Notes under the pieces: generated by a model
Told to the model about the DNA's origin: nothing
The model's input: the letters and a program-made list of their open reading frames with translations, nothing else
The model's database searches: none
Shown here: positions 1 through 64,000 of the stretch, piece by piece
Numbering within the stretch: the stretch's first letter is position 1
Layout of the letters: each line of letters starts with the position of its first letter
Origin: Gluconobacter cadivus
Lineage (GTDB): Bacteria; Pseudomonadota; Alphaproteobacteria; Acetobacterales; Acetobacteraceae
Assembly: GCF_015244745.1 (NCBI RefSeq)
Contig: NZ_JABCQI010000006.1
Location: 124,001 to 188,000, forward strand
Reading direction: 5' to 3'
Length of the DNA stretch: 64,000 nucleotides
Made by a program: the position numbers and the translations under genes

Positions 1-858
1 CGGGATCTCAAGCGAGGTGATGAAATTCATCACGTAGCGCGACAGCGACATGCGGGCGTTGTAGGCACGACGACGCAACGCGGCTTCGCGGCCGGACGTG
101 GACGTAAGCTGCTCACCGCGCAGTGCGGCCGGTGCCACGGGTTGAATGAGTGTGGTGCTGTAATCGTTGGCAGCGTCCACACCGCCGTCAACCGACAGGG
201 TATCCTGCCCGAACAGGGAAATAGCCCGTTGGTCCGCATTGGGCAGGCGGGAGAGAGCAGAGCACAGACCGGCCGTGACGTCTTCCTGTGAGCAATACCG
301 CCGTCCGTGCAGCGCCATGCTTGAGGCCACGCCCTGGCCCTTGCCGTAATACGACGGCGTTCCGGCGTCGGCTTCTCCCCGACTGTCCGTAATTGTCGCA
401 ATGGCCCGTGTTGCCGTGCGCGCAGACTGCGAAGCCCCCTGGGTGGCCTGCGACCCGTCGATCCCCGTGCAGAACTCGGGGTTCATCATGTGCTCGTCGC
501 GGATTGTCGTATCCTGCTGGCGCCGAGCGAACTCCGCCATGGCTGTATTGGACGCATCGGCGATCCGCTGCTCTGCGGCGACACCAGCCTTTTCGTAATT
601 ACTGAGTTGGGTGAACCCCTTGTTCAGCATAGAACTGACGGAGTTCGGGTTCGTCAGGCTGTCCATCGAGCTGTTCAACTGCGACGTCAGAGTCTTGGTC
701 ATTGACGACAGCGCACTGCCCGTAAACTTCTGTAGGGCGCTGATGGCCGCGACCACGGCCGCTTCACCGATGAACGCATTCGCAGGCTTCGGCATCGCGA
801 CAAGAACGGTCGTGCAGAGGAGCATCGTTGCGATTGTTGGATTGAGGCGGATCTTCAT
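1..858 (-). CDS. TraW/IcmX-like exported conjugation protein (partial, 3' end cut)
   Basis: Reading on the minus strand from ATG at 858, the frame stays open to the window edge (286 codons). The first about 24 residues are a signal peptide (K-I-R-L start, hydrophobic core, cut near P-A-N-A), so the product is periplasmic. Its ATG overlaps the upstream stop (TGATG), so it is translationally coupled. The mature part is Ala/Ser/Thr-rich with a few Cys and no motif I can name securely. TraW (IcmX) is suggested by export and by its place at the end of an I-type tra region. The family call is inference; that it is a real exported protein is well supported. Confidence 0.6.
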   Translation of the reverse strand, partial: MKIRLNPTIATMLLCTTVLVAMPKPANAFIGEAAVVAAISALQKFTGSALSSMTKTLTSQLNSSMDSLTNPNSVSSMLNKGFTQLSNYEKAGVAAEQRIADASNTAMAEFARRQQDTTIRDEHMMNPEFCTGIDGSQATQGASQSARTATRAIATITDSRGEADAGTPSYYGKGQGVASSMALHGRRYCSQEDVTAGLCSALSRLPNADQRAISLFGQDTLSVDGGVDAANDYSTTLIQPVAPAALRGEQLTSTSGREAALRRRAYNARMSLSRYVMNFITSLEIP

Positions 859-1400
859 CAGAATACCCCATCCAGCGGTGTGCTTGTGTACCCGGTCGGC
901 AAGCGTGGCTCACCACGCACATAGCCATTGGAATCCCCGTTCCCGAGACTTCCGGCCGCGAGCTGGGGACCGTTGCCGCCAAAGTTCAGGGACGGGCACA
1001 TCAGGCCATTCCCGCCTGAGAGGCCAAGGCCGACATTCACACCGTTCAGGCTCAGGCCACACTGCTGCGCGGCCCCGACGGTGTTGTTCCACTCACTCTG
1101 GGCCGCAGAACAGATCTCTCCTTCGACCTGCCCGACAACGTCATTGATCAGCGCCGCAGGGTTGGCGATGTTTGTCAGGAGATTGAGGCCGGTCCCGTTA
1201 AAGAATTTGTCGAGACACGACAGGCCGCTGACGCTTTCAGGCTGCTTTTCGTAGGCATTGTTGGCCTTGATCCGCCCGTTGACGGCGTCCGCTGCGGCCC
1301 GTGTCAGGGTGGCGCAGGCCTGACTGCCCTGTGTTGCGGCGGAGGCACCTACGGGAAGCAACAAGGCAGCCGCGATAAATAGAAAGGGTGCCCGTTTCAT
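858..1400 (-). CDS. Exported conjugation-associated protein, unknown family
   Basis: 180 aa with a clear N-terminal signal peptide (M-K-R-A-P-F-L-F-I then Ala/Leu core, cut after G-A-S-A). The mature protein has five Cys and a Gly/Asn-rich C-terminal half, which suggests a disulfide-bonded periplasmic protein. It overlaps its upstream neighbour by 4 nt (ATGA) and its downstream neighbour by 1 nt, so the three genes form a tight minus-strand operon. By position it could correspond to an accessory gene of the I-type transfer region (the TraV-TraX area), but no motif proves this. Confidence 0.7.
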   Translation of the reverse strand: MKRAPFLFIAAALLLPVGASAATQGSQACATLTRAAADAVNGRIKANNAYEKQPESVSGLSCLDKFFNGTGLNLLTNIANPAALINDVVGQVEGEICSAAQSEWNNTVGAAQQCGLSLNGVNVGLGLSGGNGLMCPSLNFGGNGPQLAAGSLGNGDSNGYVRGEPRLPTGYTSTPLDGVF

Positions 1401-1783
1401 GCGGCCGACCTTTCTTCTTCGGGGTCAAGAAGATCGCGCAAAAGCGCCAGACGGTCCTCTGAGAAAACCCGGGCAGAGAGTTCTGCCCGCTTCTCGCTAT
1501 CGGTCCAGGTGACAAGGTCGGCACGGCTGGCGACAGCGGCTGCCACGAGATCCTCTCCACCGGCTACGGTCGAGATCACCTCGGACACAAGGGTCCGCCG
1601 CTCCTCATTGGGGAGGGACACGAGAAGATCGGCCAGAGAGGCCGTGACCGCCCCGTCGGTGCCGAACGTGTGTCCATTCCGGACACGGAAATGCTCAAGC
1701 AGATTGTGGCGTGCGAGAGCGAGATTGGGAGCCAGAGAACTCTGCGGGGTCTCCCTGTGCGGTGTTCGATCGTCTGGTGACAT
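1397..1783 (-). CDS. Small cytosolic protein heading the traW-like operon, unknown
   Basis: 128 aa, soluble, charged, with no signal peptide or membrane segment. The start ATG is preceded by AGGAGAGAGG, which follows a hairpin (CTGGG/CCCAG) and an AGTCGCAG motif 49 nt upstream, the arrangement found before other transfer genes in this window. Its stop overlaps the next start (ATGA). The coding sequence contains one GTGTCC-N5-GGACAC palindrome at 1670-1686. I do not recognise the family; co-transcription with exported transfer proteins suggests a role in conjugation. Confidence 0.65.
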   Translation of the reverse strand: MSPDDRTPHRETPQSSLAPNLALARHNLLEHFRVRNGHTFGTDGAVTASLADLLVSLPNEERRTLVSEVISTVAGGEDLVAAAVASRADLVTWTDSEKRAELSARVFSEDRLALLRDLLDPEEERSAA

Positions 1784-1792
1784 GCCTCTCTC

Positions 1793-1834
1793 CTGGGTAA
1801 GTCCCAGCAGAGAAGCAAGTCGATCTGCGACTAA
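1793..1834 (-). promoter_or_regulatory. AGTCGCAG motif plus RBS-adjacent hairpin
   Basis: On the minus strand TTAGTCGCAGATCGAC begins near 1834, with AGTC starting at 1832, 49 nt before the ATG at 1783. AGTCG/CGACT can itself pair around CAGAT. A second hairpin, CTGGG-ACTTA-CCCAG (1793-1807), ends where the Shine-Dalgarno AGGAGA begins. It is one of 13 such motif sites in the window; its function is inferred. Confidence 0.6.
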
Positions 1835-1837
1835 CGC

Positions 1838-2176
1838 TTATTTCTTCAAAATAGTGACGTGTGCGCGCCCAACCTCGATACGCTCACCGAGTGGGCTGAC
1901 TGTGGTGGCCAGAACCTTGTTCCATTCCCGACCGCCCTGCCAGTCCACGGCCTCACCCGGATCGACGCCCGCGCCATAGGTCACGCGCACTCCTGAGGGG
2001 ACGATTTGTCTGATCGCGAAGGAGAGTGGCACCTGATGACCATATCCAGCAGTCATGCGGAAATGATGGACTATCTTCGGCGGCGCAGTCTGGATGGACG
2101 GTTCTACAGGAGGCGCGAGAGAGACTGGTCCCGAGGGCGCAGGCTGCACATGAGCTGGAGGCAACATTACAAACAT
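1838..2176 (-). CDS. TcpQ-domain (PilL/TcpQ C-terminal-like) protein
   Basis: 112 aa starting at ATG 2176, chosen because AGGAGA lies 7 nt upstream; a longer frame from 2215 lacks this. After a Pro-rich N-terminus, the C-terminal about 60 residues match the TcpQ pattern: V-P-L-S-F-A-I-R-Q-I-V-P, then V-D-P-G-E-A-V-D-W-Q-G-G and a closing V-T-I. Such domains occur in secretion and pilus outer-membrane partner proteins and in several Dot/Icm-type conjugation loci. No obvious signal peptide is seen. An AGTCGCA motif lies 53 nt upstream. The domain call is fairly safe, the exact role unknown. Confidence 0.65.
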   Translation of the reverse strand: MFVMLPPAHVQPAPSGPVSLAPPVEPSIQTAPPKIVHHFRMTAGYGHQVPLSFAIRQIVPSGVRVTYGAGVDPGEAVDWQGGREWNKVLATTVSPLGERIEVGRAHVTILKK

Positions 2177-2216
2177 TCGGTCTCTCCTGAAATGACTTAA
2201 AGTTCTCAATCGCAAA

Positions 2217-2232
2217 TCGACGTGCGACTAAG
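2217..2232 (-). promoter_or_regulatory. AGTCGCA motif upstream of the TcpQ gene
   Basis: Minus-strand TTAGTCGCACGTCGA; AGTC starts at 2229, 53 nt before the start at 2176. It is the most diverged member of the motif family (CACG instead of CAGA). TCGCA/TGCGA arms around it can form a small hairpin. Confidence 0.5.
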
Positions 2233-2339
2233 GAGAAATGTTAAATACGAACTCAGTTGTCAGGGGCGCTCTCGTTGGTATTTTGCTGTATCTGGACCCG
2301 AAATCTGGTGCGTAGGCCTGCCGAGAGAGAGAACTAGCC

Positions 2340-3116
2340 ATGAACAAGAAAACAGAGACGCAGGTAAGTGACGGGCAATCTGACGAATACCTTGTGGACC
2401 TGGGACAGAGAATTAAGGATGTCCGGGAAGGCAAAGGGATGAATGTCGTAAATATCTGTTTCGTAACAGACTTGGCTGTCGGGACAATTTCAAATATCGA
2501 GCGGGGGAAAAATGTATCTTATGTGACCCTGCATAAGATACTTCTGGCCCTTAAAACCCCTCCCAACGAAATACTCCCACTTGATAATCACGATATATTG
2601 CCGATCGAAGTTACAATCAGCGAGGAGGAAACTCAGAAGTATCTGGAGCTCGCTGACGCTTTCCAGAAAACTTCAGGGTCTTTATCTCACCTCATCCAAA
2701 AACTTCATCTGGCCCGCGAACATGATGTTGCCGCCCGCAAGGGTGCCACCGCCTCAGAAAGCGATCCGCGAGAGCCTGTTGTAAAGCAGCTGGGTGAGAG
2801 AATCAGAGATATCCGACTTGCGCGTCAGATGAGTATTTCTGAATTAGGCGCAGCTAGCGGGCATCAGACGCCGGCTATGCAGCTCATTGAAATTGGTCTG
2901 CGAAAGCCATCAATTGAGTCTCTTCGACGCATCGCAGCGGCCTTGAAGATCGCTACAGCCGATCTGTTTCCTGGTCTCCCCAATCAGAAAGATATTTTTA
3001 ATTCTCTCCGCACGCTCGGGCTCTACAGCAATATCCAGAGCGTCCGCGAACAGGTGGAATTTTTTAATGACAGCTTCATCGCATTGAGCGGCGCCATACA
3101 GAAAACCGTGAACTAA
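2340..3116 (+). CDS. Double XRE-type helix-turn-helix regulator
   Basis: 258 aa with two complete HTH_XRE domains. The first covers about residues 22-78 (L-G-Q-R-I-K-D-V-R-E ... T-I-S-N-I-E-R-G) and the second about 148-206 (L-G-E-R-I-R-D-I-R-L-A-R-Q ... Q-L-I-E-I-G-L-R-K-P-S). A linker of about 65 residues joins them. GAGAGAGAAC precedes the ATG as a weak ribosome-binding site. The gene is more AT-rich than the tra operons. It sits at the junction between the divergent transfer operons, so a role in controlling transfer genes is plausible; its operator is unknown. Confidence 0.85.
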   Translation: MNKKTETQVSDGQSDEYLVDLGQRIKDVREGKGMNVVNICFVTDLAVGTISNIERGKNVSYVTLHKILLALKTPPNEILPLDNHDILPIEVTISEEETQKYLELADAFQKTSGSLSHLIQKLHLAREHDVAARKGATASESDPREPVVKQLGERIRDIRLARQMSISELGAASGHQTPAMQLIEIGLRKPSIESLRRIAAALKIATADLFPGLPNQKDIFNSLRTLGLYSNIQSVREQVEFFNDSFIALSGAIQKTVN

Positions 3117-3155
3117 CGGAAAACTTTTAGTCGTTCAGTGTTATATCGCTTGTAA

Positions 3156-3173
3156 CCGATGATCTATCATCGG
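3156..3173. promoter_or_regulatory. 18-bp perfect palindrome, likely operator
   Basis: CCGATGAT-CT-ATCATCGG lies in the 98-nt gap between the XRE gene and the next regulator gene, 41 nt before the ATG at 3215. Its position and symmetry fit a dimeric repressor site, perhaps for one of the two flanking DNA-binding proteins. It has no T-run, so it is not an intrinsic terminator. Confidence 0.5.
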
Positions 3174-3214
3174 ATAAGTCCTTATACGTTGAAACGTGAT
3201 AGGGACTTCCGACG

Positions 3215-4258
3215 ATGTTTGCACGCAGCCTCCGCTCCTCACTCCCCGCCCTCGGCAGCGTAGAAGAAGCGTTATTTCACTCGTCTGATGTTAAAAGTGA
3301 AAAAGAGCAGCACCTGATTTCTCCCGGAAAAAATTCCGAGGAAGTCAGGACACTCGTCATCAAGATGGCAATAAAAGGTGTGAACGTCGCGCATATCGCG
3401 GCTGCCCTTTTCATAAGCCGCCTCGAAATAGAGGCCATTGCGCAAAAGGAAGGACTAGATCTTAAACGCACCCCGCTCAGAAGCGGGCCTCGGGCATGGT
3501 CTCTTCGCGATATCAGTCGTCTCAGCCGCGCATGGGCCAAGGGCGAAGACCTCCCCGCCATCGCAAAGCGCCTCAACCGCACCGTCATGGCAGTACGCAA
3601 GAAACGCGCCGCCCTGGTCCTACCCGCACGGGAGCGTTATGCCGAGGCGGTCTGGACAGACGCTGACGTTGCCACGCTGTTGGCACACCGTGAGCGGCGC
3701 ATCGGGCTCCAGCGCATTGCCAAGAAAATGGGACGCAGTGTCCGCAGCCTACAGCGCAAGCTGGTCAGTCTCCGCCCTGCTGCTGACCCTTTCGCCATTC
3801 CCGCTGACTCATCCGTCATTCTTACCTGGGAACAGGCGTCCCGTCTGACACCAGAAGAGCGTCAGGGCCGCAGATGGCAGGTCCGGAACTCTCCCACCGG
3901 ACTGGTCATCGGCTTCAGCCGAAATGCCTGCACCACACGCTGGTCCGTTGAAATGCAACACGAACTGGCCATGCGGCATTTTGCCTACCAAGCCCCTCAG
4001 GCTGTGGCCGATGACTTTCTCTTGAGCAATCGCACCATCGTCAGCCAGTCCGGCTGGCTCCATCTCCCGCGACGTTCCAAAAAGGATATGCGCAAGACGT
4101 TCGATCCCAACCTGTATGAAATCTATCTGAACAAGATGGATCACATGCGCCGCGAGTGCCTGGGAAAGAAAGGGTTTTTCTTCTGGAGCCCACGTCGTGG
4201 CGGTCGCCGCACCAGTCGTTTGCATCAGCAGACTGCCGTCATGCGCTCAGGCGATTGA
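3215..4258 (+). CDS. Multi-HTH (SANT/Myb-like) putative DNA-binding regulator
   Basis: 347 aa. The central part carries three successive short helical units: M-A-I-K-G-V-N-V-A-H-I-A-A-A-L (about 50-65), W-S-L-R-D-I-S-R-L ... A-I-A-K-R-L-N-R-T (about 95-130), and W-T-D-A-D-V-A-T-L-L ... I-A-K-K-M-G-R-S (about 148-190). The last two resemble SANT/Myb- or GcrA-type helix-turn-helix units beginning with Trp. The C-terminal half is basic (R-R-S-K-K-D-M-R-K) and unrecognised. It ends about 30 nt before the traM leader motif. A regulator of transfer is the natural guess. Confidence 0.7.
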   Translation: MFARSLRSSLPALGSVEEALFHSSDVKSEKEQHLISPGKNSEEVRTLVIKMAIKGVNVAHIAAALFISRLEIEAIAQKEGLDLKRTPLRSGPRAWSLRDISRLSRAWAKGEDLPAIAKRLNRTVMAVRKKRAALVLPARERYAEAVWTDADVATLLAHRERRIGLQRIAKKMGRSVRSLQRKLVSLRPAADPFAIPADSSVILTWEQASRLTPEERQGRRWQVRNSPTGLVIGFSRNACTTRWSVEMQHELAMRHFAYQAPQAVADDFLLSNRTIVSQSGWLHLPRRSKKDMRKTFDPNLYEIYLNKMDHMRRECLGKKGFFFWSPRRGGRRTSRLHQQTAVMRSGD

Positions 4259-4287
4259 TCCGCAAATTTCTCTGCTTTTTTCAGCTT

Positions 4288-4330
4288 CAGTCGCAGATCA
4301 ACGGGTCACGGTAACGATGACACAGTCATC
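4288..4330 (+). promoter_or_regulatory. AGTCGCAG motif and hairpin ahead of traM
   Basis: TTCAGTCGCAGATC (AGTC at 4289) is preceded by a T6 run. A perfect hairpin GATGAC-ACA-GTCATC (4316-4330) follows and ends exactly where a short upstream ORF starts at 4331. It belongs to the 13-member motif family. Confidence 0.6.
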
Positions 4331-4390
4331 ATGAGGTTTGAAATGCCATCCGCAGCCCCGCTGTCGCTCCACGGAGACACCGCGCCATGA
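4331..4390 (+). CDS. Putative 19-residue leader peptide (uORF) of traM
   Basis: ATG at 4331 opens a 19-codon frame (M-R-F-E-M-P-S-A-A-P ...) whose TGA at 4388-4390 overlaps the traM ATG (ATGA). A hairpin directly precedes it. The distance from the AGTCGCAG motif to this ATG (42 nt) is close to that seen at other genes, whereas traM itself lies 98 nt away. It lacks a good Shine-Dalgarno, so translation is unproven; it may couple translation to traM. Confidence 0.35.
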   Translation: MRFEMPSAAPLSLHGDTAP

Positions 4391-5016
4391 GCCGCTCCTC
4401 GGGATCCCTGAGCCGCCGCCTGACCGATCCTGATTTTCAGGGAAAGATCGTTGAGCGTTCCTTGCAGACGTCCATCGCACTCGCCGCCGTCGTGGTGGTG
4501 CTGGCCGTGCTCCTGGCCCGCGCCTGGTCGTATCATCCGCTCCCGAAGTATTTCTTCGTGGACGGAATCAACGCCCCTCGCCCGGCTATTGCTCTGAACA
4601 GCCCGATCCTCAGTCAGGAAGACTTCCTGTCCTGGGTCATCAAGTGGTCGCTCAAGCCCTACAATATCAATTACCGGGATTACCCGTCGCAGCTTAACGC
4701 GGCTGGCGCGCATTTCACCCTGAACGGCTGGAACACGTTCGCACAGTCCTTTGTTCAGGACGGCAATCTGGCGAAAATGAAAGAAGCCAAGCTGCTCTGC
4801 TACGCGCAGCCGACCCGTGCCGCAACCATTCGCCAGCAGAGTATGGTCAACGGTCATCACCATTATGTCGTGCAGTTCCCGTTCGTTCAGACCTGCGAGA
4901 ACGTCAATCTGGAAAGCTCCCAGACCCTGATTGCGACCGTGCATGTCGAGCGCGTCGATGACCCGGATCACCCTGACGGCATTGCCATTACCCAGCTTGT
5001 GGCCAGCCCGCAGTGA
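4387..5016 (+). CDS. traM: TraM/DotI (IcmL) inner-membrane T4SS component
   Basis: 209 aa: a short cytosolic N-terminus, one membrane segment at about residues 27-47 (A-L-A-A-V-V-V-V-L-A-V-L-L-A), then a periplasmic domain of the IcmL type (Y-F-F-V-D-G, F-V-Q-D-G-N-L, closing with I-A-I-T-Q-L-V-A). DotI/TraM assembles in the inner membrane around the secretion channel of I-type systems. Overlap with the leader ORF and with the traN region marks it as first gene of traM-N-O. Length and layout match the family. Confidence 0.88.
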   Translation: MSRSSGSLSRRLTDPDFQGKIVERSLQTSIALAAVVVVLAVLLARAWSYHPLPKYFFVDGINAPRPAIALNSPILSQEDFLSWVIKWSLKPYNINYRDYPSQLNAAGAHFTLNGWNTFAQSFVQDGNLAKMKEAKLLCYAQPTRAATIRQQSMVNGHHHYVVQFPFVQTCENVNLESSQTLIATVHVERVDDPDHPDGIAITQLVASPQ

Positions 5017-5027
5017 GGATCCGCACC

Positions 5028-6005
5028 ATGACAACCCGCTCTTTTTCGCTGTCCCTCCTCGGCCTCCTGGGCCTGATGCCCTTCACCGCAATGGCTCAGT
5101 CGGTTGCGCCAGCTCCGGATGCCGCGCCCGCCGCGCCACACCTGTCGCCAGAGCAGCAGGACCAGCAGGCTGCCGAGGATGAAGCCATTCCTCTGACACC
5201 GGAGATGATTCATCGACTGGGTAAACGCCTCAAAGAGAACCAGAGGGCGCGTGAAGATGTCGCCACGGAAGTCGCGGCTCCGACCAGCCGACCAGCCATC
5301 CGCGTGTCATTCGCGCCCGGTCAGCAGACATCGCTGATTTTCACGACCAAGGGCTATCCCACGGCCGTCTCTTTCGTGGACCGCTCCGGCGCACCCTGGC
5401 CGATTGCGTGGAACACGACCAGCACATCCGCCAATCCGGACGGTCTGAAGAACTGCTCGTCGGACGGCGGAAAAGGTGGCTCTCCTGCCGTGCAGACGAC
5501 AGGGTTTTACACCTGTGTTCCCTATGCTGGCAGCAACACCATCAACATCGAGCCACTGTCGCTGTCGCCACGCGGCGGCCTGCTCGTCACGTTAAAGGGC
5601 GCCATCAAGCCGATCTCCTTCCTGCTTCTGGCCGGTCGCGGCACCTATGACGACAACCTGACGGTCCGCGTCAACGAAGACGGCCCCAATGCGAAGCAGG
5701 AAATGGGTCCGGAAGCCGCCCCCGGCACGGCGGAGCCCTTCATGAACGCCATGCTGTCCGGGATCGCTCCGGCCTCCGCCGTTCCCCAGAGCGTCGAGGG
5801 TCTCTCTCCTGACGATGTCCAAGCATGGCGTATGGGCAATGAACTCTACATCCGCACGCGGCTGGCGCTCATGACGCCTGCCTGGGACAGTTCAGAGCGC
5901 GGCGAAGACGGCTACACCCTCTACGCCTTCCGCCAGACCCCCTACATTCTCCTGTCGGATTCCGGTCGGACCGTGTCCGCGTCTCTCAAGGACATGACGC
6001 CATGA
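5028..6005 (+). CDS. traN: TraN/DotH (IcmK) outer-membrane core protein
   Basis: 325 aa from ATG 5028 (GAGG upstream); an in-frame GTG at 5013 is possible but would put five polar residues before the signal peptide. The signal peptide is residues 1-22 (ends A-M-A-Q). After a Pro/Ala and Gln-rich linker, the C-terminal domain carries IcmK features: F-A-P-G-Q-Q-T-S-L-I-F, a V-D-R-S-G-A-P-W-P-I block and G-A-I-K-P-I-S-F-L-L. DotH and DotC/DotD form the outer-membrane ring. Its stop overlaps traO (ATGA). Confidence 0.88.
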   Translation: MTTRSFSLSLLGLLGLMPFTAMAQSVAPAPDAAPAAPHLSPEQQDQQAAEDEAIPLTPEMIHRLGKRLKENQRAREDVATEVAAPTSRPAIRVSFAPGQQTSLIFTTKGYPTAVSFVDRSGAPWPIAWNTTSTSANPDGLKNCSSDGGKGGSPAVQTTGFYTCVPYAGSNTINIEPLSLSPRGGLLVTLKGAIKPISFLLLAGRGTYDDNLTVRVNEDGPNAKQEMGPEAAPGTAEPFMNAMLSGIAPASAVPQSVEGLSPDDVQAWRMGNELYIRTRLALMTPAWDSSERGEDGYTLYAFRQTPYILLSDSGRTVSASLKDMTP

Positions 6006-7300
6006 TCCCGAAACTGCCCAAGTTCAAATCCGTCCTGTCGAGTGCGACACGCGGCGGGAACCGACGCCTGCTCCTGCTCGGGGGTTCAGCCGTCTCGGTC
6101 CTCGCTCTTGTCCTCCTTGTCTCACACCATCAGACCAAGCAGATGCCCAAGTCCAATCCCGGGCATATTGCCGAGATGAATGCGCTGCCTGGTGGCACAA
6201 ACACAAACCCGGAGCAGGACCGTCTGCGTCAGATGCAGAACACCGAGACTGCACAGAAATCCGAACGCGCCGGACAGTCCTATACCCCGGATCTGGCACC
6301 CGCTGTCACCCGGGACAAGGGCGAAAGGACCGGAGCGGTCCTGTCGTATGATGGCGCGCATGATGATCCAGCACCTGCCCGGCCGCAGGAAATCGGCTAT
6401 GACGCGCCAATCGCGTCCCCGGCACCACCTCCCACGCCGCCCCACATCGAGACCGCTCCGCAAGCCTCGATCGTCCAGACCGATCCGGCCTACTCTGCGT
6501 CAGGCAATGGCGAGACATCCCAGGCCGAGCAACAGGAACGCGAGAAGCGCCGCGCCCGTTATGTCGCCGAGATTGCGCGCATCGAAAGCGGACTTCAGAC
6601 CCGGCCTCCCGTCTCGGACCTTCAGGAAGCCGTCTTCAAGCCCGAGCAGGAGGCGCAGCCCCAGGCCGAGAAAGCGATGGCTTCGCATGGTGCGACAGGG
6701 GCATCCGCAGCGGCCACGGCCTCACATGATACGGCCGCCGCGCCAGCCCTGATCCCGGCCGGTCGCGGGATCTATGCCCATACCGTCACGGCAACGGACA
6801 GTGATCTGGCGGGTCAGATCGTGCTGGAGGCCGATAGCGGCCCCATTGCAGGCGACCGCATGATTGCAACGGTTGCGAGGGCACCCGGAAACGAGCAGCT
6901 TCTGGTCGTGCAGGTCAACAAGATCATTCATCAGGGCCGCACGCTATCGACGAATGGCGTGGTGATGGCGCCCGACAGCATGAAACAGGGTGTCGCCTCC
7001 AGCGTCGATCCCCTGATCATACAGCGGTTCGTCATGCCTGCCGCCGCAGCCTTCGTGCAGGGGCTTGGGCAGGCCATCGAAACCACGTCCAATGTCTCGG
7101 GCAGTTACAGCGCCCTGGGCGGCATGAACTATATCCAGCGTCTGAACATGGGCCAGCAGCTCGGCGTCGCCGCAGGAAGTGCGGCTTCGGCCGTCAACAG
7201 CGCCCTGACACAGGATACGCCAACACGCACGCGGATCATCCTCGCCGCCAACGTGAATGTCGGTGTGATGTTCATGGATCCTGTTCTTGATAAGCCCTGA
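6002..7300 (+). CDS. traO: TraO/DotG (IcmE) VirB10-like channel protein
   Basis: 432 aa. One membrane segment at about 20-40, then a Pro/Ala/Gln-rich periplasmic linker (about 45-250) and a C-terminal VirB10/TrbI-like domain. The domain begins G-R-G-I-Y-A-H-T-V-T-A-T and continues with I-V-L-E-A-D-S-G-P-I-A-G-D-R and L-S-T-N-G-V-V-M-A-P. DotG spans both membranes and forms the central channel. The linker is shorter than the repeat-rich one in Legionella DotG, as in plasmid homologues. It overlaps traN by 4 nt. Confidence 0.9.
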   Translation: MIPKLPKFKSVLSSATRGGNRRLLLLGGSAVSVLALVLLVSHHQTKQMPKSNPGHIAEMNALPGGTNTNPEQDRLRQMQNTETAQKSERAGQSYTPDLAPAVTRDKGERTGAVLSYDGAHDDPAPARPQEIGYDAPIASPAPPPTPPHIETAPQASIVQTDPAYSASGNGETSQAEQQEREKRRARYVAEIARIESGLQTRPPVSDLQEAVFKPEQEAQPQAEKAMASHGATGASAAATASHDTAAAPALIPAGRGIYAHTVTATDSDLAGQIVLEADSGPIAGDRMIATVARAPGNEQLLVVQVNKIIHQGRTLSTNGVVMAPDSMKQGVASSVDPLIIQRFVMPAAAAFVQGLGQAIETTSNVSGSYSALGGMNYIQRLNMGQQLGVAAGSAASAVNSALTQDTPTRTRIILAANVNVGVMFMDPVLDKP

Positions 7301-7310
7301 TTTTCCGCAC

Positions 7311-7367
7311 TCAGTCGCAGATCGTTACCCGATCCTTCTGGCAGTCTCAGCCAGAAGGATCTTTTTT
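7311..7367 (+). terminator. AGTCGCAG motif followed by terminator-like attenuator before traP
   Basis: TCAGTCGCAGATCG (AGTC at 7313) is followed by a perfect 12-bp hairpin, GATCCTTCTGGC (7331-7342), loop AGTCTCA, then GCCAGAAGGATC (7350-7361), and T6 (7362-7367) touching the traP ATG at 7368. The 3' arm contains the only plausible Shine-Dalgarno (AGAAGGA). A competing small hairpin GATCG-TTACC-CGATC (7320-7334) would use the first bases of the 5' arm. The structure would act as a terminator for readthrough from traO or as a conditional attenuator. Confidence 0.7.
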
Positions 7368-8552
7368 ATGAGTTCCACAGTTCACCACCTGAACACCGAA
7401 GTCGCGCCGCGTCGGATGGAGCCCGTTCACGCAGCGCCACCACCGCCCGATCAGCATGACATCCTGTCTGATGATCCGGAGCGTCAGGACACCGAAACAA
7501 CGGCCCACGACGACAGCCACGCGACGGAACCCGCACTGTCAGGCCCGGCTTCTTTTCTCACACCCCTCATCTCTCGCTACGAGGCTCTGACGCCGCGCCA
7601 GAAGCTCTATGGCGGTTCGGGCCTCGGGATCTGCGCGGTCCTGCTCGCGGGGATTCTTGCGACCAGTGGCCACCATCATCACCCTGTCTCGGCACCGGGT
7701 CAGGAAGTGGGCATGGACCAGACGGCCGCGCCCGTGGCTCAGGCCCCTGAACCTGCTCCGTCCGCACCGCCGCCCGCAAGCGCCGATCTGGCGGAAATGC
7801 AGACCCTCGGCCATCCTAAGACTGCCGCGGCCCCGCCTGCCTCCGTACCGGCCGCGAAAGCCGCGCCCGCTGCCGTCGTTGCAACACCGCCCGCACCGCC
7901 ACAGTCCGCAGCAGCCCAGACGGATGCGCCTGCGGTTACACCTGCCGCGCCTCCTGCGGATCCCGTGCAGGCGGCTCATACTCTACAGGCCGCGCCCATG
8001 GCGACCCAGCAGCAGATCGACGTGCTTCAGCTCGTCACGGCCGAGGCCCGCGTCATCGAGCGCGAGCGGGGCGAAGTCGAAAAGCTGCGCCAGTCCCTTG
8101 CAGGACAGCGCAAGGCTGAAGAAGACAAGCTGAATGATCTGACACGGCGCATCTCCCTGGTCGAAGCCAGTCACGCCGTGACAGGTGCCGAGAACTCCGG
8201 TGCGGACGAAGCCGCTCAGGCCCATGCCGCTGCCGAAAAGGCCCGTGCCGCTCTAAGCGCTGCCATGAACGGGCCAGCGTCCAAGGCTCCGGCCCTCTCA
8301 TCGTCGAGCGCCCCACCCGCTCCGGCCGCCGTCGCCGCACCGGCTCCAAAGCCTGCCTGGATCCATCATTACCGGATCGTTGCGGCCTCACCGCAGCTCG
8401 CCATGATCGAAGACAGCGCGGCCCCGAGCGGTCAGGACCGTCAGTTCGAGGTGGGTGTTGGCACGGTCATTCCGGGCTACGGCGCGGTCCTGACCATCAG
8501 CCAGCAGGGCGCCACCTGGGTTCTGCACACGGCCCATGGCGACCTGAACTGA
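7368..8552 (+). CDS. traP: TraP/DotF (IcmG)-like inner-membrane protein
   Basis: 394 aa from ATG 7368, chosen because the frame upstream runs into the terminator hairpin. It has a cytosolic N-terminus of about 75 residues, a single membrane segment (L-Y-G-G-S-G-L-G-I-C-A-V-L-L-A), a long Pro/Ala linker, a coiled coil (about 235-290, R-V-I-E-R-E-R-G-E-V-E-K-L) and a compact C-terminal domain beginning W-I-H-H-Y-R-I-V. This bitopic, coiled-coil layout and its place after traO fit TraP/DotF. Sequence families here diverge quickly, so the name rests on order plus architecture. Confidence 0.7.
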   Translation: MSSTVHHLNTEVAPRRMEPVHAAPPPPDQHDILSDDPERQDTETTAHDDSHATEPALSGPASFLTPLISRYEALTPRQKLYGGSGLGICAVLLAGILATSGHHHHPVSAPGQEVGMDQTAAPVAQAPEPAPSAPPPASADLAEMQTLGHPKTAAAPPASVPAAKAAPAAVVATPPAPPQSAAAQTDAPAVTPAAPPADPVQAAHTLQAAPMATQQQIDVLQLVTAEARVIERERGEVEKLRQSLAGQRKAEEDKLNDLTRRISLVEASHAVTGAENSGADEAAQAHAAAEKARAALSAAMNGPASKAPALSSSSAPPAPAAVAAPAPKPAWIHHYRIVAASPQLAMIEDSAAPSGQDRQFEVGVGTVIPGYGAVLTISQQGATWVLHTAHGDLN

Positions 8553-8562
8553 GGAGGCCACC

Positions 8563-9096
8563 ATGGAAGGCCTTGTCAATCTCGTCCACGAAATCGCCGT
8601 TGGCATGGGCTGGCTCCTGCCCACGGCCTGCTATGCGGCGGCCGTGTCCTGCCTGATCTTCAGCCTGATCGGGATCTATCAGTATTACCACCCGACCATT
8701 CAGGCCCTGCAGGACAAGCCCTGGCTGCCCTATCTGTCCCTCGTGCTGTGCGGTGTCTTCGCCTCGTTCAACGTCATCCTCACCAAAAGCACGGCCTCGG
8801 CCGGAACGGACGTGCAGGTCACTCTGGGCGACGCAGCCACCAGCTACAGCACGGCGGACAGCCTGATCACCGGCACCGGCCCCAAAGACGCAATCATGGC
8901 GATCATCAAGGACTTCGCCCTGTTCTTTCAGATGTTCGGGGCCTGGACGTGCTTCTTCGCCGTCCTGACCTGGTTTGCCATCCAGAGAGGCCGCTCGAAC
9001 CGCGAACGCCTTGGCTGCGGCATCCAGTACGTCTTTGGCGTCATGCTCCTCAATCCGGTCAAGGACGCGACCTGGATCCTCTCTTTCTGGCCCTGA
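8563..9096 (+). CDS. traQ: TraQ/IcmC (DotE)-like multi-pass membrane protein
   Basis: 177 aa with about four hydrophobic segments (around residues 13-42, 52-70, 108-132 and 150-172), as in IcmC/DotE. GAGGAG precedes the ATG by a few nt, and it follows traP by 10 nt. It contains W-T-C-F-F-A-V-L-T-W-F-A and a G-C-G-I-Q-Y-V-F-G-V-M-L-L-N-P block typical of the small polytopic subunits of I-type systems. It probably lies in the inner-membrane complex; its biochemical function is unknown even in well-studied systems. Confidence 0.7.
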   Translation: MEGLVNLVHEIAVGMGWLLPTACYAAAVSCLIFSLIGIYQYYHPTIQALQDKPWLPYLSLVLCGVFASFNVILTKSTASAGTDVQVTLGDAATSYSTADSLITGTGPKDAIMAIIKDFALFFQMFGAWTCFFAVLTWFAIQRGRSNRERLGCGIQYVFGVMLLNPVKDATWILSFWP

Positions 9097-9120
9097 AACG
9101 GGCTGACGAAAAAAATACCT

Positions 9121-9175
9121 CTCTGCCGCCTCAGTCGCAGATCACGCGGTCAGATTGATCGGCAGAGGGGATTGT
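9121..9175 (+). promoter_or_regulatory. AGTCGCAG motif within an inverted repeat, ahead of traR
   Basis: CTCTGCCG (9121-9128) and CGGCAGAG (9160-9167) flank TCAGTCGCAGATC (9131-9143). A second hairpin, GAGGG-GATTGT-CCCTC, overlaps the 3' arm. The motif is 66 nt from the traR ATG at 9199. The two hairpins are mutually exclusive. Confidence 0.55.
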
Positions 9176-9198
9176 CCCTCACAACGGAGAACCAACTC

Positions 9199-9630
9199 AT
9201 GACATCCCACACAACCCCGTCTGCTTCCCGCGCTCTCACGAAGATCGGCGCAACCGTCGCGACAGCCACCATGCTGCCGATGGTCATGGCCGGTAACGCT
9301 CTTGCCGCTGCTGGTGGAACGGCGTCGAGCAACGGTCTTGGACAGCAGATCCAGAACATGGCGCAGGAAGGCACGGACACCATCGGTGTCGGGTCTGCCG
9401 CAGCCCTTTACGGTCTGGCCATTGTCGCCCTCGTGACGGGCATCGTGCTGTTCTACAAATCCCAGAAGGAAGAAACCAAGCGTCCCGGCATGGCTGTTGC
9501 AGGCGTCGTCTGCTTTGTTCTGGCCGGTGTGGCTGCGACGGGTCCGAAGTGGATCAACAACTCTGCGAACACGGCCTCCAACGGGAATGCTGAAATCAGC
9601 AATACCGCCAAGAGCTACCAGTTCCAGTAA
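9199..9630 (+). CDS. traR: TraR/IcmD (DotP)-like membrane protein
   Basis: 143 aa from ATG 9199 (CGGAG about 10 nt upstream). It has an N-terminal signal-like hydrophobic stretch ending A-L-A-A-A, then two further membrane segments (A-A-A-L-Y-G-L-A-I-V-A-L-V-T-G-I-V-L-F, and M-A-V-A-G-V-V-C-F-V-L-A-G) separated by a charged loop K-S-Q-K-E-E-T-K-R. Size and topology match IcmD/DotP, which follows IcmC in Legionella and traQ in IncI plasmids. It starts a new transcription unit marked by the AGTCGCAG leader. Confidence 0.7.
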   Translation: MTSHTTPSASRALTKIGATVATATMLPMVMAGNALAAAGGTASSNGLGQQIQNMAQEGTDTIGVGSAAALYGLAIVALVTGIVLFYKSQKEETKRPGMAVAGVVCFVLAGVAATGPKWINNSANTASNGNAEISNTAKSYQFQ

Positions 9631-9636
9631 GCCGAC

Positions 9637-10284
9637 ATGACTTCCGATCCGTTCTTCCTCCAGCCTGGTCTCGACCAGGAGATCCGGCCCGGGAAAGACG
9701 GGTCGAATGGGTCTTTCACCTGCGCGTGCTGCGGCCTGCCGTCGCCCGGTGCAGGTCTCCCCTGGACCGGTCCCTCCTCAGAGGCCGGTTTCCGGGTCTG
9801 CCCGGTGTGTAATCTTCTTCAGGACACGTCGCGGGCAGCCATCGACGCCGAAGCCATGCTCGTCTGGTGGCCCGAAATGTCCCAGGCCCGCCTGATGTTC
9901 CTCGCCCGGACCGCCCATCAGACGCTCCGCCTGATGGCCCGCCAGCAGGGTCAGTCTGACCGCCAGTTCTGGGAAACCATCCTCAAGGCTATCCCGGACC
10001 CGTTGCTCGGCACGCAGTTTTCCCCCTCTTTCCGCACACCCATGACGCTCCTGCGTCTGCTCGAAAGTCGGCGCGCGGAAGCCGAGCACCGGCTGCAATC
10101 GGGCTCCATCCGTCAGGTCACAACGGCCATGCGCCTGTGTGGCAGCGCCGATGAAGCCGTCCGACGCAATCTCGATCTGCTCCGCGCAGGCCTTCGTATT
10201 CTGCCGACCGGCAGACTGCTCGACGCTGGCGCTGACGTTTATCCGGCCTTCCTCGACAAGGCCCTTGCTCTTACCCCATCCTGA
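9637..10284 (+). CDS. IcmJ/DotN (TraT)-like zinc-binding protein
   Basis: 215 aa, cytosolic. Two CxxC pairs (C-A-C-C at about 29-32 and C-P-V-C at about 55-58) form a probable zinc site like the one in DotN/IcmJ, a component of the DotL coupling complex. An invariant-looking W-W-P-E-M-S-Q-A-R-L block follows. It starts 7 nt after traR and lies directly before the IcmB-like ATPase, the usual icmJ-icmB order. The name is supported by zinc motif, length and synteny. Confidence 0.82.
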   Translation: MTSDPFFLQPGLDQEIRPGKDGSNGSFTCACCGLPSPGAGLPWTGPSSEAGFRVCPVCNLLQDTSRAAIDAEAMLVWWPEMSQARLMFLARTAHQTLRLMARQQGQSDRQFWETILKAIPDPLLGTQFSPSFRTPMTLLRLLESRRAEAEHRLQSGSIRQVTTAMRLCGSADEAVRRNLDLLRAGLRILPTGRLLDAGADVYPAFLDKALALTPS

Positions 10285-10297
10285 CGCGGAGTTTCCA

Positions 10298-13200
10298 ATG
10301 TCTGGCTTTTTGACCGAGTTGCTTGCCAGCGCGAGCCTCTTCCTTCGTCAGCCCCTCGAATCCTTTTGCGACGTCGAGACCAATCACACAGATGCCGTAC
10401 ATCACGACCGGCTCGTGACGCTGCGGGGCGAGTACGTCTCTGTCCTGCGCGTGAACGGTCTGCGCACCATGTGCTCGCGTGCGGACGTGGAGGCCATCGC
10501 CGAGCAACAGCGCATCGAGCTGCAAGGCCTTCTCGAAGGCACTGGCCATGCGATCGAAGGCTGGTACATCTCCGATCCCGATCAGGCCCGCGTGGCCGTC
10601 GATCTGCTCGCGCTCAACGGATGCGAGCAGATTTCACGCATGATGAACGCCGACTTCCACGACATCATCAATGAGCGCCGCCTGCGGTGGCCTCAGGTGA
10701 TGCGGTGGGAAGATGCCTGCTACATTCTGTGGACCCGACCGGCCGTTCTGACGCGTGAAGAAAAGAAGCAGGTGGCGGCGGAGCGGAAAGAGCAGGTCAA
10801 GGCGTGGCCAAAAGCGGGGAGCGGCCAGCGCTTTACCCTGCGCTCCGAACTGATGGCCGGTCGTCACGACGCCTTTGTCGCGCGCGTGCAGGACAGCATG
10901 TCCAATCTCGGTATTTCCACGACGCTTCTGCGCGCCGATGAATCCATCACGCTGGCGCGTGAGACGCTCTATCGCGAGACGGCCGGAAGCGGCTGGAAGC
11001 CGACGCTAGTAGGCGATCGTGTCATGGCGCGGCTCCCGGATGACGAAAAACAGAGCAAAAAGACTGAAAATCTGCTCTGGCCGTCCCTGCGCGACCAGAT
11101 CTTTAATGCCGACGCCGAAAATCAGGGCGGTCAGCTCGTGACGGTCGGCGACTACACCTATGCGCCCGTGGACATGCTTCTCGGTCCCGAGGATCCGCGC
11201 CCGTTCTCCGAACTGCTCAACACTCTGGGCCGCAAGCGCCTACCCTGGCGGAGTTCCATCATCCTTGAAGGCGGTGGCAAGGCCGCGTTCGCGATCAAGG
11301 AAACGGGGGCCACGATGCTTGGCATGTTTCCGGGCAACAAGGACATCACGCGGGCGTTTCAGGCGATCAAAACCAAGCGCGAGAAGGAAAACCATAATTC
11401 CGTCCGGATGCGGATGACCGCCAGCACCTGGGCTCCGGTCGGCGAAGACAAGCTGCTGCGTCGCCGTGCGGCCGATCTGTCCCAGGGCATTGAAAGCTGG
11501 GGCGGCTGCAAAACGACCCGGGTACCGGGCGATCCGCTTGAGGCCGCCATGGGATCGGTGCCCGTGCTCTCTCTGGGCTCTACGGCCACCCCGTCTCTTG
11601 CGCCTCTGGGGGATGCCATGGGCATGATGCCGTGGATGCGAAGCGCCTCCCCCTTCCCGCAAGGCTCCATCCTTTTTCGCAAGCCCGATGGCGGGATCTG
11701 GCCGTTCGATCCGACTGGCGGTGGTGTGCGCGAACATATCGCGGATATTATCGTAGCCCCCCCAGGCAGCGGTAAGACCGTGCTCGGAAACACCATTCTT
11801 CTCGGCCTGCTCCTGAGTTCTGCCGCTATGGGCAATAATGGCGTCAAGCTGCCGCTGCTGGCGAAGCTGGACATCGGCCATGCGTCTCTCGGCTTCATCG
11901 AAATGGTCCGCAACGCGCTCGGGCCAGATCGTGCCCATGAGGCCATCTTCGTGGAAATGCAGATGGCTCCGGGGTTTGAGGTCAATATCTTCGACCTTCA
12001 GGTCGGCCTCGAATACCCGCTGCCGCTCGAAGAGGTCGCGATCGACAATTTCGTGTCGCTGCTGGCCACACCGCTCGATGGCATCCCGTTCGAGGGGATG
12101 GACCAGCTCGTCGGCGATGTGATCCCGGAGGCCTACCGTCAATGCACGGGCTTTGCGGGCGGCAATCCGAAGCACTACCGCGAAGGAATCGAGCCCAGTG
12201 TGGATGAGGCCATCCACCGCCTCGGCCTCCAGCTCCCGCACCACGCTGCGGCCGAAGGCGATCTCGACAGCGCGGATCCGACCTGGTGGCGGGACGTGGT
12301 GACGGCTCTGATCGCTGCGGGCGAGCATCGTCTGGCAGGGATGGCCCAACGTCACGCGGTTCCGATTCTTCAGGATCTGATTACAGCGGCCCGCGCGCCG
12401 GAGATCTTCAATCGCTATTCCAAGATCATCCTGCCGACGCACGAGACGCTCATTGATGCGTTCGAGCGCTATATCATGGCGGCGATCAAGAAATATCCGA
12501 CGCTCTCAGAGCCGACCCAGCTTGATCTCGGTGATGCCCGGATCATCGTGCTGGATCTGGCCCGTGTCGCGCCACAGGGTTCAGAGAGTGCAAACCGGCA
12601 GACGGCCCTGATGTATATGCTCGGCCGTTACCTGATCGGCCGTAACTTCTTCCTGCACCCGGAATATGCGGATCTGCCGGTCATGCCGGACGATGTGCGG
12701 GAGTATCACCGCAGCCGCTTCACCGAGATGAAAGAGACGATCAAGCGCCTCGATTTCGAAGAGTGGCATCGTCCCAAGGAGGCTCCGCAGGTCGATAAGC
12801 AGGCGATCCGCGACGTTCGTGAAGGCCGTAAGCACAACGTCCAGCTTTCGTTCATCAGCCAGCGCAGCGGCGATTTCAGCGCCGATCTCGTCGGCCAGTC
12901 CACGGCCCGCTGGATCCTGAAATGCGGCGACGAGCGCGAGGCCAACGAGATGATCGAGAACTTCAAGCTCACACCTGCCAGCGCCTATGTAGTGCGCAAC
13001 CGCCTGCCCGGTCCAGGCCGCAACGGTGCGCCGTTCTTCGTGGTGATGAACGCGGCCGAGGGCAAATACGAGCAGCTTCTGGTCAATGTGCTCGGCCCCA
13101 TCGAACTCTGGGCCTTCTCCAGCACGCCGAACGATACCGCATTGCGGTCGCGTCTCTTCGCCCGGATGCCCTCAAGCCGCGCCTTGCGGTGCCTTGCCAT

Positions 13201-13402
13201 CGTGTTTCCAGGCGGGAGTGCGGAAAAGGAACTGGCACGCCGCAAGGCTCTGGCGATGAAAAGCTCGTTTCTTCAGGACGAACAGGCCCAACAGGGGGTC
13301 ATGGACGCTTTGGTCGAGGAAATTCTCTCAGGTCAGGGCATTGCAGGCGGCTTGTACGAACGCCTGGAAGCCATGGACGAGCAACAACGGGCGGCGGCCT
13401 AG
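10298..13402 (+). CDS. traU: TraU/IcmB (DotO) VirB4-type ATPase
   Basis: 1034 aa from ATG 10298 (GGAG 9 nt upstream); longer in-frame starts would overlap the preceding gene. The Walker A motif A-P-P-G-S-G-K-T lies at about residues 486-494, and a Walker B-like stretch (I-I-V-L-D-L-A-R-V) at about 750. A late Q-R-S-G-D-F motif follows. DotO is the large cytosolic ATPase at the base of I-type T4SSs, needed for assembly and transport. Length is close to Legionella DotO (1009 aa). A strong terminator follows. Confidence 0.93.
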   Translation: MSGFLTELLASASLFLRQPLESFCDVETNHTDAVHHDRLVTLRGEYVSVLRVNGLRTMCSRADVEAIAEQQRIELQGLLEGTGHAIEGWYISDPDQARVAVDLLALNGCEQISRMMNADFHDIINERRLRWPQVMRWEDACYILWTRPAVLTREEKKQVAAERKEQVKAWPKAGSGQRFTLRSELMAGRHDAFVARVQDSMSNLGISTTLLRADESITLARETLYRETAGSGWKPTLVGDRVMARLPDDEKQSKKTENLLWPSLRDQIFNADAENQGGQLVTVGDYTYAPVDMLLGPEDPRPFSELLNTLGRKRLPWRSSIILEGGGKAAFAIKETGATMLGMFPGNKDITRAFQAIKTKREKENHNSVRMRMTASTWAPVGEDKLLRRRAADLSQGIESWGGCKTTRVPGDPLEAAMGSVPVLSLGSTATPSLAPLGDAMGMMPWMRSASPFPQGSILFRKPDGGIWPFDPTGGGVREHIADIIVAPPGSGKTVLGNTILLGLLLSSAAMGNNGVKLPLLAKLDIGHASLGFIEMVRNALGPDRAHEAIFVEMQMAPGFEVNIFDLQVGLEYPLPLEEVAIDNFVSLLATPLDGIPFEGMDQLVGDVIPEAYRQCTGFAGGNPKHYREGIEPSVDEAIHRLGLQLPHHAAAEGDLDSADPTWWRDVVTALIAAGEHRLAGMAQRHAVPILQDLITAARAPEIFNRYSKIILPTHETLIDAFERYIMAAIKKYPTLSEPTQLDLGDARIIVLDLARVAPQGSESANRQTALMYMLGRYLIGRNFFLHPEYADLPVMPDDVREYHRSRFTEMKETIKRLDFEEWHRPKEAPQVDKQAIRDVREGRKHNVQLSFISQRSGDFSADLVGQSTARWILKCGDEREANEMIENFKLTPASAYVVRNRLPGPGRNGAPFFVVMNAAEGKYEQLLVNVLGPIELWAFSSTPNDTALRSRLFARMPSSRALRCLAIVFPGGSAEKELARRKALAMKSSFLQDEQAQQGVMDALVEEILSGQGIAGGLYERLEAMDEQQRAAA

Positions 13403-13423
13403 GACACACCACCGACAAAAGAA

Positions 13424-13447
13424 GGGGGCAAGAGCCCCCCTGTTTTC
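13424..13447 (+). terminator. Intrinsic terminator after traU
   Basis: GGGGGC-AAGA-GCCCCC with CTGTTTT after it. It closes the plus-strand traR-traU unit and overlaps the end of the convergent toxin gene. Confidence 0.8.
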
Positions 13448-13733
13448 ACAATCGGATTTTTGCAGTTTCATAAACTGCACTTTTGTCGCGCTTGCCGACA
13501 GCGATCAAAAGCACACTGATCTCCTGATCATGCACCTGATAAACGCCCCGGATGCCATCATCACGCAGTTTGATTTTATAACAGTTCGGCAAACCGCGTA
13601 GCTTGTTCTTTGGAACATGGGGGTTGTGCAGGATCTTGCGAAGTTTTTTTAAAAACCGTTCTGCAACGCTATAATCCAGAGCGTACAGTTCATCCCTTAC
13701 GACTTCCGGGATGTCCAGAGAGTAGATCGTCAA
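13446..13733 (-). CDS. RelE/ParE-superfamily toxin
   Basis: 95 aa with the RelE-fold pattern: an N-terminal helix (D-E-L-Y-A-L-D-Y-S-V-A-E-R-F-L-K-K-L), central strands L-R-G-L-P-N-C-Y-K-I-K-L-R-D-D-G-I-R-G-V-Y-Q-V and V-L-L-I-A-V-G-K-R-D-K, and a short tail. RelE-like toxins usually cut mRNA on the ribosome; ParE-like ones act on gyrase, and which applies here cannot be told. The start is TTG at 13733, overlapping the antitoxin gene by 44 nt. The gene lies between the two big tra blocks on the opposite strand. Confidence 0.82.
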   Translation of the reverse strand: MTIYSLDIPEVVRDELYALDYSVAERFLKKLRKILHNPHVPKNKLRGLPNCYKIKLRDDGIRGVYQVHDQEISVLLIAVGKRDKSAVYETAKIRL

Positions 13734-13986
13734 GGCTCACGTTCCTCATAATTTCCCCCGGGTTCTTCAGGCGTTTCTTGACCAGATCAAGAAGAACGGC
13801 GTCATCGTCGCTCACGACTTCTTTGCGGATCGGCAGACGGTTGTTTCTGACGACATATTCAAGAACGTCCCGAAACAGGTCAGCAGGCGTCGTTCCGAGT
13901 TCCTTGACCTTCCTGAAGGACTCTTCTTTGAAATCGGCTTCGAGCCGCATTCCGAAATGGGCTGTGTTTGCAGTGATCTGGGGCAT
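13690..13986 (-). CDS. RelB/DinJ-like antitoxin
   Basis: 98 aa. It begins with the ribbon-helix-helix-like pattern of RelB antitoxins (F-G-M-R-L-E-A-D-F-K-E-E-S-F-R-K-V-K-E-L-G-T-T-P-A-D-L-F-R in pieces), followed by R-N-N-R-L-P-I and an acidic C-terminal toxin-binding tail. It is upstream of and overlapping the toxin gene, as expected for a pair that represses its own promoter. AACATATGTT, a 10-bp palindrome near 14069-14081, lies upstream and could be part of an operator. Confidence 0.8.
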   Translation of the reverse strand: MPQITANTAHFGMRLEADFKEESFRKVKELGTTPADLFRDVLEYVVRNNRLPIRKEVVSDDDAVLLDLVKKRLKNPGEIMRNVSLDDLLSGHPGSRKG

Positions 13987-14164
13987 CGTGTCAGGATCTC
14001 TCTTTACTCTGCGGCACTCACTGGCACTCGCGTATCTTCTCTATCGGACCGACTTACTAGAAATGTTTGTCAAACATATGTTCAACAAAAGCAACACAAA
14101 AAAAACGGGGTAAACAAGACTCATCCCTGAATGGCGATGAACCGCCGTAAGGTTTTTTTCTGAA

Positions 14165-14211
14165 AGTCGCAGATAGGCTCGCGATGATCCTTCCAACATC
14201 TGGAGGGATCC
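14165..14211 (+). promoter_or_regulatory. AGTCGCAG motif and RBS-sequestering hairpin ahead of traH
   Basis: AAGTCGCAGATAGG (AGTC at 14165) follows a T7 run. GATCCTTCCA (14186-14195), loop ACATC, TGGAGGGATC (14201-14210) form a 10-bp stem with one G-T pair. The 3' arm holds the Shine-Dalgarno GGAGG and ends one base before the traH ATG at 14212. Confidence 0.68.
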
Positions 14212-14664
14212 ATGCGACACCACTACCTTCTGACACCCGTTCTTCTGCTGGCCCTCTCGGCCTGCGCCACCAAGCCGCCCGAGCCTGTCGCGACAACAGG
14301 CATGGCCAATCCCGAGCTTGCGCTGCAACGCGCCATCGCCACGACCGACGCGGATCTGGCCCAGCTCGGCACATTGCGCCCTACCCCGCCGCCCATGACA
14401 CCGGACCCCGGCCTTCCGGCTGACCTCAAGCGACAGGTCTGGTTTGTCTGGCAAGGCCCGCTTGAGCCTGCCGTGCGGAAACTCGGCAAGGACATCGGCT
14501 ACAGCGTGACCGCGTTTGGCACGCATCGGAAGGTGATTGTCCAGATCAATGCCGTAGCCCCCGTGATTGACCACCTGCGCACGCTCGGCGAGCAGGCGGG
14601 AGATCAGGCCACCGTCTCTGTCGATCCCCTCTCCCACGCAATCTCGGTGACGTACCATGGCTGA
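14212..14664 (+). CDS. traH: TraH/DotD outer-membrane lipoprotein
   Basis: 150 aa with a lipoprotein signal (lipobox L-S-A-C, lipidated Cys18). The C-terminal half (V-W-F-V-W-Q-G-P-L-E-P-A-V-R-K-L to S-V-T-Y-H-G) follows the DotD fold, with a TonB-secretin N0-like domain. DotD anchors DotH and DotC in the outer-membrane ring. It is first gene of the traH-I-J-K operon and overlaps traI by 8 nt. Length and order match IncI traH. Confidence 0.88.
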   Translation: MRHHYLLTPVLLLALSACATKPPEPVATTGMANPELALQRAIATTDADLAQLGTLRPTPPPMTPDPGLPADLKRQVWFVWQGPLEPAVRKLGKDIGYSVTAFGTHRKVIVQINAVAPVIDHLRTLGEQAGDQATVSVDPLSHAISVTYHG

Positions 14665-15655
14665 TCGCGCCCTGCTCTGCGGCCTCGCAACGGCTGCCTT
14701 CCTCGCATTTCCCGCCCTCGCAGGTGCGGCCGACAACGGCACCATCATGCCGTCCACAAGCACTCTTCCTCCGCCAGCCCGGAGCGGAACGCTCGTCTCC
14801 ATGCCCAACCCGCCTGAACCAGGCGCGGATCAGGTCAACGCCAATGATGAGGCCCTGGGCAATCCGGCCAACACCCCGGTCACGGGCGCGCTTCAGCTCG
14901 ACCGCATCACAGGCGGCGAGGCCCCGCCGTCTCTTGAAGCCTTGCAGGACGCGCGGCCGAACGATGAAGCAGGCGATGACCTCAAGCCGGGCCGACGCGA
15001 GCAGATCCGGCAGGCTGCACTGACCTACGGCGCACAGGGCGGACAGGCCGCGCGGTCTTTCGCCATCAACGAAATGCTACGCCACAACGAGCCCATCCTC
15101 GACACGACGTTCGATTTCCGCCCCTTCGTCCTGCCGGTCGGTGATGGCCAGACGCTGATGCAGCCCCCTATCGTCAGTCAGGCGCAGATGGCCTTCGCTC
15201 TGAACGACACCGGCACCATCGCCCATGAAAGCCGCTGTGTCTTCGAGATTACCCGTGAGGCACAGCTCACCTCTGCCGCTCCGAACTGGCGCACCTATCT
15301 GGTCCGCTCCTGGAACAGGCCGCGTCATCCGGCCTCATCTGCTTTGCCACACACCGACAAGGAAGTGCGGCACTGGAACGACTGGGTGGCCGAAGGCTGG
15401 GCCTCCGGAGAAAAGGTAGCGGATGAGATCTACCTGGCCGATCTCTCGCGCCTTCAGCGCGACATCACCGGCATGGCCCGCTACCGCGTCCTTCTGCGGG
15501 CCGGTCGTGTCGAAGAGCCGCGCGTGGTGTTCGAGAACCGACAGGCCGTGGGCGGCGGGGACAGTCTGCATCTTGGCGACCGCGTGATCCGCATCACCGG
15601 GCAGCCTGGTCTTCAGGCCCGCAGCCGCGTTGCCTATCCGGAGGACTGCCGATGA
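14657..15655 (+). CDS. traI: TraI/DotC outer-membrane complex protein
   Basis: 332 aa with an N-terminal signal peptide (about residues 1-24). A lipobox Cys is absent (cleavage region A-L-A-G-A-A-D-N), unlike Legionella DotC, which is a lipoprotein. The mature protein has the DotC features R-E-Q-I-R-Q-A-A-L-T-Y-G-A-Q-G-G, P-I-L-D-T-T-F-D-F-R-P-F, and a late N-D-W-V-A-E-G-W-A-S-G block. It lies between DotD and DotB and overlaps traJ by 4 nt. Confidence 0.88.
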   Translation: MADRALLCGLATAAFLAFPALAGAADNGTIMPSTSTLPPPARSGTLVSMPNPPEPGADQVNANDEALGNPANTPVTGALQLDRITGGEAPPSLEALQDARPNDEAGDDLKPGRREQIRQAALTYGAQGGQAARSFAINEMLRHNEPILDTTFDFRPFVLPVGDGQTLMQPPIVSQAQMAFALNDTGTIAHESRCVFEITREAQLTSAAPNWRTYLVRSWNRPRHPASSALPHTDKEVRHWNDWVAEGWASGEKVADEIYLADLSRLQRDITGMARYRVLLRAGRVEEPRVVFENRQAVGGGDSLHLGDRVIRITGQPGLQARSRVAYPEDCR

Positions 15656-16818
15656 GCGCAGTCCTCAAGCTGCGTGACGCTGACACCTGGGCGCACGAAC
15701 GGGCGAAGCGCGAGTGTCCCTGGGTCGCTGAAGCCCGGAAGAACGCGCCCGGTCTCGATGACTTCCTGAAATGGGCGCATGGCCTCGGCGCGTCGCGGAT
15801 CGACCTGCTGACCGGTCATCGCGCCACGCTGACGGTTCATGGCCGCAACCGCTACGCCACCATGGACCCCACGACATCGCTGGATCTCAAGCAGATCGTG
15901 GATCACGTCTATGGTGCAGACGGCTCGCCGCGTGTCCTGATCAGCCTTCAGCTCGATACGGCCTATAGCGTCACGCTCAACCGCCGTGAGTCCCTGCGCT
16001 TTCGGATCAACATCTTTCCCGTGCAGACCATGCGTGGCCCGGGCATGAATCTGGTCTTTCGGCCCATCCCGACCCTTCCAGCCAGTCTGGATGAGCAGCG
16101 GGTCGAGCAGGAGATCCGCGATACCAACCTGCTGAGAAGCGGCATGGTGCTCACGGGAGGATCGACCGGATCGGGCAAGACCACGTTGCAGTTCGGGCTG
16201 ATCCACGAGCGGCTGATGGATCCGACCGTCTCGTGCAACATTTCCACAGGCGAGCAGCCAATCGAGTTCCTTTTCGATAGCCTCAAGCCGCCGAATGGCA
16301 ACCGGATCACCCAGACCGAGATCCGTCCGCCCAATCTCACACCGCCCCTGTTTGTCGAGGGCTCCATGCGCCGTGAAAACTCGGATCTGGTCCTTGGCGA
16401 ATGTCGTGACGGCCCCACCATGGAAGCGGCCATCAACTGCGCCATTACGGGCGGGAAGCTCTCGACCACCATTCATGCCGATAACGGCCCGCTCATGATC
16501 CAGCGTTCCATTGCGCTCTGCCCACGGGCCGAACGCGACAACCTCGTGAGTGCTCTGGCTCAGTCCCTGCGTTTCGTCATCAACCAGCGTCTTCTGGAAC
16601 GGGTCGGCGGGGGCCGTGTGGCTGTGCGCGAGTTCCTGACCTTTCATCAGGATCTGCGCCGTCAGCTCATGCGAACCGAAAGCGAGCTTTGGCCCGACCT
16701 CGTGGCGCAGGCCATCGAGAGCGACGGTCAGAGCTACGCCGTCGCTATCCGCAAAGCCCTGGAAGAGGGGCTGATTACTGAAAAGACGGCCAACGATGCC
16801 TGGAGGAGAGACGCCTGA
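15652..16818 (+). CDS. traJ: TraJ/DotB secretion ATPase (VirB11 family)
   Basis: 388 aa. Walker A G-G-S-T-G-S-G-K-T-T is at about residues 168-177, followed by an Asp-box-like I-S-T-G-E-Q-P-I-E-F, a Walker B region (L-V-L-G-E-C-R-D-G) and a His-box-like T-T-I-H-A-D-N. These identify the DotB branch of PilT/VirB11 hexameric ATPases, which dock on DotO to energise transport. The length matches family norms, and the stop overlaps the next start (TGATG). Confidence 0.94.
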   Translation: MSAVLKLRDADTWAHERAKRECPWVAEARKNAPGLDDFLKWAHGLGASRIDLLTGHRATLTVHGRNRYATMDPTTSLDLKQIVDHVYGADGSPRVLISLQLDTAYSVTLNRRESLRFRINIFPVQTMRGPGMNLVFRPIPTLPASLDEQRVEQEIRDTNLLRSGMVLTGGSTGSGKTTLQFGLIHERLMDPTVSCNISTGEQPIEFLFDSLKPPNGNRITQTEIRPPNLTPPLFVEGSMRRENSDLVLGECRDGPTMEAAINCAITGGKLSTTIHADNGPLMIQRSIALCPRAERDNLVSALAQSLRFVINQRLLERVGGGRVAVREFLTFHQDLRRQLMRTESELWPDLVAQAIESDGQSYAVAIRKALEEGLITEKTANDAWRRDA

Positions 16819-17066
16819 TGTGGCGCGCAACCGCACAACCTGTCCGTCTGGCTATCCTTGATGGCCGGGCCTGTCTCCCGCTCCTTGTAACGGTCACGTA
16901 CTGGAGCTGGACGACGCTGTATATCGGCGTTCTGGGCACCGCCCTGTTTGCAACGATCAGCTTCTTTGGTCTGACGCTGCCCGCTGCCCTCAGAACTGTC
17001 CGTCGCCTCATCACCGGCCCCGTCCGGTCCGGGCGGCCGACCTGGAAGCGGAGGCGCTACGGATGA
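16818..17066 (+). CDS. TraK/IcmT-like small membrane protein
   Basis: 82 aa, with one or two membrane segments in the middle (L-P-L-L-V-T-V-T-Y-W-S-W and L-G-T-A-L-F-A-T-I-S-F) and the IcmT-like F-F-G-L-T-L-P-A-A-L-R-T-V-R. Size (IcmT is 86 aa) and its place directly after DotB match icmT/traK. It overlaps neighbours on both sides by 1-4 nt. Confidence 0.75.
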   Translation: MWRATAQPVRLAILDGRACLPLLVTVTYWSWTTLYIGVLGTALFATISFFGLTLPAALRTVRRLITGPVRSGRPTWKRRRYG

Positions 17067-17482
17067 CCCCCTCTCCTGCCGTCACGCTCCTGTCGGACGT
17101 TCTGGTCCGGGCCATCGACCGCAAGGGCCTCGGCGTCATTCTGAGCGATGCCACCAACTCAACCCCCTGCGCCAGTACGGTCGCGGCGTCCAGCAGCGGT
17201 TTCCTGCCAGCGTTCCTGATTACTGCCGAGGCGCTCTGGTTTGAAATGACTCGGCACGGCTTTGGGTTGAAGCTGGTCGATGATCCTGAAGCCGCCCTCG
17301 GCGTGACCGTCCTCAACCATGACGCGCAGTCTGCCGTGACGGTCCTGCTCTGTCTGCTCGACGTGCTGGATGCCCTCCCGGTTCAGAACAGGCAGATCAA
17401 CCTGTGCGATCTGAACGGCCTCTGGCAGGCGAGCATGGCACGTCTTCAGCCGGTCTCCGTCCAGAAGGAGCAAGCCGCATGA
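17063..17482 (+). CDS. TraL/IcmS-position cytosolic protein
   Basis: 139 aa, soluble and mildly acidic, without signal or membrane segments. Hydrophobic helices such as V-T-V-L-L-C-L-L-D-V-L-D-A-L suggest a helical dimerisation surface. In I-type loci a small IcmS-like adaptor follows IcmT, so position suggests a coupling-complex chaperone. Sequence similarity to IcmS is not evident by eye, so the call is based mainly on synteny. It overlaps the transglycosylase gene by 4 nt. Confidence 0.5.
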   Translation: MTPSPAVTLLSDVLVRAIDRKGLGVILSDATNSTPCASTVAASSSGFLPAFLITAEALWFEMTRHGFGLKLVDDPEAALGVTVLNHDAQSAVTVLLCLLDVLDALPVQNRQINLCDLNGLWQASMARLQPVSVQKEQAA

Positions 17483-17976
17483 AAACCCGAGTTTTCTTTC
17501 CGTTGGCCCTCGCGGCCCTCATGGCAGCCCCGGCTGCCTTGGCCGAGGACGATGGCGGACGCCAGATCGCAGCCTGCCTCAAAGAGTCAGCCCATAACGC
17601 GCATGTGCCAGCAGGCGTCATGCTGGTCCTGCTCTATGTCGAAGGCGGTCATCCCGGACAGGCCGTGCAGAATACGAACGGGACGTCCGATCTCGGCCCC
17701 ATGCAGGTCAATACGATCCACGTCCCCGAGATTGCGCGGCACTGGCACACTACCCCGTCCCGTGCCTACGCGGCCTTGCGGAATAACTCCTGCGCCAATC
17801 TCGAAGCGGGCGGCTGGATCCTCGGGCAGGAAATGGCCAAGGCCCAAGGTGATCTCTGGCAGGCCGTCGCGGGCTATCACTCCCACACGCCCCGCTTTGG
17901 CACGGCCTATCTGAAGCGCTTTTACGAGATTTCCCAGACTCTGATCCGAACCAGCCATCAAGGAGACCCGGCATGA
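17479..17976 (+). CDS. VirB1-like lytic transglycosylase
   Basis: 165 aa from ATG 17479: a signal peptide (about 1-22, ends A-A-L-A-E), then an SLT domain with likely catalytic Glu in L-L-Y-V-E-G-G-H, the D-L-G-P-M-Q-V-N motif, a C-A-N-L-E-A-G-G-W-I-L block and V-A-G-Y-H-S-H-T-P. Such enzymes locally cut peptidoglycan so that the T4SS can span the periplasm. It sits inside the tra operon, overlapping both neighbours by 4 nt. A second transglycosylase gene lies at 29.8 kb. Confidence 0.88.
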   Translation: MKTRVFFPLALAALMAAPAALAEDDGGRQIAACLKESAHNAHVPAGVMLVLLYVEGGHPGQAVQNTNGTSDLGPMQVNTIHVPEIARHWHTTPSRAYAALRNNSCANLEAGGWILGQEMAKAQGDLWQAVAGYHSHTPRFGTAYLKRFYEISQTLIRTSHQGDPA

Positions 17977-19136
17977 GCGGCACAGCTTCGCGGTCCTCAG
18001 GCTCGCGCTCGTCAGGCGAGATTACCCTGATGCTGGCCGGTGTTGCGCTGCTCGGCAGCGTTGTCCTGGCCTATATGGTCTGGTCAACCTTCCACACCGA
18101 GATCAGCCGCTTTTACTGCAAGGCCCTGATCTGGCAGATCGGCATCCTGCCGCGCACGCCTGAGCTGGCGCGTCTGAATCTCCAGCTTCATCAGGCCCTG
18201 CACCATCCGGCGTCCATTCGCCTGATCCAGCTCTATTACGGCCTGTCCATCGTCGGTCTGCAGCTCCGGTGGGTTGCAGTCCTGGTCGGCGGGATCTGCG
18301 CAGGTCTGTGTCTCTTCTTCGGGGAGAACAAGGCGCTGCGGGCTGTCCTTGATCTCGAAGGCCTGATTGCCGTGCAGGCAAAAATGTTTCCGACCCTGCG
18401 CGGGTTCGCCAAGCGCCGCATCACCCGGCTGGTTGCGCCTTCTAACGGGGCACCTCTTCCGGCCGACCCGGCCCTGACGGCTGACGAATGGCGCAGCCGC
18501 TTTGCCACGGCCGCCGATGGTAGTTTCAGTGAGGTCTGCGCGCAGGAAGCCTTCGAGCGTCAGCTCGGCCCGCGCTACACAACGGCCGGTCCGGGCGCGG
18601 CCCCACCTGCGGCCCAGGTGCTCTTTGCGGCCTTTGCGCTGCACAAACTCAAGCGTCGCGATGAGGCCATGACCCTGCTCGGGCAACTGTCAGAAGGTCT
18701 GACTGACGCAGGACTTGATGGCGATACCGGCCCGAAGGTCAGCCTGAAGGTGCCCGCAGCGGTCCTGAAGAACGCGCAGGACTTCCTTGCAGATCCCGAT
18801 GTGCAGGCCACGATCGCGCAGAGCTGTAACCGTCACGGGTGGACCACGACCGCCCTTATGACGCTTCTGTGCGATGCCCGCTTTGAGGCTGGTGTGCTGG
18901 CGCCGCCCGCCTTCGCCATCATCAAGCTCATCGACCGGCCGCTTTGGTACGCCCTGCACTCTCTGGGCTACCCCAGTGAAAACCCGAACGAAGACGTGCA
19001 TCCCAATCCCCGGATCGAAGCCGCTGGCGCCCGTGCCCACTGGTCCGAGGAACAGCGTCTGCGTCGCCCCCTCTACATCCCGGTGCTTGATCGCGCCCTC
19101 TCCACGCTCCGCTCCACTTGGAAGACAGTTTCATGA
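17973..19136 (+). CDS. TrbA/DotM (IcmP) coupling-complex protein
   Basis: 387 aa with two N-terminal membrane regions (about 18-37 and 88-112) and a large cytosolic C-terminal domain, the DotM layout. The R-R-D-E-A-M-T-L-L and W-Y-A-L-H-S-L-G-Y-P-S-E-N blocks are typical. DotM partners the DotL coupling ATPase and helps recruit substrates. It lies two genes before dotL, as in IncI trbA-trbB-trbC. Confidence 0.85.
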   Translation: MSGTASRSSGSRSSGEITLMLAGVALLGSVVLAYMVWSTFHTEISRFYCKALIWQIGILPRTPELARLNLQLHQALHHPASIRLIQLYYGLSIVGLQLRWVAVLVGGICAGLCLFFGENKALRAVLDLEGLIAVQAKMFPTLRGFAKRRITRLVAPSNGAPLPADPALTADEWRSRFATAADGSFSEVCAQEAFERQLGPRYTTAGPGAAPPAAQVLFAAFALHKLKRRDEAMTLLGQLSEGLTDAGLDGDTGPKVSLKVPAAVLKNAQDFLADPDVQATIAQSCNRHGWTTTALMTLLCDARFEAGVLAPPAFAIIKLIDRPLWYALHSLGYPSENPNEDVHPNPRIEAAGARAHWSEEQRLRRPLYIPVLDRALSTLRSTWKTVS

Positions 19137-19573
19137 CCCGCATCATTCTCCAGCACGGCCAGAACGCTCCCCTCACGCTCGACATCGAGGAGGGAAACAC
19201 GGCCCCGATCCATCTCCATTTTCCGCAAGCCCTGCCACCCGCGGCCGTTCAGGCCGAGATCGTCCCGGCTGGAACTCAGGCCGTCGCACCTGGCCGGATC
19301 CGCCGCTTCCTGCCGGTTGCCGCAACAGCCGCCGTCTGTGCCGGTCTGTTGTACACTTTTGGGGGCCTGCACGCGTCGGCTCCCACCATGCCGGAATCCG
19401 CACCTCTTCCGCCGTTGCCCTCCAGCGGCCCGCTGGAGACTCAGCCGCAAGCTGCGGCACCCACGGCACCACAACAGATCCTGAAGGCGCTGCATCAGCC
19501 CGCCCATCTGGAAATGCCATCCCCGGCACCCGCGCCCGCGCAGGCCGGTTCGCCATTCGGTCTGGAGCACTGA
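19133..19573 (+). CDS. Small single-pass membrane protein between DotM and DotL
   Basis: 146 aa from ATG 19133 (overlaps dotM by 4 nt). It has a cytosolic N-terminal domain of about 60 residues beginning M-T-R-I-I-L-Q-H-G-Q, one membrane segment (F-L-P-V-A-A-T-A-A-V-C-A-G-L-L-Y), and a Pro/Ala/Gln-rich periplasmic tail. In IncI plasmids this slot holds trbB, a periplasmic thiol oxidoreductase, but no thioredoxin motif is present here. Function unknown; position suggests the coupling complex. Confidence 0.6.
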   Translation: MTRIILQHGQNAPLTLDIEEGNTAPIHLHFPQALPPAAVQAEIVPAGTQAVAPGRIRRFLPVAATAAVCAGLLYTFGGLHASAPTMPESAPLPPLPSSGPLETQPQAAAPTAPQQILKALHQPAHLEMPSPAPAPAQAGSPFGLEH

Positions 19574-19577
19574 GGCC

Positions 19578-21893
19578 ATGACGGCTCGCAAGATTGGTGC
19601 CCCCCTTGGCCATCAGCAGGTCGAGCGGGGAAAGACATACCGCGATACCCGCCCGTTCTGGACGAAAACGAAGGAAGAGCTGCGTTCCCCTCTGGCCGGA
19701 TGGCTTGGCTTCGTCGGGGTCGGTCTGGGCTGGTTCGTGCCCGCGATAGATGGCGCGCTGATCCTCGCGGCCCCGGCCGTCGCGGCTTGGGTGGTCCTCC
19801 GTCCTGAGCGCCTCCCGCTCCACATGCCGCGTTACAGCGGGCTGAAGGATGCGAACGATCTCAATCCCAAAGATCGCAAGGCCCGTCAGGCCAACGGCAT
19901 TCTCTATCTCGGCACGGAAGCCCGCACCCGACGCCAGCTCTGGATGTCCTCTGACGCGGCCCGTCAGCACGCGGCCATTCCGGGCACCACCGGATCAGGC
20001 AAGACCACGGCCATTGTCTCCCTGATGACGAACGCCCTGGCCCATGGCTCCGGCTGCATCCTCGTGGACGCCAAGGGCGACAACACGGTCTACGGCGATG
20101 TGCTGGCCCTCGCAAGGCGGTTTGGGCTCGATGACCAGGTGCTGGCGCTGAACTTCCTCGCCGCCTCCGGCACCCGGGATTCCAACACCTTCAACCCGTT
20201 TGCCACCGGGAATGCGGACGCCATTCGCGAAATGCTGGTCAGCCAGCTTGGCGAACAGTCGGCCAATGATTCCAATGGCGTGTTCCGCGACCGCGCTGTC
20301 GGCCTCATCGGCACAGTGGTTCCGGCCCTCGTCTGGATGCGCGACACGCACGGCATCCCCATCAATATCGACGCCATCCGCTATGCGACCGACCTGCGCT
20401 GGATCGGCACCCTCGCCCGGCACAAGGTCTTCCTCATTCGCAATCCCGGTTCCAATCAGGCCATCGAGCGCAGGGTCGAGGATATTCCGGACGATGTGCT
20501 CTGGCCACTTCAGGCCTACCTCGGCGAGCTGCCCGGTTATGATTCCTCTCTGGAGTGGAACGCCCAGAAGGAAAATAGACCGTCCGAGCAGCACGGCTAT
20601 GCCAAGATGTATTTCTCGCGCGTCTTCACCCAGCTTGGCGTGAGTTTGGGGCATATCTTCAGTGCGGAGACGGCCGACATCATCATGCGCGATGTGGTCC
20701 TGAACCGCCGCATCCTGATCGTCATCCTGCCATCGCTGGAAAACTCATCAGACAGTCTGGCGGGCCTGGGCAAGATCGTCGTGGCCTCGCTGCGCGGCGT
20801 CATGGCCCAGCTTCTCGGGGCCAAGCTGCACGGCTCTGCCAGCGAAGTGTTCAAGCTGAAGGCCGGTGCCGGCGATGCGCCGTTCCAGATCTTCTTCGAT
20901 GAGTTGGCCGCCTATGTAACGGACGGCATGGACCGGATGCTCGCCATGGGCCGTGGCCTGAACTGCATGTTCTGGATCTCGTTTCAGGATCTGCCCGGCC
21001 TGACGGCCCGGATTGGCGAAAAGGCCTTCTCGCTTCTTGGCAATGCCAACCTTACCCATGCGCTCCGGCTTCAGGATGCCATGAAGACCCGTGAATGGCT
21101 GGAACAGCAGGCCGACAAGGTTGAGGTGACACAGGCCACCCGCGTGGAGAATGATGGCTACGGCTATTACAACGGCTCAGGGGCTGAGGTCCGCGAAGTT
21201 TCCCGTCTGCCCTGGAACGATTTGCAAAGCCTGATCGAAGGTGAGGCCGTGACGATGTTCGGCGGCCGCGTCATTCATTCCAAGACCTTCTTTGCCGACA
21301 TCAATGGACGCTCCGGCGAGGTCCGCCGCGCCCGTCCGGTCATGCTCCCCTCTCCCAAGTCCGGGCATGGTGTGGATCCGGACGCCGAGACATGGGGCAT
21401 TGTCGAAACGCTGGAGAATGGAGACTTCCAGATCGAGACCGGCAGCTCGAACCTCCCGCCAGAGGTCAAGGCCCTGATCGGCAAGATCGCGAATGAAAAC
21501 CATCGGGACAGCAAGGCCCTCATGGGCGATGTCAGTACGCACCTGACGGAAATCGCGTCTTACCTGCGGACGGCGACGACACAGGTACAGGCGGACGGAA
21601 GCACGCCGTTTGCCGGGATGCTGGCCTGGGGCCGCTTCCATCGCGACGATAACAAGGATGAAAGCCTTGTGCCTGCGCAGCCCATGGATGGGGCCTTTCT
21701 GGGGAAGGTCGAGCAACTGGAGCGCCTGGTTGGGAGCAGGACGGGGCGGACGCCTCGTCGTCGTGCTGTGCTGGTGCTGGCGACGCGCGATCAGATCAGG
21801 GTCCTTCCAGCCAATACGTCCGGAGCGAAGGGGGCGAACGAAAAAGAGATACTGGCATCTTTCCGCAAAATTGGGGAGCGCCTTCAGGCGTAA
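19578..21893 (+). CDS. TrbC/DotL (IcmO) type IV coupling ATPase
   Basis: 771 aa. Two hydrophobic segments near residues 38-77 are followed by Walker A G-T-T-G-S-G-K-T-T (about 135-143), Walker B-like I-F-F-D-E-L-A-A-Y (about 438) and the W-I-S-F-Q-D-L sensor region. DotL is the hexameric inner-membrane pump that brings relaxosome and protein substrates to the T4SS. The C-terminal about 150 residues are variable and probably bind adaptors. It is the last gene of the traH operon. Its pairing with a MobF relaxase at 22.8-26.0 kb is noted in the findings. Confidence 0.93.
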   Translation: MTARKIGAPLGHQQVERGKTYRDTRPFWTKTKEELRSPLAGWLGFVGVGLGWFVPAIDGALILAAPAVAAWVVLRPERLPLHMPRYSGLKDANDLNPKDRKARQANGILYLGTEARTRRQLWMSSDAARQHAAIPGTTGSGKTTAIVSLMTNALAHGSGCILVDAKGDNTVYGDVLALARRFGLDDQVLALNFLAASGTRDSNTFNPFATGNADAIREMLVSQLGEQSANDSNGVFRDRAVGLIGTVVPALVWMRDTHGIPINIDAIRYATDLRWIGTLARHKVFLIRNPGSNQAIERRVEDIPDDVLWPLQAYLGELPGYDSSLEWNAQKENRPSEQHGYAKMYFSRVFTQLGVSLGHIFSAETADIIMRDVVLNRRILIVILPSLENSSDSLAGLGKIVVASLRGVMAQLLGAKLHGSASEVFKLKAGAGDAPFQIFFDELAAYVTDGMDRMLAMGRGLNCMFWISFQDLPGLTARIGEKAFSLLGNANLTHALRLQDAMKTREWLEQQADKVEVTQATRVENDGYGYYNGSGAEVREVSRLPWNDLQSLIEGEAVTMFGGRVIHSKTFFADINGRSGEVRRARPVMLPSPKSGHGVDPDAETWGIVETLENGDFQIETGSSNLPPEVKALIGKIANENHRDSKALMGDVSTHLTEIASYLRTATTQVQADGSTPFAGMLAWGRFHRDDNKDESLVPAQPMDGAFLGKVEQLERLVGSRTGRTPRRRAVLVLATRDQIRVLPANTSGAKGANEKEILASFRKIGERLQA

Positions 21894-22034
21894 CGTCGAT
21901 CTGCGCAAGACGACTTAAGAGCAATGCAGAACGCTTCGAAAGGCTCGCATTGTCCCCAGCGATCCAGCCATAATAGCCAAAACAAAGCAGCCCTGATCCG
22001 CTGTGGCAGCTTTATCCGGAGACCAACGGTTTAC

Positions 22035-22099
22035 TGTCCGCGGACACCAAACATGATGAGGCCATCCGGATTGGGGCGAGTATTCACCTCGCCCTTCTC
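22035..22099 (+). terminator. Palindrome and terminator-like hairpin after the coupling gene
   Basis: The 215-nt gap 21894-22108 holds a TGTCCGCGGACA palindrome (about 22035-22046) and a hairpin GGGCGAG-TATTCAC-CTCGCCC (22074-22094) followed by TTCTC. The hairpin may terminate both the tra operon and the convergent gene. Nothing else was recognised in the gap. Confidence 0.5.
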
Positions 22100-22108
22100 A
22101 AAAAGCCA

Positions 22109-22795
22109 TTAACCAGGAAAGCCTCCAGGCGCCACAGCTCTTTGGGCATCTCTTTCTATTGCAGTCCAGCAAGAGGAGATACGCTGCTGCCTGCAATAAT
22201 CGGCGTAGGCCAATCCAAAAGAAAACAGAGTCCGCCTATAATTACCATCGGTTACTTGTTGATTGACTGGTAGTTGTCTCCACCCATGAAAATATGGCCG
22301 CTCAGCATCCTCAACAAAACGTGCAGGTGCGGGTACTTGATGAGGATCAGGGACTACTAAAGGGTTCGCGCCATTCGGTATCTGCCCACTAGCAGCAAAA
22401 TTTTGTAAAAAGGCAGAGGTAGAAAACGGCATAGCAGGGTCATAACGCAAACCCAAATAATTGCACAGCCTTCTATATTCTTCATTGTCCAGAAAAGCGT
22501 CAAAATGAAGATTTAACGTCCCGTAAAATATAAATGCAAACGGGTTTACACCGGTAGCCCCAAAAAGTAGGGCTAAGGGTTTGTTGTTTTTTCCGGATTC
22601 TCTAGTGAATACTACCGAGAAATGTACACCATTTCTCTCGTAGGGAAAAACGCATCGCTGAATACCCTGATCAACCATGCTATCCAGGAGGGGCCGGAGC
22701 TCATTCATCGCAACCATAACACATCTCTCTACCGCAAAGTTTTTGAGCTTCGGAACGAGCTCCCATAGTTCCACTTCTGTTCTATGTGAGGTCAT
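22109..22795 (-). CDS. Unrecognised protein, AT-rich (probable recent acquisition)
   Basis: 228 aa. The coding sequence is visibly more AT-rich and uses different codons (many ATA, TTT, AAA) than the flanking tra and relaxase genes. It has no signal peptide or long membrane segment. Notable pieces are V-V-F-T-R-E-S-G-K, A-L-L-F-G-A-T-G-V-N-P-F-A-F and Y-L-G-L-R-Y-D-P, followed by a C-terminal block with several aromatic residues. I cannot name the family. It lies downstream of the relaxase on the same strand, a common site for cargo such as defence or entry-exclusion genes, which is only a positional guess. Confidence 0.65.
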   Translation of the reverse strand: MTSHRTEVELWELVPKLKNFAVERCVMVAMNELRPLLDSMVDQGIQRCVFPYERNGVHFSVVFTRESGKNNKPLALLFGATGVNPFAFIFYGTLNLHFDAFLDNEEYRRLCNYLGLRYDPAMPFSTSAFLQNFAASGQIPNGANPLVVPDPHQVPAPARFVEDAERPYFHGWRQLPVNQQVTDGNYRRTLFSFGLAYADYCRQQRISSCWTAIERDAQRAVAPGGFPG

Positions 22796-22844
22796 TTCAA
22801 GTGTTTGGGGCGTCTTTTCGTCAGGCTTGAAAGCATTCCCAAGC

Positions 22845-25800
22845 TTAGCCGGAAGGAGAGAGATGCTCCGAAAGCTTCATTACCCGTCTTGCGCGCAAGT
22901 CGCGCTCTTCTTGAGACGCAACAGAAGCACTGGCTGCCAGAAGCTCCTCAATCTGACGGTCAAGATCTTTCAGTCTCGGCCGCGCCGTCTTTTCTAAGGT
23001 AATCGCCTGAACCCGGTCCGCGACCTCGCGCCCGTAGTCCCGGCCCTCCTGCGCCATCTCCTCCTGCATCTTGCCGAGACGGATCAGTTCCTGAACGTGC
23101 TTCTCCCGTTCCTCCTGGGACGTAAAAGGCAGATCCATGCCAAGCGCCTTATAAGGCTTGTTGGACATGCCCTTGGCCACATGGTTCCACAGATCGTCAC
23201 TGGTGATCTCCGTCGTATCACCGAGCGCGCGCCCGTTGCGCACGGCCTCAAATGTCGCGCCGTCTGAGATCATGGTCCAGGTCGTGCCTTTGGCGCGGCT
23301 CTCCGCCACGTAGGACGTGAACCCGGTTGCCGTCGCGACACCTCGCGGGAGCGCGTTGATATGCTCGTCAGACGTGAGGCCCTGGGCGGCATCAATGGTC
23401 ATGGCATGACCGAAGCCAAGCAGGATCCGGCCGGTCTTGTGGTCCTTCAGCCGACGCCACTCAACATCTGCCTCCCGACCATCCTTCATCCGGACGCGCA
23501 GGCCGTCCTTGCCGTGCGAGACAACCTCCACGACATCGCCATTGTTGCCAACGGTGGTCCCTTTCCCTTCGACCGCCCCCCAGGTGCGCCGGAAAAGGCG
23601 CAGTCTGTCTCCGGCCGCCACCTGAAGCTCGTAGGCCTCGCCGCGCTGATCGACCGCATCGAGCTTGACCTCATCGCGGGAGATTTCGCCACGCTCCTGC
23701 AGGATCCTGCGCACGGCGCGGCTGAGATCGGCCGCGTCCTGATTGGTCAGGGCCGACATGCTGATGCCACGCGTTGAGCCGGACGCGGCCAGGGCGTCGC
23801 GGCGTGTGACATACAGCTCGGCAATCTGTTGCAGCACTTCGTCCTGGTCGCCGCCGACCAATCGGATCGTGCCATCCTCACGCTTCATGTCGATCGCACG
23901 GCGCACCTCTTCGAGGTGAAAGGCGTTGCGGGGATCGTCCGAGTTCTCCTCGTCCCGGTTGGCGTAGGCGGCCTTCCCTTTGGGTCGAAGCGCTTCCAGC
24001 GCATCCGCACTCGGCTTCTCGCCACGAAACAGTCCGGCAATCTCACGATTGCGGGCGGTCGTCTGGCGGACCGTGGAGAGCAGCTCCGGCATGTCCTCCT
24101 TGGCCAGAACCCTGCGCAGGATCTCGACGGTATCACCGGCCTCAATGGACTGTGCCTGCTCCCGATCACCCAAGGCCTTGATGGTACAGCCGCTCGCGCG
24201 TTGCAGCTCCAGAAGCTGAAGCATCTGGCGCGGTGCGATCTGCCCGACCTCGTCAATGACCAGCACCGTGTTCTCGTCCACCGTCTGCTCGCCTTTCTCC
24301 AGGCGGCTCAGGAACGGCATCATGGCGTAGCGCTGATGAATGCCGGCATCGCCAAGCGCATCGGCCTGACGCCAGGCCGTCGCAAGGCCGATCATCTCAC
24401 GGCCCTTCTCCGAAAACCGGGTATCGCGCTTCCAGGCATCCACAAGCGGCTTAAGCAGCGTTGTCTTACCGGAGCCGGCAACGCCCGTGAGCATCGAGAT
24501 CTTTCCGGCCTTCCCCAGGGCATAGATTGCCGCCTTCTGGGATTGGCCGTGCTCGTTGTCAAAATCGAGGTCGCAGCGCTCGATGGCCTCTGTGAGTTGG
24601 GCATCCGAAAGGGAAGCGCTGCGATCCGCCGAGGCCCTTACGGCTTCTTTGGCGAGCGTCTCTTCGACCCGGATCTGGGCCGTATTGGTCACGCGGACCC
24701 GATCATTCTTCATGCAGGACACGAGGCTGACCTGCTCGCCCCGGACCTCAAGCCCCTTGTCCTCGATCAGTTTGACGACCTGGTCAATGTCCTCAATGCC
24801 ACCTGAGATCCCCGCACCGATGAGGCCGCGTGCCGCGTACATCCGCAGTTTGTCGTGATCGAGCACGGCAGCCGTCTCGAACTCCTTGCCGAGATGCTTG
24901 GCCGCAAACGCATAGGCCTGCTCGTGTCGCTCCGCGACCGAGAGTGCAGGAGCTTCGGCTGTATCGAGAACGCTGTGATGCTCCCACCCGATCTCGGCGG
25001 CGCGCTCGCGCCAGGCCTGAACGTCGTCGGCGGATTCATTCTTCTTCTGCCGGTGCGCCAGACTGGCGGCCTTGAGCATCTTGTTCTTCAGCTCGGCGGT
25101 CATGGCGTTCCAGTCATGACCTTCTTTCTCGGCATAGGCTCGCGCGGCCCGCGTCACCTCGGCCGTGCGGCTGGAGAAGGCGTCACAGGCCTCCTGCGGA
25201 ACAGCGGAAATAACAGTCGCCTGCTCTTTGGCGTCGTAGGACTGCGCAATCCCGAGTTTGCGCAGCTCATCCGCCAGCTCCGCCTGGAAGAAGGCTCCGA
25301 ACTCGTGGACGCGGGACCGCAGGCGCTTCGTGTCCAGCGAGCCTACATGGCCGCTGTCGGTGACAACGACATTGTAGAGCGAATTATGGATGTGCATCTG
25401 CGGATCGCCCCCGGTCGGAGCCTCGCGCAGGTAGGTTGTATCGGTCTCGGCATCATGCAGGGTCAGGGTCGGTCGAGACGTGCGGTGCCGGTAGGACGTC
25501 CAGGCGACTTCCCCGGCCTCTTCTCCGTCTTCCCCACCATGGCCGCGTCGGGCAAAGCCCAGCTCACGGGCCACATACTGCATGGTCGCGTCGTTGGCCC
25601 GCTGCACTGCGTTCCAGATCGCGGCTCCTTCGGCCTGTGTTGGCGCAAACTCGGCAGCCAGAGTGACCGATTTGTGCGGGGCCATGGTCAGGTCGTAGGC
25701 GCTGATCTTCCGCTTGGCCTGAGACCATTGCTCGCCATTGTCGGCGCGCTTGCCTTCGAACAGGGCCGCAAGTGTTTCGGTCGTCGGCATGGCCCGCCGA

Positions 25801-26021
25801 TCCACGCCAAGCACATCGGCCATCTTCTGACTCATGCCCGGATTGAACGACGCCCTGCCATCCCGGCCGAGGTAGTAGTTCGTGAGGCGCTGACCGTCGC
25901 CGTCAGGCACCTTGCCGGTATCCGTGCGAAAATCGTGCTCCGGATCCGGCGCGCCCTCGGTGAAGTAGGCGGCGACGAACCGGCCGTTGCACTCCGCCGA
26001 GATCTTGCGGAAGGTCATCAT
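22845..26021 (-). CDS. MobF-family (TrwC/TraI-type) conjugative relaxase-helicase
   Basis: 1058 aa. The N-terminal relaxase domain has candidate catalytic Tyr19 and the Tyr49-Tyr50 pair (N-Y-Y-L-G-R-D-G), a Y-D-L-T-M-A-P-H-K-S-V-T block and the metal-binding P-Q-M-H-I-H-N. The helicase half carries Walker A G-V-A-G-S-G-K-T-T (about 508-517) and V-L-V-I-D-E-V-G-Q. The C-terminal 120 residues are helical. The enzyme nicks oriT, stays bound to the 5' end and unwinds the strand. It is transcribed away from the putative oriT at 27.3 kb and overlaps the small upstream gene by 4 nt. I-type systems more often use MobP relaxases. Confidence 0.93.
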   Translation of the reverse strand: MMTFRKISAECNGRFVAAYFTEGAPDPEHDFRTDTGKVPDGDGQRLTNYYLGRDGRASFNPGMSQKMADVLGVDRRAMPTTETLAALFEGKRADNGEQWSQAKRKISAYDLTMAPHKSVTLAAEFAPTQAEGAAIWNAVQRANDATMQYVARELGFARRGHGGEDGEEAGEVAWTSYRHRTSRPTLTLHDAETDTTYLREAPTGGDPQMHIHNSLYNVVVTDSGHVGSLDTKRLRSRVHEFGAFFQAELADELRKLGIAQSYDAKEQATVISAVPQEACDAFSSRTAEVTRAARAYAEKEGHDWNAMTAELKNKMLKAASLAHRQKKNESADDVQAWRERAAEIGWEHHSVLDTAEAPALSVAERHEQAYAFAAKHLGKEFETAAVLDHDKLRMYAARGLIGAGISGGIEDIDQVVKLIEDKGLEVRGEQVSLVSCMKNDRVRVTNTAQIRVEETLAKEAVRASADRSASLSDAQLTEAIERCDLDFDNEHGQSQKAAIYALGKAGKISMLTGVAGSGKTTLLKPLVDAWKRDTRFSEKGREMIGLATAWRQADALGDAGIHQRYAMMPFLSRLEKGEQTVDENTVLVIDEVGQIAPRQMLQLLELQRASGCTIKALGDREQAQSIEAGDTVEILRRVLAKEDMPELLSTVRQTTARNREIAGLFRGEKPSADALEALRPKGKAAYANRDEENSDDPRNAFHLEEVRRAIDMKREDGTIRLVGGDQDEVLQQIAELYVTRRDALAASGSTRGISMSALTNQDAADLSRAVRRILQERGEISRDEVKLDAVDQRGEAYELQVAAGDRLRLFRRTWGAVEGKGTTVGNNGDVVEVVSHGKDGLRVRMKDGREADVEWRRLKDHKTGRILLGFGHAMTIDAAQGLTSDEHINALPRGVATATGFTSYVAESRAKGTTWTMISDGATFEAVRNGRALGDTTEITSDDLWNHVAKGMSNKPYKALGMDLPFTSQEEREKHVQELIRLGKMQEEMAQEGRDYGREVADRVQAITLEKTARPRLKDLDRQIEELLAASASVASQEERDLRARRVMKLSEHLSPSG

Positions 26022-26344
26022 GACGGGCGGCCGTCCTCTGCTTTCGTGCGAACCTTGCGGCCTTCAAGCAGGTCATTGTTGCGGGCGGTCGTATGGTCGA
26101 TGCGCCTGATGACCGGCTCCTGATCCTTCATCAGCTCGACCAGGCGCGCGAGAATGTCGTCCAGTGTCGGGCCGTCCCCCTTCTCCGAGGGGGTCAGAAG
26201 CTCAATGAGGATACTCAGCTTTTCGCTGATGAACCGGATCTCTTCCCCCTGCTCGTCAGAGCGGGTGATGAGATGCTGAAGAAGCTCCCGGTCCGTAATA
26301 TCGGTCTCGGGAGCGCGGTCGGGGGTCTGGGTCTGATCTGTCAT
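26018..26344 (-). CDS. Small helical protein upstream of the relaxase (possible relaxosome accessory)
   Basis: 108 aa from ATG 26344 (M-T-D-Q-T-Q-T-P); a further in-frame ATG at 26368 is possible but overlaps the regulatory motif. The middle is amphipathic helix (I-S-E-K-L-S-I-L-I-E-L-L, then L-D-D-I-L-A-R-L-V-E-L-M) and the tail is basic. Its stop overlaps the relaxase start (ATGA). Position and helical make-up suggest an accessory mobilisation or adaptor protein; no family was recognised. Confidence 0.6.
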   Translation of the reverse strand: MTDQTQTPDRAPETDITDRELLQHLITRSDEQGEEIRFISEKLSILIELLTPSEKGDGPTLDDILARLVELMKDQEPVIRRIDHTTARNNDLLEGRKVRTKAEDGRPS

Positions 26345-26364
26345 GCTGGCAGGATAGAAAGCCC

Positions 26365-26380
26365 TCATGCGACTGAGATC
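26365..26380 (-). promoter_or_regulatory. AGTCGCA motif ahead of the relaxase operon
   Basis: Minus-strand ATCTCAGTCGCATGAG, AGTC at 26374, only 30 nt before the chosen start at 26344. This close spacing is shared with the site at 31427 and argues against the motif being a -35 element. Confidence 0.5.
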
Positions 26381-27137
26381 ATTTCGTCAAAGCGTCAGGC
26401 CGTTCCCTCTCCTTCTGTGCGGTTGTTGCCGCCTGCATGACCCATTGCGCTAGTCGAGTGCTCAGAGAGATGGCCTGATCAAGCTGTTGGCCGCAGGAAT
26501 TTTCGGTCACGGCCTTGTTCATGATGACGTCCTCGGTTCGGAAGTTTCGCCACAGGGATCCGACCAGTTGAGCAGAACTCACCAACGCCTGCACATCGGC
26601 CTGATCAACCTCGACAAGAATTTCTTCCAGATCTCGCGCTTCGATGTGAAGAGGCCGCCCCGGCAGGTTCAGAACCATATACCGGCCTGGCAGTCGGAGC
26701 CTCTCTCGAAGCCGCATCATCTCGGCTCCCTCAACACCGGCCTGAGAACGGTCTTTGCCGAGGTAGGAACCTGTCTCGAAAACTTCCGGCAAGACCGCGT
26801 CTGTAACCCATCGACGAAAGGCCTTTGCGTGAGGACAGCGAGAAACAAAGGTGAGGTGAAGGGCACCGCTTCTGCTAACCGCGTTGACCGTCTGCAAACC
26901 TCCATGGGTCATCATCTTCATTGAAGTGTGCTCGTCATCATCCAGCCGCAGCATCGCATCGCGTGAATTCGAGAGCCCCAGTACCATGCAAACCTGGCTA
27001 GCACGGAGCCATAGTTTTCCTTCGTGAACCACGCCCTCCAAACAGTGGTTTTGAAACATAAACTCGGTGGTACGGGCAGCATCATGAACTGCCTCTGCGG
27101 CGACAGCTCCCGCTTCGGTATCCCTGTCCTTGGTCAT
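26379..27137 (-). CDS. Bro-N (BRO/antirepressor N-domain) protein
   Basis: 252 aa. Residues about 25-125 match the Bro-N pattern: F-M-F-Q-N-H-C-L-E-G-V-V, L-W-L-R-A-S-Q-V-C-M-V-L-G-L-S-N, L-D-D-D-E-H-T-S, V-S-R-S-G-A-L-H-L, and A-F-R-R-W-V-T-D-A-V-L-P-E-V. Bro-N domains are common in phage antirepressors and are thought to bind DNA. The C-terminal half is unrecognised. Its leader (about 103 bp) is a near-copy, inverted, of the leader of the stbB-like gene, so the two are probably co-regulated. It lies next to oriT, so a relaxosome or regulatory role is possible. Confidence 0.8.
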   Translation of the reverse strand: MTKDRDTEAGAVAAEAVHDAARTTEFMFQNHCLEGVVHEGKLWLRASQVCMVLGLSNSRDAMLRLDDDEHTSMKMMTHGGLQTVNAVSRSGALHLTFVSRCPHAKAFRRWVTDAVLPEVFETGSYLGKDRSQAGVEGAEMMRLRERLRLPGRYMVLNLPGRPLHIEARDLEEILVEVDQADVQALVSSAQLVGSLWRNFRTEDVIMNKAVTENSCGQQLDQAISLSTRLAQWVMQAATTAQKERERPDALTK

Positions 27138-27229
27138 GGATGGTCGGCTCCTGATGAGGCAGCCCCCTCACTGTGAGGTAGGCTTCTCTTCCTCTTTCGG
27201 CCGCCATCGTGCTGGGTCTTTATGCGACT
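27127..27229 (-). repeat. 103-bp leader, copy 1 (inverted partner at 28164-28266)
   Basis: On the minus strand it runs from AGTCGCATA through GAAAGAGGAAGAGAAGCC, CTCACAGTGAG and CTGCCTCATCAGGAGCC to the first codons ATGACCAAGGA of the Bro-N gene. By eye it differs from copy 2 at about 9 positions with no gap, and the motif-to-ATG distance is 92 nt in both. The SD AGGAG can pair with GGCTGCCT, and CTCAC/GTGAG form an alternative hairpin. Confidence 0.8.
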
Positions 27230-27271
27230 GAGATGCCTGAAATAGACGGCCTCTCGCGCTCTGGGAGCAGC

Positions 27272-27350
27272 AAAGGGCGTCGTTAGTTCCGACGCCCTTT
27301 CAAGCCCGCACGGCGCATCCGCCCGCACCAACGGTGCAATGGTCTATGAA
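27272..27350 (+). other. oriT: Putative oriT: inverted repeats and R388-like nic site
   Basis: An 11-bp inverted repeat AAAGGGCGTCG / CGACGCCCTTT (27272-27282, 27290-27300) is followed by hairpin GCACC-AAC-GGTGC (27325-27337) and then AATGGTCT^ATGAAG. R388 oriT has the TrwC-binding hairpin GCACC-GAAA-GGTGC followed by GTATTGTCT^ATAGCC (known from the relaxase literature). The predicted nick is between 27345 and 27346 on the plus strand. The site lies between the MobF relaxase operon and an stb-like operon, as in R388. The 11-bp repeat alone could instead be a bidirectional terminator. Confidence 0.68.
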
Positions 27351-27365
27351 GAAGCTCTTTTCTTT

Positions 27366-27496
27366 GCCTCATAGTTGCCTCGTCAATTCTCAATCCCGCC
27401 TTGCAGTCGCCTCGTACTAGCCTCGAAATGGCTTCGGAGACGCCTCGTAGATGCCTCCATGATGCCTCGAACTTGACACGGAGATGCCTCGCCTGC
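27366..27496 (+). repeat. Twelve-unit 11-bp iteron array
   Basis: Units start at 27366, 27377, 27387, 27398, 27409, 27420, 27431, 27442, 27453, 27464, 27475 and 27486. All steps are 11 bp except one of 10. Consensus is GCCTCGTAGAT; the first five bases are the most constant (GCCTC in 8 units; TTCTC, GCCTT, GCTTC and GACAC in the others). Spacing of one helical turn fits a ParR- or StbA-type binding array; R388 stbDRs also have an 11-bp period. The array begins 20 nt after the predicted nick and lies upstream of the stbA-like gene. Confidence 0.8.
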
Positions 27497-27547
27497 GAAA
27501 GAGGTCCGACGCACCAGAGGCCGTGAAAACGGTTCAGAGTGCGAGGT

Positions 27548-27564
27548 GTGTCCAGAACGGACAC
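27548..27564. promoter_or_regulatory. GTGTCC-N5-GGACAC operator-like palindrome
   Basis: GTGTCC-AGAAC-GGACAC lies 22 nt upstream of the stbA-like start at 27586. The same half-sites with 5-bp spacing occur at 1670-1686 and 29670-29686. This is probably an autoregulatory operator; the cognate protein is unknown. Confidence 0.5.
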
Positions 27565-27585
27565 AAAGCGGGGGCGAAAGTGATC

Positions 27586-28140
27586 ATGTCCAAGGCACTG
27601 AGAGAGATTCAGGAGGCACACAAGACACGCCCTGCTCAACCGCACTCGAAAGCCGTCTATCAGTGGCTCAGAAAAAATCAGGACATCGTGTCTGAACTTC
27701 GCGAGGCGAAAATCGCCACCTGGGAGATGATCGCCGAAGCCGCGAAAAAGGATGGTGTGGAGGTCGAACTCTCTCCGGTTGGACTTGGGGCCATCAGAAA
27801 AATGTGGTCACGCCTCAAGAGCGAGCGAGAGAAAATCACAGTCGGAAAACCGGCAAACGACGCACCCGATCAGACGCCAGAACCGCCGAGCCGAACCCCG
27901 GCAGACTGGCGGCCTGCCGCTGTGGAAGAGTATTACGCGGAACGTGAGGAAAGACCCGTCGCGCCGCCACCTGCCGCCACGCCACAGGTGCCCGCCATTT
28001 CGGCCGCCGTAACGTCACCGTCCTCCAGAAACGCGGACCCGCATACGAACATTTCTGCTGAGGGTCGCCAGTCTCTGGAACACATCCGGGCAAAGCTCCG
28101 GGCGCGCAGAGAAGAGAAAAGAAGGCTCACGCCAGACTGA
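27586..28140 (+). CDS. StbA-like DNA-binding protein (putative)
   Basis: 184 aa from ATG 27586, chosen so that the palindrome lies upstream; an in-frame ATG at 27484 would add 34 residues and overlap the last iteron. The N-terminal 80 residues look like a helix-turn-helix domain (Y-Q-W-L-R-K-N-Q-D-I-V, I-A-T-W-E-M-I-A-E-A-A-K-K-D-G-V, L-G-A-I-R-K-M-W). The rest is Pro-rich and disordered, ending in a basic helix. Adjacency to the iterons and to stbB/stbC-like genes suggests the array-binding protein for plasmid stability or transfer. The name is inferred from context. Confidence 0.55.
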   Translation: MSKALREIQEAHKTRPAQPHSKAVYQWLRKNQDIVSELREAKIATWEMIAEAAKKDGVEVELSPVGLGAIRKMWSRLKSEREKITVGKPANDAPDQTPEPPSRTPADWRPAAVEEYYAEREERPVAPPPAATPQVPAISAAVTSPSSRNADPHTNISAEGRQSLEHIRAKLRARREEKRRLTPD

Positions 28141-28163
28141 TTTTTTTCTGAGCGGCGGAGTTA

Positions 28164-28266
28164 AGTCGCAGAATGGCCCGGCACTATGGCGTCTGAAAGA
28201 GGAAGAGAAGCCCATCTCACAGTGAGGGGGCTGCCTCATCAGGAGCCGACCATCCATGACCAAGGA
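28164..28266 (+). repeat. 103-bp leader, copy 2 (ahead of the stbB-like gene)
   Basis: Near-identical inverted partner of 27127-27229. It starts with AGTCGCAGA at 28164 and ends in the first 11 bases of the stbB-like gene (ATG 28256). It contains a short open frame M-A-S-E-R-G-R-E-A that is also open, with two changes, in copy 1. RBS AGGAG is within a potential hairpin. Confidence 0.8.
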
Positions 28267-29101
28267 TATTGCCGCCAAAGCCCCCACAGGCGCTGCCGAC
28301 CAGAAGGCAGCCGCCCCCAAGCGCAAGCCGGTTATTTTTACGATCATTGGCCGTCAGCGGGTCGGGAAGACGACCCTGCTTAATGCTCTCGCCCAGACAA
28401 TCCACGAGCAGGGCGGCACACCCGAAATCTGGAACACCGATCTGCTGAACCGGTCGCACTCCATTTCCAGTTTCCATGATGCGAAAAGCCCCACAGGCGG
28501 TGACACGAAACGTCAGCGGAAATGGCTGGAAGAAAAGATCCAGTCTCTCATGGAAAGTCGCCATGACGCCATTCTCGACATCGGCGGCGGATGGACAGCG
28601 CTGCATGAGTTAATCAGCACGGAATCACTGACACGCGCCCTCGACATGATGGGCATCACGCTCTCAGTGGCGTTCCTCATCGGCCATGAACGCGCAGATC
28701 TCGATTATCTGGAAGACCTCCAAACCAACAAGAAGTTCTCTCCCCGGAACGCCGCAGTCATTCTCAACGAAGGCCTTATTCCTCCTTCCCTGGACGTGGA
28801 TGACGTCTTTGAAGAGGTTGCCATTCACCCTGCGGTTGTCGAAGCCATGGACAACGGCGCAAAGCTCGTCCTCTATCCGGCTGCCGAGCCCATGAAAGAC
28901 GTCTGTGACCGAACGCTCACATTCCGCGCCTATGCCGAGGGCGAACAAAAGGACGGGTTCCCGACCACCTCAATCTTTGACCGGCTCGCGATTGACCGTT
29001 GGTACCGCCGTGACTTCCCGGTCTTCCTGCGGGAGCTAGGCGAGCCTCGTCTGCCGAATATGCCTAAGGGCCTCCCTGTTCCGGCCGAAAGTGACGTGTA
29101 A
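28256..29101 (+). CDS. StbB/TraL-like P-loop ATPase
   Basis: 281 aa. Walker A-type G-R-Q-R-V-G-K-T-T-L is at about residues 31-40. The Walker B-like D-A-I-L-D-I-G-G-G follows at about 100-108. It lacks the deviant K-G-G-x-G-K of classic ParA. P-loop proteins of this size in an A-B-C set beside oriT occur in R388 (StbB) and RP4 (TraL). R388 StbB influences plasmid positioning and conjugation. It overlaps the next gene by 1 nt (TAATG). Confidence 0.7.
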   Translation: MTKDIAAKAPTGAADQKAAAPKRKPVIFTIIGRQRVGKTTLLNALAQTIHEQGGTPEIWNTDLLNRSHSISSFHDAKSPTGGDTKRQRKWLEEKIQSLMESRHDAILDIGGGWTALHELISTESLTRALDMMGITLSVAFLIGHERADLDYLEDLQTNKKFSPRNAAVILNEGLIPPSLDVDDVFEEVAIHPAVVEAMDNGAKLVLYPAAEPMKDVCDRTLTFRAYAEGEQKDGFPTTSIFDRLAIDRWYRRDFPVFLRELGEPRLPNMPKGLPVPAESDV

Positions 29102-29667
29102 TGTCTGACGGCCTTACCCAGAGGATTTCCGACTGTCAGGCCAGATTTGAAAGCTCACTGGATGCGCTCCGTGAGCAGACGCATCGGTGGACGCTTCGGC
29201 CGCGTTCACCTGAGGCCAAGGTTCTGGATGGCCTCATGATTCTGATGGAGATGAACAATCTTCATCAGGCCCTCCTCCTCAAGGATCGCGAACACTCTGA
29301 AGCAGCGCACAGAGCGCTGTTTCAGGAGGCCGAGAAGCGGATGGAGCAGTGTGTCGCGAAGTGTGAAAGCCTGCTGGATCAATGCACACGCTCGGCAACG
29401 GAGGAGGTAATTGAGGTCAGGCGTGCTCTTCATGAAGGCGTGGCAGCCTCTCGCCAGCTTCAGAAGATTGACGAAAAGACCGTCAAGGCAAAGGTCGCGG
29501 AAGTCCTTGGTACGGTCAAAGGCGAAATCGCCGAGAGCATGAAGGCCCAGATCGTGATGGCGGGCACCCGGGTTCGAAGGGACGAAATCAGCAAGCGGGC
29601 CGGATGGTTCGCCACCATGATCGTCGGGGGAACCGTCTTCGGAATTATCCTCGATCACCTCATTTAG
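29101..29667 (+). CDS. StbC/TraM-like coiled-coil protein with C-terminal membrane anchor
   Basis: 188 aa. A long helical, Gln/Glu/Arg-rich region (about 10-155) is followed by one C-terminal membrane segment (W-F-A-T-M-I-V-G-G-T-V-F-G-I-I-L). Third gene of the stb-like set. RP4 TraM has a comparable position and a similar helix-plus-anchor build. A membrane-tethered partner of the P-loop ATPase is the natural inference. A 10-bp-arm palindrome starts at its stop codon. Confidence 0.65.
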   Translation: MSDGLTQRISDCQARFESSLDALREQTHRWTLRPRSPEAKVLDGLMILMEMNNLHQALLLKDREHSEAAHRALFQEAEKRMEQCVAKCESLLDQCTRSATEEVIEVRRALHEGVAASRQLQKIDEKTVKAKVAEVLGTVKGEIAESMKAQIVMAGTRVRRDEISKRAGWFATMIVGGTVFGIILDHLI

Positions 29668-29689
29668 GTGTGTCCGTTTCGGACACACC
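29667..29689. promoter_or_regulatory. Extended GTGTCC/GGACAC palindrome after stbC
   Basis: GGTGTGTCCG-TTT-CGGACACACC has perfect 10-bp arms and begins on the last base of the stbC-like stop codon. It contains the GTGTCC-N5-GGACAC core seen at 27548. No T-run follows, so an operator for the downstream gene or a weak terminator is possible. Confidence 0.5.
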
Positions 29690-29726
29690 ACCTCGCGCCA
29701 TCAGGCAGCGTTTCAAACAGCCCTCA

Positions 29727-29773
29727 AAGTCGCAGACGACAGACGGATACTGAGCACCCCAACACAGGAGTGC
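29727..29773 (+). promoter_or_regulatory. AGTCGCAG motif and RBS hairpin ahead of the second transglycosylase
   Basis: CAAAGTCGCAGACG (AGTC at 29728, 49 nt from ATG 29777). GCACCCC (29754-29760) can pair with GGAGTGC (29767-29773) with one mismatch, covering the Shine-Dalgarno AGGAG. Confidence 0.6.
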
Positions 29774-29776
29774 CCA

Positions 29777-30586
29777 ATGCCGCCCCCCGTCAAACAATCC
29801 TTCCTGATTACAGGTCTGGCTCTCTCAGCCGGACTTGGCCTCAGCGGTTCGTGCCAGGCGCAGTCGATCGAAGTGCCTAACGGCCTGCCGGAAGTCCCGC
29901 ATGTCGTCTATCCGGAAGTCGGCCTGCCGAACTTTACGGTACCGGCCGGGACCGTCCAGCAGATCGGCGGAGACGGCAAGGTCATCCAGACCACTCAGCC
30001 GGTCTCGACGGGGTCAGACTCACTGCAAACGCTTTATAGTAAAGCGTGGGGCTATCAGGCCGCCGACAATGCCTCCTCCATCGGTGTAAACCCCGCTGCC
30101 TTGGCCGCGACATGCCAAGTGGAGTCCGGCTGCCAAAATGTCCATACGGCGAATAGTTCAGGAAACACGATTACTGGTGCCTTCCAGATGTCGAATGGCA
30201 CATATTCCCAAGAGATGAGCAAAGCCCTTGCGGATAATCCGGGGTTAGCAACCAGCATTACGTCTGGAACAGCAGGTCAGCAAGATCCTGCTACGCAAGC
30301 CGTTGCAGCCGCACAATATCTAAAGGATGCCGCCCTGTCCCTTCAGGCGGCAGGCGTCACCAATCCTACCGCGCTAGACACACGAGGCTATTATAACTTC
30401 GGACCTTCAGCCGGAAAGCAGATTGCTACTGCTTCGGACGATATGCCCATGAGCGATATTCTGACCAGTTTTTCTTCGGACAAACTTGCGCAAAACGGCA
30501 TATCGGCGGGAGAGACCGTGGGCCAATGGAAACAGGCTACCGCAAACAAAATGGGCACCGGGGCAAACGCCTCTGTACTCTCGTAA
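29777..30586 (+). CDS. Second lytic transglycosylase-like exported protein
   Basis: 269 aa with a signal peptide (about 1-29, ends C-Q-A-Q). The SLT-like core has candidate catalytic Glu in C-Q-V-E-S-G-C-Q (about 114-121), I-T-G-A-F-Q-M-S-N-G-T-Y and Y-Y-N-F-G-P-S-A-G. The two Cys flank the Glu and may form a disulfide. From about 30040 the DNA turns more AT-rich than its own first part, suggesting mosaic origin. Expression under the transfer motif suggests a role in conjugation alongside the enzyme at 17.5 kb. Confidence 0.75.
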   Translation: MPPPVKQSFLITGLALSAGLGLSGSCQAQSIEVPNGLPEVPHVVYPEVGLPNFTVPAGTVQQIGGDGKVIQTTQPVSTGSDSLQTLYSKAWGYQAADNASSIGVNPAALAATCQVESGCQNVHTANSSGNTITGAFQMSNGTYSQEMSKALADNPGLATSITSGTAGQQDPATQAVAAAQYLKDAALSLQAAGVTNPTALDTRGYYNFGPSAGKQIATASDDMPMSDILTSFSSDKLAQNGISAGETVGQWKQATANKMGTGANASVLS

Positions 30587-30602
30587 AAGATAGAGGGATC
30601 AT

Positions 30603-31010
30603 ATGTTGATGACTAAAGCTTTCACTTTTGCGGCCTTCAGTCTGGCACTAGCCAGCCTGTCCTCTGCCCATGCTGCGGGCAAACACCCCATCAAAGTTCT
30701 GCCAGGCTACACATGCATGGCTATCAACCAGACCGACGAAGAGGCGATGGATTTCAACCATCCCGCGCTATTCAAATCAGCACCGTCCGACACAGCGAGC
30801 GATGCAGGCCTTGCTGGCGCACAAATGGCAATCAAGACCGGGGCCTCACCAGTAAACGGTTATCTCCCCACGCTGCGGATTGATTTTAAGCCTGCATGGG
30901 TGAAAGCCACGCTGGTCAAACCTTATGCGGCCGCAGCCGACCCAAAAGCGCGTTGTGTCCCCGCCGTGATGTCTGATGGCACACAGGGATTCATGTATCC
31001 CCACAACTAA
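30603..31010 (+). CDS. Small exported protein, unknown
   Basis: 135 aa with a signal peptide (cut after A-H-A-A). GAGGG precedes the ATG at 30603. The mature protein has one Cys near each end (Y-T-C-M-A-I, R-C-V-P-A), compatible with a disulfide. It lies 17 nt after the transglycosylase and before a terminator, so the two are co-transcribed. A periplasmic partner of the transglycosylase is possible. No family recognised. Confidence 0.65.
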   Translation: MLMTKAFTFAAFSLALASLSSAHAAGKHPIKVLPGYTCMAINQTDEEAMDFNHPALFKSAPSDTASDAGLAGAQMAIKTGASPVNGYLPTLRIDFKPAWVKATLVKPYAAAADPKARCVPAVMSDGTQGFMYPHN

Positions 31011-31038
31011 TTCGCCATCACCACGACTGATGACGATC

Positions 31039-31062
31039 AGGCAGCCTCCGGGCTGCCTTTTT
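31039..31062 (+). terminator. Intrinsic terminator
   Basis: AGGCAGCC-TCCG-GGCTGCCT followed by T4. It ends the plus-strand unit starting at 29777. Confidence 0.85.
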
Positions 31063-31118
31063 CATATCCCCTGAGCCTGGACGTGGAGACACCGGAACCT
31101 ACCACTTCGCGGGCAATG

Positions 31119-31397
31119 TCACCCGGCTTTGCGGATCTCGGCGAGAATAGGATCGGCCTTACGTTGCCGGGGACAGGGATGGGCCAGATGAGCCGCTTCC
31201 AGATCCAGCAGCCACAGGGACAGATCAGCCGGAAGTGAGGACGTGCCCTCCAGGCAGCGCCGGAACTGGTTTCTGTGCATATCGCATTTCTCGGCGGCCT
31301 GACGCTCGGACCATCCGATCCGGAACAGGGCAAGAGACAGGCGCGGACCGGTCAGGTGCTTCGGGCGGCTATCGAGAGGGGAAAGGCTTTTCGTCAT
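31119..31397 (-). CDS. Small putative HTH protein
   Basis: 92 aa from ATG 31397 (AGGA about 10 nt upstream). R-I-G-W-S-E-R-Q-A-A-E-K-C-D-M-H-R-N-Q-F-R-R-C-L-E-G looks like a Cro/C1-type helix-turn-helix. An AGTCGCAG motif lies 30 nt upstream, so it belongs to the transfer-motif set. It could be a regulator of that set; no direct evidence. Confidence 0.6.
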   Translation of the reverse strand: MTKSLSPLDSRPKHLTGPRLSLALFRIGWSERQAAEKCDMHRNQFRRCLEGTSSLPADLSLWLLDLEAAHLAHPCPRQRKADPILAEIRKAG

Positions 31398-31417
31398 GCG
31401 AGCATCCTGCCGCTGTG

Positions 31418-31430
31418 TTCTGCGACTGAA
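31418..31430 (-). promoter_or_regulatory. AGTCGCAG motif ahead of the small HTH gene
   Basis: Minus-strand TTCAGTCGCAGAA, AGTC at 31427, preceded by T6 (GATTTTTTGCG). It is 30 nt from the ATG at 31397. Confidence 0.55.
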
Positions 31431-31523
31431 CGCAAAAAATCTCGCCTTGAAACACATCTTCAGAACGGCCACGAACCACCGGAAAACCTTGCCATTCCGG
31501 GCAAAAACCGCTATTTTCTTCTT

Positions 31524-31739
31524 ATGAGTTCAGCCAAAACCCTCTTCGCTCCGACGCCTTTTTCCGCTCTTTCGGATGAAGAGCGCGCGCGCCGCCAGGA
31601 CGCGGTCGAGTGGACTCTCGCGGCCCAGAGACGGCAGGGCTACACGCATGATCCCCTTATCGAGGATGCCTGCCAGTCGTTCGTTGCGGGGCAGATCGAC
31701 CTTGCTGAACTGGGGCGGAGACTGAATCCCGCCCTCTGA
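31524..31739 (+). CDS. VbhA-like Fic antitoxin with altered inhibitory motif
   Basis: 71 aa from ATG 31524. Residues about 20-68 follow the antitoxin_VbhA pattern (R-A-R-R-Q-D-A-V-E-W-T-L-A-A-Q-R-R-Q-G, then F-V-A-G-Q-I-D). In Bartonella VbhA the inhibitory helix reads S-Q-R-L-E-G. Here the aligned stretch is A-Q-R-R-Q-G, so both the Ser and the inhibitory Glu are replaced. The gene sits 7 nt before the Fic gene. A role as dedicated inhibitor is likely, but the mechanism must differ from the canonical Glu finger. Confidence 0.75.
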   Translation: MSSAKTLFAPTPFSALSDEERARRQDAVEWTLAAQRRQGYTHDPLIEDACQSFVAGQIDLAELGRRLNPAL

Positions 31740-31746
31740 CGCGTCG

Positions 31747-33222
31747 ATGCCTCCCGTCCACGGTTACACCTACCCGAACGTCTGCGACGATCCGGACCAG
31801 ACAGACGTCCTGCGGAACCGGATCGGCCTTCGCCGCCATTCCGAACTTCACCCTGAAGAATACCGCCGCACCAGCCACAGGATTCTGGAAATCCGGCTTG
31901 GAATGGGGCCATCCGGCTCTTTCGATGCCGACCACCTGAAGGCCATTCATCGGCATATCTTTCAGGACGTCTATGAATGGGCGGGCCACATGCGCCACGA
32001 AAGGCCGGTCGTGGACGGGGCACGGGTCGAACCGATCGGCTCCATGCGGAAAGGGTCAACAACCTTCCTGCCCGGCTCCCACATCGACATGGGGCTGACC
32101 GAGGCCTTCAAGCCCATCCGCGACCCGGACGTCCTGAAGACCTCCACGCCGGAGCAGTTTGCGGCCATCGCCGGCAAGGTTCTGAACGAACTCAATTACG
32201 TCCACCCGTTCCGGGAAGGCAACGGCAGAACGCAGGAGGCGTTTGTCGCGGAACTCGGCCGACACTACGGGCATAATGTGGACCTCTCCGTCATCACGAG
32301 ATCTCGGATGGTCTCCGCGTCCATTGCCGGCACGCAGGATCCGGACCATCCGGCCATGGCGGCCCTGCTGACGGACGCCAGTTCGCCCGCCCGCACCCGT
32401 GCTCTTAAGGAGCTGATGCAGGACATGGGCTCCGGTCCTGCCGCAAGGCCGCTGGATGACCTCGTCATCCGCACGGCCGCGCCTGGGGAAACTGTCTCGG
32501 GGATCTTCAAAACACGAACCAGCTTATCCGGTGCGTTTGAAACGCCTGACGGGATCGTGGCGGTGCCTGTCGCGGATCTGCGAAACGCTGTCCGAATGGA
32601 CGGCGGGTACACCATCACCGTGCAGTCGGATTTTTTGACGGCCTCTGCTGCTCCGATGCTTCGGCCCGTACCGCGTCCGGTCGTCCCGGCTGTCTTCGGG
32701 CCTGCGGAAGAGAAGCGCGAAAACGCGCTCCTGGCACAGGCCAAGGAAGAAGGCCTTAAGGCCGCCGCCTCTCTTCATGCGTTCTGGTCGGCCCCGCCTT
32801 CCCTCGTCTGCCGCGACATCGAGGCCGCTATCCGCCAGGAGGGCGGCGATGCAGCACAGGCCTTTACCGGCATGAAGGCCGGAGGCCGTCATGCGGCGCT
32901 CGGGAAAAAGATCGAAAAGGAACTGCGCCACAATCCGACCTTCGCGCGCGAGCTGGGCAAGGTGCAGAAGGACATGGCAGCCTATGGCGACAGTCGGGGA
33001 AAGGCCTTTGCGTTTGGGGCCGCTCACGGTCGGGAAACAGAAATCCTGACAGACCTGGCCGGGACGGATCGGGAGATCGCCCGCCATGCCAGCCGGACTC
33101 CCACTTCTGAACCGGGCCGCGCCCTGATTCAGACCCTGACCGGCCAGCCCGCCCTAACCGCCACAACGGACCCGGCAGACCGCCCGTCTCTTTCGTCTGC
33201 CCAAACACCCGGCCCCGGCTGA
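31747..33222 (+). CDS. Fic-domain toxin/effector with C-terminal BID-like region (VbhT-like)
   Basis: 491 aa. The Fic domain (about 20-215) has the core H153-P-F-R-E-G-N-G-R161-T-Q-E164. The canonical motif ends in Arg, so the second nucleotide-phosphate-binding Arg is Glu here. A middle OB/linker region follows, then a helical C-terminal region (about 330-460) that resembles BID secretion signals of Bep/VbhT proteins by helix pattern. VbhT-type proteins pass through conjugation systems and AMPylate targets such as gyrase. The BID call is tentative. The plus-strand gene faces the minus-strand leading region. Confidence 0.75.
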   Translation: MPPVHGYTYPNVCDDPDQTDVLRNRIGLRRHSELHPEEYRRTSHRILEIRLGMGPSGSFDADHLKAIHRHIFQDVYEWAGHMRHERPVVDGARVEPIGSMRKGSTTFLPGSHIDMGLTEAFKPIRDPDVLKTSTPEQFAAIAGKVLNELNYVHPFREGNGRTQEAFVAELGRHYGHNVDLSVITRSRMVSASIAGTQDPDHPAMAALLTDASSPARTRALKELMQDMGSGPAARPLDDLVIRTAAPGETVSGIFKTRTSLSGAFETPDGIVAVPVADLRNAVRMDGGYTITVQSDFLTASAAPMLRPVPRPVVPAVFGPAEEKRENALLAQAKEEGLKAAASLHAFWSAPPSLVCRDIEAAIRQEGGDAAQAFTGMKAGGRHAALGKKIEKELRHNPTFARELGKVQKDMAAYGDSRGKAFAFGAAHGRETEILTDLAGTDREIARHASRTPTSEPGRALIQTLTGQPALTATTDPADRPSLSSAQTPGPG

Positions 33223-33231
33223 TCGCCCCCG

Positions 33232-33395
33232 GTTTTCCTAGACCCATCCTGCCTGTGCGGCGAGCACACTGACGGCGACGAAAGAGGAATGGAGGTGGCG
33301 TTTTCCTGAGCCCATCCTGCCACCGGCCAAGACGGGCGACGGGACAGGCCGTCGTCGGAAAAGAACGCGGGTGAACGAACCCTTCAGGGCCGCCC
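33232..33395. repeat. Leading-region repeat, copy A (internally deleted)
   Basis: 164 bp. It starts GTTTTCCTAGACCCATCC and has the second GTTTTCCTGAGCCCATCC about 70 bp on. It then skips the middle found in copies B and C and ends in the GTGAACGAACCCTTCAGGG block shared with copy C. It lies between the fic 3' end and the stop of the minus-strand gene 33398-34111. Confidence 0.85.
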
Positions 33396-33397
33396 GG

Positions 33398-34111
33398 TTA
33401 AAGGAGCCGTTCACGGATGATTTTTCCGGCGAGTTCGATGGACTCATTGCTGTTGAGGCCACCCGCACTGGTGAGATGCGGGATCACGGCGAGAGGCGTC
33501 TCTCCGGGATAGAGCCTGATGCGTTTTGTGTGGTTTCCGACCTTGAACTCCGCGAGTTCACACTTGATTTCTGGTTCGGATGCGATGCTCACGAAATCTC
33601 GCTCGTGTGTTACGCCGACGCCAATAAACAGTTTTGGTCTATGCTCCTTGACCTGCGCTCTCATTGTCTTGAAGCAAACATTTCTGACATATGCGATGTA
33701 ATCGGCCTTGCTTGCGAAGCCTGTACGCTCCTGCGCTTCAGCGGACCATGTATCGACGGTCAGGCAGTTTTCCGGGAAGAGGTTTGTGAGCATGTAGCCG
33801 CAGTCTGGAGACGCGAAAATGCTTCTTTCTTTTGCAAACTCGAAGGCTTCGCTGATGGGATAACCCTCGATGCAACAAAGCAGCTTGTGGGCTTTTCGAT
33901 TGTATCCTCCGGGGTATCCCCATTGCTTTTCGACTGAAAAACCTTCTTCCGCGACCAGGGCGGGATTTGTATTTTCGGAATCACCAAACTCAATGCCACA
34001 GAGCCAGGTGGAAGGCTTTTCAGCACTTCCAATATCTCCCGGCCCATCAAACCGGTAGTCGTCCAGCCTCATCGTGTGACCTTTAACGAACGACGCATTT
34101 CTTGAAAGCAT
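33398..34111 (-). CDS. Leading-region protein of unknown function
   Basis: 237 aa from ATG 34111 (AGAGAGG 5 nt upstream); ATG 34072 (M-R-L-D-D-Y) is an alternative with AAAGG 8 nt upstream. Soluble alpha/beta pattern with T-W-L-C-G-I-E-F-G near the start, P-K-L-F-I-G-V-G-V in the middle and V-I-P-H-L-T-S-A-G-G-L-N near the end. The spacing is faintly reminiscent of uracil-DNA-glycosylase-fold proteins, which I would not assert. It has a repeat R2 upstream and repeat A downstream, in the set of minus-strand genes predicted to enter the recipient first. Confidence 0.6.
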   Translation of the reverse strand: MLSRNASFVKGHTMRLDDYRFDGPGDIGSAEKPSTWLCGIEFGDSENTNPALVAEEGFSVEKQWGYPGGYNRKAHKLLCCIEGYPISEAFEFAKERSIFASPDCGYMLTNLFPENCLTVDTWSAEAQERTGFASKADYIAYVRNVCFKTMRAQVKEHRPKLFIGVGVTHERDFVSIASEPEIKCELAEFKVGNHTKRIRLYPGETPLAVIPHLTSAGGLNSNESIELAGKIIRERLL

Positions 34112-34198
34112 TATGGCCTCTCTGGAAGTAACTTCGTTCGAGACTAGGAAACCGCGTTGAGGGAGGCAATTCTACCCTTGCCTCTTTCGATTGCCTTA

Positions 34199-34265
34199 GC
34201 GCAGCCCCCTGTGGGGGGCGAGCACTGGGGGCATCACACTCCGCGCCGACTAGGCGCGTCCGCCT
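34199..34265. repeat. R2 repeat, copy 1
   Basis: 67 bp, nearly identical to 35921-35988. It holds two hairpins: CCCCC-TGT-GGGGG and GCGCC-GACTA-GGCGC. It lies 88 nt upstream (minus-strand sense) of the gene starting at 34111. The bases 34266-34386 up to the next gene hold nothing I recognise. Confidence 0.85.
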
Positions 34266-34386
34266 TTGCGGGAAAAACCGAGAGGGGGACACCAGAGGGC
34301 GGACGGGAGAAGAGGCCGAGGGCAGAGCCGAGGCCGTCAGCGCGGCCCCGGTTAGTGGCCGGACCTGCTGGCCCGGCTTGTGGGGG

Positions 34387-35055
34387 TTAGAGAACGGCCC
34401 CCCACTGTGCGGCGCGGACGTTCTCGGTGAGGCTGCGGGCGTTGTCCTTGACGTAAGGCTTCCAGTCTTCCCCGATCAGTTCGCGGTAGGCGTCACATGC
34501 GCCCTGAGCCAGGACGGCGAGCGCGTAAGCCTTGGGAGCCTGCTGTGCAGCGAAACGGACGGCCCGATCTACGCGGTTTTCCCCGCCGTCGATGCCTTGG
34601 CGGTCTTCGTCGCGGCTTTCGTTGCTGAAAGAGTTCTGTTCGTCGCGGGCAATCTGGCGCTTGTTCTCGTAGAAGTTGGCGGCCCCATAGGCAGAGCGGA
34701 TCAAGCCGTCCACGATGCGGCCAAGGTGCATTTCCATGGCCTTGAAATTGCGCTCGCCCCGGAAGTCTGTGACGACAAGCACGTCCTCAAGAAGCGTGTA
34801 CTGGTCGCGGATCATGCTCAAACCGGCCCCCATCAGCTCGTCATAATCGCCAGCCTCGAAACCGAAATGCTGAACAATGGCGGAAATCTTGTCATCATTG
34901 GGGGCGAGACGGAGAACGTCCGCCAGCGTGGGGGAGGCAATGGCCTTGGTGCGCTCGCGGGCTTCGTTGAAACGGCGGACGGCGGCGGGGCTGGCCTTGT
35001 TTGCAGCCTTGCGGTTCTGGGCCTTCGGTGCGATTGTGGTTGCTGCGTCGGACAT
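34387..35055 (-). CDS. Leading-region protein of unknown function
   Basis: 222 aa from ATG 35055 (AAGGTGAG about 9 nt upstream). The N-terminus is basic and Ala-rich, then a mainly helical body containing S-A-I-V-Q-H-F-G-F-E-A-G-D-Y-D-E-L and T-L-L-E-D-V-L-V-V-T-D-F-R-G-E-R-N. It has no Cys, signal or membrane segment. An AT-rich stretch (35140-35268) and then repeat B lie upstream. That arrangement is the same as for ssb behind repeat C. Function unknown; possible anti-defence or establishment role by position. Confidence 0.65.
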   Translation of the reverse strand: MSDAATTIAPKAQNRKAANKASPAAVRRFNEARERTKAIASPTLADVLRLAPNDDKISAIVQHFGFEAGDYDELMGAGLSMIRDQYTLLEDVLVVTDFRGERNFKAMEMHLGRIVDGLIRSAYGAANFYENKRQIARDEQNSFSNESRDEDRQGIDGGENRVDRAVRFAAQQAPKAYALAVLAQGACDAYRELIGEDWKPYVKDNARSLTENVRAAQWGAVL

Positions 35056-35268
35056 GAAACTCACCTTTTCTAGTCTAGCGAAGTCCCGTTCGGTGCTAGA
35101 ACACCGTTCGGGGCGCTTTGTCTTGAGGGGCAATCCCTTTCGACAAGTAAAAGATAGCCTTTCTGGCCTTTCATGACAAGAGAAAAAGCACGAAAAACCG
35201 CTATAAAACGCGCTTTATTTTTGCGTGACAAGTAAAAAGATTTCTTGATTACTTTATTAATACCTGTC

Positions 35269-35694
35269 GTTTTCCTAGACCCATCCTGCCCGTGCGGCGA
35301 GCACATTGACGGCGACGAGAGTGGAACGACAGTGGCGTTTTCCTGAGCCCATCCTGCCACCGGCCAAGACGGTCGACGGGACAGGCCGTCAAGCCCGGAG
35401 CGTCCTGAGCAAGGGTGGCTGGCCTGCGGCTGATGCGGGGTCGCGTGCGGCCCTGCAGCAGACGCGGGCCTGACACCTGCCGCCGAGGGTCGCGCAGTGG
35501 CTTTACGGACTGGCACGGCGACTGTCAGACTGAACGCTGGATGCGAGGCCGCCGTCGTGGAACGGCCCTCCCGGGCGGTCCTTCAGGACCGTTCGGGAGG
35601 GACGAGGAGCCGTCTCACGGTCGAACGTGCCAGACCAGGACCGTCCGTTCAGGAAAAAGAACGCGGGTGAACCGTTACCCGGATGGGCCGCCCC
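35269..35694. repeat. Leading-region repeat, copy B
   Basis: About 426 bp. It contains the paired GTTTTCCTAGACCCATCC / GTTTTCCTGAGCCCATCC blocks, a long stem-loop (3' arm CCCTGCAGCAGACGC), GACTGTCAGACTGAACGC, and a strong hairpin CCCTCCCG ... CGGTCC-TTCA-GGACCG ... CGGGAGGG (about 35567-35605). It lies upstream of the minus-strand gene starting at 35055, with an AT-rich stretch between. Confidence 0.88.
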
Positions 35695-35713
35695 GACCCT
35701 TCTTCTGTTTTTT

Positions 35714-35890
35714 CTACCTACGGCCCTGATTTGCACCGGAACAGTCCCGCGTCAGGAAGAACACACCCCCACCCACGGCAAGCACCAGCAGGCCTCCCCG
35801 GACTGGATGCAAAAAGCCCTGCCAGATCAGGAGAAGAACGGCTGCCTGAATACTCAGTGCAACAATGCGGATTATGGTTTGTCGTGACAT
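35714..35890 (-). CDS. 58-residue membrane protein
   Basis: ATG at 35890: M-S-R-Q-T-I-I-R-I-V then two membrane segments (A-L-S-I-Q-A-A-V-L-L-L-I-W and G-L-L-V-L-A-V-G-G-G-V-F-F-L) separated by H-P-V-R-G, with a short charged tail. It lies between R2 copy 2 (upstream) and repeat B. The hydrophobic pattern and clean boundaries support a real gene, although no strong Shine-Dalgarno is visible. Function unknown; a small membrane protein of the leading region. Confidence 0.5.
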   Translation of the reverse strand: MSRQTIIRIVALSIQAAVLLLIWQGFLHPVRGGLLVLAVGGGVFFLTRDCSGANQGRR

Positions 35891-35920
35891 GAGCGCAGTC
35901 TAGCTCTTTCCGCTGCCCTG

Positions 35921-35988
35921 GCGCAGTCCCCCTGTGGGGGGCGAGCACTGGGGGCATCACACTTCGCGCCGACGAGGCGCGTCCGCCT
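35921..35988. repeat. R2 repeat, copy 2
   Basis: 68 bp partner of 34199-34265, with the same two hairpins (CCCCC-TGT-GGGGG, GCGCC-GACGA-GGCGC). The loop base changes, the stems do not. It lies 31 nt upstream of the 58-residue ORF start at 35890. Confidence 0.85.
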
Positions 35989-36009
35989 GACTAAATCGGG
36001 CGAGCGGAC

Positions 36010-36032
36010 AAAAAAAGCGGCCCGGAGGCCGC
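36010..36032 (-). terminator. Intrinsic terminator of the ssb/micro-ORF operon
   Basis: On the minus strand GCGGCC-TCCG-GGCCGC is followed by a T7 run (36010-36016). It follows the stop of the 41-residue ORF by 9 nt. Confidence 0.88.
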
Positions 36033-36041
36033 CTGTCCGTG

Positions 36042-36167
36042 TCACTGATGGGACGTTCGCAACTTTGCGAGCCGGGTGGCAATCGGTCCGATCGCAAGCC
36101 CCAGACCGATGGTGAAAACAGCGGCAGGAAGAAGAATAAACAGGATACTCTGAGTCACGTTATCCAT
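36042..36167 (-). CDS. 41-residue membrane micro-protein
   Basis: M-D-N-V-T-Q-S-I-L-F-I-L-L-P-A-A-V-F then T-I-G-L-G-L-A-I-G-P and a basic tail R-L-A-K-L-R. GGAGGCG lies about 9 nt before the ATG, and a strong terminator follows 9 nt after the stop. Its start overlaps the end of the 37-codon ORF (AATGGATAA). One membrane segment. Good candidate for a real small protein. Confidence 0.6.
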   Translation of the reverse strand: MDNVTQSILFILLPAAVFTIGLGLAIGPIATRLAKLRTSHQ

Positions 36168-36273
36168 TGGTTTTCGCCTCCGTCTTGTCCTCAGGATAAG
36201 GGATATAGGCCAGAAAAGTCAAAGAAATTGCCTCACGCGCCGCACCCAGAAAAAAGCAGGTGACGGCACGCAT
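36160..36273 (-). CDS. 37-residue micro-ORF
   Basis: Starts M-R-A-V-T-C-F-F-L-G and ends in D-K-T-E-A-K-T-N-G, with its stop overlapping the start of the next membrane micro-ORF. The overlap suggests translational coupling. No good RBS is visible, so it may be a remnant rather than a gene. Confidence 0.35.
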   Translation of the reverse strand: MRAVTCFFLGAAREAISLTFLAYIPYPEDKTEAKTNG

Positions 36274-36308
36274 GGGGGTCAACGGTCCTGTCCCGGAGAT
36301 GAGTGGGG

Positions 36309-36437
36309 TCACGATGCCGAGCCCCACGCGCTGAGGGCGAATGTCTGAAGGACGCTGGCAATCGCCTTGTAGCGGTCTTCCTTGTGTTTAGAGCGCTGCG
36401 GTGGGGGTAGCAGCGCCATGAGGCGGTCTTTGTTCAT
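36309..36437 (-). CDS. 42-residue micro-ORF downstream of ssb
   Basis: M-N-K-D-R-L-M-A-L-L-P-P-P-Q then basic K-H-K-E-D-R-Y-K and a helix A-I-A-S-V-L-Q-T-F. The start lies 28 nt after the ssb stop. The composition looks protein-like, but there is no strong RBS. Possibly part of an ssb-associated operon ending at 36010. Confidence 0.4.
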   Translation of the reverse strand: MNKDRLMALLPPPQRSKHKEDRYKAIASVLQTFALSAWGSAS

Positions 36438-36465
36438 CTTACGCTATGCCCCTTCCCCCCGGCAC

Positions 36466-36960
36466 TCAAAATGGAATTTCGTCATCGAGGTCGTTCCCGC
36501 CCGGTGCGTCCCAGCCCGCATTGCGGTTTCCGTTGCCAGACGATCCCCCAGACCGGCCGCCACCGTTTCCACCAGCAAAGCCGGCATCGCCCTCATCGCC
36601 ATTGCCTCGGTTGCTGTCGATCAGCACCAGCTCACCCCGGAAACGGTCAACGACGACCTCTGTGGTGTAGTGCTCCTGACCACCCTGATCGGTCCATTTG
36701 CGGGTGCGGAGTTCGCCTTCGATATAGACCTTGCGGCCTTTGCGGAGGAACCGCTCCGCCACGTCACCAGCCCGCTCATTGAAGATGACGACACGGTGCC
36801 ATTCGGTACGCTCACGGCGCTCCCCGCTCTGCCGGTCGTTCCAGGTGTCGGACGTGGCCAGAGGGAAACTCACGATCTTGGACCCGGACTGCGTATTGCG
36901 GACTTCCGGGTCTTTACCAAGGTTGCCAACGAGAATGACTTTGTTAACAGAACCGGCCAT
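36466..36960 (-). CDS. ssb: Single-stranded DNA-binding protein (SSB)
   Basis: 164 aa from ATG 36960 (GGAGG 6 nt upstream). The OB fold spans about 3-110 with V-N-K-V-I-L-V-G-N-L-G-K-D-P-E, W-H-R-V-V-I-F-N and Y-I-E-G-E-L-R-T-R-K-W. A Gly/Asn-rich linker follows, then the conserved acidic tip D-D-E-I-P-F. Plasmid SSBs coat entering DNA and can dampen SOS and some defences in the recipient. It lies downstream of repeat C with an AT-rich promoter-like stretch (37020-37140). First gene of a small operon. Confidence 0.95.
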   Translation of the reverse strand: MAGSVNKVILVGNLGKDPEVRNTQSGSKIVSFPLATSDTWNDRQSGERRERTEWHRVVIFNERAGDVAERFLRKGRKVYIEGELRTRKWTDQGGQEHYTTEVVVDRFRGELVLIDSNRGNGDEGDAGFAGGNGGGRSGGSSGNGNRNAGWDAPGGNDLDDEIPF

Positions 36961-37146
36961 GAGAACCTCCAAGAATTAAGGAACGTATCAACTGGACTGT
37001 TTCGGCGTTATTGCCTTCGTCCATGAATAGATATTAGGTTTTTACTTTATCGCAGTCAACAAAAACCGCAGGAAACCGCCGTTTTTGAGAAAATAAATCT
37101 TCAATAATTGACGATTTACTTGTTGAATACTTAATGGATATTTGAT

Positions 37147-37680
37147 GTTTTCCTAGACCCATCCTGCCCGTGCGGCGAGCACACTGACGGCGACGAAAGA
37201 GGAATGGAGGTGGCGTTTTCCTGAGCCCATCCTGCCACCGGCCAAGACGGGCGACGGGACAGGCCGTCAAGCCCGGAGCGTCCTGAGCAAGGGAGGCAGG
37301 TTTGCGTCTGCTGCAGGGTCGCGCGCGGCCCTGCAGCAGACGCGGGCCTGACACCTGAAGCCGAGGGATGTGCAGTGGCTTTACGGACTGGCACGGCGAC
37401 TGTCAGACTGAACGCTGGATGCGAGGCCACCTCCATGGAACGTGCCTCCCCGGACGGTCCGCAGGACGGGCCGGGGAGGTTGAGGAGCCGTCTCACGAAC
37501 CGATCCCCAGACCAGGGCCGACCGTTATTGGAAAAGGATGCGGGTGAACCGTTACCCGGAAGGGCCGAGACGCAGGGTCCAGACGCACGGTTGAGGGCGG
37601 CTGGACCCTGTGGCTCGGTCGAACTTGGCGACGCAGGAGCCTAGTAAGATAGAGTGAACGAACCCTTCAGGGCCGCCCCC
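37147..37680. repeat. Leading-region repeat, copy C (longest)
   Basis: About 534 bp. It has the paired GTTTTCCT...CCCATCCTGCC blocks about 75 bp apart. A perfect 15-bp stem, GCGTCTGCTGCAGGG / CCCTGCAGCAGACGC (37304-37318, 37329-37343), follows. Then come GACTGTCAGACTGAACGC, a hairpin CCTCCCCGG ... CCGGGGAGG (about 37446-37479) and the terminal GTGAACGAACCC block. It lies just upstream of ssb in minus-strand sense. Confidence 0.88.
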
Positions 37681-37701
37681 AATCCTCTTTTCGCCTACCC
37701 T

Positions 37702-38526
37702 TCAAATCACCCACGGGTCAGTCTCGAAGAAAGAAAACATACTATCCCCTCTCTCCCCCTCTGCTTTCTTCATTTTCCTTCTCAAAACTCTGCGCTCCTG
37801 GCGCGCTTTCCGCCTCTTCTTTTCGTGGGCCTTCCAGCAGCCCCGCAGGACAGCCCGCAGCTCCGGACACGAGGCACTGATCTGTCCATAGGACTGACGC
37901 CGAAACCGGGCGACGCCACCGAACCGGTCGATCCCTGTCAGCAGGGTGCTCCTGCCGATCTCCGGATAGAAGATCACGCCGAGGCCATCCTGCGCATCGG
38001 GTGTCGAGGGCGGGCGGAGAAAGAGGGTGGCGAAGCCGTCCGTTGTCTCAACCCATCCCGGCACCGGCCCTACCAGTCGGCGCAAAGGCATCAGGTCAAA
38101 GTCAGGGCAGTTCTCGGCTACGGCGGGCGCGAGAGGCGCAGACCTGTGCCAGAAGCTGGCGCTACAGCCCGCCCAGTCTCTCGAAGGATCCGTTGGAAAC
38201 AGGATCGAGAAAACGGTGATGAGGTCTGCTTCATACACGAGCTGACCGCCCTGCCATTTGGCAAAGCCCGGATCATCGAAGCTGTCGAAATACTCCATGC
38301 CCCGGATACTGACGTCCGGATAGTCGTCGGACAGCCCGTGACCGTGCCCGAGGAAGGACGTGCCGATCCCGTTTTCGAGGGTCATCACCAGCGTGGTGTC
38401 GTTCTCCCACGCCATCTGGCTTGGTGCACAGGTCCGGTAGGCGCGCTCTTCCGCGATCTGGCGCAGACGGTCCTGCGGGGCGGTGAGCGTAAAGACTGTT
38501 GTGACGGGACTAGCCACGAGAAGCAT
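37702..38526 (-). CDS. Leading-region protein of unknown function
   Basis: 274 aa from ATG 38526 (M-L-L-V-A-S-P-V); 18 more residues are possible upstream. Soluble with many aromatic and acidic residues (E-Y-F-D-S-F-D-D-P-G-F-A-K-W-Q-G-G, W-V-E-T-T-D-G-F-A-T-L-F). The C-terminal 50 residues are strongly basic (K-K-R-R-K-A-R-Q-E-R-R-V-L-R-R-K-M-K-K), suggesting nucleic-acid contact. A cloverleaf-like hairpin cluster lies directly upstream. I do not recognise the family. Confidence 0.6.
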   Translation of the reverse strand: MLLVASPVTTVFTLTAPQDRLRQIAEERAYRTCAPSQMAWENDTTLVMTLENGIGTSFLGHGHGLSDDYPDVSIRGMEYFDSFDDPGFAKWQGGQLVYEADLITVFSILFPTDPSRDWAGCSASFWHRSAPLAPAVAENCPDFDLMPLRRLVGPVPGWVETTDGFATLFLRPPSTPDAQDGLGVIFYPEIGRSTLLTGIDRFGGVARFRRQSYGQISASCPELRAVLRGCWKAHEKKRRKARQERRVLRRKMKKAEGERGDSMFSFFETDPWVI

Positions 38527-38576
38527 CCTTTTTCTCTTTTCAGATGCTTTCCCGCAGGCGCAGACGGCTGGACGGG

Positions 38577-38624
38577 ACAATGGCGCGCCCTCAGGGCGCG
38601 GGCCGCGTGCGGCCGAACCATTGT
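38577..38624. repeat. Cloverleaf-like hairpin cluster
   Basis: Outer stem ACAATGG / CCATTGT (38577-38583, 38618-38624) encloses two perfect hairpins, CGCGCCC-TCA-GGGCGCG (38584-38600) and GGCCGC-GT-GCGGCC (38601-38614). It lies about 50 nt upstream of the gene start at 38526. The remaining 38625-38852 contains further GC-rich arms and an AT-rich stretch near 38660-38680, but no gene. Confidence 0.7.
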
Positions 38625-38852
38625 GGCGGCCGGACGGCCTGTGGCGCGTCTTCCCTGTTTTTTCTTATTTACAAAGTGCGCGTCCGAGGAGTGTACGATT
38701 GACGGCTGCTTACGCCTACATCTCGGACGTGTGGGGCGTGGCTCAGCGCCTCCCCAAAGCAGACGTCGCCCGTTGCACGCGACGACGGGTCTGCTTGAAT
38801 CCCGGTGCAGCTCAAACTCATTTTCGGGCAGGCCCTAAGAGGGTTCGTTCAG

Positions 38853-40058
38853 TTATTCCCTATCAGGGAACGGGATTATTTCTCCTTTGGGCGACAGATC
38901 GGCTGCCGACGACCCCGTGCGAATTTTGAGAGAAACAACTTCTGCTGGCTCCCGATCAAACCAACCGCTCGGTAGACTGCACAAGCTCTCGACATCCGAC
39001 GCCGATATCGTGAACTCCGTTGCCAGAAGATCGGCCTTACCGCGAACTCCATGCTCGACAATCAGGTTAAGGCTGTCACGGAGCGCTTTCGGCGCCACAA
39101 TTGGCCAATTGTGGTCCAGTGGCTCCCCTTTCGACCAACCTTTGGCAGAGTAAAGTTTATAAAGTTGCCGAGTATATTCCTCGGGAATGATCTCAAGGTC
39201 ACTAAGGCGCTTGATCTGAGCCTTAATCGAGACACGCCACCGCTCTTTCAAATTGGTGAGCATCGCCAGTGAAGGGTATTTAACTTCGTGTGGATATGTC
39301 GTGGAAGGCATAAGAAGAGCGCTTGCCAAACGAAACGCCTGCCGTTCGATCATGCGAAGGTTATCTTGGAACTCCTCCTCCGGTACCTGGTGATGCAGTA
39401 CGACATGGGCAAGTTCGTGAGCAGCGTCCATCTGCCGACGAGGAAAGGACATTTTATCGGTTGCTAGGAGCACATGCGGGCGCCCGTCCACTGGAGACCA
39501 ACTGCAAAGACCGTCCAGTTTGGTCGTGCCCATCGGGATCGTCGCCACTACGATACCTATACGCTCCATGAGCACCACGACATCGCCACATGGACCTTCG
39601 CCCATGTTCCAGTGTTGGCGCAGCCGTAGCGCAATGTCTTCGATGTCTTCATCTCGAAGTTCGCCGTAGGTCGCCCCATCTAGAACATCGGGGATGTCGA
39701 TTTCCGGCAGGTCGACATAATGTCCTAGCACGAAGCTGACTTCCTGAAGCCAATGCATTTGCGCCTTTTGGTATGCCAGATCACGCACAAGCGTGCTGGC
39801 CAAAGAGCGCAGAAATGTTGGACGTTCGCTATGGTAGGGCGGCCGAAGAAAAAATTCAGGCCGAACGCCTAACTCACCAGCAACTCGGACGAGCGTGGAA
39901 TAATCGGGACTCTGGTCAGCCCCAAGATCTTCCCAACGCGATACTGAGGTAGGGCTGACACCAAGACGTCTTGCGAGCGCAGATTTGGTTGCAATCCGGC
40001 GAGCCTCGCGAGCTTCGGTCAGTCGGGCGGGTATAAATCCCGGAGTACCAATACGCAT
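38853..40058 (-). CDS. XRE HTH - ImmA/IrrE metalloprotease fusion
   Basis: 401 aa. The N-terminal HTH (about 10-70) contains K-S-A-L-A-R-R-L-G-V-S-P-T-S-V-S-R-W-E. A central peptidase_M78 (ImmA/IrrE) domain has zinc motif H-E-L-A-H (about 214) in Q-M-D-A-A-H-E-L-A-H-V-V. The C-terminal part is helical. Such fusions sense stress or phage signals and cleave partner repressors, or act in toxin-antitoxin-like defence. The codons are more AT-rich than neighbours, suggesting cargo. The gene at 40130-40831 on the same strand is its probable partner. Confidence 0.85.
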   Translation of the reverse strand: MRIGTPGFIPARLTEAREARRIATKSALARRLGVSPTSVSRWEDLGADQSPDYSTLVRVAGELGVRPEFFLRPPYHSERPTFLRSLASTLVRDLAYQKAQMHWLQEVSFVLGHYVDLPEIDIPDVLDGATYGELRDEDIEDIALRLRQHWNMGEGPCGDVVVLMERIGIVVATIPMGTTKLDGLCSWSPVDGRPHVLLATDKMSFPRRQMDAAHELAHVVLHHQVPEEEFQDNLRMIERQAFRLASALLMPSTTYPHEVKYPSLAMLTNLKERWRVSIKAQIKRLSDLEIIPEEYTRQLYKLYSAKGWSKGEPLDHNWPIVAPKALRDSLNLIVEHGVRGKADLLATEFTISASDVESLCSLPSGWFDREPAEVVSLKIRTGSSAADLSPKGEIIPFPDRE

Positions 40059-40129
40059 ATTTCGAATCCCATCGGCTCCGTACCCAATGGATACGGAGCA
40101 AGCATACCTTGTCTGAAACCGGGTTCCGG

Positions 40130-40831
40130 TTAGTCGGTGGTTCCCTCAGCGATATCGCTGTCGGGCTGTGTCTCGGGTGGGACGAATATCTTACGGGTTT
40201 GACGCAGCTTCACAATCTTCGCTTCACAATCCGGACCATCTGGTGTGACTGGATCGGAAGCGTAACCGCCCAGGAATTTCTCCAAGGATTCGTAGAAGAT
40301 AAAGTCTTTATAATCCGACCCGATTACCCCGATTGCGATTTCCTCGATCATCCCGGCGCGCTCGCGATCCCTCGCGGTCAAGAAGAGCGCGAAGATATCA
40401 GTTGGCCGCGGGCTTTTCTCATCAACGAGAAGGCTAGGCTGAAGATGGACGTTAAGCGTCACCCCGGCTGCTCTCGACATATTCTTGGCAGGAATCTTGC
40501 GCCGTTCCGGCATGGCGGCAAACCCGAGGATAACGCCAGATTCGCGACCGGCAAATCGTGCAAAGGGTTGGAACACCTTCAAGTCGGTACCGAGCATCAC
40601 GCCATCGATAAGCAGATGCCCGCCATGAAGCTGAACGACCTCTTCGTAGCCTTCTTCCTGTAGACGGAATCGAATTTGACCTTCCGCTTCCCGACTACGC
40701 TTTGGGTTAAGCGTCAACTCTTTGCGCACCACCTCGTGTGCCTTGAGTGCTTCTGCCCGCAGCCTGTCCTCCAGATCGAGCAAGAGGTGCTTGGGTAGAG
40801 CGTCAAGAATGGTGCGGCGAATATCGGTCAT
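40130..40831 (-). CDS. Unknown protein upstream of XRE-ImmA gene
   Basis: 233 aa, no membrane segments. The N-terminus is helical and charged (L-L-L-D-L-E-D-R-L-R-A-E-A-L-K-A-H-E-V-V-R-K-E). A beta-rich core contains L-L-I-D-G-V-M-L-G-T-D-L-K-V-F and V-T-L-N-V-H-L-Q-P, and the tail is acidic. It lies 71 nt upstream of the XRE-ImmA gene, so the two may form a defence or toxin-antitoxin-like unit. No family recognised. Confidence 0.6.
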   Translation of the reverse strand: MTDIRRTILDALPKHLLLDLEDRLRAEALKAHEVVRKELTLNPKRSREAEGQIRFRLQEEGYEEVVQLHGGHLLIDGVMLGTDLKVFQPFARFAGRESGVILGFAAMPERRKIPAKNMSRAAGVTLNVHLQPSLLVDEKSPRPTDIFALFLTARDRERAGMIEEIAIGVIGSDYKDFIFYESLEKFLGGYASDPVTPDGPDCEAKIVKLRQTRKIFVPPETQPDSDIAEGTTD

Positions 40832-41071
40832 AGGGTTTGTTTAGCGAATAAATGGATTTAATCTAACATTTTTCGCGTTTTGAATGAAGAATCTCTTGGA
40901 AATCGCGCTTGACAATAAGCAGCTCCCAGCGGGGGCGGGTTGAGCATAAGTGCATTGTCGTCTCCGCCTTCATTGCCAGTCGGAGGTGGGATGGAGCGAG
41001 TGAAATAGGAGGTCGGCAATGGTGGTGTCGGCGCTTCCGGTGCCAGAGGGCGGTAGCTCAGACTGCTATAT

Positions 41072-41734
41072 CTAAGCGCCGTCACCGTCTTGCAAGACAA
41101 GTCGTTCGGACGGGAACACTTGGGAAAAACGATCAAGCGACCGGCACCACGAGGCGGCCGCCGGCGAAAGCCACACCGTGATTTGCAGGATCGCGGAATG
41201 GTGTTTTTCTAGGTCCCAGAACAGGATCGGCTCATGATGAGCGATCCGGTTGCGGAGAAGGCGGATCGGGGTCAGGGGGACTGACAGGCTCTTGCGCGTG
41301 AGACCCTTACCATCCTCGCGTCTGGCAATACGGTGCAAATCCGTCTGCCACAAATTCTCGTAGGGCTTGCCAAGCATCGTGGTCCAGAAGCTCAGGGTGA
41401 GGGCCGCTACGACGCGGCCAGGCGTGGCCTCCTTGCGCTGCCGCGCCAAGTCCAAGAGCGCGGCCGTGACCTGCTCCCTTTGATAGGGGCCGATTAGGAG
41501 ATCTGGCTCCTCGAACCAACGGCACCCCTTGTGCTCCGCCAGCACGGCATGGACGCGATTACGCAACGCCACTTCAAGCACCTGAAGAGGGACGTAGAGC
41601 GCTTCGGATAGGCGCGTGTTAAGGGCGTAGAGGTCGAGCGCCCTCCGCCGATCGCCACCCGCCCAACTCAGGTAGCGGCTGAACCGCTCCAGCGAGAGGG
41701 CTTGTTCAAGTTCTTCGTCCACGATCATATACAC
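41072..41734 (-). CDS. Abi-like (AbiD/F, HEPN) abortive-infection protein
   Basis: 220 aa. It has the Abi_2 family layout: an N-terminal helical Y-L-S-W-A-G-G-D-R-R-R-A-L-D-L-Y-A-L-N, a middle W-T-T-M-L-G-K-P-Y-E-N-L, and the HEPN-type R-N-R-I-A-H-H-E-P-I motif at about 163-171 (R-x4-H, typical of HEPN ribonucleases). Such proteins halt growth upon phage infection. The gene is single and GC-rich, in the cargo block. The 41735-41853 gap to the next gene holds nothing recognised. Confidence 0.8.
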   Translation of the reverse strand: MYMIVDEELEQALSLERFSRYLSWAGGDRRRALDLYALNTRLSEALYVPLQVLEVALRNRVHAVLAEHKGCRWFEEPDLLIGPYQREQVTAALLDLARQRKEATPGRVVAALTLSFWTTMLGKPYENLWQTDLHRIARREDGKGLTRKSLSVPLTPIRLLRNRIAHHEPILFWDLEKHHSAILQITVWLSPAAASWCRSLDRFSQVFPSERLVLQDGDGA

Positions 41735-41853
41735 GCTCCCGAAGGCGTCCTCTGGCCTTGCCCTAGGACGTCAGTTGATCTATATCTTTCCGCGTAAGCC
41801 CCGGTCCCGTCTCTGTCAGCAATGACATGCGGCCGGGGCAACCTGTTTCTGGG

Positions 41854-42360
41854 CTAGGATTTTGTCCTGACTCGCCGTCGGAGCGGCGATAGCTGTGCGT
41901 CCGACCGGGCTTGGCGGAGCGCCTTTTTCGCGTCTTTTTCCCGCGCGAAGTCAGGCTCCAGGGAACGCACCTTCTCAATCAGCCCATCCAGATGATAGAT
42001 ATTGCTGTCATAGTCGCCCGCAGCGGTGCGCCGCATCTCGCGACGGATCAGCCCGGCTTTCTCCAACAGAGCGATGTTGTTCTGGATCGCCCTCACGGTT
42101 ACACCCATACGGTCCGCCATATCCTTCTTCGTGGGAAAGGGTGGGCGGCTCGCGTCGTACCAGTATTCCAGCAGCTGGATAATGATGTTGAATTGCATCG
42201 GGCTCAAGTTCATGCGCCCTTGGGAGCGAATGAGTATCGCAGGAACGCCGGCATAACCGTGGCTGACCACAGATTTGCCCCAAATCCCTTCCGTCGAGGA
42301 AAGCTTGCGCGTCGGTTTGGCACTCGGAAAATCAACGACGGTGTTAGTGGTCTCGCTCAT
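41854..42360 (-). CDS. Winged-helix (HTH_36-type) DNA-binding protein
   Basis: 168 aa. The middle carries a wHTH: L-S-P-M-Q-F-N-I-I-I-Q-L-L-E-Y-W, P-T-K-K-D-M-A-D-R-M-G-V-T-V-R-A-I-Q-N-N-I, then the wing G-L-I-R-R-E-M-R-R-T. The C-terminus is a charged helix. HTH_36 domains occur in plasmid and phage replication or regulatory proteins, and a link to plasmid maintenance is possible. AT-rich DNA and direct-repeat-like sequence lie upstream, but no clear iterons were seen. Confidence 0.75.
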   Translation of the reverse strand: MSETTNTVVDFPSAKPTRKLSSTEGIWGKSVVSHGYAGVPAILIRSQGRMNLSPMQFNIIIQLLEYWYDASRPPFPTKKDMADRMGVTVRAIQNNIALLEKAGLIRREMRRTAAGDYDSNIYHLDGLIEKVRSLEPDFAREKDAKKALRQARSDAQLSPLRRRVRTKS

Positions 42361-43058
42361 ATTACTTCTCCTGACGCCAACCTATGGATGGGACCGGACC
42401 AGCGCAACGCTCGCACAGAGTGGGGGTGGTGAAATCGAAGGGGCTACCCGATTAGGACTACTTGCGATGCTATCTCTGAACGCTGCTTAGGTAGCGCTAC
42501 TTATGTGGTTGTTTGGAGGGGAGAGGTGGCGCACTAAATACCTAACAGGTAGATGAAAATAATTCTCTACCATCGGAGGAATTTCGTTCTGAAAATCAAC
42601 CTTGAGTCGACAATCACTCCGGCTGATGAAGGAATACGTATGATCGACGCTCATGTTTTCCGCGGTAGGCGTTCGCCTTAGCCCGGGTCAGCTCCATGCT
42701 CGAACCCGTCATGGAGTAGACGCCGCGCGCTCCGCCGAAGCCGGGCCATGTCTCGACCACCTGGAAGCCGCTGCAATAATCGCTAACCGATCGACTGAGT
42801 AGCGGCGCGCAATTCGTCTCAAGCAACGTCAGGGCGGCCAACTCGACGATCACGCTGCTCCAAGTCAACACCTATATTTGAGGCGCTCTGGGATTTGCGA
42901 AGACGTCCGCTTTCAGAAGCATTCCATCCAAAACTCGATTGACCGGTTCCCCCCCCCCCGATCATGCCGGTCCGCGCTCCCTATCCGAGAGTGGATGTGC
43001 TGCTCTCGCCTACATGTCAGCCGTTAAGTTGCATAGCTAGCGTCATCCTTACCGGACA
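42361..43058. other. Gene-poor remnant region
   Basis: 698 bp with only a short minus-strand frame (42614-42871; 85 codons without RBS, including F-G-G-A-R-G-V-Y-S-M-T-G) that looks like a gene fragment. A C10 run lies near 42950. No inverted repeats or transposase remains were recognised. It probably marks an old insertion/deletion junction beside the TetR/SDR cargo. Confidence 0.4.
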
Positions 43059-43667
43059 TCAGTTCGAGGGAGCGGAAACATCGGGAACCGCCTTGAGCGC
43101 CTCGTCGACAACGACCTGAAGCTGTTCCTGACGAAAACCGTCACGCGCCTGAATAGCCATGCCCTGCATAACAGCCGTGACGTAAGACGACAGCCGTGTC
43201 GCGTGTTCTCGGCTGACCCATCGCTGCAATGTATCGGTCAAAAGCGCGCGAAACTGCGCGCGACGTTGCGCCAGATCGCGCGCCAGATCTTCATGGTCGG
43301 GATGACTCGCAATCATGCCGGTATTGAGCATACAGCCGACTTCACCCGCTGGATCCACCAGTCCGCGTGCCGTCCCTTCAAGGAGGAGGCGGACCGCCTC
43401 GCGTAGAGAGCATGCAGCTTCCATGAAGGACAAATCCGACGCACCACGCATATTTGCATACCGGTCCAAGGCCTCGCGATAAAGCGCTCCCTTGTTGCCG
43501 AACGCCGCATACAGGCTCGGTGCGCCGATGCCAAGTGCCGCCGTCAACTGCTGGAACGACACACCTTCATAACCGTATTTCCAGAACAAGCGCATGGCGG
43601 TTTCAAGTGCCGCATCGCGGTCAAAACTTCGGGGGCGCCCGCTGGGACGTTTTGACGCTATTTCCAT
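43059..43667 (-). CDS. TetR-family repressor
   Basis: 202 aa from ATG 43667. The N-terminal TetR HTH (about 10-60) has A-A-L-E-T-A-M-R-L-F-W-K-Y-G-Y-E-G-V-S and I-G-A-P-S-L-Y-A-A-F-G-N-K. The C-terminal ligand domain contains a Cys (G-C-M-L-N-T-G) typical of the subgroup that pairs with reductases. It diverges from the SDR gene, which it likely represses through repeated AACGATCATTA boxes between them. Confidence 0.9.
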   Translation of the reverse strand: MEIASKRPSGRPRSFDRDAALETAMRLFWKYGYEGVSFQQLTAALGIGAPSLYAAFGNKGALYREALDRYANMRGASDLSFMEAACSLREAVRLLLEGTARGLVDPAGEVGCMLNTGMIASHPDHEDLARDLAQRRAQFRALLTDTLQRWVSREHATRLSSYVTAVMQGMAIQARDGFRQEQLQVVVDEALKAVPDVSAPSN

Positions 43668-43728
43668 AACGATCATTAAACATCGTTTGACAGCAGGAAT
43701 CAACGAAGTCATTCTTAAACGATCATTA
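43668..43728. promoter_or_regulatory. Direct-repeat operator between tetR and SDR gene
   Basis: AACGATCATTA occurs at 43668-43678 and 43718-43728, exactly 50 bp apart, in the divergent promoter region. Each is partly palindromic (AATGATCGTT on the other strand). Likely TetR binding sites. Confidence 0.6.
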
Positions 43729-43747
43729 CAGAATGGAAGATCGATTG

Positions 43748-44542
43748 ATGTCATCCAGCAAACCGGTAGCTCTTATCACCGGCGCCTCCTCCGGTATCGG
43801 AGCCGTCTATGCCAATCGTCTCGCCGAACGCGGCTACGACCTTCTGCTGGTTGCGCGCCGCGTCGACCGACTGCATGCAATTTCAGAAAAACTCACAAGA
43901 CAGCATGGGGTCGAGATCCGGACCCTCAAAGCTGACCTCACAGTTGAAAATGATCTTGTTTCGCTCGAGGATCTTCTGCGGTCTGACGAACGGATTGCCT
44001 TGCTTGTGAATAATGCGGGAAATGGCAAGCTCAGCAACACGGTTGATATGTGCGATGTTGATGCGAATGCGACGCTCGCACTTAATATCGTCGCCCCGAC
44101 CCGGCTGGCTCGCGCGGTTCTTCCCGGCTTCGTCAAACGTAACACTGGCGCGATCATCAATATTGGTTCGGTGATGGCCTTCTGCGCGCTCCCGATCACG
44201 ACGCTTTATAGTGCGACCAAAAGTTACCTTCTGACGTTCACCCAAGGCCTGAAGACCGAGCTTGCCGAAACCGGCGTGCGCGTGCAGGCCGTACTTCCGG
44301 CCGGCACCGCAACCGAGTTTTACGACCACGCGGGAATCCCGCTTTCGGCCTTCGATCGGGCCGCAATCATGACGACCGAGAATCTGGTCGATGCCGCATT
44401 GGTCGGGTTCGATCAAGGTGAAGATGTAACACTGCCGTCGGTCCATGATGCGGGTTTGTGGTTGGCCTACGAAAACGCTCGCTCGACTTTGTTCGGTGCA
44501 ACTCAAACAGGGGTGCCTGCACCGCGCTATAAAAGGACCTGA
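43748..44542 (+). CDS. Short-chain dehydrogenase/reductase
   Basis: 264 aa from ATG 43748 (GGAAGA upstream); ATG 43733 is an alternative. It has the Rossmann motif T-G-A-S-S-G-I-G, then N-N-A-G-N-G, catalytic Ser in I-G-S-V-M-A-F and Y-S-A-T-K (Tyr-x3-Lys). A classical NAD(P)-dependent oxidoreductase, with substrate unknown. Divergent TetR control suggests induction by a small organic compound. It looks like chromosomal-type cargo. A hairpin at 44565-44599 follows. Confidence 0.92.
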   Translation: MSSSKPVALITGASSGIGAVYANRLAERGYDLLLVARRVDRLHAISEKLTRQHGVEIRTLKADLTVENDLVSLEDLLRSDERIALLVNNAGNGKLSNTVDMCDVDANATLALNIVAPTRLARAVLPGFVKRNTGAIINIGSVMAFCALPITTLYSATKSYLLTFTQGLKTELAETGVRVQAVLPAGTATEFYDHAGIPLSAFDRAAIMTTENLVDAALVGFDQGEDVTLPSVHDAGLWLAYENARSTLFGATQTGVPAPRYKRT

Positions 44543-44564
44543 AGAACGCTAGATTTGCGGGGAT

Positions 44565-44599
44565 GTCCGCTTCCCAGCGATCATGCTGGGATAGCGGAC
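44565..44599 (+). terminator. Long hairpin after the SDR gene
   Basis: GTCCGCT ... CCCAGC-GATCAT-GCTGGG ... AGCGGAC, with TTTCCGC following. Probably a terminator. The rest of 44600-44789 shows a tandem CGCAAAGT pair at about 44681-44696 and no gene on the plus strand. Confidence 0.6.
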
Positions 44600-44789
44600 T
44601 TTCCGCTTTCCCCCCTAATTAGGCGTTGGCATCGGCAGAGTGTGACAGGTGTTCTCGCGATGGGGTGCTAAATAGACAGACCGCAAAGTCGCAAAGTACG
44701 TTGCTAGAGTCCGGATATCGTTTGCTAGACCAGAGACATGCCATGCGCTTTACCAACCCCCATACTTTCGCCTGGAGGCGCGCCTTCGT

Positions 44790-45383
44790 ATGGTCCGCCT
44801 GAGACTTCGGCCGCGTGGCGGCCCCTCTCGCATCGAGCGTAGCGACAGCGCGCACGCAGCATGGAAGAGCCTTCAGGCGGAACTCAAGGGTGCCAAAGGC
44901 GAGGACAGGATCCGCACCCTCCTGAACGAACTGGGACGGCCCAGCCTCCATGACGTTCACCTTCCCAAGGCCTCTGGTGATGGCACGACCCAGATTGATC
45001 ATCTCGTCCTCTTGCCCCGTGGTCTCATGGTCATTGAGACCAAGCACTTCGCAGGCCGTTTGAGCGGGCATCCGAATGACGAATACTGGCGCCAACGTCT
45101 TGGGAAGGAGGAAGAAGGCCGGCTGATCTACAGCCCCGTCCGCCAGAACGCAGGCCATTGCGCGGCCGTCCGCGCCATCACCTCGCAGGCCTGTCTGGAT
45201 GTGGAGATCCTGAGCCGCGTAGTCCTCACCGGACGCGCCAGCGTCAGCCCGGCCCTAGAGTCCAGTGTCAGATCGCCGGACGCTCTGGCAAACGAACTGA
45301 GACAAAGTGGCGGAGAGGCTTCAGGAGTGATGATGGGCGTGTGGCAGAGGATTGTGCACGTCGCCCGTCATACAAGAAAATAG
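44790..45383 (+). CDS. NERD-domain (nuclease-related) protein
   Basis: 197 aa. NERD core: G-A-K-G-E-D-R-I-R-T-L-L-N-E-L, then D-G-T-T-Q-I-D-H-L-V-L-L-P-R-G-L-M-V-I-E-T-K (the D...E-x-K of PD-D/ExK-like nucleases), followed by the C-terminal helical part. NERD proteins are linked to DNA processing, and many occur in defence or mobile contexts. It is one of the few plus-strand genes in this part. No helicase partner is adjacent. RBS weak. Confidence 0.85.
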   Translation: MVRLRLRPRGGPSRIERSDSAHAAWKSLQAELKGAKGEDRIRTLLNELGRPSLHDVHLPKASGDGTTQIDHLVLLPRGLMVIETKHFAGRLSGHPNDEYWRQRLGKEEEGRLIYSPVRQNAGHCAAVRAITSQACLDVEILSRVVLTGRASVSPALESSVRSPDALANELRQSGGEASGVMMGVWQRIVHVARHTRK

Positions 45384-45395
45384 GCGCGCAGTGCC

Positions 45396-45761
45396 TTAGT
45401 CCGTGCCAATCCCAATCGCGGCGGCCGTATATCGGGTTGTCGTCAGGATCCGGACAACCGCCTCACCGCCAACATCAGAAAGATACAGCAGCCCGTCCTT
45501 CGGACAGCCCAGGGGGCGCCCATCCGGATCAAGCACCAGACGCAGGCTGGTGATCGGGCTGACTTCATAAACGTGATGCTCGTCCCAGGAGACGAACGCA
45601 TGCGTCCGTCCCTTTTCGACCATGGTATGCAGCGTTCCCGGGAGAATCCCTCGGGTTTTCTGCTTCAGACGCTCTGACATGAACTGACCAACAGCCTCTT
45701 TCTGCTGCTCGGTCAGGCTCTCATATGTGCAGGGGGCGGGATAGATCGGTTCACCAGTCAC
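45396..45761 (-). CDS. Hypothetical protein, third gene of a small operon
   Basis: 121 aa, soluble: Y-E-S-L-T-E-Q-Q-K-E-A-V-G-Q-F-M near the start and a beta-rich second half (H-A-F-V-S-W-D-E-H-H-V-Y-E-V). It lies 67 nt behind the acidic protein gene and faces the NERD gene. No family recognised. Confidence 0.55.
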   Translation of the reverse strand: MTGEPIYPAPCTYESLTEQQKEAVGQFMSERLKQKTRGILPGTLHTMVEKGRTHAFVSWDEHHVYEVSPITSLRLVLDPDGRPLGCPKDGLLYLSDVGGEAVVRILTTTRYTAAAIGIGTD

Positions 45762-45828
45762 GCGGCCAGTCCTTCCTTGCTGAGATGGATAAGGAAAGCG
45801 CCAAGGGTGCCTCCCTTATCGGGACAGG

Positions 45829-46224
45829 TCAGTGTTTTGCCGAGGCCTGGCGTTGTTCGTCAATAAAGTCCGTGACGTCTTTCAGGACGCCATCCGGAAT
45901 TTCCTCACCGTCATCAAGATCGACTTCCAGACCGTCGGCCGGTGCCTCCGTGCTGCCAGCCGACAGGCCCAGGCAGAGATCCGGATCTTCGGGATCGTAA
46001 TCGACCCGCACAGCCCATCCATCCGACAAGAAGACGAAATCGCTGAGCAGGCCGTCATCCTCAAGATCGTCGTCATCCTCAGCCTCATCGGCATCTGACG
46101 GCAGATCAGAGGCCTTGCAGACACCCGCATACAGGCCAGGAAACGCCGTGTTCAGCGCATCCACAACTTGCTGGGTCTGCGGACGAAAAGGTCCGGTCTT
46201 TGAGACCGGCATGACATCACTCAT
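45829..46224 (-). CDS. Acidic hypothetical protein
   Basis: 131 aa, strongly acidic (D-E-A-E-D-D-D-D-L-E-D-D and D-L-D-D-G-E-E). The charge pattern could mimic DNA, a property of some anti-restriction proteins, but this is speculation. Its ATG overlaps the upstream stop by one base (TGATG), so it is coupled to the exported protein gene. Confidence 0.6.
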   Translation of the reverse strand: MSDVMPVSKTGPFRPQTQQVVDALNTAFPGLYAGVCKASDLPSDADEAEDDDDLEDDGLLSDFVFLSDGWAVRVDYDPEDPDLCLGLSAGSTEAPADGLEVDLDDGEEIPDGVLKDVTDFIDEQRQASAKH

Positions 46225-46595
46225 CAGTTCAGCTTCCAGCAGGTGGAGGTCACATGCTGACTGAAGGTCAGGCGTGTGTTGCCATTGTGATCACCGATCA
46301 ACTCGCACCGTACCCATTTTGACGGGCAGGTCCGGTCCACGAATTTTTCAAGGGTCAGGATGTTGCCTTCTTCACCAGCCGACGTGCGAATGGAATAGCC
46401 GGCATCGAGCAGCGCCTGAAGGTTTTCGGGAATGGCTGCGAAGGGCGTAGGCACGGAGGCCGCATGGCCTTTGGCCGTCGGTGTCGGGGATGCAAACCCC
46501 ATACTCCCAAGAGCCGGATCGAGGGCCATGGCGGGCGAAAGGGCAGCGGCCGTAAGGCCTGCTGCCAGGGCAAGAGAAGAAAGAAGGCGGGTCAC
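46224..46595 (-). CDS. Exported small protein under the transfer motif
   Basis: 123 aa starting at GTG 46595 (AAGGA about 7 nt upstream) with a signal peptide (M-T-R-L-L-S-S-L-A-L-A-A-G-L, cut after A-M-A-L). The mature part has three Cys near the C-terminus (R-T-C-P, V-R-C-E-L, S-T-C-W). The AGTCGCAG motif 48 nt upstream places it in the transfer set despite its distance from the tra operons. Possibly a periplasmic transfer or entry-exclusion component; no family recognised. Confidence 0.65.
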   Translation of the reverse strand: MTRLLSSLALAAGLTAAALSPAMALDPALGSMGFASPTPTAKGHAASVPTPFAAIPENLQALLDAGYSIRTSAGEEGNILTLEKFVDRTCPSKWVRCELIGDHNGNTRLTFSQHVTSTCWKLN

Positions 46596-46631
46596 GGTCT
46601 GTCCTTGCGGTTCACTGGATCTGAAAAGATC

Positions 46632-46646
46632 GCTTCTGCGACTTCC
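46632..46646 (-). promoter_or_regulatory. AGTCGCAG motif ahead of the exported-protein operon
   Basis: Minus-strand GGAAGTCGCAGAAGC, AGTC at 46643, 48 nt from the GTG start at 46595. It lies in the gap after the mucR-like gene. Confidence 0.55.
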
Positions 46647-46655
46647 CGAAGAGAC

Positions 46656-47153
46656 TCACCCCTTTGCAGGGCGTCCGCGACGCTTCTGTGGGATTTTCCG
46701 CACGAGCACCTCAGGCTCGGCCTCTTCGGGCTCAGGTGCAGGCTGGCTCCGACCACCCTTCGCGGTCCCAAGACCGATCTGATGCGCCAGTTCGGTCCGA
46801 TGCCGTGAATATCCTGGCGCCGTCATGGGATAGTTGGACGGCAGTCCCCATTTTGAGCGGTACTCATCCGGGGTGAGATTATAGACGCTCTTGAGATGGC
46901 GCTTGAGCATCTTCAGCTTCTTTCCGTCTTCGAGACAAATGATGTAGTCCTCGAACACGGACCGCTTCGGATGGACGGCCGGGACCAGCTCAACTGGCTC
47001 TGGCTCCGGCGGCTGGCCGGCCGACGCAAGGGCTGTATGAACACTGCGGATCAAATCAGAAATCTGCTCTACGGGAAGTTCATGGGCACTCACATAGCTT
47101 TCCACAATATTGGCTGTCAGACGCCGAAAATCTGTCTCACTATTTGAGGTCAT
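46656..47153 (-). CDS. MucR/Ros-family zinc-finger regulator
   Basis: 165 aa from ATG 47153 (M-T-S-N-S-E-T-D-F-R). It has the typical Ros/MucR core: S-V-F-E-D-Y-I-I-C-L-E-D-G-K-K-L-K, K-R-H-L-K, L-T-P-D-E-Y-R-S-K-W-G-L, and Y-P-M-T-A-P-G-Y. Cys, Asp and His residues form the prokaryotic zinc site. MucR proteins are alphaproteobacterial H-NS-like silencers binding AT-rich DNA, so it may silence plasmid or host genes. The C-terminal tail ends in an A/T-hook-like R-R-G-R-P-A-K-G, which is unusual and supports AT-rich DNA binding. Confidence 0.92.
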   Translation of the reverse strand: MTSNSETDFRRLTANIVESYVSAHELPVEQISDLIRSVHTALASAGQPPEPEPVELVPAVHPKRSVFEDYIICLEDGKKLKMLKRHLKSVYNLTPDEYRSKWGLPSNYPMTAPGYSRHRTELAHQIGLGTAKGGRSQPAPEPEEAEPEVLVRKIPQKRRGRPAKG

Positions 47154-47219
47154 TGCAAATTCCCTTTTCAAATTTCGACTGTGCAAGATGGCACTCTATA
47201 CAAAAGATAGCCTGACAAG

Positions 47220-47432
47220 TCACTGAGGCCGCGTGGTTCGCGGCATGGGAGCGGGCGCAACACCTCGTCCCAGATGACGATGTTCGGAACAAGAGTGTGT
47301 ATCGCCCTTTGTTCCGGTGTACCCGAAAGCTGCGCCCTTCCCGCAAACCTCGCAGTCATAAAGCCAGCCAGACTTCGTCCTGGGCCGCTGAGAGGTGTAA
47401 GGCCTGTCGTCAGGACTGTGATGATCGGACAT
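47220..47432 (-). CDS. Small Cys-rich (zinc-ribbon-like) protein
   Basis: 70 aa. C-E-V-C-G-K and a later C-S-E-H form a CxxC...CxxH zinc-binding layout. It begins 3 nt after the UvrD-like stop on the same strand, so it is co-transcribed. The N-terminus is polar (M-S-D-H-H-S-P-D-D-R). Role unknown; perhaps a nucleic-acid-binding helper of the helicase/primase operon. Confidence 0.6.
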   Translation of the reverse strand: MSDHHSPDDRPYTSQRPRTKSGWLYDCEVCGKGAAFGYTGTKGDTHSCSEHRHLGRGVAPAPMPRTTRPQ

Positions 47433-47435
47433 CCC

Positions 47436-49484
47436 TTAAAACCCCATGGCATCAAGAGCGGCCGCCGTGTAGCGGAACCGGCCCCCTGCCTCTCTTCTCT
47501 TTGATTGCCCCTGCTGGCGCAGCCAGCCCGTCACGCGATGCTCGGCGGGGATTTCCTCAATAAAGCCTGACGGCCTCGCTGAAACACCCTGACGATAGCC
47601 GACACTGCTGATCGTGGCCTGCTGCATGGCACGGGTCAGCGACACATAGGCCAGTCGGCGTTCTTCTTCATAGTTCCGCTCGCCCATCCCCGGAAAAACC
47701 GTCTCTTCCCAGGCGGGCAGGAACACATGCGGGAACTCCAGCCCCTTGGCCCGGTGCATGGTCATGAGCTGCACCCGATCGCGTCCGCGCTCATTCGGTG
47801 AGGCCGTGGCGAGGGCTGCGTGCTCCAGAAGATCCTGAAGCCGGGTCAAGCCCTCGGCCAGCCCGACCAGCTCGGACAGGTTCTGCAAGGCCGTCTCCCC
47901 TTCTTCAGACGCGGCCTCCCGCCACATCGTATAGTAGCCGGTCTCCTTCAGGAGCGTATCGAGGCGATCACAGAGCCGCATGTCCGGGATCTGCCCGATC
48001 CGGGAGACCGTCTCACGAAAGGCCAGCAGGCTGTCACGCACTTTCGCGGGCAGCGTTGCCGTGGTGACGGCCGCACACAGGCTGAGGCCGCGATCGTGCG
48101 CGTCCTGCTCGATCTGGCCAAGCGCCTTGGCGCCAAGGCCGCGCCTGGGCACGTTGGCCACGCGACGGAACGCCTCATCGGACTGGCGGCTGTCCGGACA
48201 GGCCGCCAGCATCAGGAACGCGAGCGCATCCTTCACCACGGCGCGGTGATAGAACCCGACATCGCCTATGATCTCGTAGGGAATACGCGCTTTGAGCAGT
48301 GCTTCTTCCAGGGAGCGGGATAGGCGGTTGATCCGGTAGATCATCGCCATATCGTGCCAGGCAACGCCTTCTGCCGCACGACGTCCCATCTCGGCCGCGA
48401 TCGCGTCGGCCTCGTCTGACGCATAATCGTAGGTGAGCACCTCGATCTTCTGACCATCGCCCTTCTGGGTAAACAGCGTCTTGGGGATCCGGCCCGGGTC
48501 TCGCGCGATGATGGCATTGGCGGCCTGGAGAATATGATGCGTCGAGCGGAAGTTCTCTTCGAGCTTGAAAAGTCTGGCTCCGTCAAACTCACGAACGAAG
48601 TTCCGGATGAAGCCGATTTTGGCCCCACGCCAAGAATATATTGATTGCGAATCATCGCCCACGGCGAAGAGTTCCCGTGAGTATTCAGACATATAGGTGA
48701 GCCACAGCATCTGTGCACGGTTCACGTCCTGAAACTCATCGGCCATCACGGATGTGAAGCGCTGCGACCACCTATCACGATAGGATCGGTCGTTCATCAG
48801 GGCAAGCGTTGGCCACATCAGCAGATCGGAAAAATTGGCGGCATTCTGCTCGCGCAGGGTCGCCTGATAGATCTGGTACAGACGAACGGCGAACTCCCAG
48901 CCTTCGACATCGACCATCTGTCGGGCGGCACGGCGGCGCTCGATCAGCCCGCGCACCCAGGCCGGTGCGGCCTCAGGTGTGACAAGGTTCTCTTTCATGT
49001 GCCCGATCCGCTCGCCCATTGTCTTGACCTGCCGGACGTCACACTTCTTGCCTGTGTCCGGTTCGGGCACAGTGTCGGGATCCATGGCCTTCATGAGACG
49101 GCGGATCAGCGCTGTCGCATCGTCCGCGTCGCGGATATCGAAGCCGGGGTGTAACTGTGCCACCTCGGGCTCGGCCCGAAGCTGTCGCGCGCCAAGGCCA
49201 TGAAACGTACCAAGCCAGAACGGAGCCTGTCCCTCGCCCAGGACGCTCGTGATGCGCTCACGCATTTCCTGCGCGGCCTTGTTGGTAAAGGTCACGCACA
49301 GGATCTGGGACGGCCGCATCCCATACATCTGGATCCGGCACGCCACACCGGCCGTCAGGGTCTTGGTCTTTCCCGTTCCGGCTCCAGCCAGCACGAGAAC
49401 CCGGCCAAGCGCCATGGCGGCCTCACGCTGCACAGGGGTCAGTGGCTCCAGAACCGGAGCGAGGGTCTGCGGATAAGAGGTCAT
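47436..49484 (-). CDS. UvrD/Rep-family superfamily I helicase
   Basis: 682 aa. Q-motif and Walker A L-A-G-A-G-T-G-K-T (about 32-40), V-T-F-T-N-K-A-A-Q-E-M motif Ia, D-E-F-Q-D-V-N motif II, G-D-D-S-Q-S-I-Y-S-W-R-G motif III, and the late V-S-L-T-R-A-M motif VI mark a 3'-5' DNA helicase. It is third gene of primase - unknown - helicase, joined by 4-nt overlaps. The set probably supports complementary-strand synthesis or repair of transferred DNA. Confidence 0.95.
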   Translation of the reverse strand: MTSYPQTLAPVLEPLTPVQREAAMALGRVLVLAGAGTGKTKTLTAGVACRIQMYGMRPSQILCVTFTNKAAQEMRERITSVLGEGQAPFWLGTFHGLGARQLRAEPEVAQLHPGFDIRDADDATALIRRLMKAMDPDTVPEPDTGKKCDVRQVKTMGERIGHMKENLVTPEAAPAWVRGLIERRRAARQMVDVEGWEFAVRLYQIYQATLREQNAANFSDLLMWPTLALMNDRSYRDRWSQRFTSVMADEFQDVNRAQMLWLTYMSEYSRELFAVGDDSQSIYSWRGAKIGFIRNFVREFDGARLFKLEENFRSTHHILQAANAIIARDPGRIPKTLFTQKGDGQKIEVLTYDYASDEADAIAAEMGRRAAEGVAWHDMAMIYRINRLSRSLEEALLKARIPYEIIGDVGFYHRAVVKDALAFLMLAACPDSRQSDEAFRRVANVPRRGLGAKALGQIEQDAHDRGLSLCAAVTTATLPAKVRDSLLAFRETVSRIGQIPDMRLCDRLDTLLKETGYYTMWREAASEEGETALQNLSELVGLAEGLTRLQDLLEHAALATASPNERGRDRVQLMTMHRAKGLEFPHVFLPAWEETVFPGMGERNYEEERRLAYVSLTRAMQQATISSVGYRQGVSARPSGFIEEIPAEHRVTGWLRQQGQSKRREAGGRFRYTAAALDAMGF

Positions 49485-50152
49485 GCGGGCACCTGCTCGA
49501 CGGGATAGACCTCAGACGCCACGGGATCCTCGACGGGAACGATATTGCTGCTGTCGGTAAAGAGGGTCAGAGGATGATAGAGGTTAAAGCCCTCATGAGG
49601 ACCATCCCATCGTCCGGCAATCACGAGAGCCAACGCGCGGTTCAGGCCGCTACCCAGCCACACAAGCTGGTGCGGGACCGGCATTTCAGGCGCTTCAGGA
49701 TCCGTACAGCCAAGACGGCGCGCATGATCCATCCAGATCGCCGAGGCCTTTTCATGGCCCAGCATGTTGAAGGTCAGGCCGGTCTTGATAACGATATGGT
49801 CGATATGCTGGCGGGCCGTGGATCGGGTGTCCTTATACATCATGACGTCCTCAAAAGCCTTGGGGCAGGCTGACAGGGTGAGCGTTGGGAGTTCAGGTCC
49901 GTTCAAACGGACGATCGTTGATTTTCGGGTGAAGACGATCAGCTCACCGTCGCGGTCCCAGGCGTCGTTCAGGCGATCACCGCCGATGACGACCCCCTGC
50001 ACCAGTCCTTCGGGCGTCTGCGCCTCACAGAAGACTTCGGGGGCCGAGGTTCTCAGACCAGTTCTCTTCCAAACCTTGATGGCCTCTGCGTCCTGCCGCC
50101 ACAGGATCAGTGTGACGGCCTGCCAGCTCAGACGGGATTTGCTCTGCTTCAT
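49481..50152 (-). CDS. Unknown protein between primase and helicase genes
   Basis: 223 aa, soluble, with four Trp (S-W-Q-A-V-T-L-I-L-W, A-I-W-M-D-H) and a beta-rich centre (E-L-I-V-F-T-R-K-S-T-I-V-R-L). It overlaps both neighbours by 4 nt (ATGA), which implies strict co-translation with primase and helicase. No family recognised. A replication-accessory role is inferred from the operon. Confidence 0.65.
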   Translation of the reverse strand: MKQSKSRLSWQAVTLILWRQDAEAIKVWKRTGLRTSAPEVFCEAQTPEGLVQGVVIGGDRLNDAWDRDGELIVFTRKSTIVRLNGPELPTLTLSACPKAFEDVMMYKDTRSTARQHIDHIVIKTGLTFNMLGHEKASAIWMDHARRLGCTDPEAPEMPVPHQLVWLGSGLNRALALVIAGRWDGPHEGFNLYHPLTLFTDSSNIVPVEDPVASEVYPVEQVPA

Positions 50153-51129
50153 GCCGCCACGTCCTGACGGGCGCGGCGCTGCAGAACGGCGTTCCAGTCC
50201 TTGTCTTCGCCTTTGGGTGAATACCGCAGGGGCTTGAGCCCGGCTTCGCGGATCATGGGCGCATAGATCTCCTCGTAACGGTCGCCCTGGGCATCGCCGT
50301 CCACGACGATCATGACGCGGCCGCCAGCCTCAATCGTGCCAAGAAGAGCGCGGAACTCCTCCAATGCTTCGGGGCTCATGCCGCCTCCGGTCGAGACATA
50401 CAGACTGGGGTCTGCAAAGAACGGATCCATGGCCGCATAGGACAGGACGTCGATGGCGGACTCACCGATGACCAGACGGACGGGCTTCACTCCTTTTTCG
50501 CCAGTCCTCATCCGAAAGAGCATTTTGCCGCCGCCGCCCGAGGAGAAGCCGCGATATTCCGGCCCGCGCATCTCCATGCCCGTCAGGCGGCCTGCATTGT
50601 TGTGATGGGCGAACCAGGCCGTGCCCTTCATGCCTTCCCGCAGGAGACCCTGCTGGTTCGTGAGATGAAGAATGCGTTCCGACAAAGCCCGGTCGCGGGT
50701 CAGATAGGTCCAGGCAGCCGACCCCGGCTGGGGAGCCTGACGGTTCTTCCACATATAGTTTGGATCGCGTGCGGGTTTGCGCTCTTTCGGCTCTGCGACG
50801 TACTCGGCCCCACTGGGTGCCAGGCCAAGCATTCCACGGAGTTCGACGCGTGCGTTACCGAGAGACATCCCGGGATTGAGGAACCGGACCAGGTCGATGA
50901 CCGAGCCTTTGACGATCGAAGAGGAATTGTGCGGATCCCACCAGCCCTTGCCGCCATGGGTCACGATGATGCTCTCGCCTCTCACGCGGCGGAAACGCAT
51001 GTGACGGGCCGAGCTTTCGGAGCGGACGAACCTGTAACCAGCCTGCTCCAGAACAACGATGCAACTGATCTCGTCACGAAACTTCTGGAGTTCCTCGTTC
51101 ATCTGCTGGGGCGTGTTCTGGTAAGCCAT
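50149..51129 (-). CDS. Toprim-domain DNA primase (plasmid type)
   Basis: 326 aa from ATG 51129 (GGAGG 10 nt upstream). The N-terminal part resembles DUF3991-type primase-associated sequence (V-L-E-Q-A-G-Y-R-F, H-G-G-K-G-W-W-D-P-H-N). The C-terminal Toprim domain has V-I-G-E-S-A-I-D-V-L-S-Y and M-I-V-V-D-G-D-A-Q-G-D. Such proteins occur in many conjugative plasmids, probably priming the complementary strand. The frame is open further upstream to ATG 51642, which sits behind the transfer motif; a 171-residue longer form cannot be excluded. Confidence 0.85.
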   Translation of the reverse strand: MAYQNTPQQMNEELQKFRDEISCIVVLEQAGYRFVRSESSARHMRFRRVRGESIIVTHGGKGWWDPHNSSSIVKGSVIDLVRFLNPGMSLGNARVELRGMLGLAPSGAEYVAEPKERKPARDPNYMWKNRQAPQPGSAAWTYLTRDRALSERILHLTNQQGLLREGMKGTAWFAHHNNAGRLTGMEMRGPEYRGFSSGGGGKMLFRMRTGEKGVKPVRLVIGESAIDVLSYAAMDPFFADPSLYVSTGGGMSPEALEEFRALLGTIEAGGRVMIVVDGDAQGDRYEEIYAPMIREAGLKPLRYSPKGEDKDWNAVLQRRARQDVAA

Positions 51130-51275
51130 GGCGGAATATCCTCCCGAACGTCCGTTACTTTCGATCTGTGGAAAGTATAGTAAATATCCGTCAAAATATC
51201 CAATTAATACAACGGAATATCTCGGAATATATTTACTTGATTGAGTAAAATAGTTCTTGCGTCCCGAGCGACAAA

Positions 51276-51640
51276 AACCAGTTTTTCTTGTTCGTCCTGC
51301 GGGGGGTTCGGGGGCAGCGCAGCCCCCGGTGTTGCCGCTGAAAGGAGATGTGTGGAGACGTTTTTCTCGTCCCGTCCTGCCAGGAACACTACAGTTGCGG
51401 GCCGAGGGTGTCAGGACCGGAAGACTGCGGATCGGCAAAAGCGGGTTGCGGGCAGCGCGGGACAACGTCCTGCGATGAACGCGGCCCTCTTTTGACGAAA
51501 GACGCGGTCTGGAGCCCGAAGGGTTGTCTTGAGACCCTCGGACCGTGACTGTCACACTGATCGCATGACGGCGAGGTCGGAACACAGCTCCGTGCCACCC
51601 CGCAAGGGGTGGTTGAAGCGGCAACGTCTGATGATACGGC
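51276..51640. repeat. Diverged leading-region repeat, copy D
   Basis: It shares layout rather than strict identity with copies A-C: two T-rich plus GTCCTGC blocks about 80 bp apart (near 51280 and 51361), GTGACTGTCACACTGA (as GACTGTCAGACTGA in B/C), and a hairpin CCACCCC-GCAA-GGGGTGG (about 51596-51613). It lies upstream (minus-strand sense) of the primase operon, like B and C before their genes. Confidence 0.5.
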
Positions 51641-51680
51641 ATGAACGGATCCTTCAAGAAGTATCGCCAGTCTGCCCGTG

Positions 51681-51695
51681 CCATCTGCGACTGAA
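51681..51695 (-). promoter_or_regulatory. AGTCGCAG motif ahead of the primase region
   Basis: Minus-strand TTCAGTCGCAGATGG, AGTC at 51692. It is 50 nt before an ATG at 51642 that has GAAGGAT as Shine-Dalgarno and is in frame with the primase. Confidence 0.58.
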
Positions 51696-51705
51696 GCCTT
51701 CGGCC

Positions 51706-51876
51706 TCAGCTTTTTTTCATGGATGGCGCATCATCCCTCTGCCCGTCTTCCTCTTTCGTCTGCCCCTTCTGTCGCTCCAGCTCCGCCAGCGTGCGTCTCA
51801 CAGCCTGCGAGAACCGGGTTTTTCCCTCCCAGAAACGGCGGGAATAGTCACGACGGGTCATCACAGCCGTTCTCAT
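51706..51876 (-). CDS. 56-residue basic/charged protein
   Basis: M-R-T-A-V-M-T-R-R-D-Y-S-R-R-F-W-E-G then an amphipathic helix (Q-A-V-R-R-T-L-A-E-L-E-R-Q) and a polar tail ending M-K-K-S. The start overlaps the upstream stop (ATGA), which argues for real, coupled translation. Possibly DNA-binding; no family recognised. Confidence 0.5.
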   Translation of the reverse strand: MRTAVMTRRDYSRRFWEGKTRFSQAVRRTLAELERQKGQTKEEDGQRDDAPSMKKS

Positions 51877-52094
51877 GCCACACCTTCCGGGCGATCGAGG
51901 CTGTCCAGGAGCTTCTCCTGCGAGCGGCGGCGCAGCGTCGCGGCCTTGCGGCGGAAACCGGCCGTCAGACGCGATGGCAGCATGAGGGACTGATCCGTGT
52001 CTTCGAGAAAGACGGCCTCTGCCATCAGGCGGGCGCTCAGGGCGCGCGCCTGACTGCGGGGAACCGTGAGGGGAGCGGGTGTCGAATAGAACAT
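51873..52094 (-). CDS. 73-residue hypothetical protein
   Basis: The ATG at 52094 has an excellent AGGAGG Shine-Dalgarno 5 nt upstream. The protein is basic and helical (S-Q-A-R-A-L-S-A-R-L-M, F-R-R-K-A-A-T-L-R-R-R-S-Q-E-K). It is the first of two overlapping small genes, lying after the terminator of the SSB-2 operon. Function unknown. Confidence 0.6.
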   Translation of the reverse strand: MFYSTPAPLTVPRSQARALSARLMAEAVFLEDTDQSLMLPSRLTAGFRRKAATLRRRSQEKLLDSLDRPEGVA

Positions 52095-52133
52095 AAAGCC
52101 TCCTGAGACCCGCCTCCTTCAGGAAGCGGGTAT

Positions 52134-52157
52134 AAAAAGACCGGCTCGAGGGCCGGT
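52134..52157 (-). terminator. Intrinsic terminator of the second SSB operon
   Basis: On the minus strand ACCGGC/GCCGGT arms around CTCGA are followed by CTTTTT. It sits 30 nt after the SSB-like stop. Confidence 0.8.
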
Positions 52158-52186
52158 TTGCGTGCGTGTTTCGAAGAAAGAGGACG

Positions 52187-52537
52187 TCAGCGTCCCGGAT
52201 CGGTAAGGATCATCACATCCCCGTCCTGCGCACTCACCACGATCTCGGGCTCGGGCGGCCCCTGATCCGTGCGTGCGCGGACTTCGTAAGAGCCGCGCAC
52301 GAACACGAGCTGGCCCTTGCGGGCGCGTTGTTCGAGAAGATCGGTCAGAAAGTCGTTGTGGCAGACGATCCTGTGCCACACCGTCTGCGGGACGCGGCGA
52401 CCCGTCGTTATGTCCGTGCGCTGGCTGTCGGTTGCCAGACGAAAGAGGGCCACGCGGTGTCCGTCCTGCCCTGTGCGGATCTCCGGATCCGCACCGAGAT
52501 TGCCAATGACGATGGCAAGGCTGAAGGTCTGAGCCAT
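52187..52537 (-). CDS. Second SSB-like (OB-fold) protein
   Basis: 116 aa from ATG 52537 (AAGGA 9 nt upstream). OB-fold pattern: L-A-I-V-I-G-N-L-G-A-D-P-E-I-R, R-V-A-L-F-R-L-A-T-D-S, W-H-R-I-V-C-H-N, and F-V-R-G-S-Y-E-V-R-A. Unlike the 36.5-kb SSB it lacks the Gly-rich linker and acidic D-D-I/E-P-F tip, so it probably does not recruit the usual SSB partners. Last gene of a minus-strand operon. Confidence 0.88.
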   Translation of the reverse strand: MAQTFSLAIVIGNLGADPEIRTGQDGHRVALFRLATDSQRTDITTGRRVPQTVWHRIVCHNDFLTDLLEQRARKGQLVFVRGSYEVRARTDQGPPEPEIVVSAQDGDVMILTDPGR

Positions 52538-52563
52538 TATCCTGTCCTTTTCGCTTGCCCGTG

Positions 52564-53085
52564 TCAGAAAAGCTCGGCCTGCACGGGCGCGGCAGGGGGA
52601 GACTGATGTGTGGTTGGCAGGGCGATCCGGAAGCGGTCCGCCAGACGCGCCAGATCGGCCCGGTCGCGTGCCTCCTGCTCTGCGGCAAGGGCGCGGGTGT
52701 AGGCCTCGATCAGGCCGCTGCCGATGATGCGGTTGCGAATGTCGCGTTCGACGTCCGACCAGGTCCAGGCGGGATCGCCATAACAGCCGTACAGGACGAT
52801 GCTGCGCAGGAAGCCCAGACGTGCCTGTGTCGTGGAGAACTGCGCGCCCCAGAAGCCGTGGATGTCGTAATGGGCGATATGCCCGAACATCTGGCTCAGG
52901 CGGTTGTAGAGCGTGCGGTTCCAGGCACTCTGCGGAAACCCGCGTGCGATGAATGACAAAAGCGCGTTTCCGATCTTCGCCTTCTCGGCCGCGTCGCTGA
53001 ACTGCGTTGCGGTGAGGCCCTGAGGCTGGATCGGCGGCCGTCGCAGCGCGGGACACACGAGGGACGCGGGCTCCGGCCCGTTCAT
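52564..53085 (-). CDS. Hypothetical protein in the SSB-2 operon
   Basis: 173 aa, soluble, aromatic-rich (F-W-G-A-Q-F-S-T-T-Q-A-R, H-I-A-H-Y-D-I-H-G-F-W) with a long C-terminal helix. It overlaps the upstream gene by 4 nt and ends 26 nt before the SSB-like start. I recognise no family. Confidence 0.65.
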   Translation of the reverse strand: MNGPEPASLVCPALRRPPIQPQGLTATQFSDAAEKAKIGNALLSFIARGFPQSAWNRTLYNRLSQMFGHIAHYDIHGFWGAQFSTTQARLGFLRSIVLYGCYGDPAWTWSDVERDIRNRIIGSGLIEAYTRALAAEQEARDRADLARLADRFRIALPTTHQSPPAAPVQAELF

Positions 53086-53432
53086 GAGCGCACCTCATGG
53101 GCGAGCAGCGCCTCGACCTGAGTAAGGTAGGCTTTGAACGGTGTGTCTTCAGGGATGACCCTGATCCAGTGTTCGGTGCCGAGGGATCCTGTCCAGCGGG
53201 CCTCGCTGAACCCTTCGGGATGATCGCCCCCGCGCTCGGGTGTAACAGACACAAGGAAGGAGGCCTCCGGGTAATCATCGTGCAGGCGCGTGCCGTACTC
53301 GGCAACGGCAGCCCGGATCCCTGCAAGGTCAGCCACCTCGATCCGCGTCTTTTTGTAACGGGCCGGAGATGAACAGGAGATTAAGCTCCCGTGAGAGGCC
53401 GCAGGAATTGCGGCGAGCGTGTATGTCGGCAT
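53082..53432 (-). CDS. Hypothetical protein in the SSB-2 operon
   Basis: 116 aa from ATG 53432. Mixed alpha/beta: S-F-L-V-S-V-T-P-E-R-G-G-D near the middle and W-I-R-V-I-P-E-D-T-P-F near the end. Its stop overlaps the next start (ATGA). A small soluble leading-region protein of unknown function. Confidence 0.6.
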   Translation of the reverse strand: MPTYTLAAIPAASHGSLISCSSPARYKKTRIEVADLAGIRAAVAEYGTRLHDDYPEASFLVSVTPERGGDHPEGFSEARWTGSLGTEHWIRVIPEDTPFKAYLTQVEALLAHEVRS

Positions 53433-53464
53433 GGTGATCTCCACAGCGCCTGATCTCGGGGGTC

Positions 53465-53593
53465 TCAAAGGAAGGAGGGGAGCACCACCACCAGAACGAT
53501 GAAGATTGCGAAGAGCACGATGCCTGCCACGAACTCGGCCAGTTCGAGCCATTCTATGCGGTTGCGGGGACGCAGATCGGAAAGGTCGGCCAT
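53465..53593 (-). CDS. 42-residue single-pass membrane protein
   Basis: ATG 53593 with GGAG 8 nt upstream: M-A-D-L-S-D-L-R-P-R-N-R-I-E-W then one membrane segment (F-V-A-G-I-V-L-F-A-I-F-I-V-L-V-V-V-L). Clear RBS and topology support it. First gene of the SSB-2 operon. Confidence 0.65.
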   Translation of the reverse strand: MADLSDLRPRNRIEWLELAEFVAGIVLFAIFIVLVVVLPSFL

Positions 53594-53788
53594 GTCATTC
53601 TCCTTTTTTCTTCCATGACCCTTTCCGGCGACCGCAGCGGGGACTGGCTGGCAAAGGCGCTGCAACGCAGCGGGATCGGACGACCCGCAGCGCAGCGAGG
53701 ACACGGCCGACCCACCCTTTGCCGGACAGGCTCCGGTGTGGTGCCTGCCCTCCCTTTTTCCCCTTCCCCCTTTTTCTTTTCCCGCCTC
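53594..53788. other. Structured gap upstream of the SSB-2 operon
   Basis: GGCAAAGG (53650-53657) and CCTTTGCC (53716-53723) bracket a hairpin CGCTGC-AAC-GCAGCG and other GC-rich arms. T/C-rich DNA follows (53750-53785). No gene seen. Its position upstream of a minus-strand leading gene matches the other structured elements. Confidence 0.5.
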
Positions 53789-54196
53789 CTACTGCGCGAG
53801 GTTGGCGACCTGTCGCGCCAGACGGGCACAGAGCGCGCGCGTCACAGGATCGTCCTCGTCCACGATGGCCCCGGTCAGGACAGGAAGAAGGCGGCGCGCT
53901 TCAGGGGCGGAGAGATCCAGATGCCAGCACGCACCGATCTGCGTGGCCACGGCGTCCGGCTGATCGACCGGACGGACGGACACGGAGACTTCGTTGCCGT
54001 CCACGTTTTCAGGTTCGAGAACGGCCTTCTGACCGTCTGGCAGGCGAACCGGGCGCAGCCCGCTCTCGTTCGCCTCGTCGGCCGTCGCGTCCAGAACGAG
54101 CTGACCGGCTGCCTCGGCGGTCTCGGCCTCGACCTGAAAATTGACGCGGTCGGAGAGAAGCTGGCGCTCGCTGAGCGTCACAATAAAAACAGGCAT
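53789..54196 (-). CDS. Hypothetical soluble protein
   Basis: 135 aa, acidic (net negative), beginning M-P-V-F-I-V-T-L-S-E-R-Q-L-L-S. A beta-rich N-terminal half and a helical C-terminal half (L-P-V-L-T-G-A-I-V-D-E-D-D). Preceded, in minus-strand order, by a terminator at 54217-54242, so it starts a new unit. No family recognised. Confidence 0.6.
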   Translation of the reverse strand: MPVFIVTLSERQLLSDRVNFQVEAETAEAAGQLVLDATADEANESGLRPVRLPDGQKAVLEPENVDGNEVSVSVRPVDQPDAVATQIGACWHLDLSAPEARRLLPVLTGAIVDEDDPVTRALCARLARQVANLAQ

Positions 54197-54216
54197 GTCA
54201 GGCTCCAGAAATGGAA

Positions 54217-54242
54217 AAGGCCGCCCCGGAGCGAGCGGCCTT
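54217..54242 (-). terminator. Intrinsic terminator
   Basis: Minus-strand AAGGCCGC ... GCGGCCTT followed by T-rich bases (TTCC). It lies 26 nt after the stop of the LPD29-like gene. Confidence 0.7.
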
Positions 54243-54268
54243 GAAGGGCGGACGAAAAAAGAAAAGGC

Positions 54269-54949
54269 TCAGTCGCTCACATATTCGGAGCTGCCGAACA
54301 CGTCCTGCCAGGGACTGTTACTCGTCAGGTGGCAGTCGGACTGCTGGTCGTAATATCCGGACTTGAACCGCGAGGTGATGGCCTGGAGGGTCTCGGTCGC
54401 CGTCTCGTCCAGATCCTCCTCAGTCTGCACCGTCACACTCCCGTAATCGCGTTTGCGGACGGAGAACTTGACCTTCGGGAACGCCTTTTTCAGCATCCGG
54501 CGGATGTTTTTGGCGGCCAGCGTGCCGCTGCTGTCGTCGCCCTGTTCCAGATCGGCATAGTCCGGATTGACGCGGAGCGCTGCGACCTCGGCGGCATGTT
54601 CTGCTTTGGCGCGCGCTTCGGCTGCCACCTTCTCGGCCTCCACCTCTTCGGCATGGGTACGGAGGAAAGCAATCTCCTCGGGACTGGCCAGTCCCTTGTC
54701 GGCTTCGATCCGCCACTGGACACCGCGCAGAATGGCCTCGGGCAGACGACGGGAGATCGAGCCACAGGCAAAGACGATGTCATAGGAGGCGCTGCCGCCC
54801 GACACGATGGCCCCGCCACGCGACAGGGACCGGACGGTGGTCGGACTTTCCTTGCCGTAAACAGCCATGACGATCCCGGCTCCCCGGCTGTAGAGATGGG
54901 TGTAAACGCGGGTGCCGACCTGAACGGGAACGAGAGAGGGGACGAACAT
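54269..54949 (-). CDS. LPD29-like leading-region protein
   Basis: 226 aa. The C-terminal part (about 150-205) matches the LPD29 pattern (N-I-R-R-M-L-K-K-A-F-P-K-V-K-F-S-V-R and later T-L-Q-A-I-T-S-R-F). This domain is otherwise found in large polyvalent proteins delivered with mobile DNA. A coiled segment (E-E-V-E-A-E-K-V-A-A-E-A-R) separates it from a small N-terminal domain. A long inverted repeat sits at 55009-55079 just upstream. A role soon after entry is plausible. Confidence 0.7.
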   Translation of the reverse strand: MFVPSLVPVQVGTRVYTHLYSRGAGIVMAVYGKESPTTVRSLSRGGAIVSGGSASYDIVFACGSISRRLPEAILRGVQWRIEADKGLASPEEIAFLRTHAEEVEAEKVAAEARAKAEHAAEVAALRVNPDYADLEQGDDSSGTLAAKNIRRMLKKAFPKVKFSVRKRDYGSVTVQTEEDLDETATETLQAITSRFKSGYYDQQSDCHLTSNSPWQDVFGSSEYVSD

Positions 54950-55008
54950 CGTCTGATCCTTTTCCTTTGGATTTTCGTGATGTCTTCTCCAGCGTCAGCG
55001 CGGGACGG

Positions 55009-55079
55009 CCGGGTCAAAAGCGGCGCGTGCGCCGGCACCGGAAGCGGCGAAGCCGGTGAGGAGCCACCTTTTGACCCGG
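55009..55079. repeat. Long inverted repeat upstream of the LPD29-like gene
   Basis: Perfect 12-bp arms CCGGGTCAAAAG (55009-55020) and CTTTTGACCCGG (55068-55079) enclose a 47-nt loop that itself contains GC-rich hairpins (CCGG-CA-CCGG). No T-run follows directly. The start of the next minus gene is 60 nt away. Confidence 0.75.
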
Positions 55080-55137
55080 ACGGAGCGCGATGGCAGCGCC
55101 CCTCTCCTCCTTTCCTTTTCTTTTCCCGCTCCCTGCT

Positions 55138-57006
55138 TCAGGCCACGACCACGATTTCGAGATGGTCCCGCATGAACTGCATGGCCTCATTGTGCTCCGT
55201 CTGCTCGGGCTCGCTCTCGGGCGCTTGCAGAGAGAAGGTCTCTTCCGAATCAGGCTCCGTCACCGACACGACAGGGCCGCTTGAAAGGTCAGCCTCATCA
55301 TCGGCTGCTTCCTCGAAATCATCTTCAGGCATCTCGTCCAGGTCCTCATCGTCCATCACGCTTTCCAGCTCCCGGATCTTCGCCTGTTGTTTCTTCTGCT
55401 TTTGCGTCCAGACGGCCTGCGCCTGCGCAAACGATGCGACCTCGGGCAGCCAGTGGCCTTCCCCGACATGGTTCATCAGGGCCGCACGCATCTCCTTGCC
55501 CGTATTCTGCGGGGCAAGTCCTTCGGCCTGCACGGCCTTGGTAATGCCGGGCTTGCTGTAGCATTTGAGGAACGCCTCAAAGGCCATGCTCGGCATCTTC
55601 TGGTCGGCACCGAACAGAACGCCCACGAGCTGCGCGGGCAGACCGCTGCCGCTGTGCATCGACACATCGCAGTTCAGGATGCTTTGCAGGACGGTGACGG
55701 CATGGCGGCGGATCAGCTTCTCGTCGCGAACAAGGCTGCCTTCGGGAAAGAGGTCAGCCATCGCGAGCGTGCGCGCGGTTGGTTCTGACCAGTTATTTCC
55801 GCTGGCATCGCCATGCACCCGGACGTTCTCGGCCTCCAGCGCCAGCAGAAGAGCGGCGATCAGTTCCCATGGGTCGGCTGTCTCGGACACCTCACCAAGC
55901 GCCTCACGCAGAGCGACGGTGCGGATCTCGCCGATCATCTTGTGGCCGGTCCCGGAGACGTCCGGTCGCTCTTTCGGTGCCTCTGGCGTGGCAGAGCTGC
56001 CCGAGTGGTCAACCTTCGCGGCGCTGTAAGGACGGCAGCGTTCTTCCACGATCTTCAGGGTTCGGGGATTGAGGCCATAACCGATGACCTCACCCTCCTG
56101 TGTCGCCATCCAGGTGCCCATGGTGATGAAGCCCTCCGGCGCGCGGGCATATCCGTATTCGTCCGAGGTCAGGACAATGGAGTTTTCGGGCCGCTCATTG
56201 TCCAGCCAGTCCTGCTGTGCGGCCGCGTAAGCCGTAGCATCGAGCGTATAGCGGCTGTCTGTATCAGCTTCGGCAAACAGATCCTCCATCCAGACGATGT
56301 TATGCTTGCGGGTAAGCTCGTCGCCGAACCGGGCGTTGCGGGCGTACCATTCCTTCTGTTCGAGGTTCCGGGCCAGCGCGCCCCAGGCCACGGTGTCTTC
56401 CGGGTCTTCGGCCTTTACGCGGTACTCGGCCGGATCCTCGTCGTCTCCGACGCTTTCGGAAAACATTTCCGCCCATGCGTCACGCTGCTCGTCCAGTGAG
56501 GCCTGCGCGATAATTTTGCGCTGCCGCTCGTCAGGGCCTCGGCCGAGGGCGATGGCATCCAGAATAGGCGGGTGCAGCTTCGCCAGCAGACTGAGACGCT
56601 TGAGATAGCTCGGCGTAACCATCAGGGCGGCGCAGACCTGCGGATCTGTATAGCCAAGCTGCTCGCGCAGGCGGGTGACGCTGTTCCACTGTTCCGGCTC
56701 CGTCATGTCCAGACGAACGAAGTTCTCGCTGACGGCAGCCAGGGCATCGAGGTCTTCGCTCTGATCGCCAACATACACGTCGATCTCGGTCAGACCGGCA
56801 TAGATGGCGCCTTCCGTCCGACGGTGGCCTGCCACGATCATCAGGCGTCCGTCCTCCAGTTCCCGGACGGCCGGAGGATGGAGGATGCCAATCGCCTTGA
56901 TGTTCAGAGCGAGTTTACGCAGCTCCTCAAGGCTTCCGATGGAAGAGCGCGGATTGTTCGGATTGGGCACAAGGGTTTTCGGATCGACGCGGCGAAGCTC
57001 GGCCAT
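55138..57006 (-). CDS. ParB/Spo0J-like (ParB_N domain) protein
   Basis: 622 aa. The N-terminal ParB_N domain (about 1-100) has L-V-P-N-P-N-N-P-R, I-L-H-P-P-A-V-R-E and the nucleotide-binding box A-G-H-R-R-T-E-G-A. An HTH-like segment follows (Y-T-D-P-Q-V-C-A-A-L-M-V-T-P-S-Y-L-K-R-L), then a long unrecognised C-terminal region with acidic tail. No ParA gene is adjacent. ParB-like proteins are frequent in leading regions of conjugative plasmids. A giant cruciform lies 40 nt upstream. Confidence 0.88.
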   Translation of the reverse strand: MAELRRVDPKTLVPNPNNPRSSIGSLEELRKLALNIKAIGILHPPAVRELEDGRLMIVAGHRRTEGAIYAGLTEIDVYVGDQSEDLDALAAVSENFVRLDMTEPEQWNSVTRLREQLGYTDPQVCAALMVTPSYLKRLSLLAKLHPPILDAIALGRGPDERQRKIIAQASLDEQRDAWAEMFSESVGDDEDPAEYRVKAEDPEDTVAWGALARNLEQKEWYARNARFGDELTRKHNIVWMEDLFAEADTDSRYTLDATAYAAAQQDWLDNERPENSIVLTSDEYGYARAPEGFITMGTWMATQEGEVIGYGLNPRTLKIVEERCRPYSAAKVDHSGSSATPEAPKERPDVSGTGHKMIGEIRTVALREALGEVSETADPWELIAALLLALEAENVRVHGDASGNNWSEPTARTLAMADLFPEGSLVRDEKLIRRHAVTVLQSILNCDVSMHSGSGLPAQLVGVLFGADQKMPSMAFEAFLKCYSKPGITKAVQAEGLAPQNTGKEMRAALMNHVGEGHWLPEVASFAQAQAVWTQKQKKQQAKIRELESVMDDEDLDEMPEDDFEEAADDEADLSSGPVVSVTEPDSEETFSLQAPESEPEQTEHNEAMQFMRDHLEIVVVA

Positions 57007-57045
57007 GGGACGCTCTTTCTATAATTTTTCAGATGTCCCTCCCGC

Positions 57046-57122
57046 GTCACGGGCCAGCCAGCCGCGCAAGGCCGCGCGAAGCGCGCCCGGCCTGAGCCTT
57101 GCGCGGCTGGCTGGTTCGTGAC
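57046..57122. repeat. Giant cruciform upstream of the ParB-like gene
   Basis: Outer arms GTCACG / CGTGAC, then perfect 18-bp arms CCAGCCAGCCGCGCAAGG (57054-57071) and CCTTGCGCGGCTGGCTGG (57097-57114). The loop contains GCGCG/CGCGC. It separates the minus-strand parB-like gene from the plus-strand toxin-antitoxin pair. Confidence 0.85.
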
Positions 57123-57227
57123 AGCCCCGCCTTTCCTGCTTGTCCTTCACCCTTTCAAAGCACTCTTCTTTCAGAAATTGCATCAGATCTGTAATTGCTG
57201 TATTTTACGCAAATAAAGGAGAACGCA

Positions 57228-57482
57228 ATGCGCACATTCTCGACAAGCGATCTGTCCCGCAAATCCGGAGACATCATCGCCAGTGCCCTGCAAGGACCAA
57301 TTTCAATTAATCAGCGCGGCAAACCACGATTGGTCATGCTGAGTGTCGAACAATACGAGGCATTGGTGGGAAGCTCACCAGAGCGTACTGCGGGTGCCAC
57401 TACGGAAATGCCTCAGGATTTGGCTCACGACATAGCAAATGCGATTGACGGGTACCTGCTGGAAACCCGCACAGAACCATGA
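57228..57482 (+). CDS. Phd/YefM-family antitoxin
   Basis: 84 aa from ATG 57228 (AAGGAG 7 nt upstream). Phd pattern: M-R-T-F-S-T-S-D-L-S-R-K-S-G-D-I-I, then G-P-I-S-I-N-Q-R-G-K-P-R-L-V-M-L-S and Y-E-A-L. The DNA-binding N-domain is followed by a disordered toxin-binding tail. It overlaps the toxin gene by 4 nt. A CAGATCTG palindrome at about 57187-57194, upstream of the start, may be part of its operator. Confidence 0.88.
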   Translation: MRTFSTSDLSRKSGDIIASALQGPISINQRGKPRLVMLSVEQYEALVGSSPERTAGATTEMPQDLAHDIANAIDGYLLETRTEP

Positions 57483-57892
57483 GCCAGACTTTCCGGCCCG
57501 GCATGGTGCTGCGGTATCCTTATCTATGGCATTGGCAGAACGGGAATGGCGAAACAGAAGGACGCAAGGATCGTCCAACGGCGGTGGCCGCAGTCTTTAT
57601 AGGTCGTGATGATCGTCAGTATGTCCTGCTGTTGCCCCTGACGACAAAACAGCCGTCTGCAACCCGCATTGCTGTTGAAGTGCCAGCGACCGAAAAGAAG
57701 CGTGCTGGCCTTGATCAGGCGTTGCGTCAATGGATCGTACTCGACGAGTACAATCTAGATCCGATCGCCAGCTCATACTACTTGCAGCAAACCTCATCCA
57801 TCGGTCAGTTCAGTGACGCGTTTATGCGCCCTGTACTGACACAGTTCCGTGACCTGCTGCCTACGGCACAACGCATTTCCCGCTATCCGTAA
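57479..57892 (+). CDS. PemK/MazF-like toxin partner
   Basis: 137 aa. It starts with F-R-P-G-M-V-L-R-Y-P-Y-L-W and has G-R-K-D-R-P-T-A-V, Y-V-L-L-L-P-L-T-T-K-Q and a late W-I-V-L-D-E-Y-N-L. This resembles the SH3-like fold of PemK/MazF toxins but is longer than most. Coupling to a Phd antitoxin supports a toxin call; a ribonuclease activity is inferred from family. Confidence 0.72.
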   Translation: MSQTFRPGMVLRYPYLWHWQNGNGETEGRKDRPTAVAAVFIGRDDRQYVLLLPLTTKQPSATRIAVEVPATEKKRAGLDQALRQWIVLDEYNLDPIASSYYLQQTSSIGQFSDAFMRPVLTQFRDLLPTAQRISRYP

Positions 57893-57986
57893 AGTGACCG
57901 CTTCCGCCCTCTTGTCGGACGTTGCAAACGCTGACGTAGCACCCGCAAAGCAGACAGATATTTGAATATCTATTTTTGTATTCTTT

Positions 57987-59210
57987 TCAGATTGCAGAAT
58001 GTGGGTTTGTCCTGACTCGAAGTGCGATCAGCAAAGCCGAAAACAGAAGGAGCGCGCTGGCGACCCCAAACACACCGACCACACCGTCAATACTGAACAT
58101 TAGACCACCGACGGCAGCTCCCGCTGCAATGGCGGACTGCACAGAGACAACCACCATCCCGCCTGCGCTTTCAGCCTGATCGGGAACCGCATGCGCAACC
58201 CAGTTCGACCATGCCACCGGGACGCCCCCAAAGGCCATCCCCCACAGGATCACCAGAAGAACCTGTCCTGTTATTCCCGCAGGCAGGAAAATCAGCCCCA
58301 GACCTGCTGCTCCAATCAGAACTGGCATGACGATGAGCGTGGCGCGCAGACTACGTTCCAGTACCCATCCTGCAATCAGGGTTCCAACGAAATTGGCTAC
58401 GCCAAAGGCCAATAACACCAGCGCCAGACCGCTGACATTGATCACCATCACACTTTCCAGAACCGGACGGATATATGTGAACAGAGCGTATTGACCCGTG
58501 TGGACAAGGGTGCAGCACAGCATCCCCACGCCAATACCGGGTCTGCGCAAGACATCCAGGATGGTCCCCAACCGGGCTGGGCTGGTCGGTTCCAGAGACG
58601 GAAGTGTGAAAAACTGGAAGGCCAGTGTCAGAACGCCGAGTGCCGCCGCCGCAAAAAAGGCCGTTCGCCATCCATATAGTCCCCCCAGATAACTGCCGAG
58701 CGGCACGGCCACGACAGTCGCTACCGATATCCCGCTGAAAATGATTGAAAGAGCCCGTGGCAGGAGTGCTGCTGGAACAAGGCGCATCGCCACGGCTGCT
58801 GCCATGCTCCAGAACCCTCCCAGGGCAATGCCCAGCAGCACCCGCATTGCGAGAAGTACGGTGAGGCTGGATGACAATGCGGCCAACAGGTTGGACGCGA
58901 CCATCAGCACACTGAAGACAAGCAGCACAATGCGACGATCGACTCGCCGCGTCAGGCTTGCCGTCAGCAGTCCGGAAAACATGGCGACCACAGCCGTTAC
59001 CGTGACGGCCTGTCCTGCCAGAGCCTCTGAAACACCCAGTCCCACTGCGATGGGTGTCAAAAGGCTTGCGGGTAGATATTCCGCTGTCAAAAGCCCGAAA
59101 ACACCCATGGCCAGCGAAAAGACCGCCATCCATGCTGGAGACGTGGGTTCCCTGTCATCTGTTGTACTGCCGATGTCAGGACCAGCGGGCTCTGATAATG
59201 CTTTACTCAC
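57987..59210 (-). CDS. MFS drug/metabolite efflux transporter (DHA1-type)
   Basis: 407 aa with twelve predicted membrane segments, after a 25-residue polar N-terminus. It has the MFS signatures T-A-E-Y-L-P-A-S-L-L, a loop 2-3 region T-A-S-L-T-R-R-V-D-R-R, and P-L-G-S-Y-L-G-G-L-Y-G-W-R-T-A-F-F. It resembles NepI/AraJ-like exporters. Divergent from an AraC-family gene, its likely regulator. Chromosomal-type cargo. Confidence 0.92.
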   Translation of the reverse strand: MSKALSEPAGPDIGSTTDDREPTSPAWMAVFSLAMGVFGLLTAEYLPASLLTPIAVGLGVSEALAGQAVTVTAVVAMFSGLLTASLTRRVDRRIVLLVFSVLMVASNLLAALSSSLTVLLAMRVLLGIALGGFWSMAAAVAMRLVPAALLPRALSIIFSGISVATVVAVPLGSYLGGLYGWRTAFFAAAALGVLTLAFQFFTLPSLEPTSPARLGTILDVLRRPGIGVGMLCCTLVHTGQYALFTYIRPVLESVMVINVSGLALVLLAFGVANFVGTLIAGWVLERSLRATLIVMPVLIGAAGLGLIFLPAGITGQVLLVILWGMAFGGVPVAWSNWVAHAVPDQAESAGGMVVVSVQSAIAAGAAVGGLMFSIDGVVGVFGVASALLLFSALLIALRVRTNPHSAI

Positions 59211-59317
59211 GAAAAACGTCCTTGGAATTGCCGTTACAACCCAAGGCTAGACGGCACAACTGGGACGATCTATGTCTAATAATCTGTAATCTTTGATCGA
59301 AACCCCGGAATATTTTA

Positions 59318-60265
59318 TTGTTGGATCCGATCGCCCCATCCTCTGATCTCATGAACGAACTGCTTCTCGGGATGCGTCTGCGCGGGATTCAATATCGCCG
59401 CATCCATGCCGCATCCTCTTTTGGGTTTGCCTTCAAGGCAAAACCCGGTTGCGCCTATTTCCATTTCCTGGCGACCGGTAAGGCAGAATTTCTGACCGAA
59501 AATGGTGAGCTTCAGACGCTCTCAGCGGGCAATGCAGTGTTCCTTCCGCAAGGAAGTGCCCATAAGATTTTTTCCGATCCGCAAGTTTTGGTTCAGGATA
59601 TCGACCACTGCGATATCATAGCCCTGAGCGACACCGTCTGTGCCGTGACCTGCTCCAGCGGCACACCCCAGACGATTTTCTTCAGTGGCTGCATGGAGTT
59701 CGATCTTGGTGGCCTTCAGGGACTTGTTCCCCTGATGCCCGAACTCATGATGATTGACGCCACGAGCCAGCGTTATCTCGAACTCATGCCAATTTTAACG
59801 GCCATGGAACAGGAAGCCTGTACCGGACGCATGGGAAATGCGGGCATTCTCGCGCGTCTGGCAGATGTCGTGATGGCCGTCATCGTCCGGGGCTGGGTGG
59901 AATGCGGCTGCGGCAACAGTTCCGCCTTTGTGATGGCTCTGCGAGAGCCAAAACTGTCGCGCGCCATTCTTGCCCTGCATCGTCACCCCGGACGCGACTG
60001 GACCGTAGCGGAACTGGCCGCGGAAAGCGGTCTCTCGCGCTCTGTTTTTGCAAGGCGATTTCAGGAGATGATCGGCGTTGCGCCTTTGCGTTACGCCGGG
60101 GAGCTGCGAATGCGCATAGCCCGGACCTGGCTCGCTTACGACAGAATGTCTATTGAAAGGGTCGCCGAGCGCTTGGGTTACACCTCTCAGGCGGCTTTCA
60201 GTCGTGCTTACAAACGCATCGTCGGTGTGCCGCCTGGTTATAGCCGTCGGACACTGGGAAAATAG
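59318..60265 (+). CDS. AraC-family regulator with cupin domain
   Basis: 315 aa from TTG 59318; ATG 59351 (M-N-E-L-L-L-G-M) is an alternative, but homologues usually begin before this segment. The N-terminal cupin_6 domain contains L-L-L-G-M-R-L-R-G and G-N-A-V-F-L-P-Q-G-S-A-H. The C-terminal double HTH has W-T-V-A-E-L-A-A-E-S-G-L-S-R-S-V-F-A-R-R-F and V-A-E-R-L-G-Y-T-S-Q-A-A-F-S-R-A-Y-K-R. Divergent from the MFS gene, it probably controls it. Confidence 0.92.
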   Translation: MLDPIAPSSDLMNELLLGMRLRGIQYRRIHAASSFGFAFKAKPGCAYFHFLATGKAEFLTENGELQTLSAGNAVFLPQGSAHKIFSDPQVLVQDIDHCDIIALSDTVCAVTCSSGTPQTIFFSGCMEFDLGGLQGLVPLMPELMMIDATSQRYLELMPILTAMEQEACTGRMGNAGILARLADVVMAVIVRGWVECGCGNSSAFVMALREPKLSRAILALHRHPGRDWTVAELAAESGLSRSVFARRFQEMIGVAPLRYAGELRMRIARTWLAYDRMSIERVAERLGYTSQAAFSRAYKRIVGVPPGYSRRTLGK

Positions 60266-60356
60266 TTTTCAGGCAGGAGATTCTCCGCGTGACGCCATAT
60301 GATCTTCGAAAGCAGACTTTCAGCTCTCCCCCCATTGCTGACTATCTCCCTTCTTT

Positions 60357-63300
60357 TCACGCTGTTTCAGGAACGAGCGCGGCCTTTGCCTCAGCCTTTT
60401 CTGCTTCCTCCCGGCGCTGCGTATCGGCTGCCAGATCCGCCTCAAGGGCCGCCATGGCTTCGCGCTTCTCCTGCAACAGCGCCGCCTCCGGAAACGCCAG
60501 ACCCACGCGGGCGCGATAGCCGGGCAGCTTGCGCTCGGCTTCCTCCACCTGACGGCGCGCGTCCGCCAGTTCCGCCTCGAACCGCAACAGCGCGTTCTCG
60601 ATGCGGCTGACCAGCCCGACCGGGCTTGTCTCGCGGTCGAAATCCATGCCGAGGATCCGCCCGTCCAGCACAAGACCGAGGGTCGCGTCCCACGTCTCCT
60701 CGCCGTCAAAGCGGGTGCGCCAGGTCTCGCACAGGATCTCGAAGCCGCCGATCGTGCCGAGCGTCCACTTGCCTTTCTCCCCGGACTTCGCGGCGAGACG
60801 GGCCTGCGAGAGAAGCCACTGACCGGCCTTCTCACGCTCGGTCATCTCCCGGTCCTTGCGCACCAGACGGAACGCTTCACCGCGTGTCGGCTCGCGCCGT
60901 GCGATGTCGTTCTGAAGACGCGGGATCACGGCCTGCGCCGTCTCACGGTCACGCTCGGCACGGTCGATCGCACGACGGACATTATACTGATCGTCGTGAT
61001 GCGCGGCCTGCAAGCGCTCCAGGCGGGCCAGTTCGGCTTCCAGTCCGGCCTTCTGCATCAGGCGTTCATCACCCGACGCAAGCGCCTTCGCCATGGCGAA
61101 CTGGTTGGCTTCTGCTCCCATGTCTTCCAGACGGCGGATCGTCCGGTCTCCGGACATGGCAAGGCAGATGAACTTCTGCTTGCGCTCCAGCATCTGCCAG
61201 TTCGTCGCATCCACCGATCCTTTCAGGGCGTAGGCGTAAAGCTGGATCACCGGGTTCTGATTGCCCTGCCGCTCGATCCGCCCCTCGCGCTGGATGATGT
61301 CCGAGACCAGCCAGGGCACGTCGAGATGATGCAGGGCGATCAGGCGCTGCTGCGCGTTCACGCCCGTTCCCATGGTTGCGGACGATCCGATCAGGATGCG
61401 CTTGCGCCCGGAGTTCATGTCGCGGAAGAGCGCCTGCTTGGCCGTGCTCTTCTTGTAGTGCTGCATGAAGGCGATTTCGTCGCGCGGCACGCCCATGCGG
61501 ATCAGCTCGTCGCGGATCCAGCGATAGGCCGAGAACCCGCGTGTCTCCAGCGCGGATTCCGTGCCCAGATCCGAGAAGATCATCTGCGTGGCACCGGGCA
61601 GCTCGTACTGCCGTCCCGTCTCAGGGTCGGTGTAGGGATTGGCGGACGTGTTCTGCCAGATCTCAAAGACCCTGCGGATCATGACGTTCAGCTTGTTGCT
61701 GTTGTCATTCGCCGCCCAGTTCCGCACGAAACGCAGGTCGATCGCCGCGTGCCGGGCATCAGTGATGACGGACAGCAGGATGTCGTCGCCCTTCTGGGGC
61801 TTGCCCGTGCGCTCTTCAATCCTCTTGATCCGCTCGGCGAGCGTCTTCTGATACTCGCGGAAGGCGTCCCCGCTATCGGCCACGACGATCTCACGCCTGC
61901 CGCCCGCAATCTCGGGCAGTTTGACGTAGCGTCGCAGGTCGTCCTGCTGCACGACGTCGGCAAAGTCGCGATACATCGCCATCAGATCCGCGACATTCAC
62001 GAACTCCGAGAAGCGCGTGACCGGCTTGTAAAGACCGCTCGGCTGAAGCTCCAGCTCCGTGCGGGTCTCGCCAAAACTTGCGGCCCAGGCGTCGAACTCG
62101 TGCAGGCCACGCTCGACAAGGGCTGGCAGATCCATGAAGCGCTGGATCGAGAACATCTCACCCAGGGTGTTGGTGATCGGCGAGCCTGACGCCATGACCA
62201 GCACGCGCTCTGGATTGCGCCTGGCGAGGTAGCGCGTTTTGACGAACAGATCCCAGGCGCGCTGGCTGCCGTTCGGGTCGATCCCCTTCAGGTCGGACTG
62301 GTTTGTGCCGAAAGACAGTTTACGGAACTGCTGCGCCTCATCCACGAGGATCTGGTCCACCCCGATCTCGCCGAGATGCACGAGATCGTCCTTGCGGCTG
62401 GACAGGGCTTTCAGCTTGGCTTCCATCCCTTCCTTAAGGCGCTCGATGCGCTTGCGCGACAGTCGATCATCGCGGCTCACATTCTCCAGAAGGCTTTCGT
62501 AAGAGGCAATCTGGTCCTCGACCATCTCCTGCTCGAACGCGCTCTCGACCGGCACGAACTTGAAGGCGTCATGCGTGATGACAATGGCGTCCCAGTTTCC
62601 CGTGGCCGCCCGGGCCAGGAACCGCTGGCGCTTGTCCTTCACGAAGTTCGTCTCGTCCGCCACGAGGATCTGGGCGTTCGGGTAGAGCATCATGAACTCA
62701 CGCGCCATCTGCGCAAGGCAGTGGCCGGGCACCACGATCATGCCCTTGGAAATCAGGCCGAGGCGCTTTTGCTCCATCACTGCCGCGCACATCGAGAACG
62801 TCTTCCCGGACCCCACCGCATGAGCCATGTAGGTGCTGCCCTTGGCGATGATCCGCCAGATCACCCGCTTCTGATGGTCGCGCAGGCTGATCGCCGTGCT
62901 GGCTCCCGGCAGTTTCAGGTGAGAGCCGTCGAACGTGCGCGGGACAAGGTTGTTGAACGCATCGTTATACAGCCGCACCAAACGCTCGGCGCGGTCGGTG
63001 TCCTGCCAGACCCATGTCTCGAACGCGGTTTTGATTGCGGCCAACTTCTCCTTGGCCGCCTCCGTCTCCTTCGTGTTCAGCTCACGGTGTTCGCCGTTCA
63101 CATCGCGCCAGGTGTCCCAGATTTTCGGGCTGGCCTGATTGAGCGCATCGTCCAGCAGATCCCCGGCATGACGGCGCTGCGTCCCCCAGACCGAGGTGGC
63201 CTCGACCTTGCCGGAAAACCCGCTCTTGTCCACGCTCCAGGTCGCCACCTCCAGCGTATGGTGAATGGTCGTGCGAACCCCCATGACCTCTGCAACAAAG

Positions 63301-64000
63301 GCCTCAACATCCGGCACCGGGATCCATGGGGCTCCCAGACGGGCCGTAATGTCGGACGGGCGCAGGTCTTCGGGCTGCACCTCTTCAAGGGCGGCGACAT
63401 TGCGCAGATAGCGTCGGTCGCGCTCGGCAGCCTCCCGGGCCTGCGCCAGCTTGGTGCGGACCGCGCCTGACAGGGCTTCGTCTGCCGTCACCCAGACCTC
63501 ACGGTCGCCTGTGCTGCGGATCGGGTCGAGAAAGACCGAGGATCCGAGTTCGGCGAGCACTTCTTCACCGGGACGGCCCAGAAGCTCCGCCATGCGCTCG
63601 ACATCCACGCCGCCTGTCTCGTGCAGGGAGACCGCCAGCGCGTCATGAGCGCCGTGAACCTCGGGCTCGGACGGGGCCTGAATCACGCGCTCGCTGAAGA
63701 TCGGTCCCGGACGGCCGGTCTGGCTCTTCTCGTCATACTCCTCGATCGAGCTGACCAGCCACACATCCGGATCGTCATAGAACGGCTGAAGGTTCGGACG
63801 ACGCTGTGTGGATTTCTCCTCTCCCGTCTCCTCATCCACCCGTGTCGTGGTGTTCGTGAGGTTGATCGGCCCGAACTGACGGCTGAACGCCTGATACGCG
63901 CGCTTCAGATCCGCCTGATGCGCGCTGTAGGGCAGGTTTTCCACCTGGGCGCGCAGCACCAGACGGGCCGCGTCCCTTACCGGAATCAGGCCCTTGATGA
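60357..64000 (-). CDS. Very large SNF2/DEAD-type helicase (DNA-methylase-helicase fusion type), 5' end cut
   Basis: The frame remains open to the window edge (1214 codons visible). Helicase features: A-V-G-S-G-K-T-F-S-M (Walker A), I-L-V-D-E-A-Q-Q-F (DEAH-like), M-A-S-G-S-P-I-T-N-T-L, and late L-I-G-S-S-A-T-M-G-T-G-V-N and Q-R-E-G-R-I-E-R-Q-G-N-Q. A long coiled coil and a C-terminal E-R-E-K-A-G-Q-W-L-L block follow. Proteins of this type on plasmids and phages usually carry an N6-adenine methylase N-terminus and several, such as P1 DarB, protect incoming DNA from restriction. The methylase part would be outside the window. Confidence 0.82.
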   Translation of the reverse strand, partial: IKGLIPVRDAARLVLRAQVENLPYSAHQADLKRAYQAFSRQFGPINLTNTTTRVDEETGEEKSTQRRPNLQPFYDDPDVWLVSSIEEYDEKSQTGRPGPIFSERVIQAPSEPEVHGAHDALAVSLHETGGVDVERMAELLGRPGEEVLAELGSSVFLDPIRSTGDREVWVTADEALSGAVRTKLAQAREAAERDRRYLRNVAALEEVQPEDLRPSDITARLGAPWIPVPDVEAFVAEVMGVRTTIHHTLEVATWSVDKSGFSGKVEATSVWGTQRRHAGDLLDDALNQASPKIWDTWRDVNGEHRELNTKETEAAKEKLAAIKTAFETWVWQDTDRAERLVRLYNDAFNNLVPRTFDGSHLKLPGASTAISLRDHQKRVIWRIIAKGSTYMAHAVGSGKTFSMCAAVMEQKRLGLISKGMIVVPGHCLAQMAREFMMLYPNAQILVADETNFVKDKRQRFLARAATGNWDAIVITHDAFKFVPVESAFEQEMVEDQIASYESLLENVSRDDRLSRKRIERLKEGMEAKLKALSSRKDDLVHLGEIGVDQILVDEAQQFRKLSFGTNQSDLKGIDPNGSQRAWDLFVKTRYLARRNPERVLVMASGSPITNTLGEMFSIQRFMDLPALVERGLHEFDAWAASFGETRTELELQPSGLYKPVTRFSEFVNVADLMAMYRDFADVVQQDDLRRYVKLPEIAGGRREIVVADSGDAFREYQKTLAERIKRIEERTGKPQKGDDILLSVITDARHAAIDLRFVRNWAANDNSNKLNVMIRRVFEIWQNTSANPYTDPETGRQYELPGATQMIFSDLGTESALETRGFSAYRWIRDELIRMGVPRDEIAFMQHYKKSTAKQALFRDMNSGRKRILIGSSATMGTGVNAQQRLIALHHLDVPWLVSDIIQREGRIERQGNQNPVIQLYAYALKGSVDATNWQMLERKQKFICLAMSGDRTIRRLEDMGAEANQFAMAKALASGDERLMQKAGLEAELARLERLQAAHHDDQYNVRRAIDRAERDRETAQAVIPRLQNDIARREPTRGEAFRLVRKDREMTEREKAGQWLLSQARLAAKSGEKGKWTLGTIGGFEILCETWRTRFDGEETWDATLGLVLDGRILGMDFDRETSPVGLVSRIENALLRFEAELADARRQVEEAERKLPGYRARVGLAFPEAALLQEKREAMAALEADLAADTQRREEAEKAEAKAALVPETA

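Follow-up and report, generated by a model that had tools for sequence, protein, structure and literature searches.

Gene organisation at the putative origin of transfer

The intergenic region described here is located in a window of 64,000 nucleotides (the whole stretch of Gluconobacter cadivus DNA that was analysed), within a contig of 246,895 bases. Over positions 26700-28200 the window has the same sequence as pGS1191_1, a circular plasmid of Gluconobacter albidus, and over 27346-52000 the identity is 99.9%. This plasmid is typed in PLSDB as conjugative, MOBF and MPF_I. The region holding the oriT candidate is flanked by two divergent gene groups, of which the first genes lie at 26379-27137 (minus strand) and 27586-28140 (plus strand).

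On the left is a gene encoding a MobF/TrwC relaxase-helicase (22845-26021, minus strand), predicted to nick at 27345^27346. Domain searches identified Pfam TrwC (PF08751, 7e-45), NCBIfam MobF (NF041492, 9e-49, above cut-off) and AAA_30 (5e-28), in agreement with the MobF/TrwC-type relaxase named in a preliminary description of this DNA; the protein has the N-terminal TrwC/MobF relaxase domain and the C-terminal SF1 helicase part of a MOBF relaxase. Its YRHRTSR and DPQMHIHN motifs align with FRHETSR and DPQLHTHA of TrwC, Y50 aligns with a TrwC tyrosine, and Y19 is, by eye, the candidate first tyrosine. We take the aligned residues to be the histidine triad and N-terminal tyrosines of a MOBF relaxase. 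Directly before the relaxase gene we noticed a gene for a small protein with no family match (26018-26368, minus strand), preceded by a gene encoding a Bro-N domain protein (26379-27137, minus strand; PF02498, 2e-14), the first on the relaxase side. Kozakia has a BRO family protein at the equivalent place, and we infer that the Bro-N protein is a candidate accessory factor. Further to the left, on the plus strand, domain searches and annotation placed a type IV coupling protein (19578-21893) and the IncI/Dot-Icm (MPF_I) secretion genes (5013-19136), encoding DotH/IcmK, T4SS TraI, a T2SSE ATPase, DotM and SLT, as the MPF_I typing of the matching plasmid indicates. In R388, by contrast, TrwA adjoins the oriT and the channel is MPF_T.

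On the right, three plus-strand genes are divergent from the relaxase genes and have period-11 direct repeats in front of them. The first, predicted to lead into the recipient, encodes an StbA-like putative DNA-binding protein of 184 amino acids (27586-28140; CDS annotated in NZ_CP014690). The second, at the place of StbB, encodes a P-loop protein (GRQRVGKT; 28256-29101) with no sequence match to R388 StbB, and the third, at the place of StbC (29101-29667; annotation and translation), a protein with a C-terminal membrane helix as judged by eye. A segment of 80 bp immediately upstream of the Bro-N gene (27150-27229) recurs inverted, at 89% identity, just upstream of the StbB-place gene (28164-28243), an arrangement present also in two related genomes; the pair is perhaps one operator or promoter governing both oriT sides. 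Just after the operon, positions 31524-33222 encode a Fic-domain protein with a small VbhA-family antitoxin gene.

Between the two gene groups the elements follow one another, from left to right, as an inverted repeat, a short stem, a hairpin, a nic segment and a repeat array. The inverted repeat (27272-27300) is a perfect 11-bp repeat with a 7-nt loop, reads AAAGGG...CCCTTT and folds with a z of -7.0 against shuffles; it is probably the outer inverted repeat of the oriT. The short stem GGCG-CATC-CGCC (27312-27323) stands immediately before the hairpin, and a similar GGCGG...CCGCC stem was found in several relatives. The hairpin GCACC-AAC-GGTGC (27325-27337, plus strand) consists of GCACC (27325-27329), the loop AAC (27330-27332) and the nick-side arm GGTGC (27333-27337), and is the predicted binding site of the relaxase. 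It is followed by the nic segment AATGGTCT^ATGA (27338-27349, plus strand), composed of AATGGTCT (27338-27345) and ATGA (27346-27349), with the predicted nick at 27345^27346. Direct repeats of period 11, GCCTCGTAGAT-like, fill 27365-27491 (plus strand) and are probable binding sites of the neighbouring StbA-like protein. The preliminary description had reported the hairpin and the nic-like segment, with coordinates that were right on direct reading; its spacing of 8 nt holds from the hairpin to the nick and not from the hairpin to the start of GGTCT. The inverted repeat and the period-11 array were absent from it.

Comparison with the oriT of plasmid R388

In the same orientation R388 reads GCACC-GAAA-GGTGC-GTATTGTCT^ATAG, with 9 nt from hairpin to nick, and the comparison drawn earlier (GCACC-GAAA-GGTGC, nick nine bases on) agrees with this sequence. 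The window shares with R388 the 5-bp core stem GCACC/GGTGC, a TCT^A nic on the corresponding strand, an inverted repeat that shortly precedes the nic hairpin, the same orientation to the relaxase gene and period-11 repeats ahead of a divergent three-gene operon; the R388-like place between relaxase and stb-like genes, likewise claimed at the outset, was found again. The two differ in the loop (AAC in the window, GAAA in R388), in the distance to the nick (8 versus 9 nt) and in the nic sequence (GGTCT^ATGA versus TGTCT^ATAG). An R388-type oriT is marked by an inverted repeat whose nick-proximal arm is conserved on the strand predicted to be nicked, and by a pyrimidine^purine step at a fixed 8-9 nt. 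Both marks are present, the latter as T^A at 8 nt in the window.

In the portion of the TrwC map used here, the essential parts are the proximal arm and the sequence from there to the nick, with a purine needed after the nick, while the loop is free and the distal arm tolerant (PMC4176350). The natural variation among relatives of the window element, in which the nick-side arm is conserved and the loop free, appears to resemble this map, part of the nic being fixed by our search patterns. The window is not identical to R388 over bases 12-25, which were found essential for TrwC, the spacer being 8 rather than 9 nt and several spacer bases differing. TrwC is also reported, in the portion of the source used, to be active on an oriT in which no R388 nic can be recognised (PMC4853378), hence sequence likeness is no safe guide to cutting.

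The hairpin and nic segment are conserved upstream of related relaxase genes

Taken by itself the hairpin is without significance. The exact hairpin and nic patterns occur once in the window and in 0 of 100 shuffles; the loose class (any 5-bp hairpin with a loop of 3-4, 8-9 nt before TCT^A) is at least as frequent as chance predicts, with 2 in the window versus 1.5 expected after block shuffling, and the 29-nt piece by itself folds no better than shuffles (z -0.78). The significance of the element thus derives from comparison with relatives, not from its rarity in the window.

Positions 27150-27500 (351 bases) found matches in 11 of 26 Gluconobacter genomes, the genome itself included, and in 8 of these 11 the best match was a short piece around the hairpin with different flanks. 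We then compared 59 regions upstream of MobF genes, 47-96% identical to the window relaxase over the matched part and drawn from the best listed matches among 149 matching genomes; a sixtieth fetched piece (L141), from the far side of a relaxase, was excluded. The nic motif GGTSTATG was present in 31 of the 59, and a looser nic pattern detected 15 of the remaining 28, versus none of the 28 with the reversed pattern. This comparison, akin to the check suggested in the preliminary description, therefore yielded a hairpin-nic element in 46 of the 59 regions, and all 46 are on the strand predicted from the window; the 59 sequences are related to each other and the counts are not independent. An initial search with the R388-like TCTA after the hairpin gave 3 of 30 loci (1.5-kb flanks), closest relatives only, and a scan of genome contigs matched only two very close relatives. 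Matches of the TCTA search in L042 and L048 were spurious.

No hairpin-nic element was found with these patterns in the other 13 of the 59 regions (L082-L084, L102, L111, L116, L122, L125-L129 and L134). Three of them are shorter than 1.5 kb and ten span 5.7-6.1 kb, two of the ten lying beside relaxases 67% identical. Because ten of the 13 are long, part of the family is without a detectable element near the relaxase gene; in these members the oriT may lie elsewhere, be of another kind or be too divergent for the pattern.

The spacing of 8 nt from hairpin to nick is fixed in the relatives, the T/C before and the A after the nick being set by the search pattern. These data bear on the position of the cut, which might be sought elsewhere within a correctly identified oriT, near the inverted repeat at 27272-27300 or within the period-11 array, given that the nick is placed by analogy with R388 only and that the long inverted repeat is the strongest structure. 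However, the stretch common to relatives whose flanks otherwise differ is the hairpin plus nic segment, kept at its fixed 8-nt spacing, and its T-A step agrees with the TCT^A of R388; we hold a cut outside this segment to be improbable. The fixed strand bears in addition on a role of the hairpins as transcription terminators or regulatory structures between the divergent operons, to which the AAAGGG...CCCTTT repeat at 27272-27300 lends itself. The annotated genes on either side point away, however, and such a role offers no reason to keep a nic-like segment 8 nt off on one fixed strand relative to the relaxase, which leaves this explanation barely credible.

The variable base of GGTST correlates with the relaxase. 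It is C in all nine cis copies beside relaxases 94-100% identical to that of the window and G in all 30 cis copies beside relaxases 51-67% identical. One region of the looser set (L123) has GGTCC beside a 54% identical relaxase, indicating that the link is not strict, and it may reflect descent as much as specificity.

Base pairing of the stem is retained in relatives

In some relatives the stem changes in step on both sides, as GCATC/GATGC in Kozakia and others and as GCAAAC/GTTTGC (including GCAAA/TTTGC), and some relatives have a GCACCC/GGGTGC stem with a GAAA-like loop, as in R388. Of 38 distinct cases, 27 have the complement of their own 3' arm 3-9 nt upstream of it, compared with 2 of 76 for other arm types, and in the six cis regions whose arm departs from GGTGC the partner arm matches every time. 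A nic-anchored pattern gave 89 distinct hits. The full set of 5 pairs is present in 47 of them (1.9% after shuffling) and at least 4 pairs in 74 (20.5% after shuffling), leaving 15 with fewer than 4.

To align the cores, we started from 57 whose lag-11 score exceeded that of other lags, left out three with longer hairpins (L103, L130 and L132) and one identical to the window, and added the window; the resulting 54 rows still include one probable chance hit (L187). In this alignment 92.6% of stem cells are paired, versus 16-49% for slid structures. Only 3 cells are changed on both sides, a number of such pairs reached by 11 of 500 shuffles, and the structure slid by -2 has 12 two-sided-change cells, though only 49% of its cells are paired. 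Together these comparisons suggest that the pairing of the stem is well kept and that covariation is present but thin.

Period-11 repeats and the stb-like operon

The array at 27365-27491 has a lag-11 identity of 0.54, which none of 5000 shuffles reaches and which is the maximum of the window (plus-strand scan in steps of 5). Among lags of 6-16 the best is 11 in 35 of 38 distinct relatives, while the repeat unit varies (GCCTCG, GCCGTG, GGGAGCG, GGTCGTG and others). The R388 leading region, as described in the portion of the source used, contains two sets of five 9-bp repeats with 2-bp spacing around the stbABC promoter, which are bound by StbA, a protein with roles both in stability and in transfer (PMC3098194). 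The window operon resembles stbABC and its stbDRs in its leading-region position, its three genes, the 9+2 = 11 bp repeats near the stbA promoter, a first protein that is DNA-binding or likely so and a second with a P-loop. It differs in that the repeat sequence is unrelated, similarity to StbA is hinted at only and no similarity to StbB was found; moreover, stb is described in the same portion of that source as biased to MPF_T plasmids (PMC3098194), whereas the window plasmid is MPF_I.

The relation to the Stb proteins was followed at several levels. The stb-like proteins had no BLASTP match to R388 StbA or StbB, and a PDB sequence search with the StbA-like alignment likewise gave none. Comparison by hhalign of the StbA-like family with the R388 StbA set gave a probability of 26% and a single-pair E of 7e-4; for the StbB-place protein and R388 StbB the probability was 2% and the E 0.023, with the P-loop alone in common. 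As the StbB comparison is taken as negative at this E, the value for StbA is modest. Foldseek with the low-confidence StbA-like model returned nothing with E < 0.001 and did not list StbA. In a structural re-ranking of 14 rows with this model (pLDDT 61), the R388 StbA domain 7pc1 was second (Z 5.4, rmsd 5.3, 72 aligned); an unrelated plant domain scored 5.8, rows within 1 are tied and a Z below 8 may mean a common arrangement. Given the Foldseek outcome, the plant domain and the tied rows, the Z of 5.4 is only a hint. We regarded a Pfam match to Sf6 terminase (E 0.004, below cut-off) as non-specific. The sequence and model comparisons thus hint at a link of the first protein to StbA, and the operon is better said to work like an stb system than to be one. 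The term "stb-like" used in the preliminary description is apt for position and layout, with StbA hinted at by protein comparison only, and is not supported for StbB (no BLASTP match, hhalign 2%).

Period-11 repeats preceding genes of putative DNA-binding and P-loop proteins, and the activity of R388 StbA in both stability and transfer (reported in part of PMC3098194), would also fit a partition centromere (par site) serving the stb-like operon, with the hairpin incidental. Against this, the hairpin-nic element is better conserved than the repeat units, and it occurs also away from a close mobF, for example in L144, L145 and L151, with no stb-like gene picked up adjacent. We consider a par site with an incidental hairpin highly improbable; oriT and partition functions can share one region.

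Predicted nicking and direction of transfer

We conclude that 27272-27500 is very probably the origin of transfer of a Gluconobacter conjugative plasmid with a MOBF relaxase, with its predicted nick at 27345^27346 and the stb-like operon on the leading side. According to this model, the relaxase encoded at 22845-26021 would recognise the GGTGC arm and AATGGTCT, cut the plus strand at 27345^27346 and remain attached to the 5' end. The plus strand would be moved 5' to 3' through the IncI/Dot-Icm-type channel. The stb-like operon would enter first and the relaxase and secretion genes last, and the period-11 repeats between nic and operon would probably be bound by the adjacent StbA-like protein, as the stbDRs are by StbA in R388.

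The portion of PMC3098194 used states that the relaxase stays on the 5' end in this enzyme class. With the plus strand cut at 27345^27346, the right-hand side is therefore predicted to enter first. The secretion genes (DotH/IcmK, TraI, DotM, ATPase), the coupling protein and the relaxase are all left of the predicted nick, on the last-transferred side. In the predicted leading region, about 9 kb from the nick, is a gene for a single-stranded DNA-binding protein (36466-36960, minus strand). By hand count, 27 of 30 annotated genes at ~33.4-57.0 kb (positions mapped from pGS1191_1, with offsets of a few up to some tens of bases beyond ~44.6 kb) are on the minus strand, for which the predicted transferred strand is the template. 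Gene layout and predicted direction make a good fit, which is not a proof. The direction proposed in the preliminary description (27.35 kb onward first, if the plus strand is nicked) is consistent with secretion genes last and the single-stranded DNA-binding protein leading. The predicted leading region also encodes an Abi_2 family protein (41072-41734), possibly a phage-exclusion gene.

This would provide a concrete origin of transfer and entry direction for plasmids of industrially used acetic acid bacteria, and would link a relaxase and oriT of TrwC type with an IncI/Dot-Icm-type channel. The oriT is of a known kind. In searches of the open-access literature we found no described MOBF oriT of acetic acid bacteria and, within the same scope, no description of this oriT family, of the pairing of MOBF with an IncI-type channel or of the spread of the solitary and paired copies described below; neither Gluconobacter nor Acetobacter is mentioned in the main text of the oriTDB article (PMC11701681).

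Copies of the element away from a close mobF

Among 394 family genomes, 52 contain the pattern TGCAWTGGTSTATG, at 98 places in all; the reversed control was found at 4 places. Adding 14 further places and subtracting 12 likely chance hits gave a tally of 100 copies. The 12 dropped places, in 11 genomes, comprise nine without a stem, two with 4 pairs (L231 and L232) and one with a long stem without period 11 (L176); five tallied places (L149, L170, L214 and two in L215) are also without a stem found by the script. Thirty-nine copies lie upstream of a close mobF at a distance of no more than 6.5 kb, and one (G321:C7) is 11.4 kb upstream of a mobF with which it shares a contig; every one of these 40 has the expected orientation. 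The other 60 are on contigs without a mobF among the matches listed; the contigs are often fragments, and other relaxases can be present, as shown by a MOBQ TraA-type gene on the G007 contig.

Eighteen of the 61 copies not in close cis are in nine genomes absent from the close-mobF list. Three of these (G010, G013 and G014) have no mobF match at all, G007 has a match of 49% on another contig, G155, G365 and G389 have matches of 38-42%, G192 has only a weak match and G314 is not among the listed matches. G014 carries one copy on the chromosome and one on a plasmid of 30,193 bases (Swingsia samuiensis NZ_CP038142), which is typed non-mobilizable and in which the stem of the copy is imperfect. 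Two contigs (L146, 1937-2778; L154, 7075-7916) have an oriT-like copy together with an StbA-like gene and no mobF match, an arrangement that is perhaps a minimal mobilisation cassette.

Other copies come in pairs. Five convergent pairs in Acetobacteraceae are 199-478 bp apart (L142, L167, L168, L198 and L199) and a sixth is ~960 bp apart (L192). One copy has GGTCT and the other GGTGT in the pairs of L168 and L199, and a divergent pair in G007 has two different repeat types, GCCTCG and GCCGTG. Among solitary and paired copies with an arm other than GGTGC, five were compared by eye and only one (L177) has the matching partner arm, so some copies may be relics.

By analogy, the solitary and paired copies suggest mobilisation in trans. 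They recall the oriT mimics of relaxase-less Staphylococcus aureus plasmids, which, in the portions of the two reports used, are likewise oriT copies on DNA without the relaxase of the plasmid concerned and likewise have accessory-site subtypes that differ (PMC8136818, PMC4652767); hosts and transfer system are different, and close convergent pairs are seen here. We see an even chance that a single MOBF oriT signal is in common use among acetic acid bacteria and their relatives. Conjugative MOBF/MPF_I plasmids would supply the relaxase in trans, and the nic hairpin would be carried by many further plasmids and by some segments of chromosomes, either on its own, accompanied by an StbA-like gene, or as a convergent pair whose nic bases or accessory repeats differ. 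If so, carriers could be moved by two or more different helpers, or depart in either direction. The element would then be a short signature for recognising DNA that may be mobilised in trans, including the one plasmid typed non-mobilizable.

Two further observations concern individual copies. Between the convergent copies of L167 is a short open frame (1489-1943) that resembles, by eye, a VbhA-type antitoxin. The chromosomal hairpin-nic copy of G014 (L151, ~8115-8140) has to its left an integrase-like frame resembling the one to the left of the plasmid copy.
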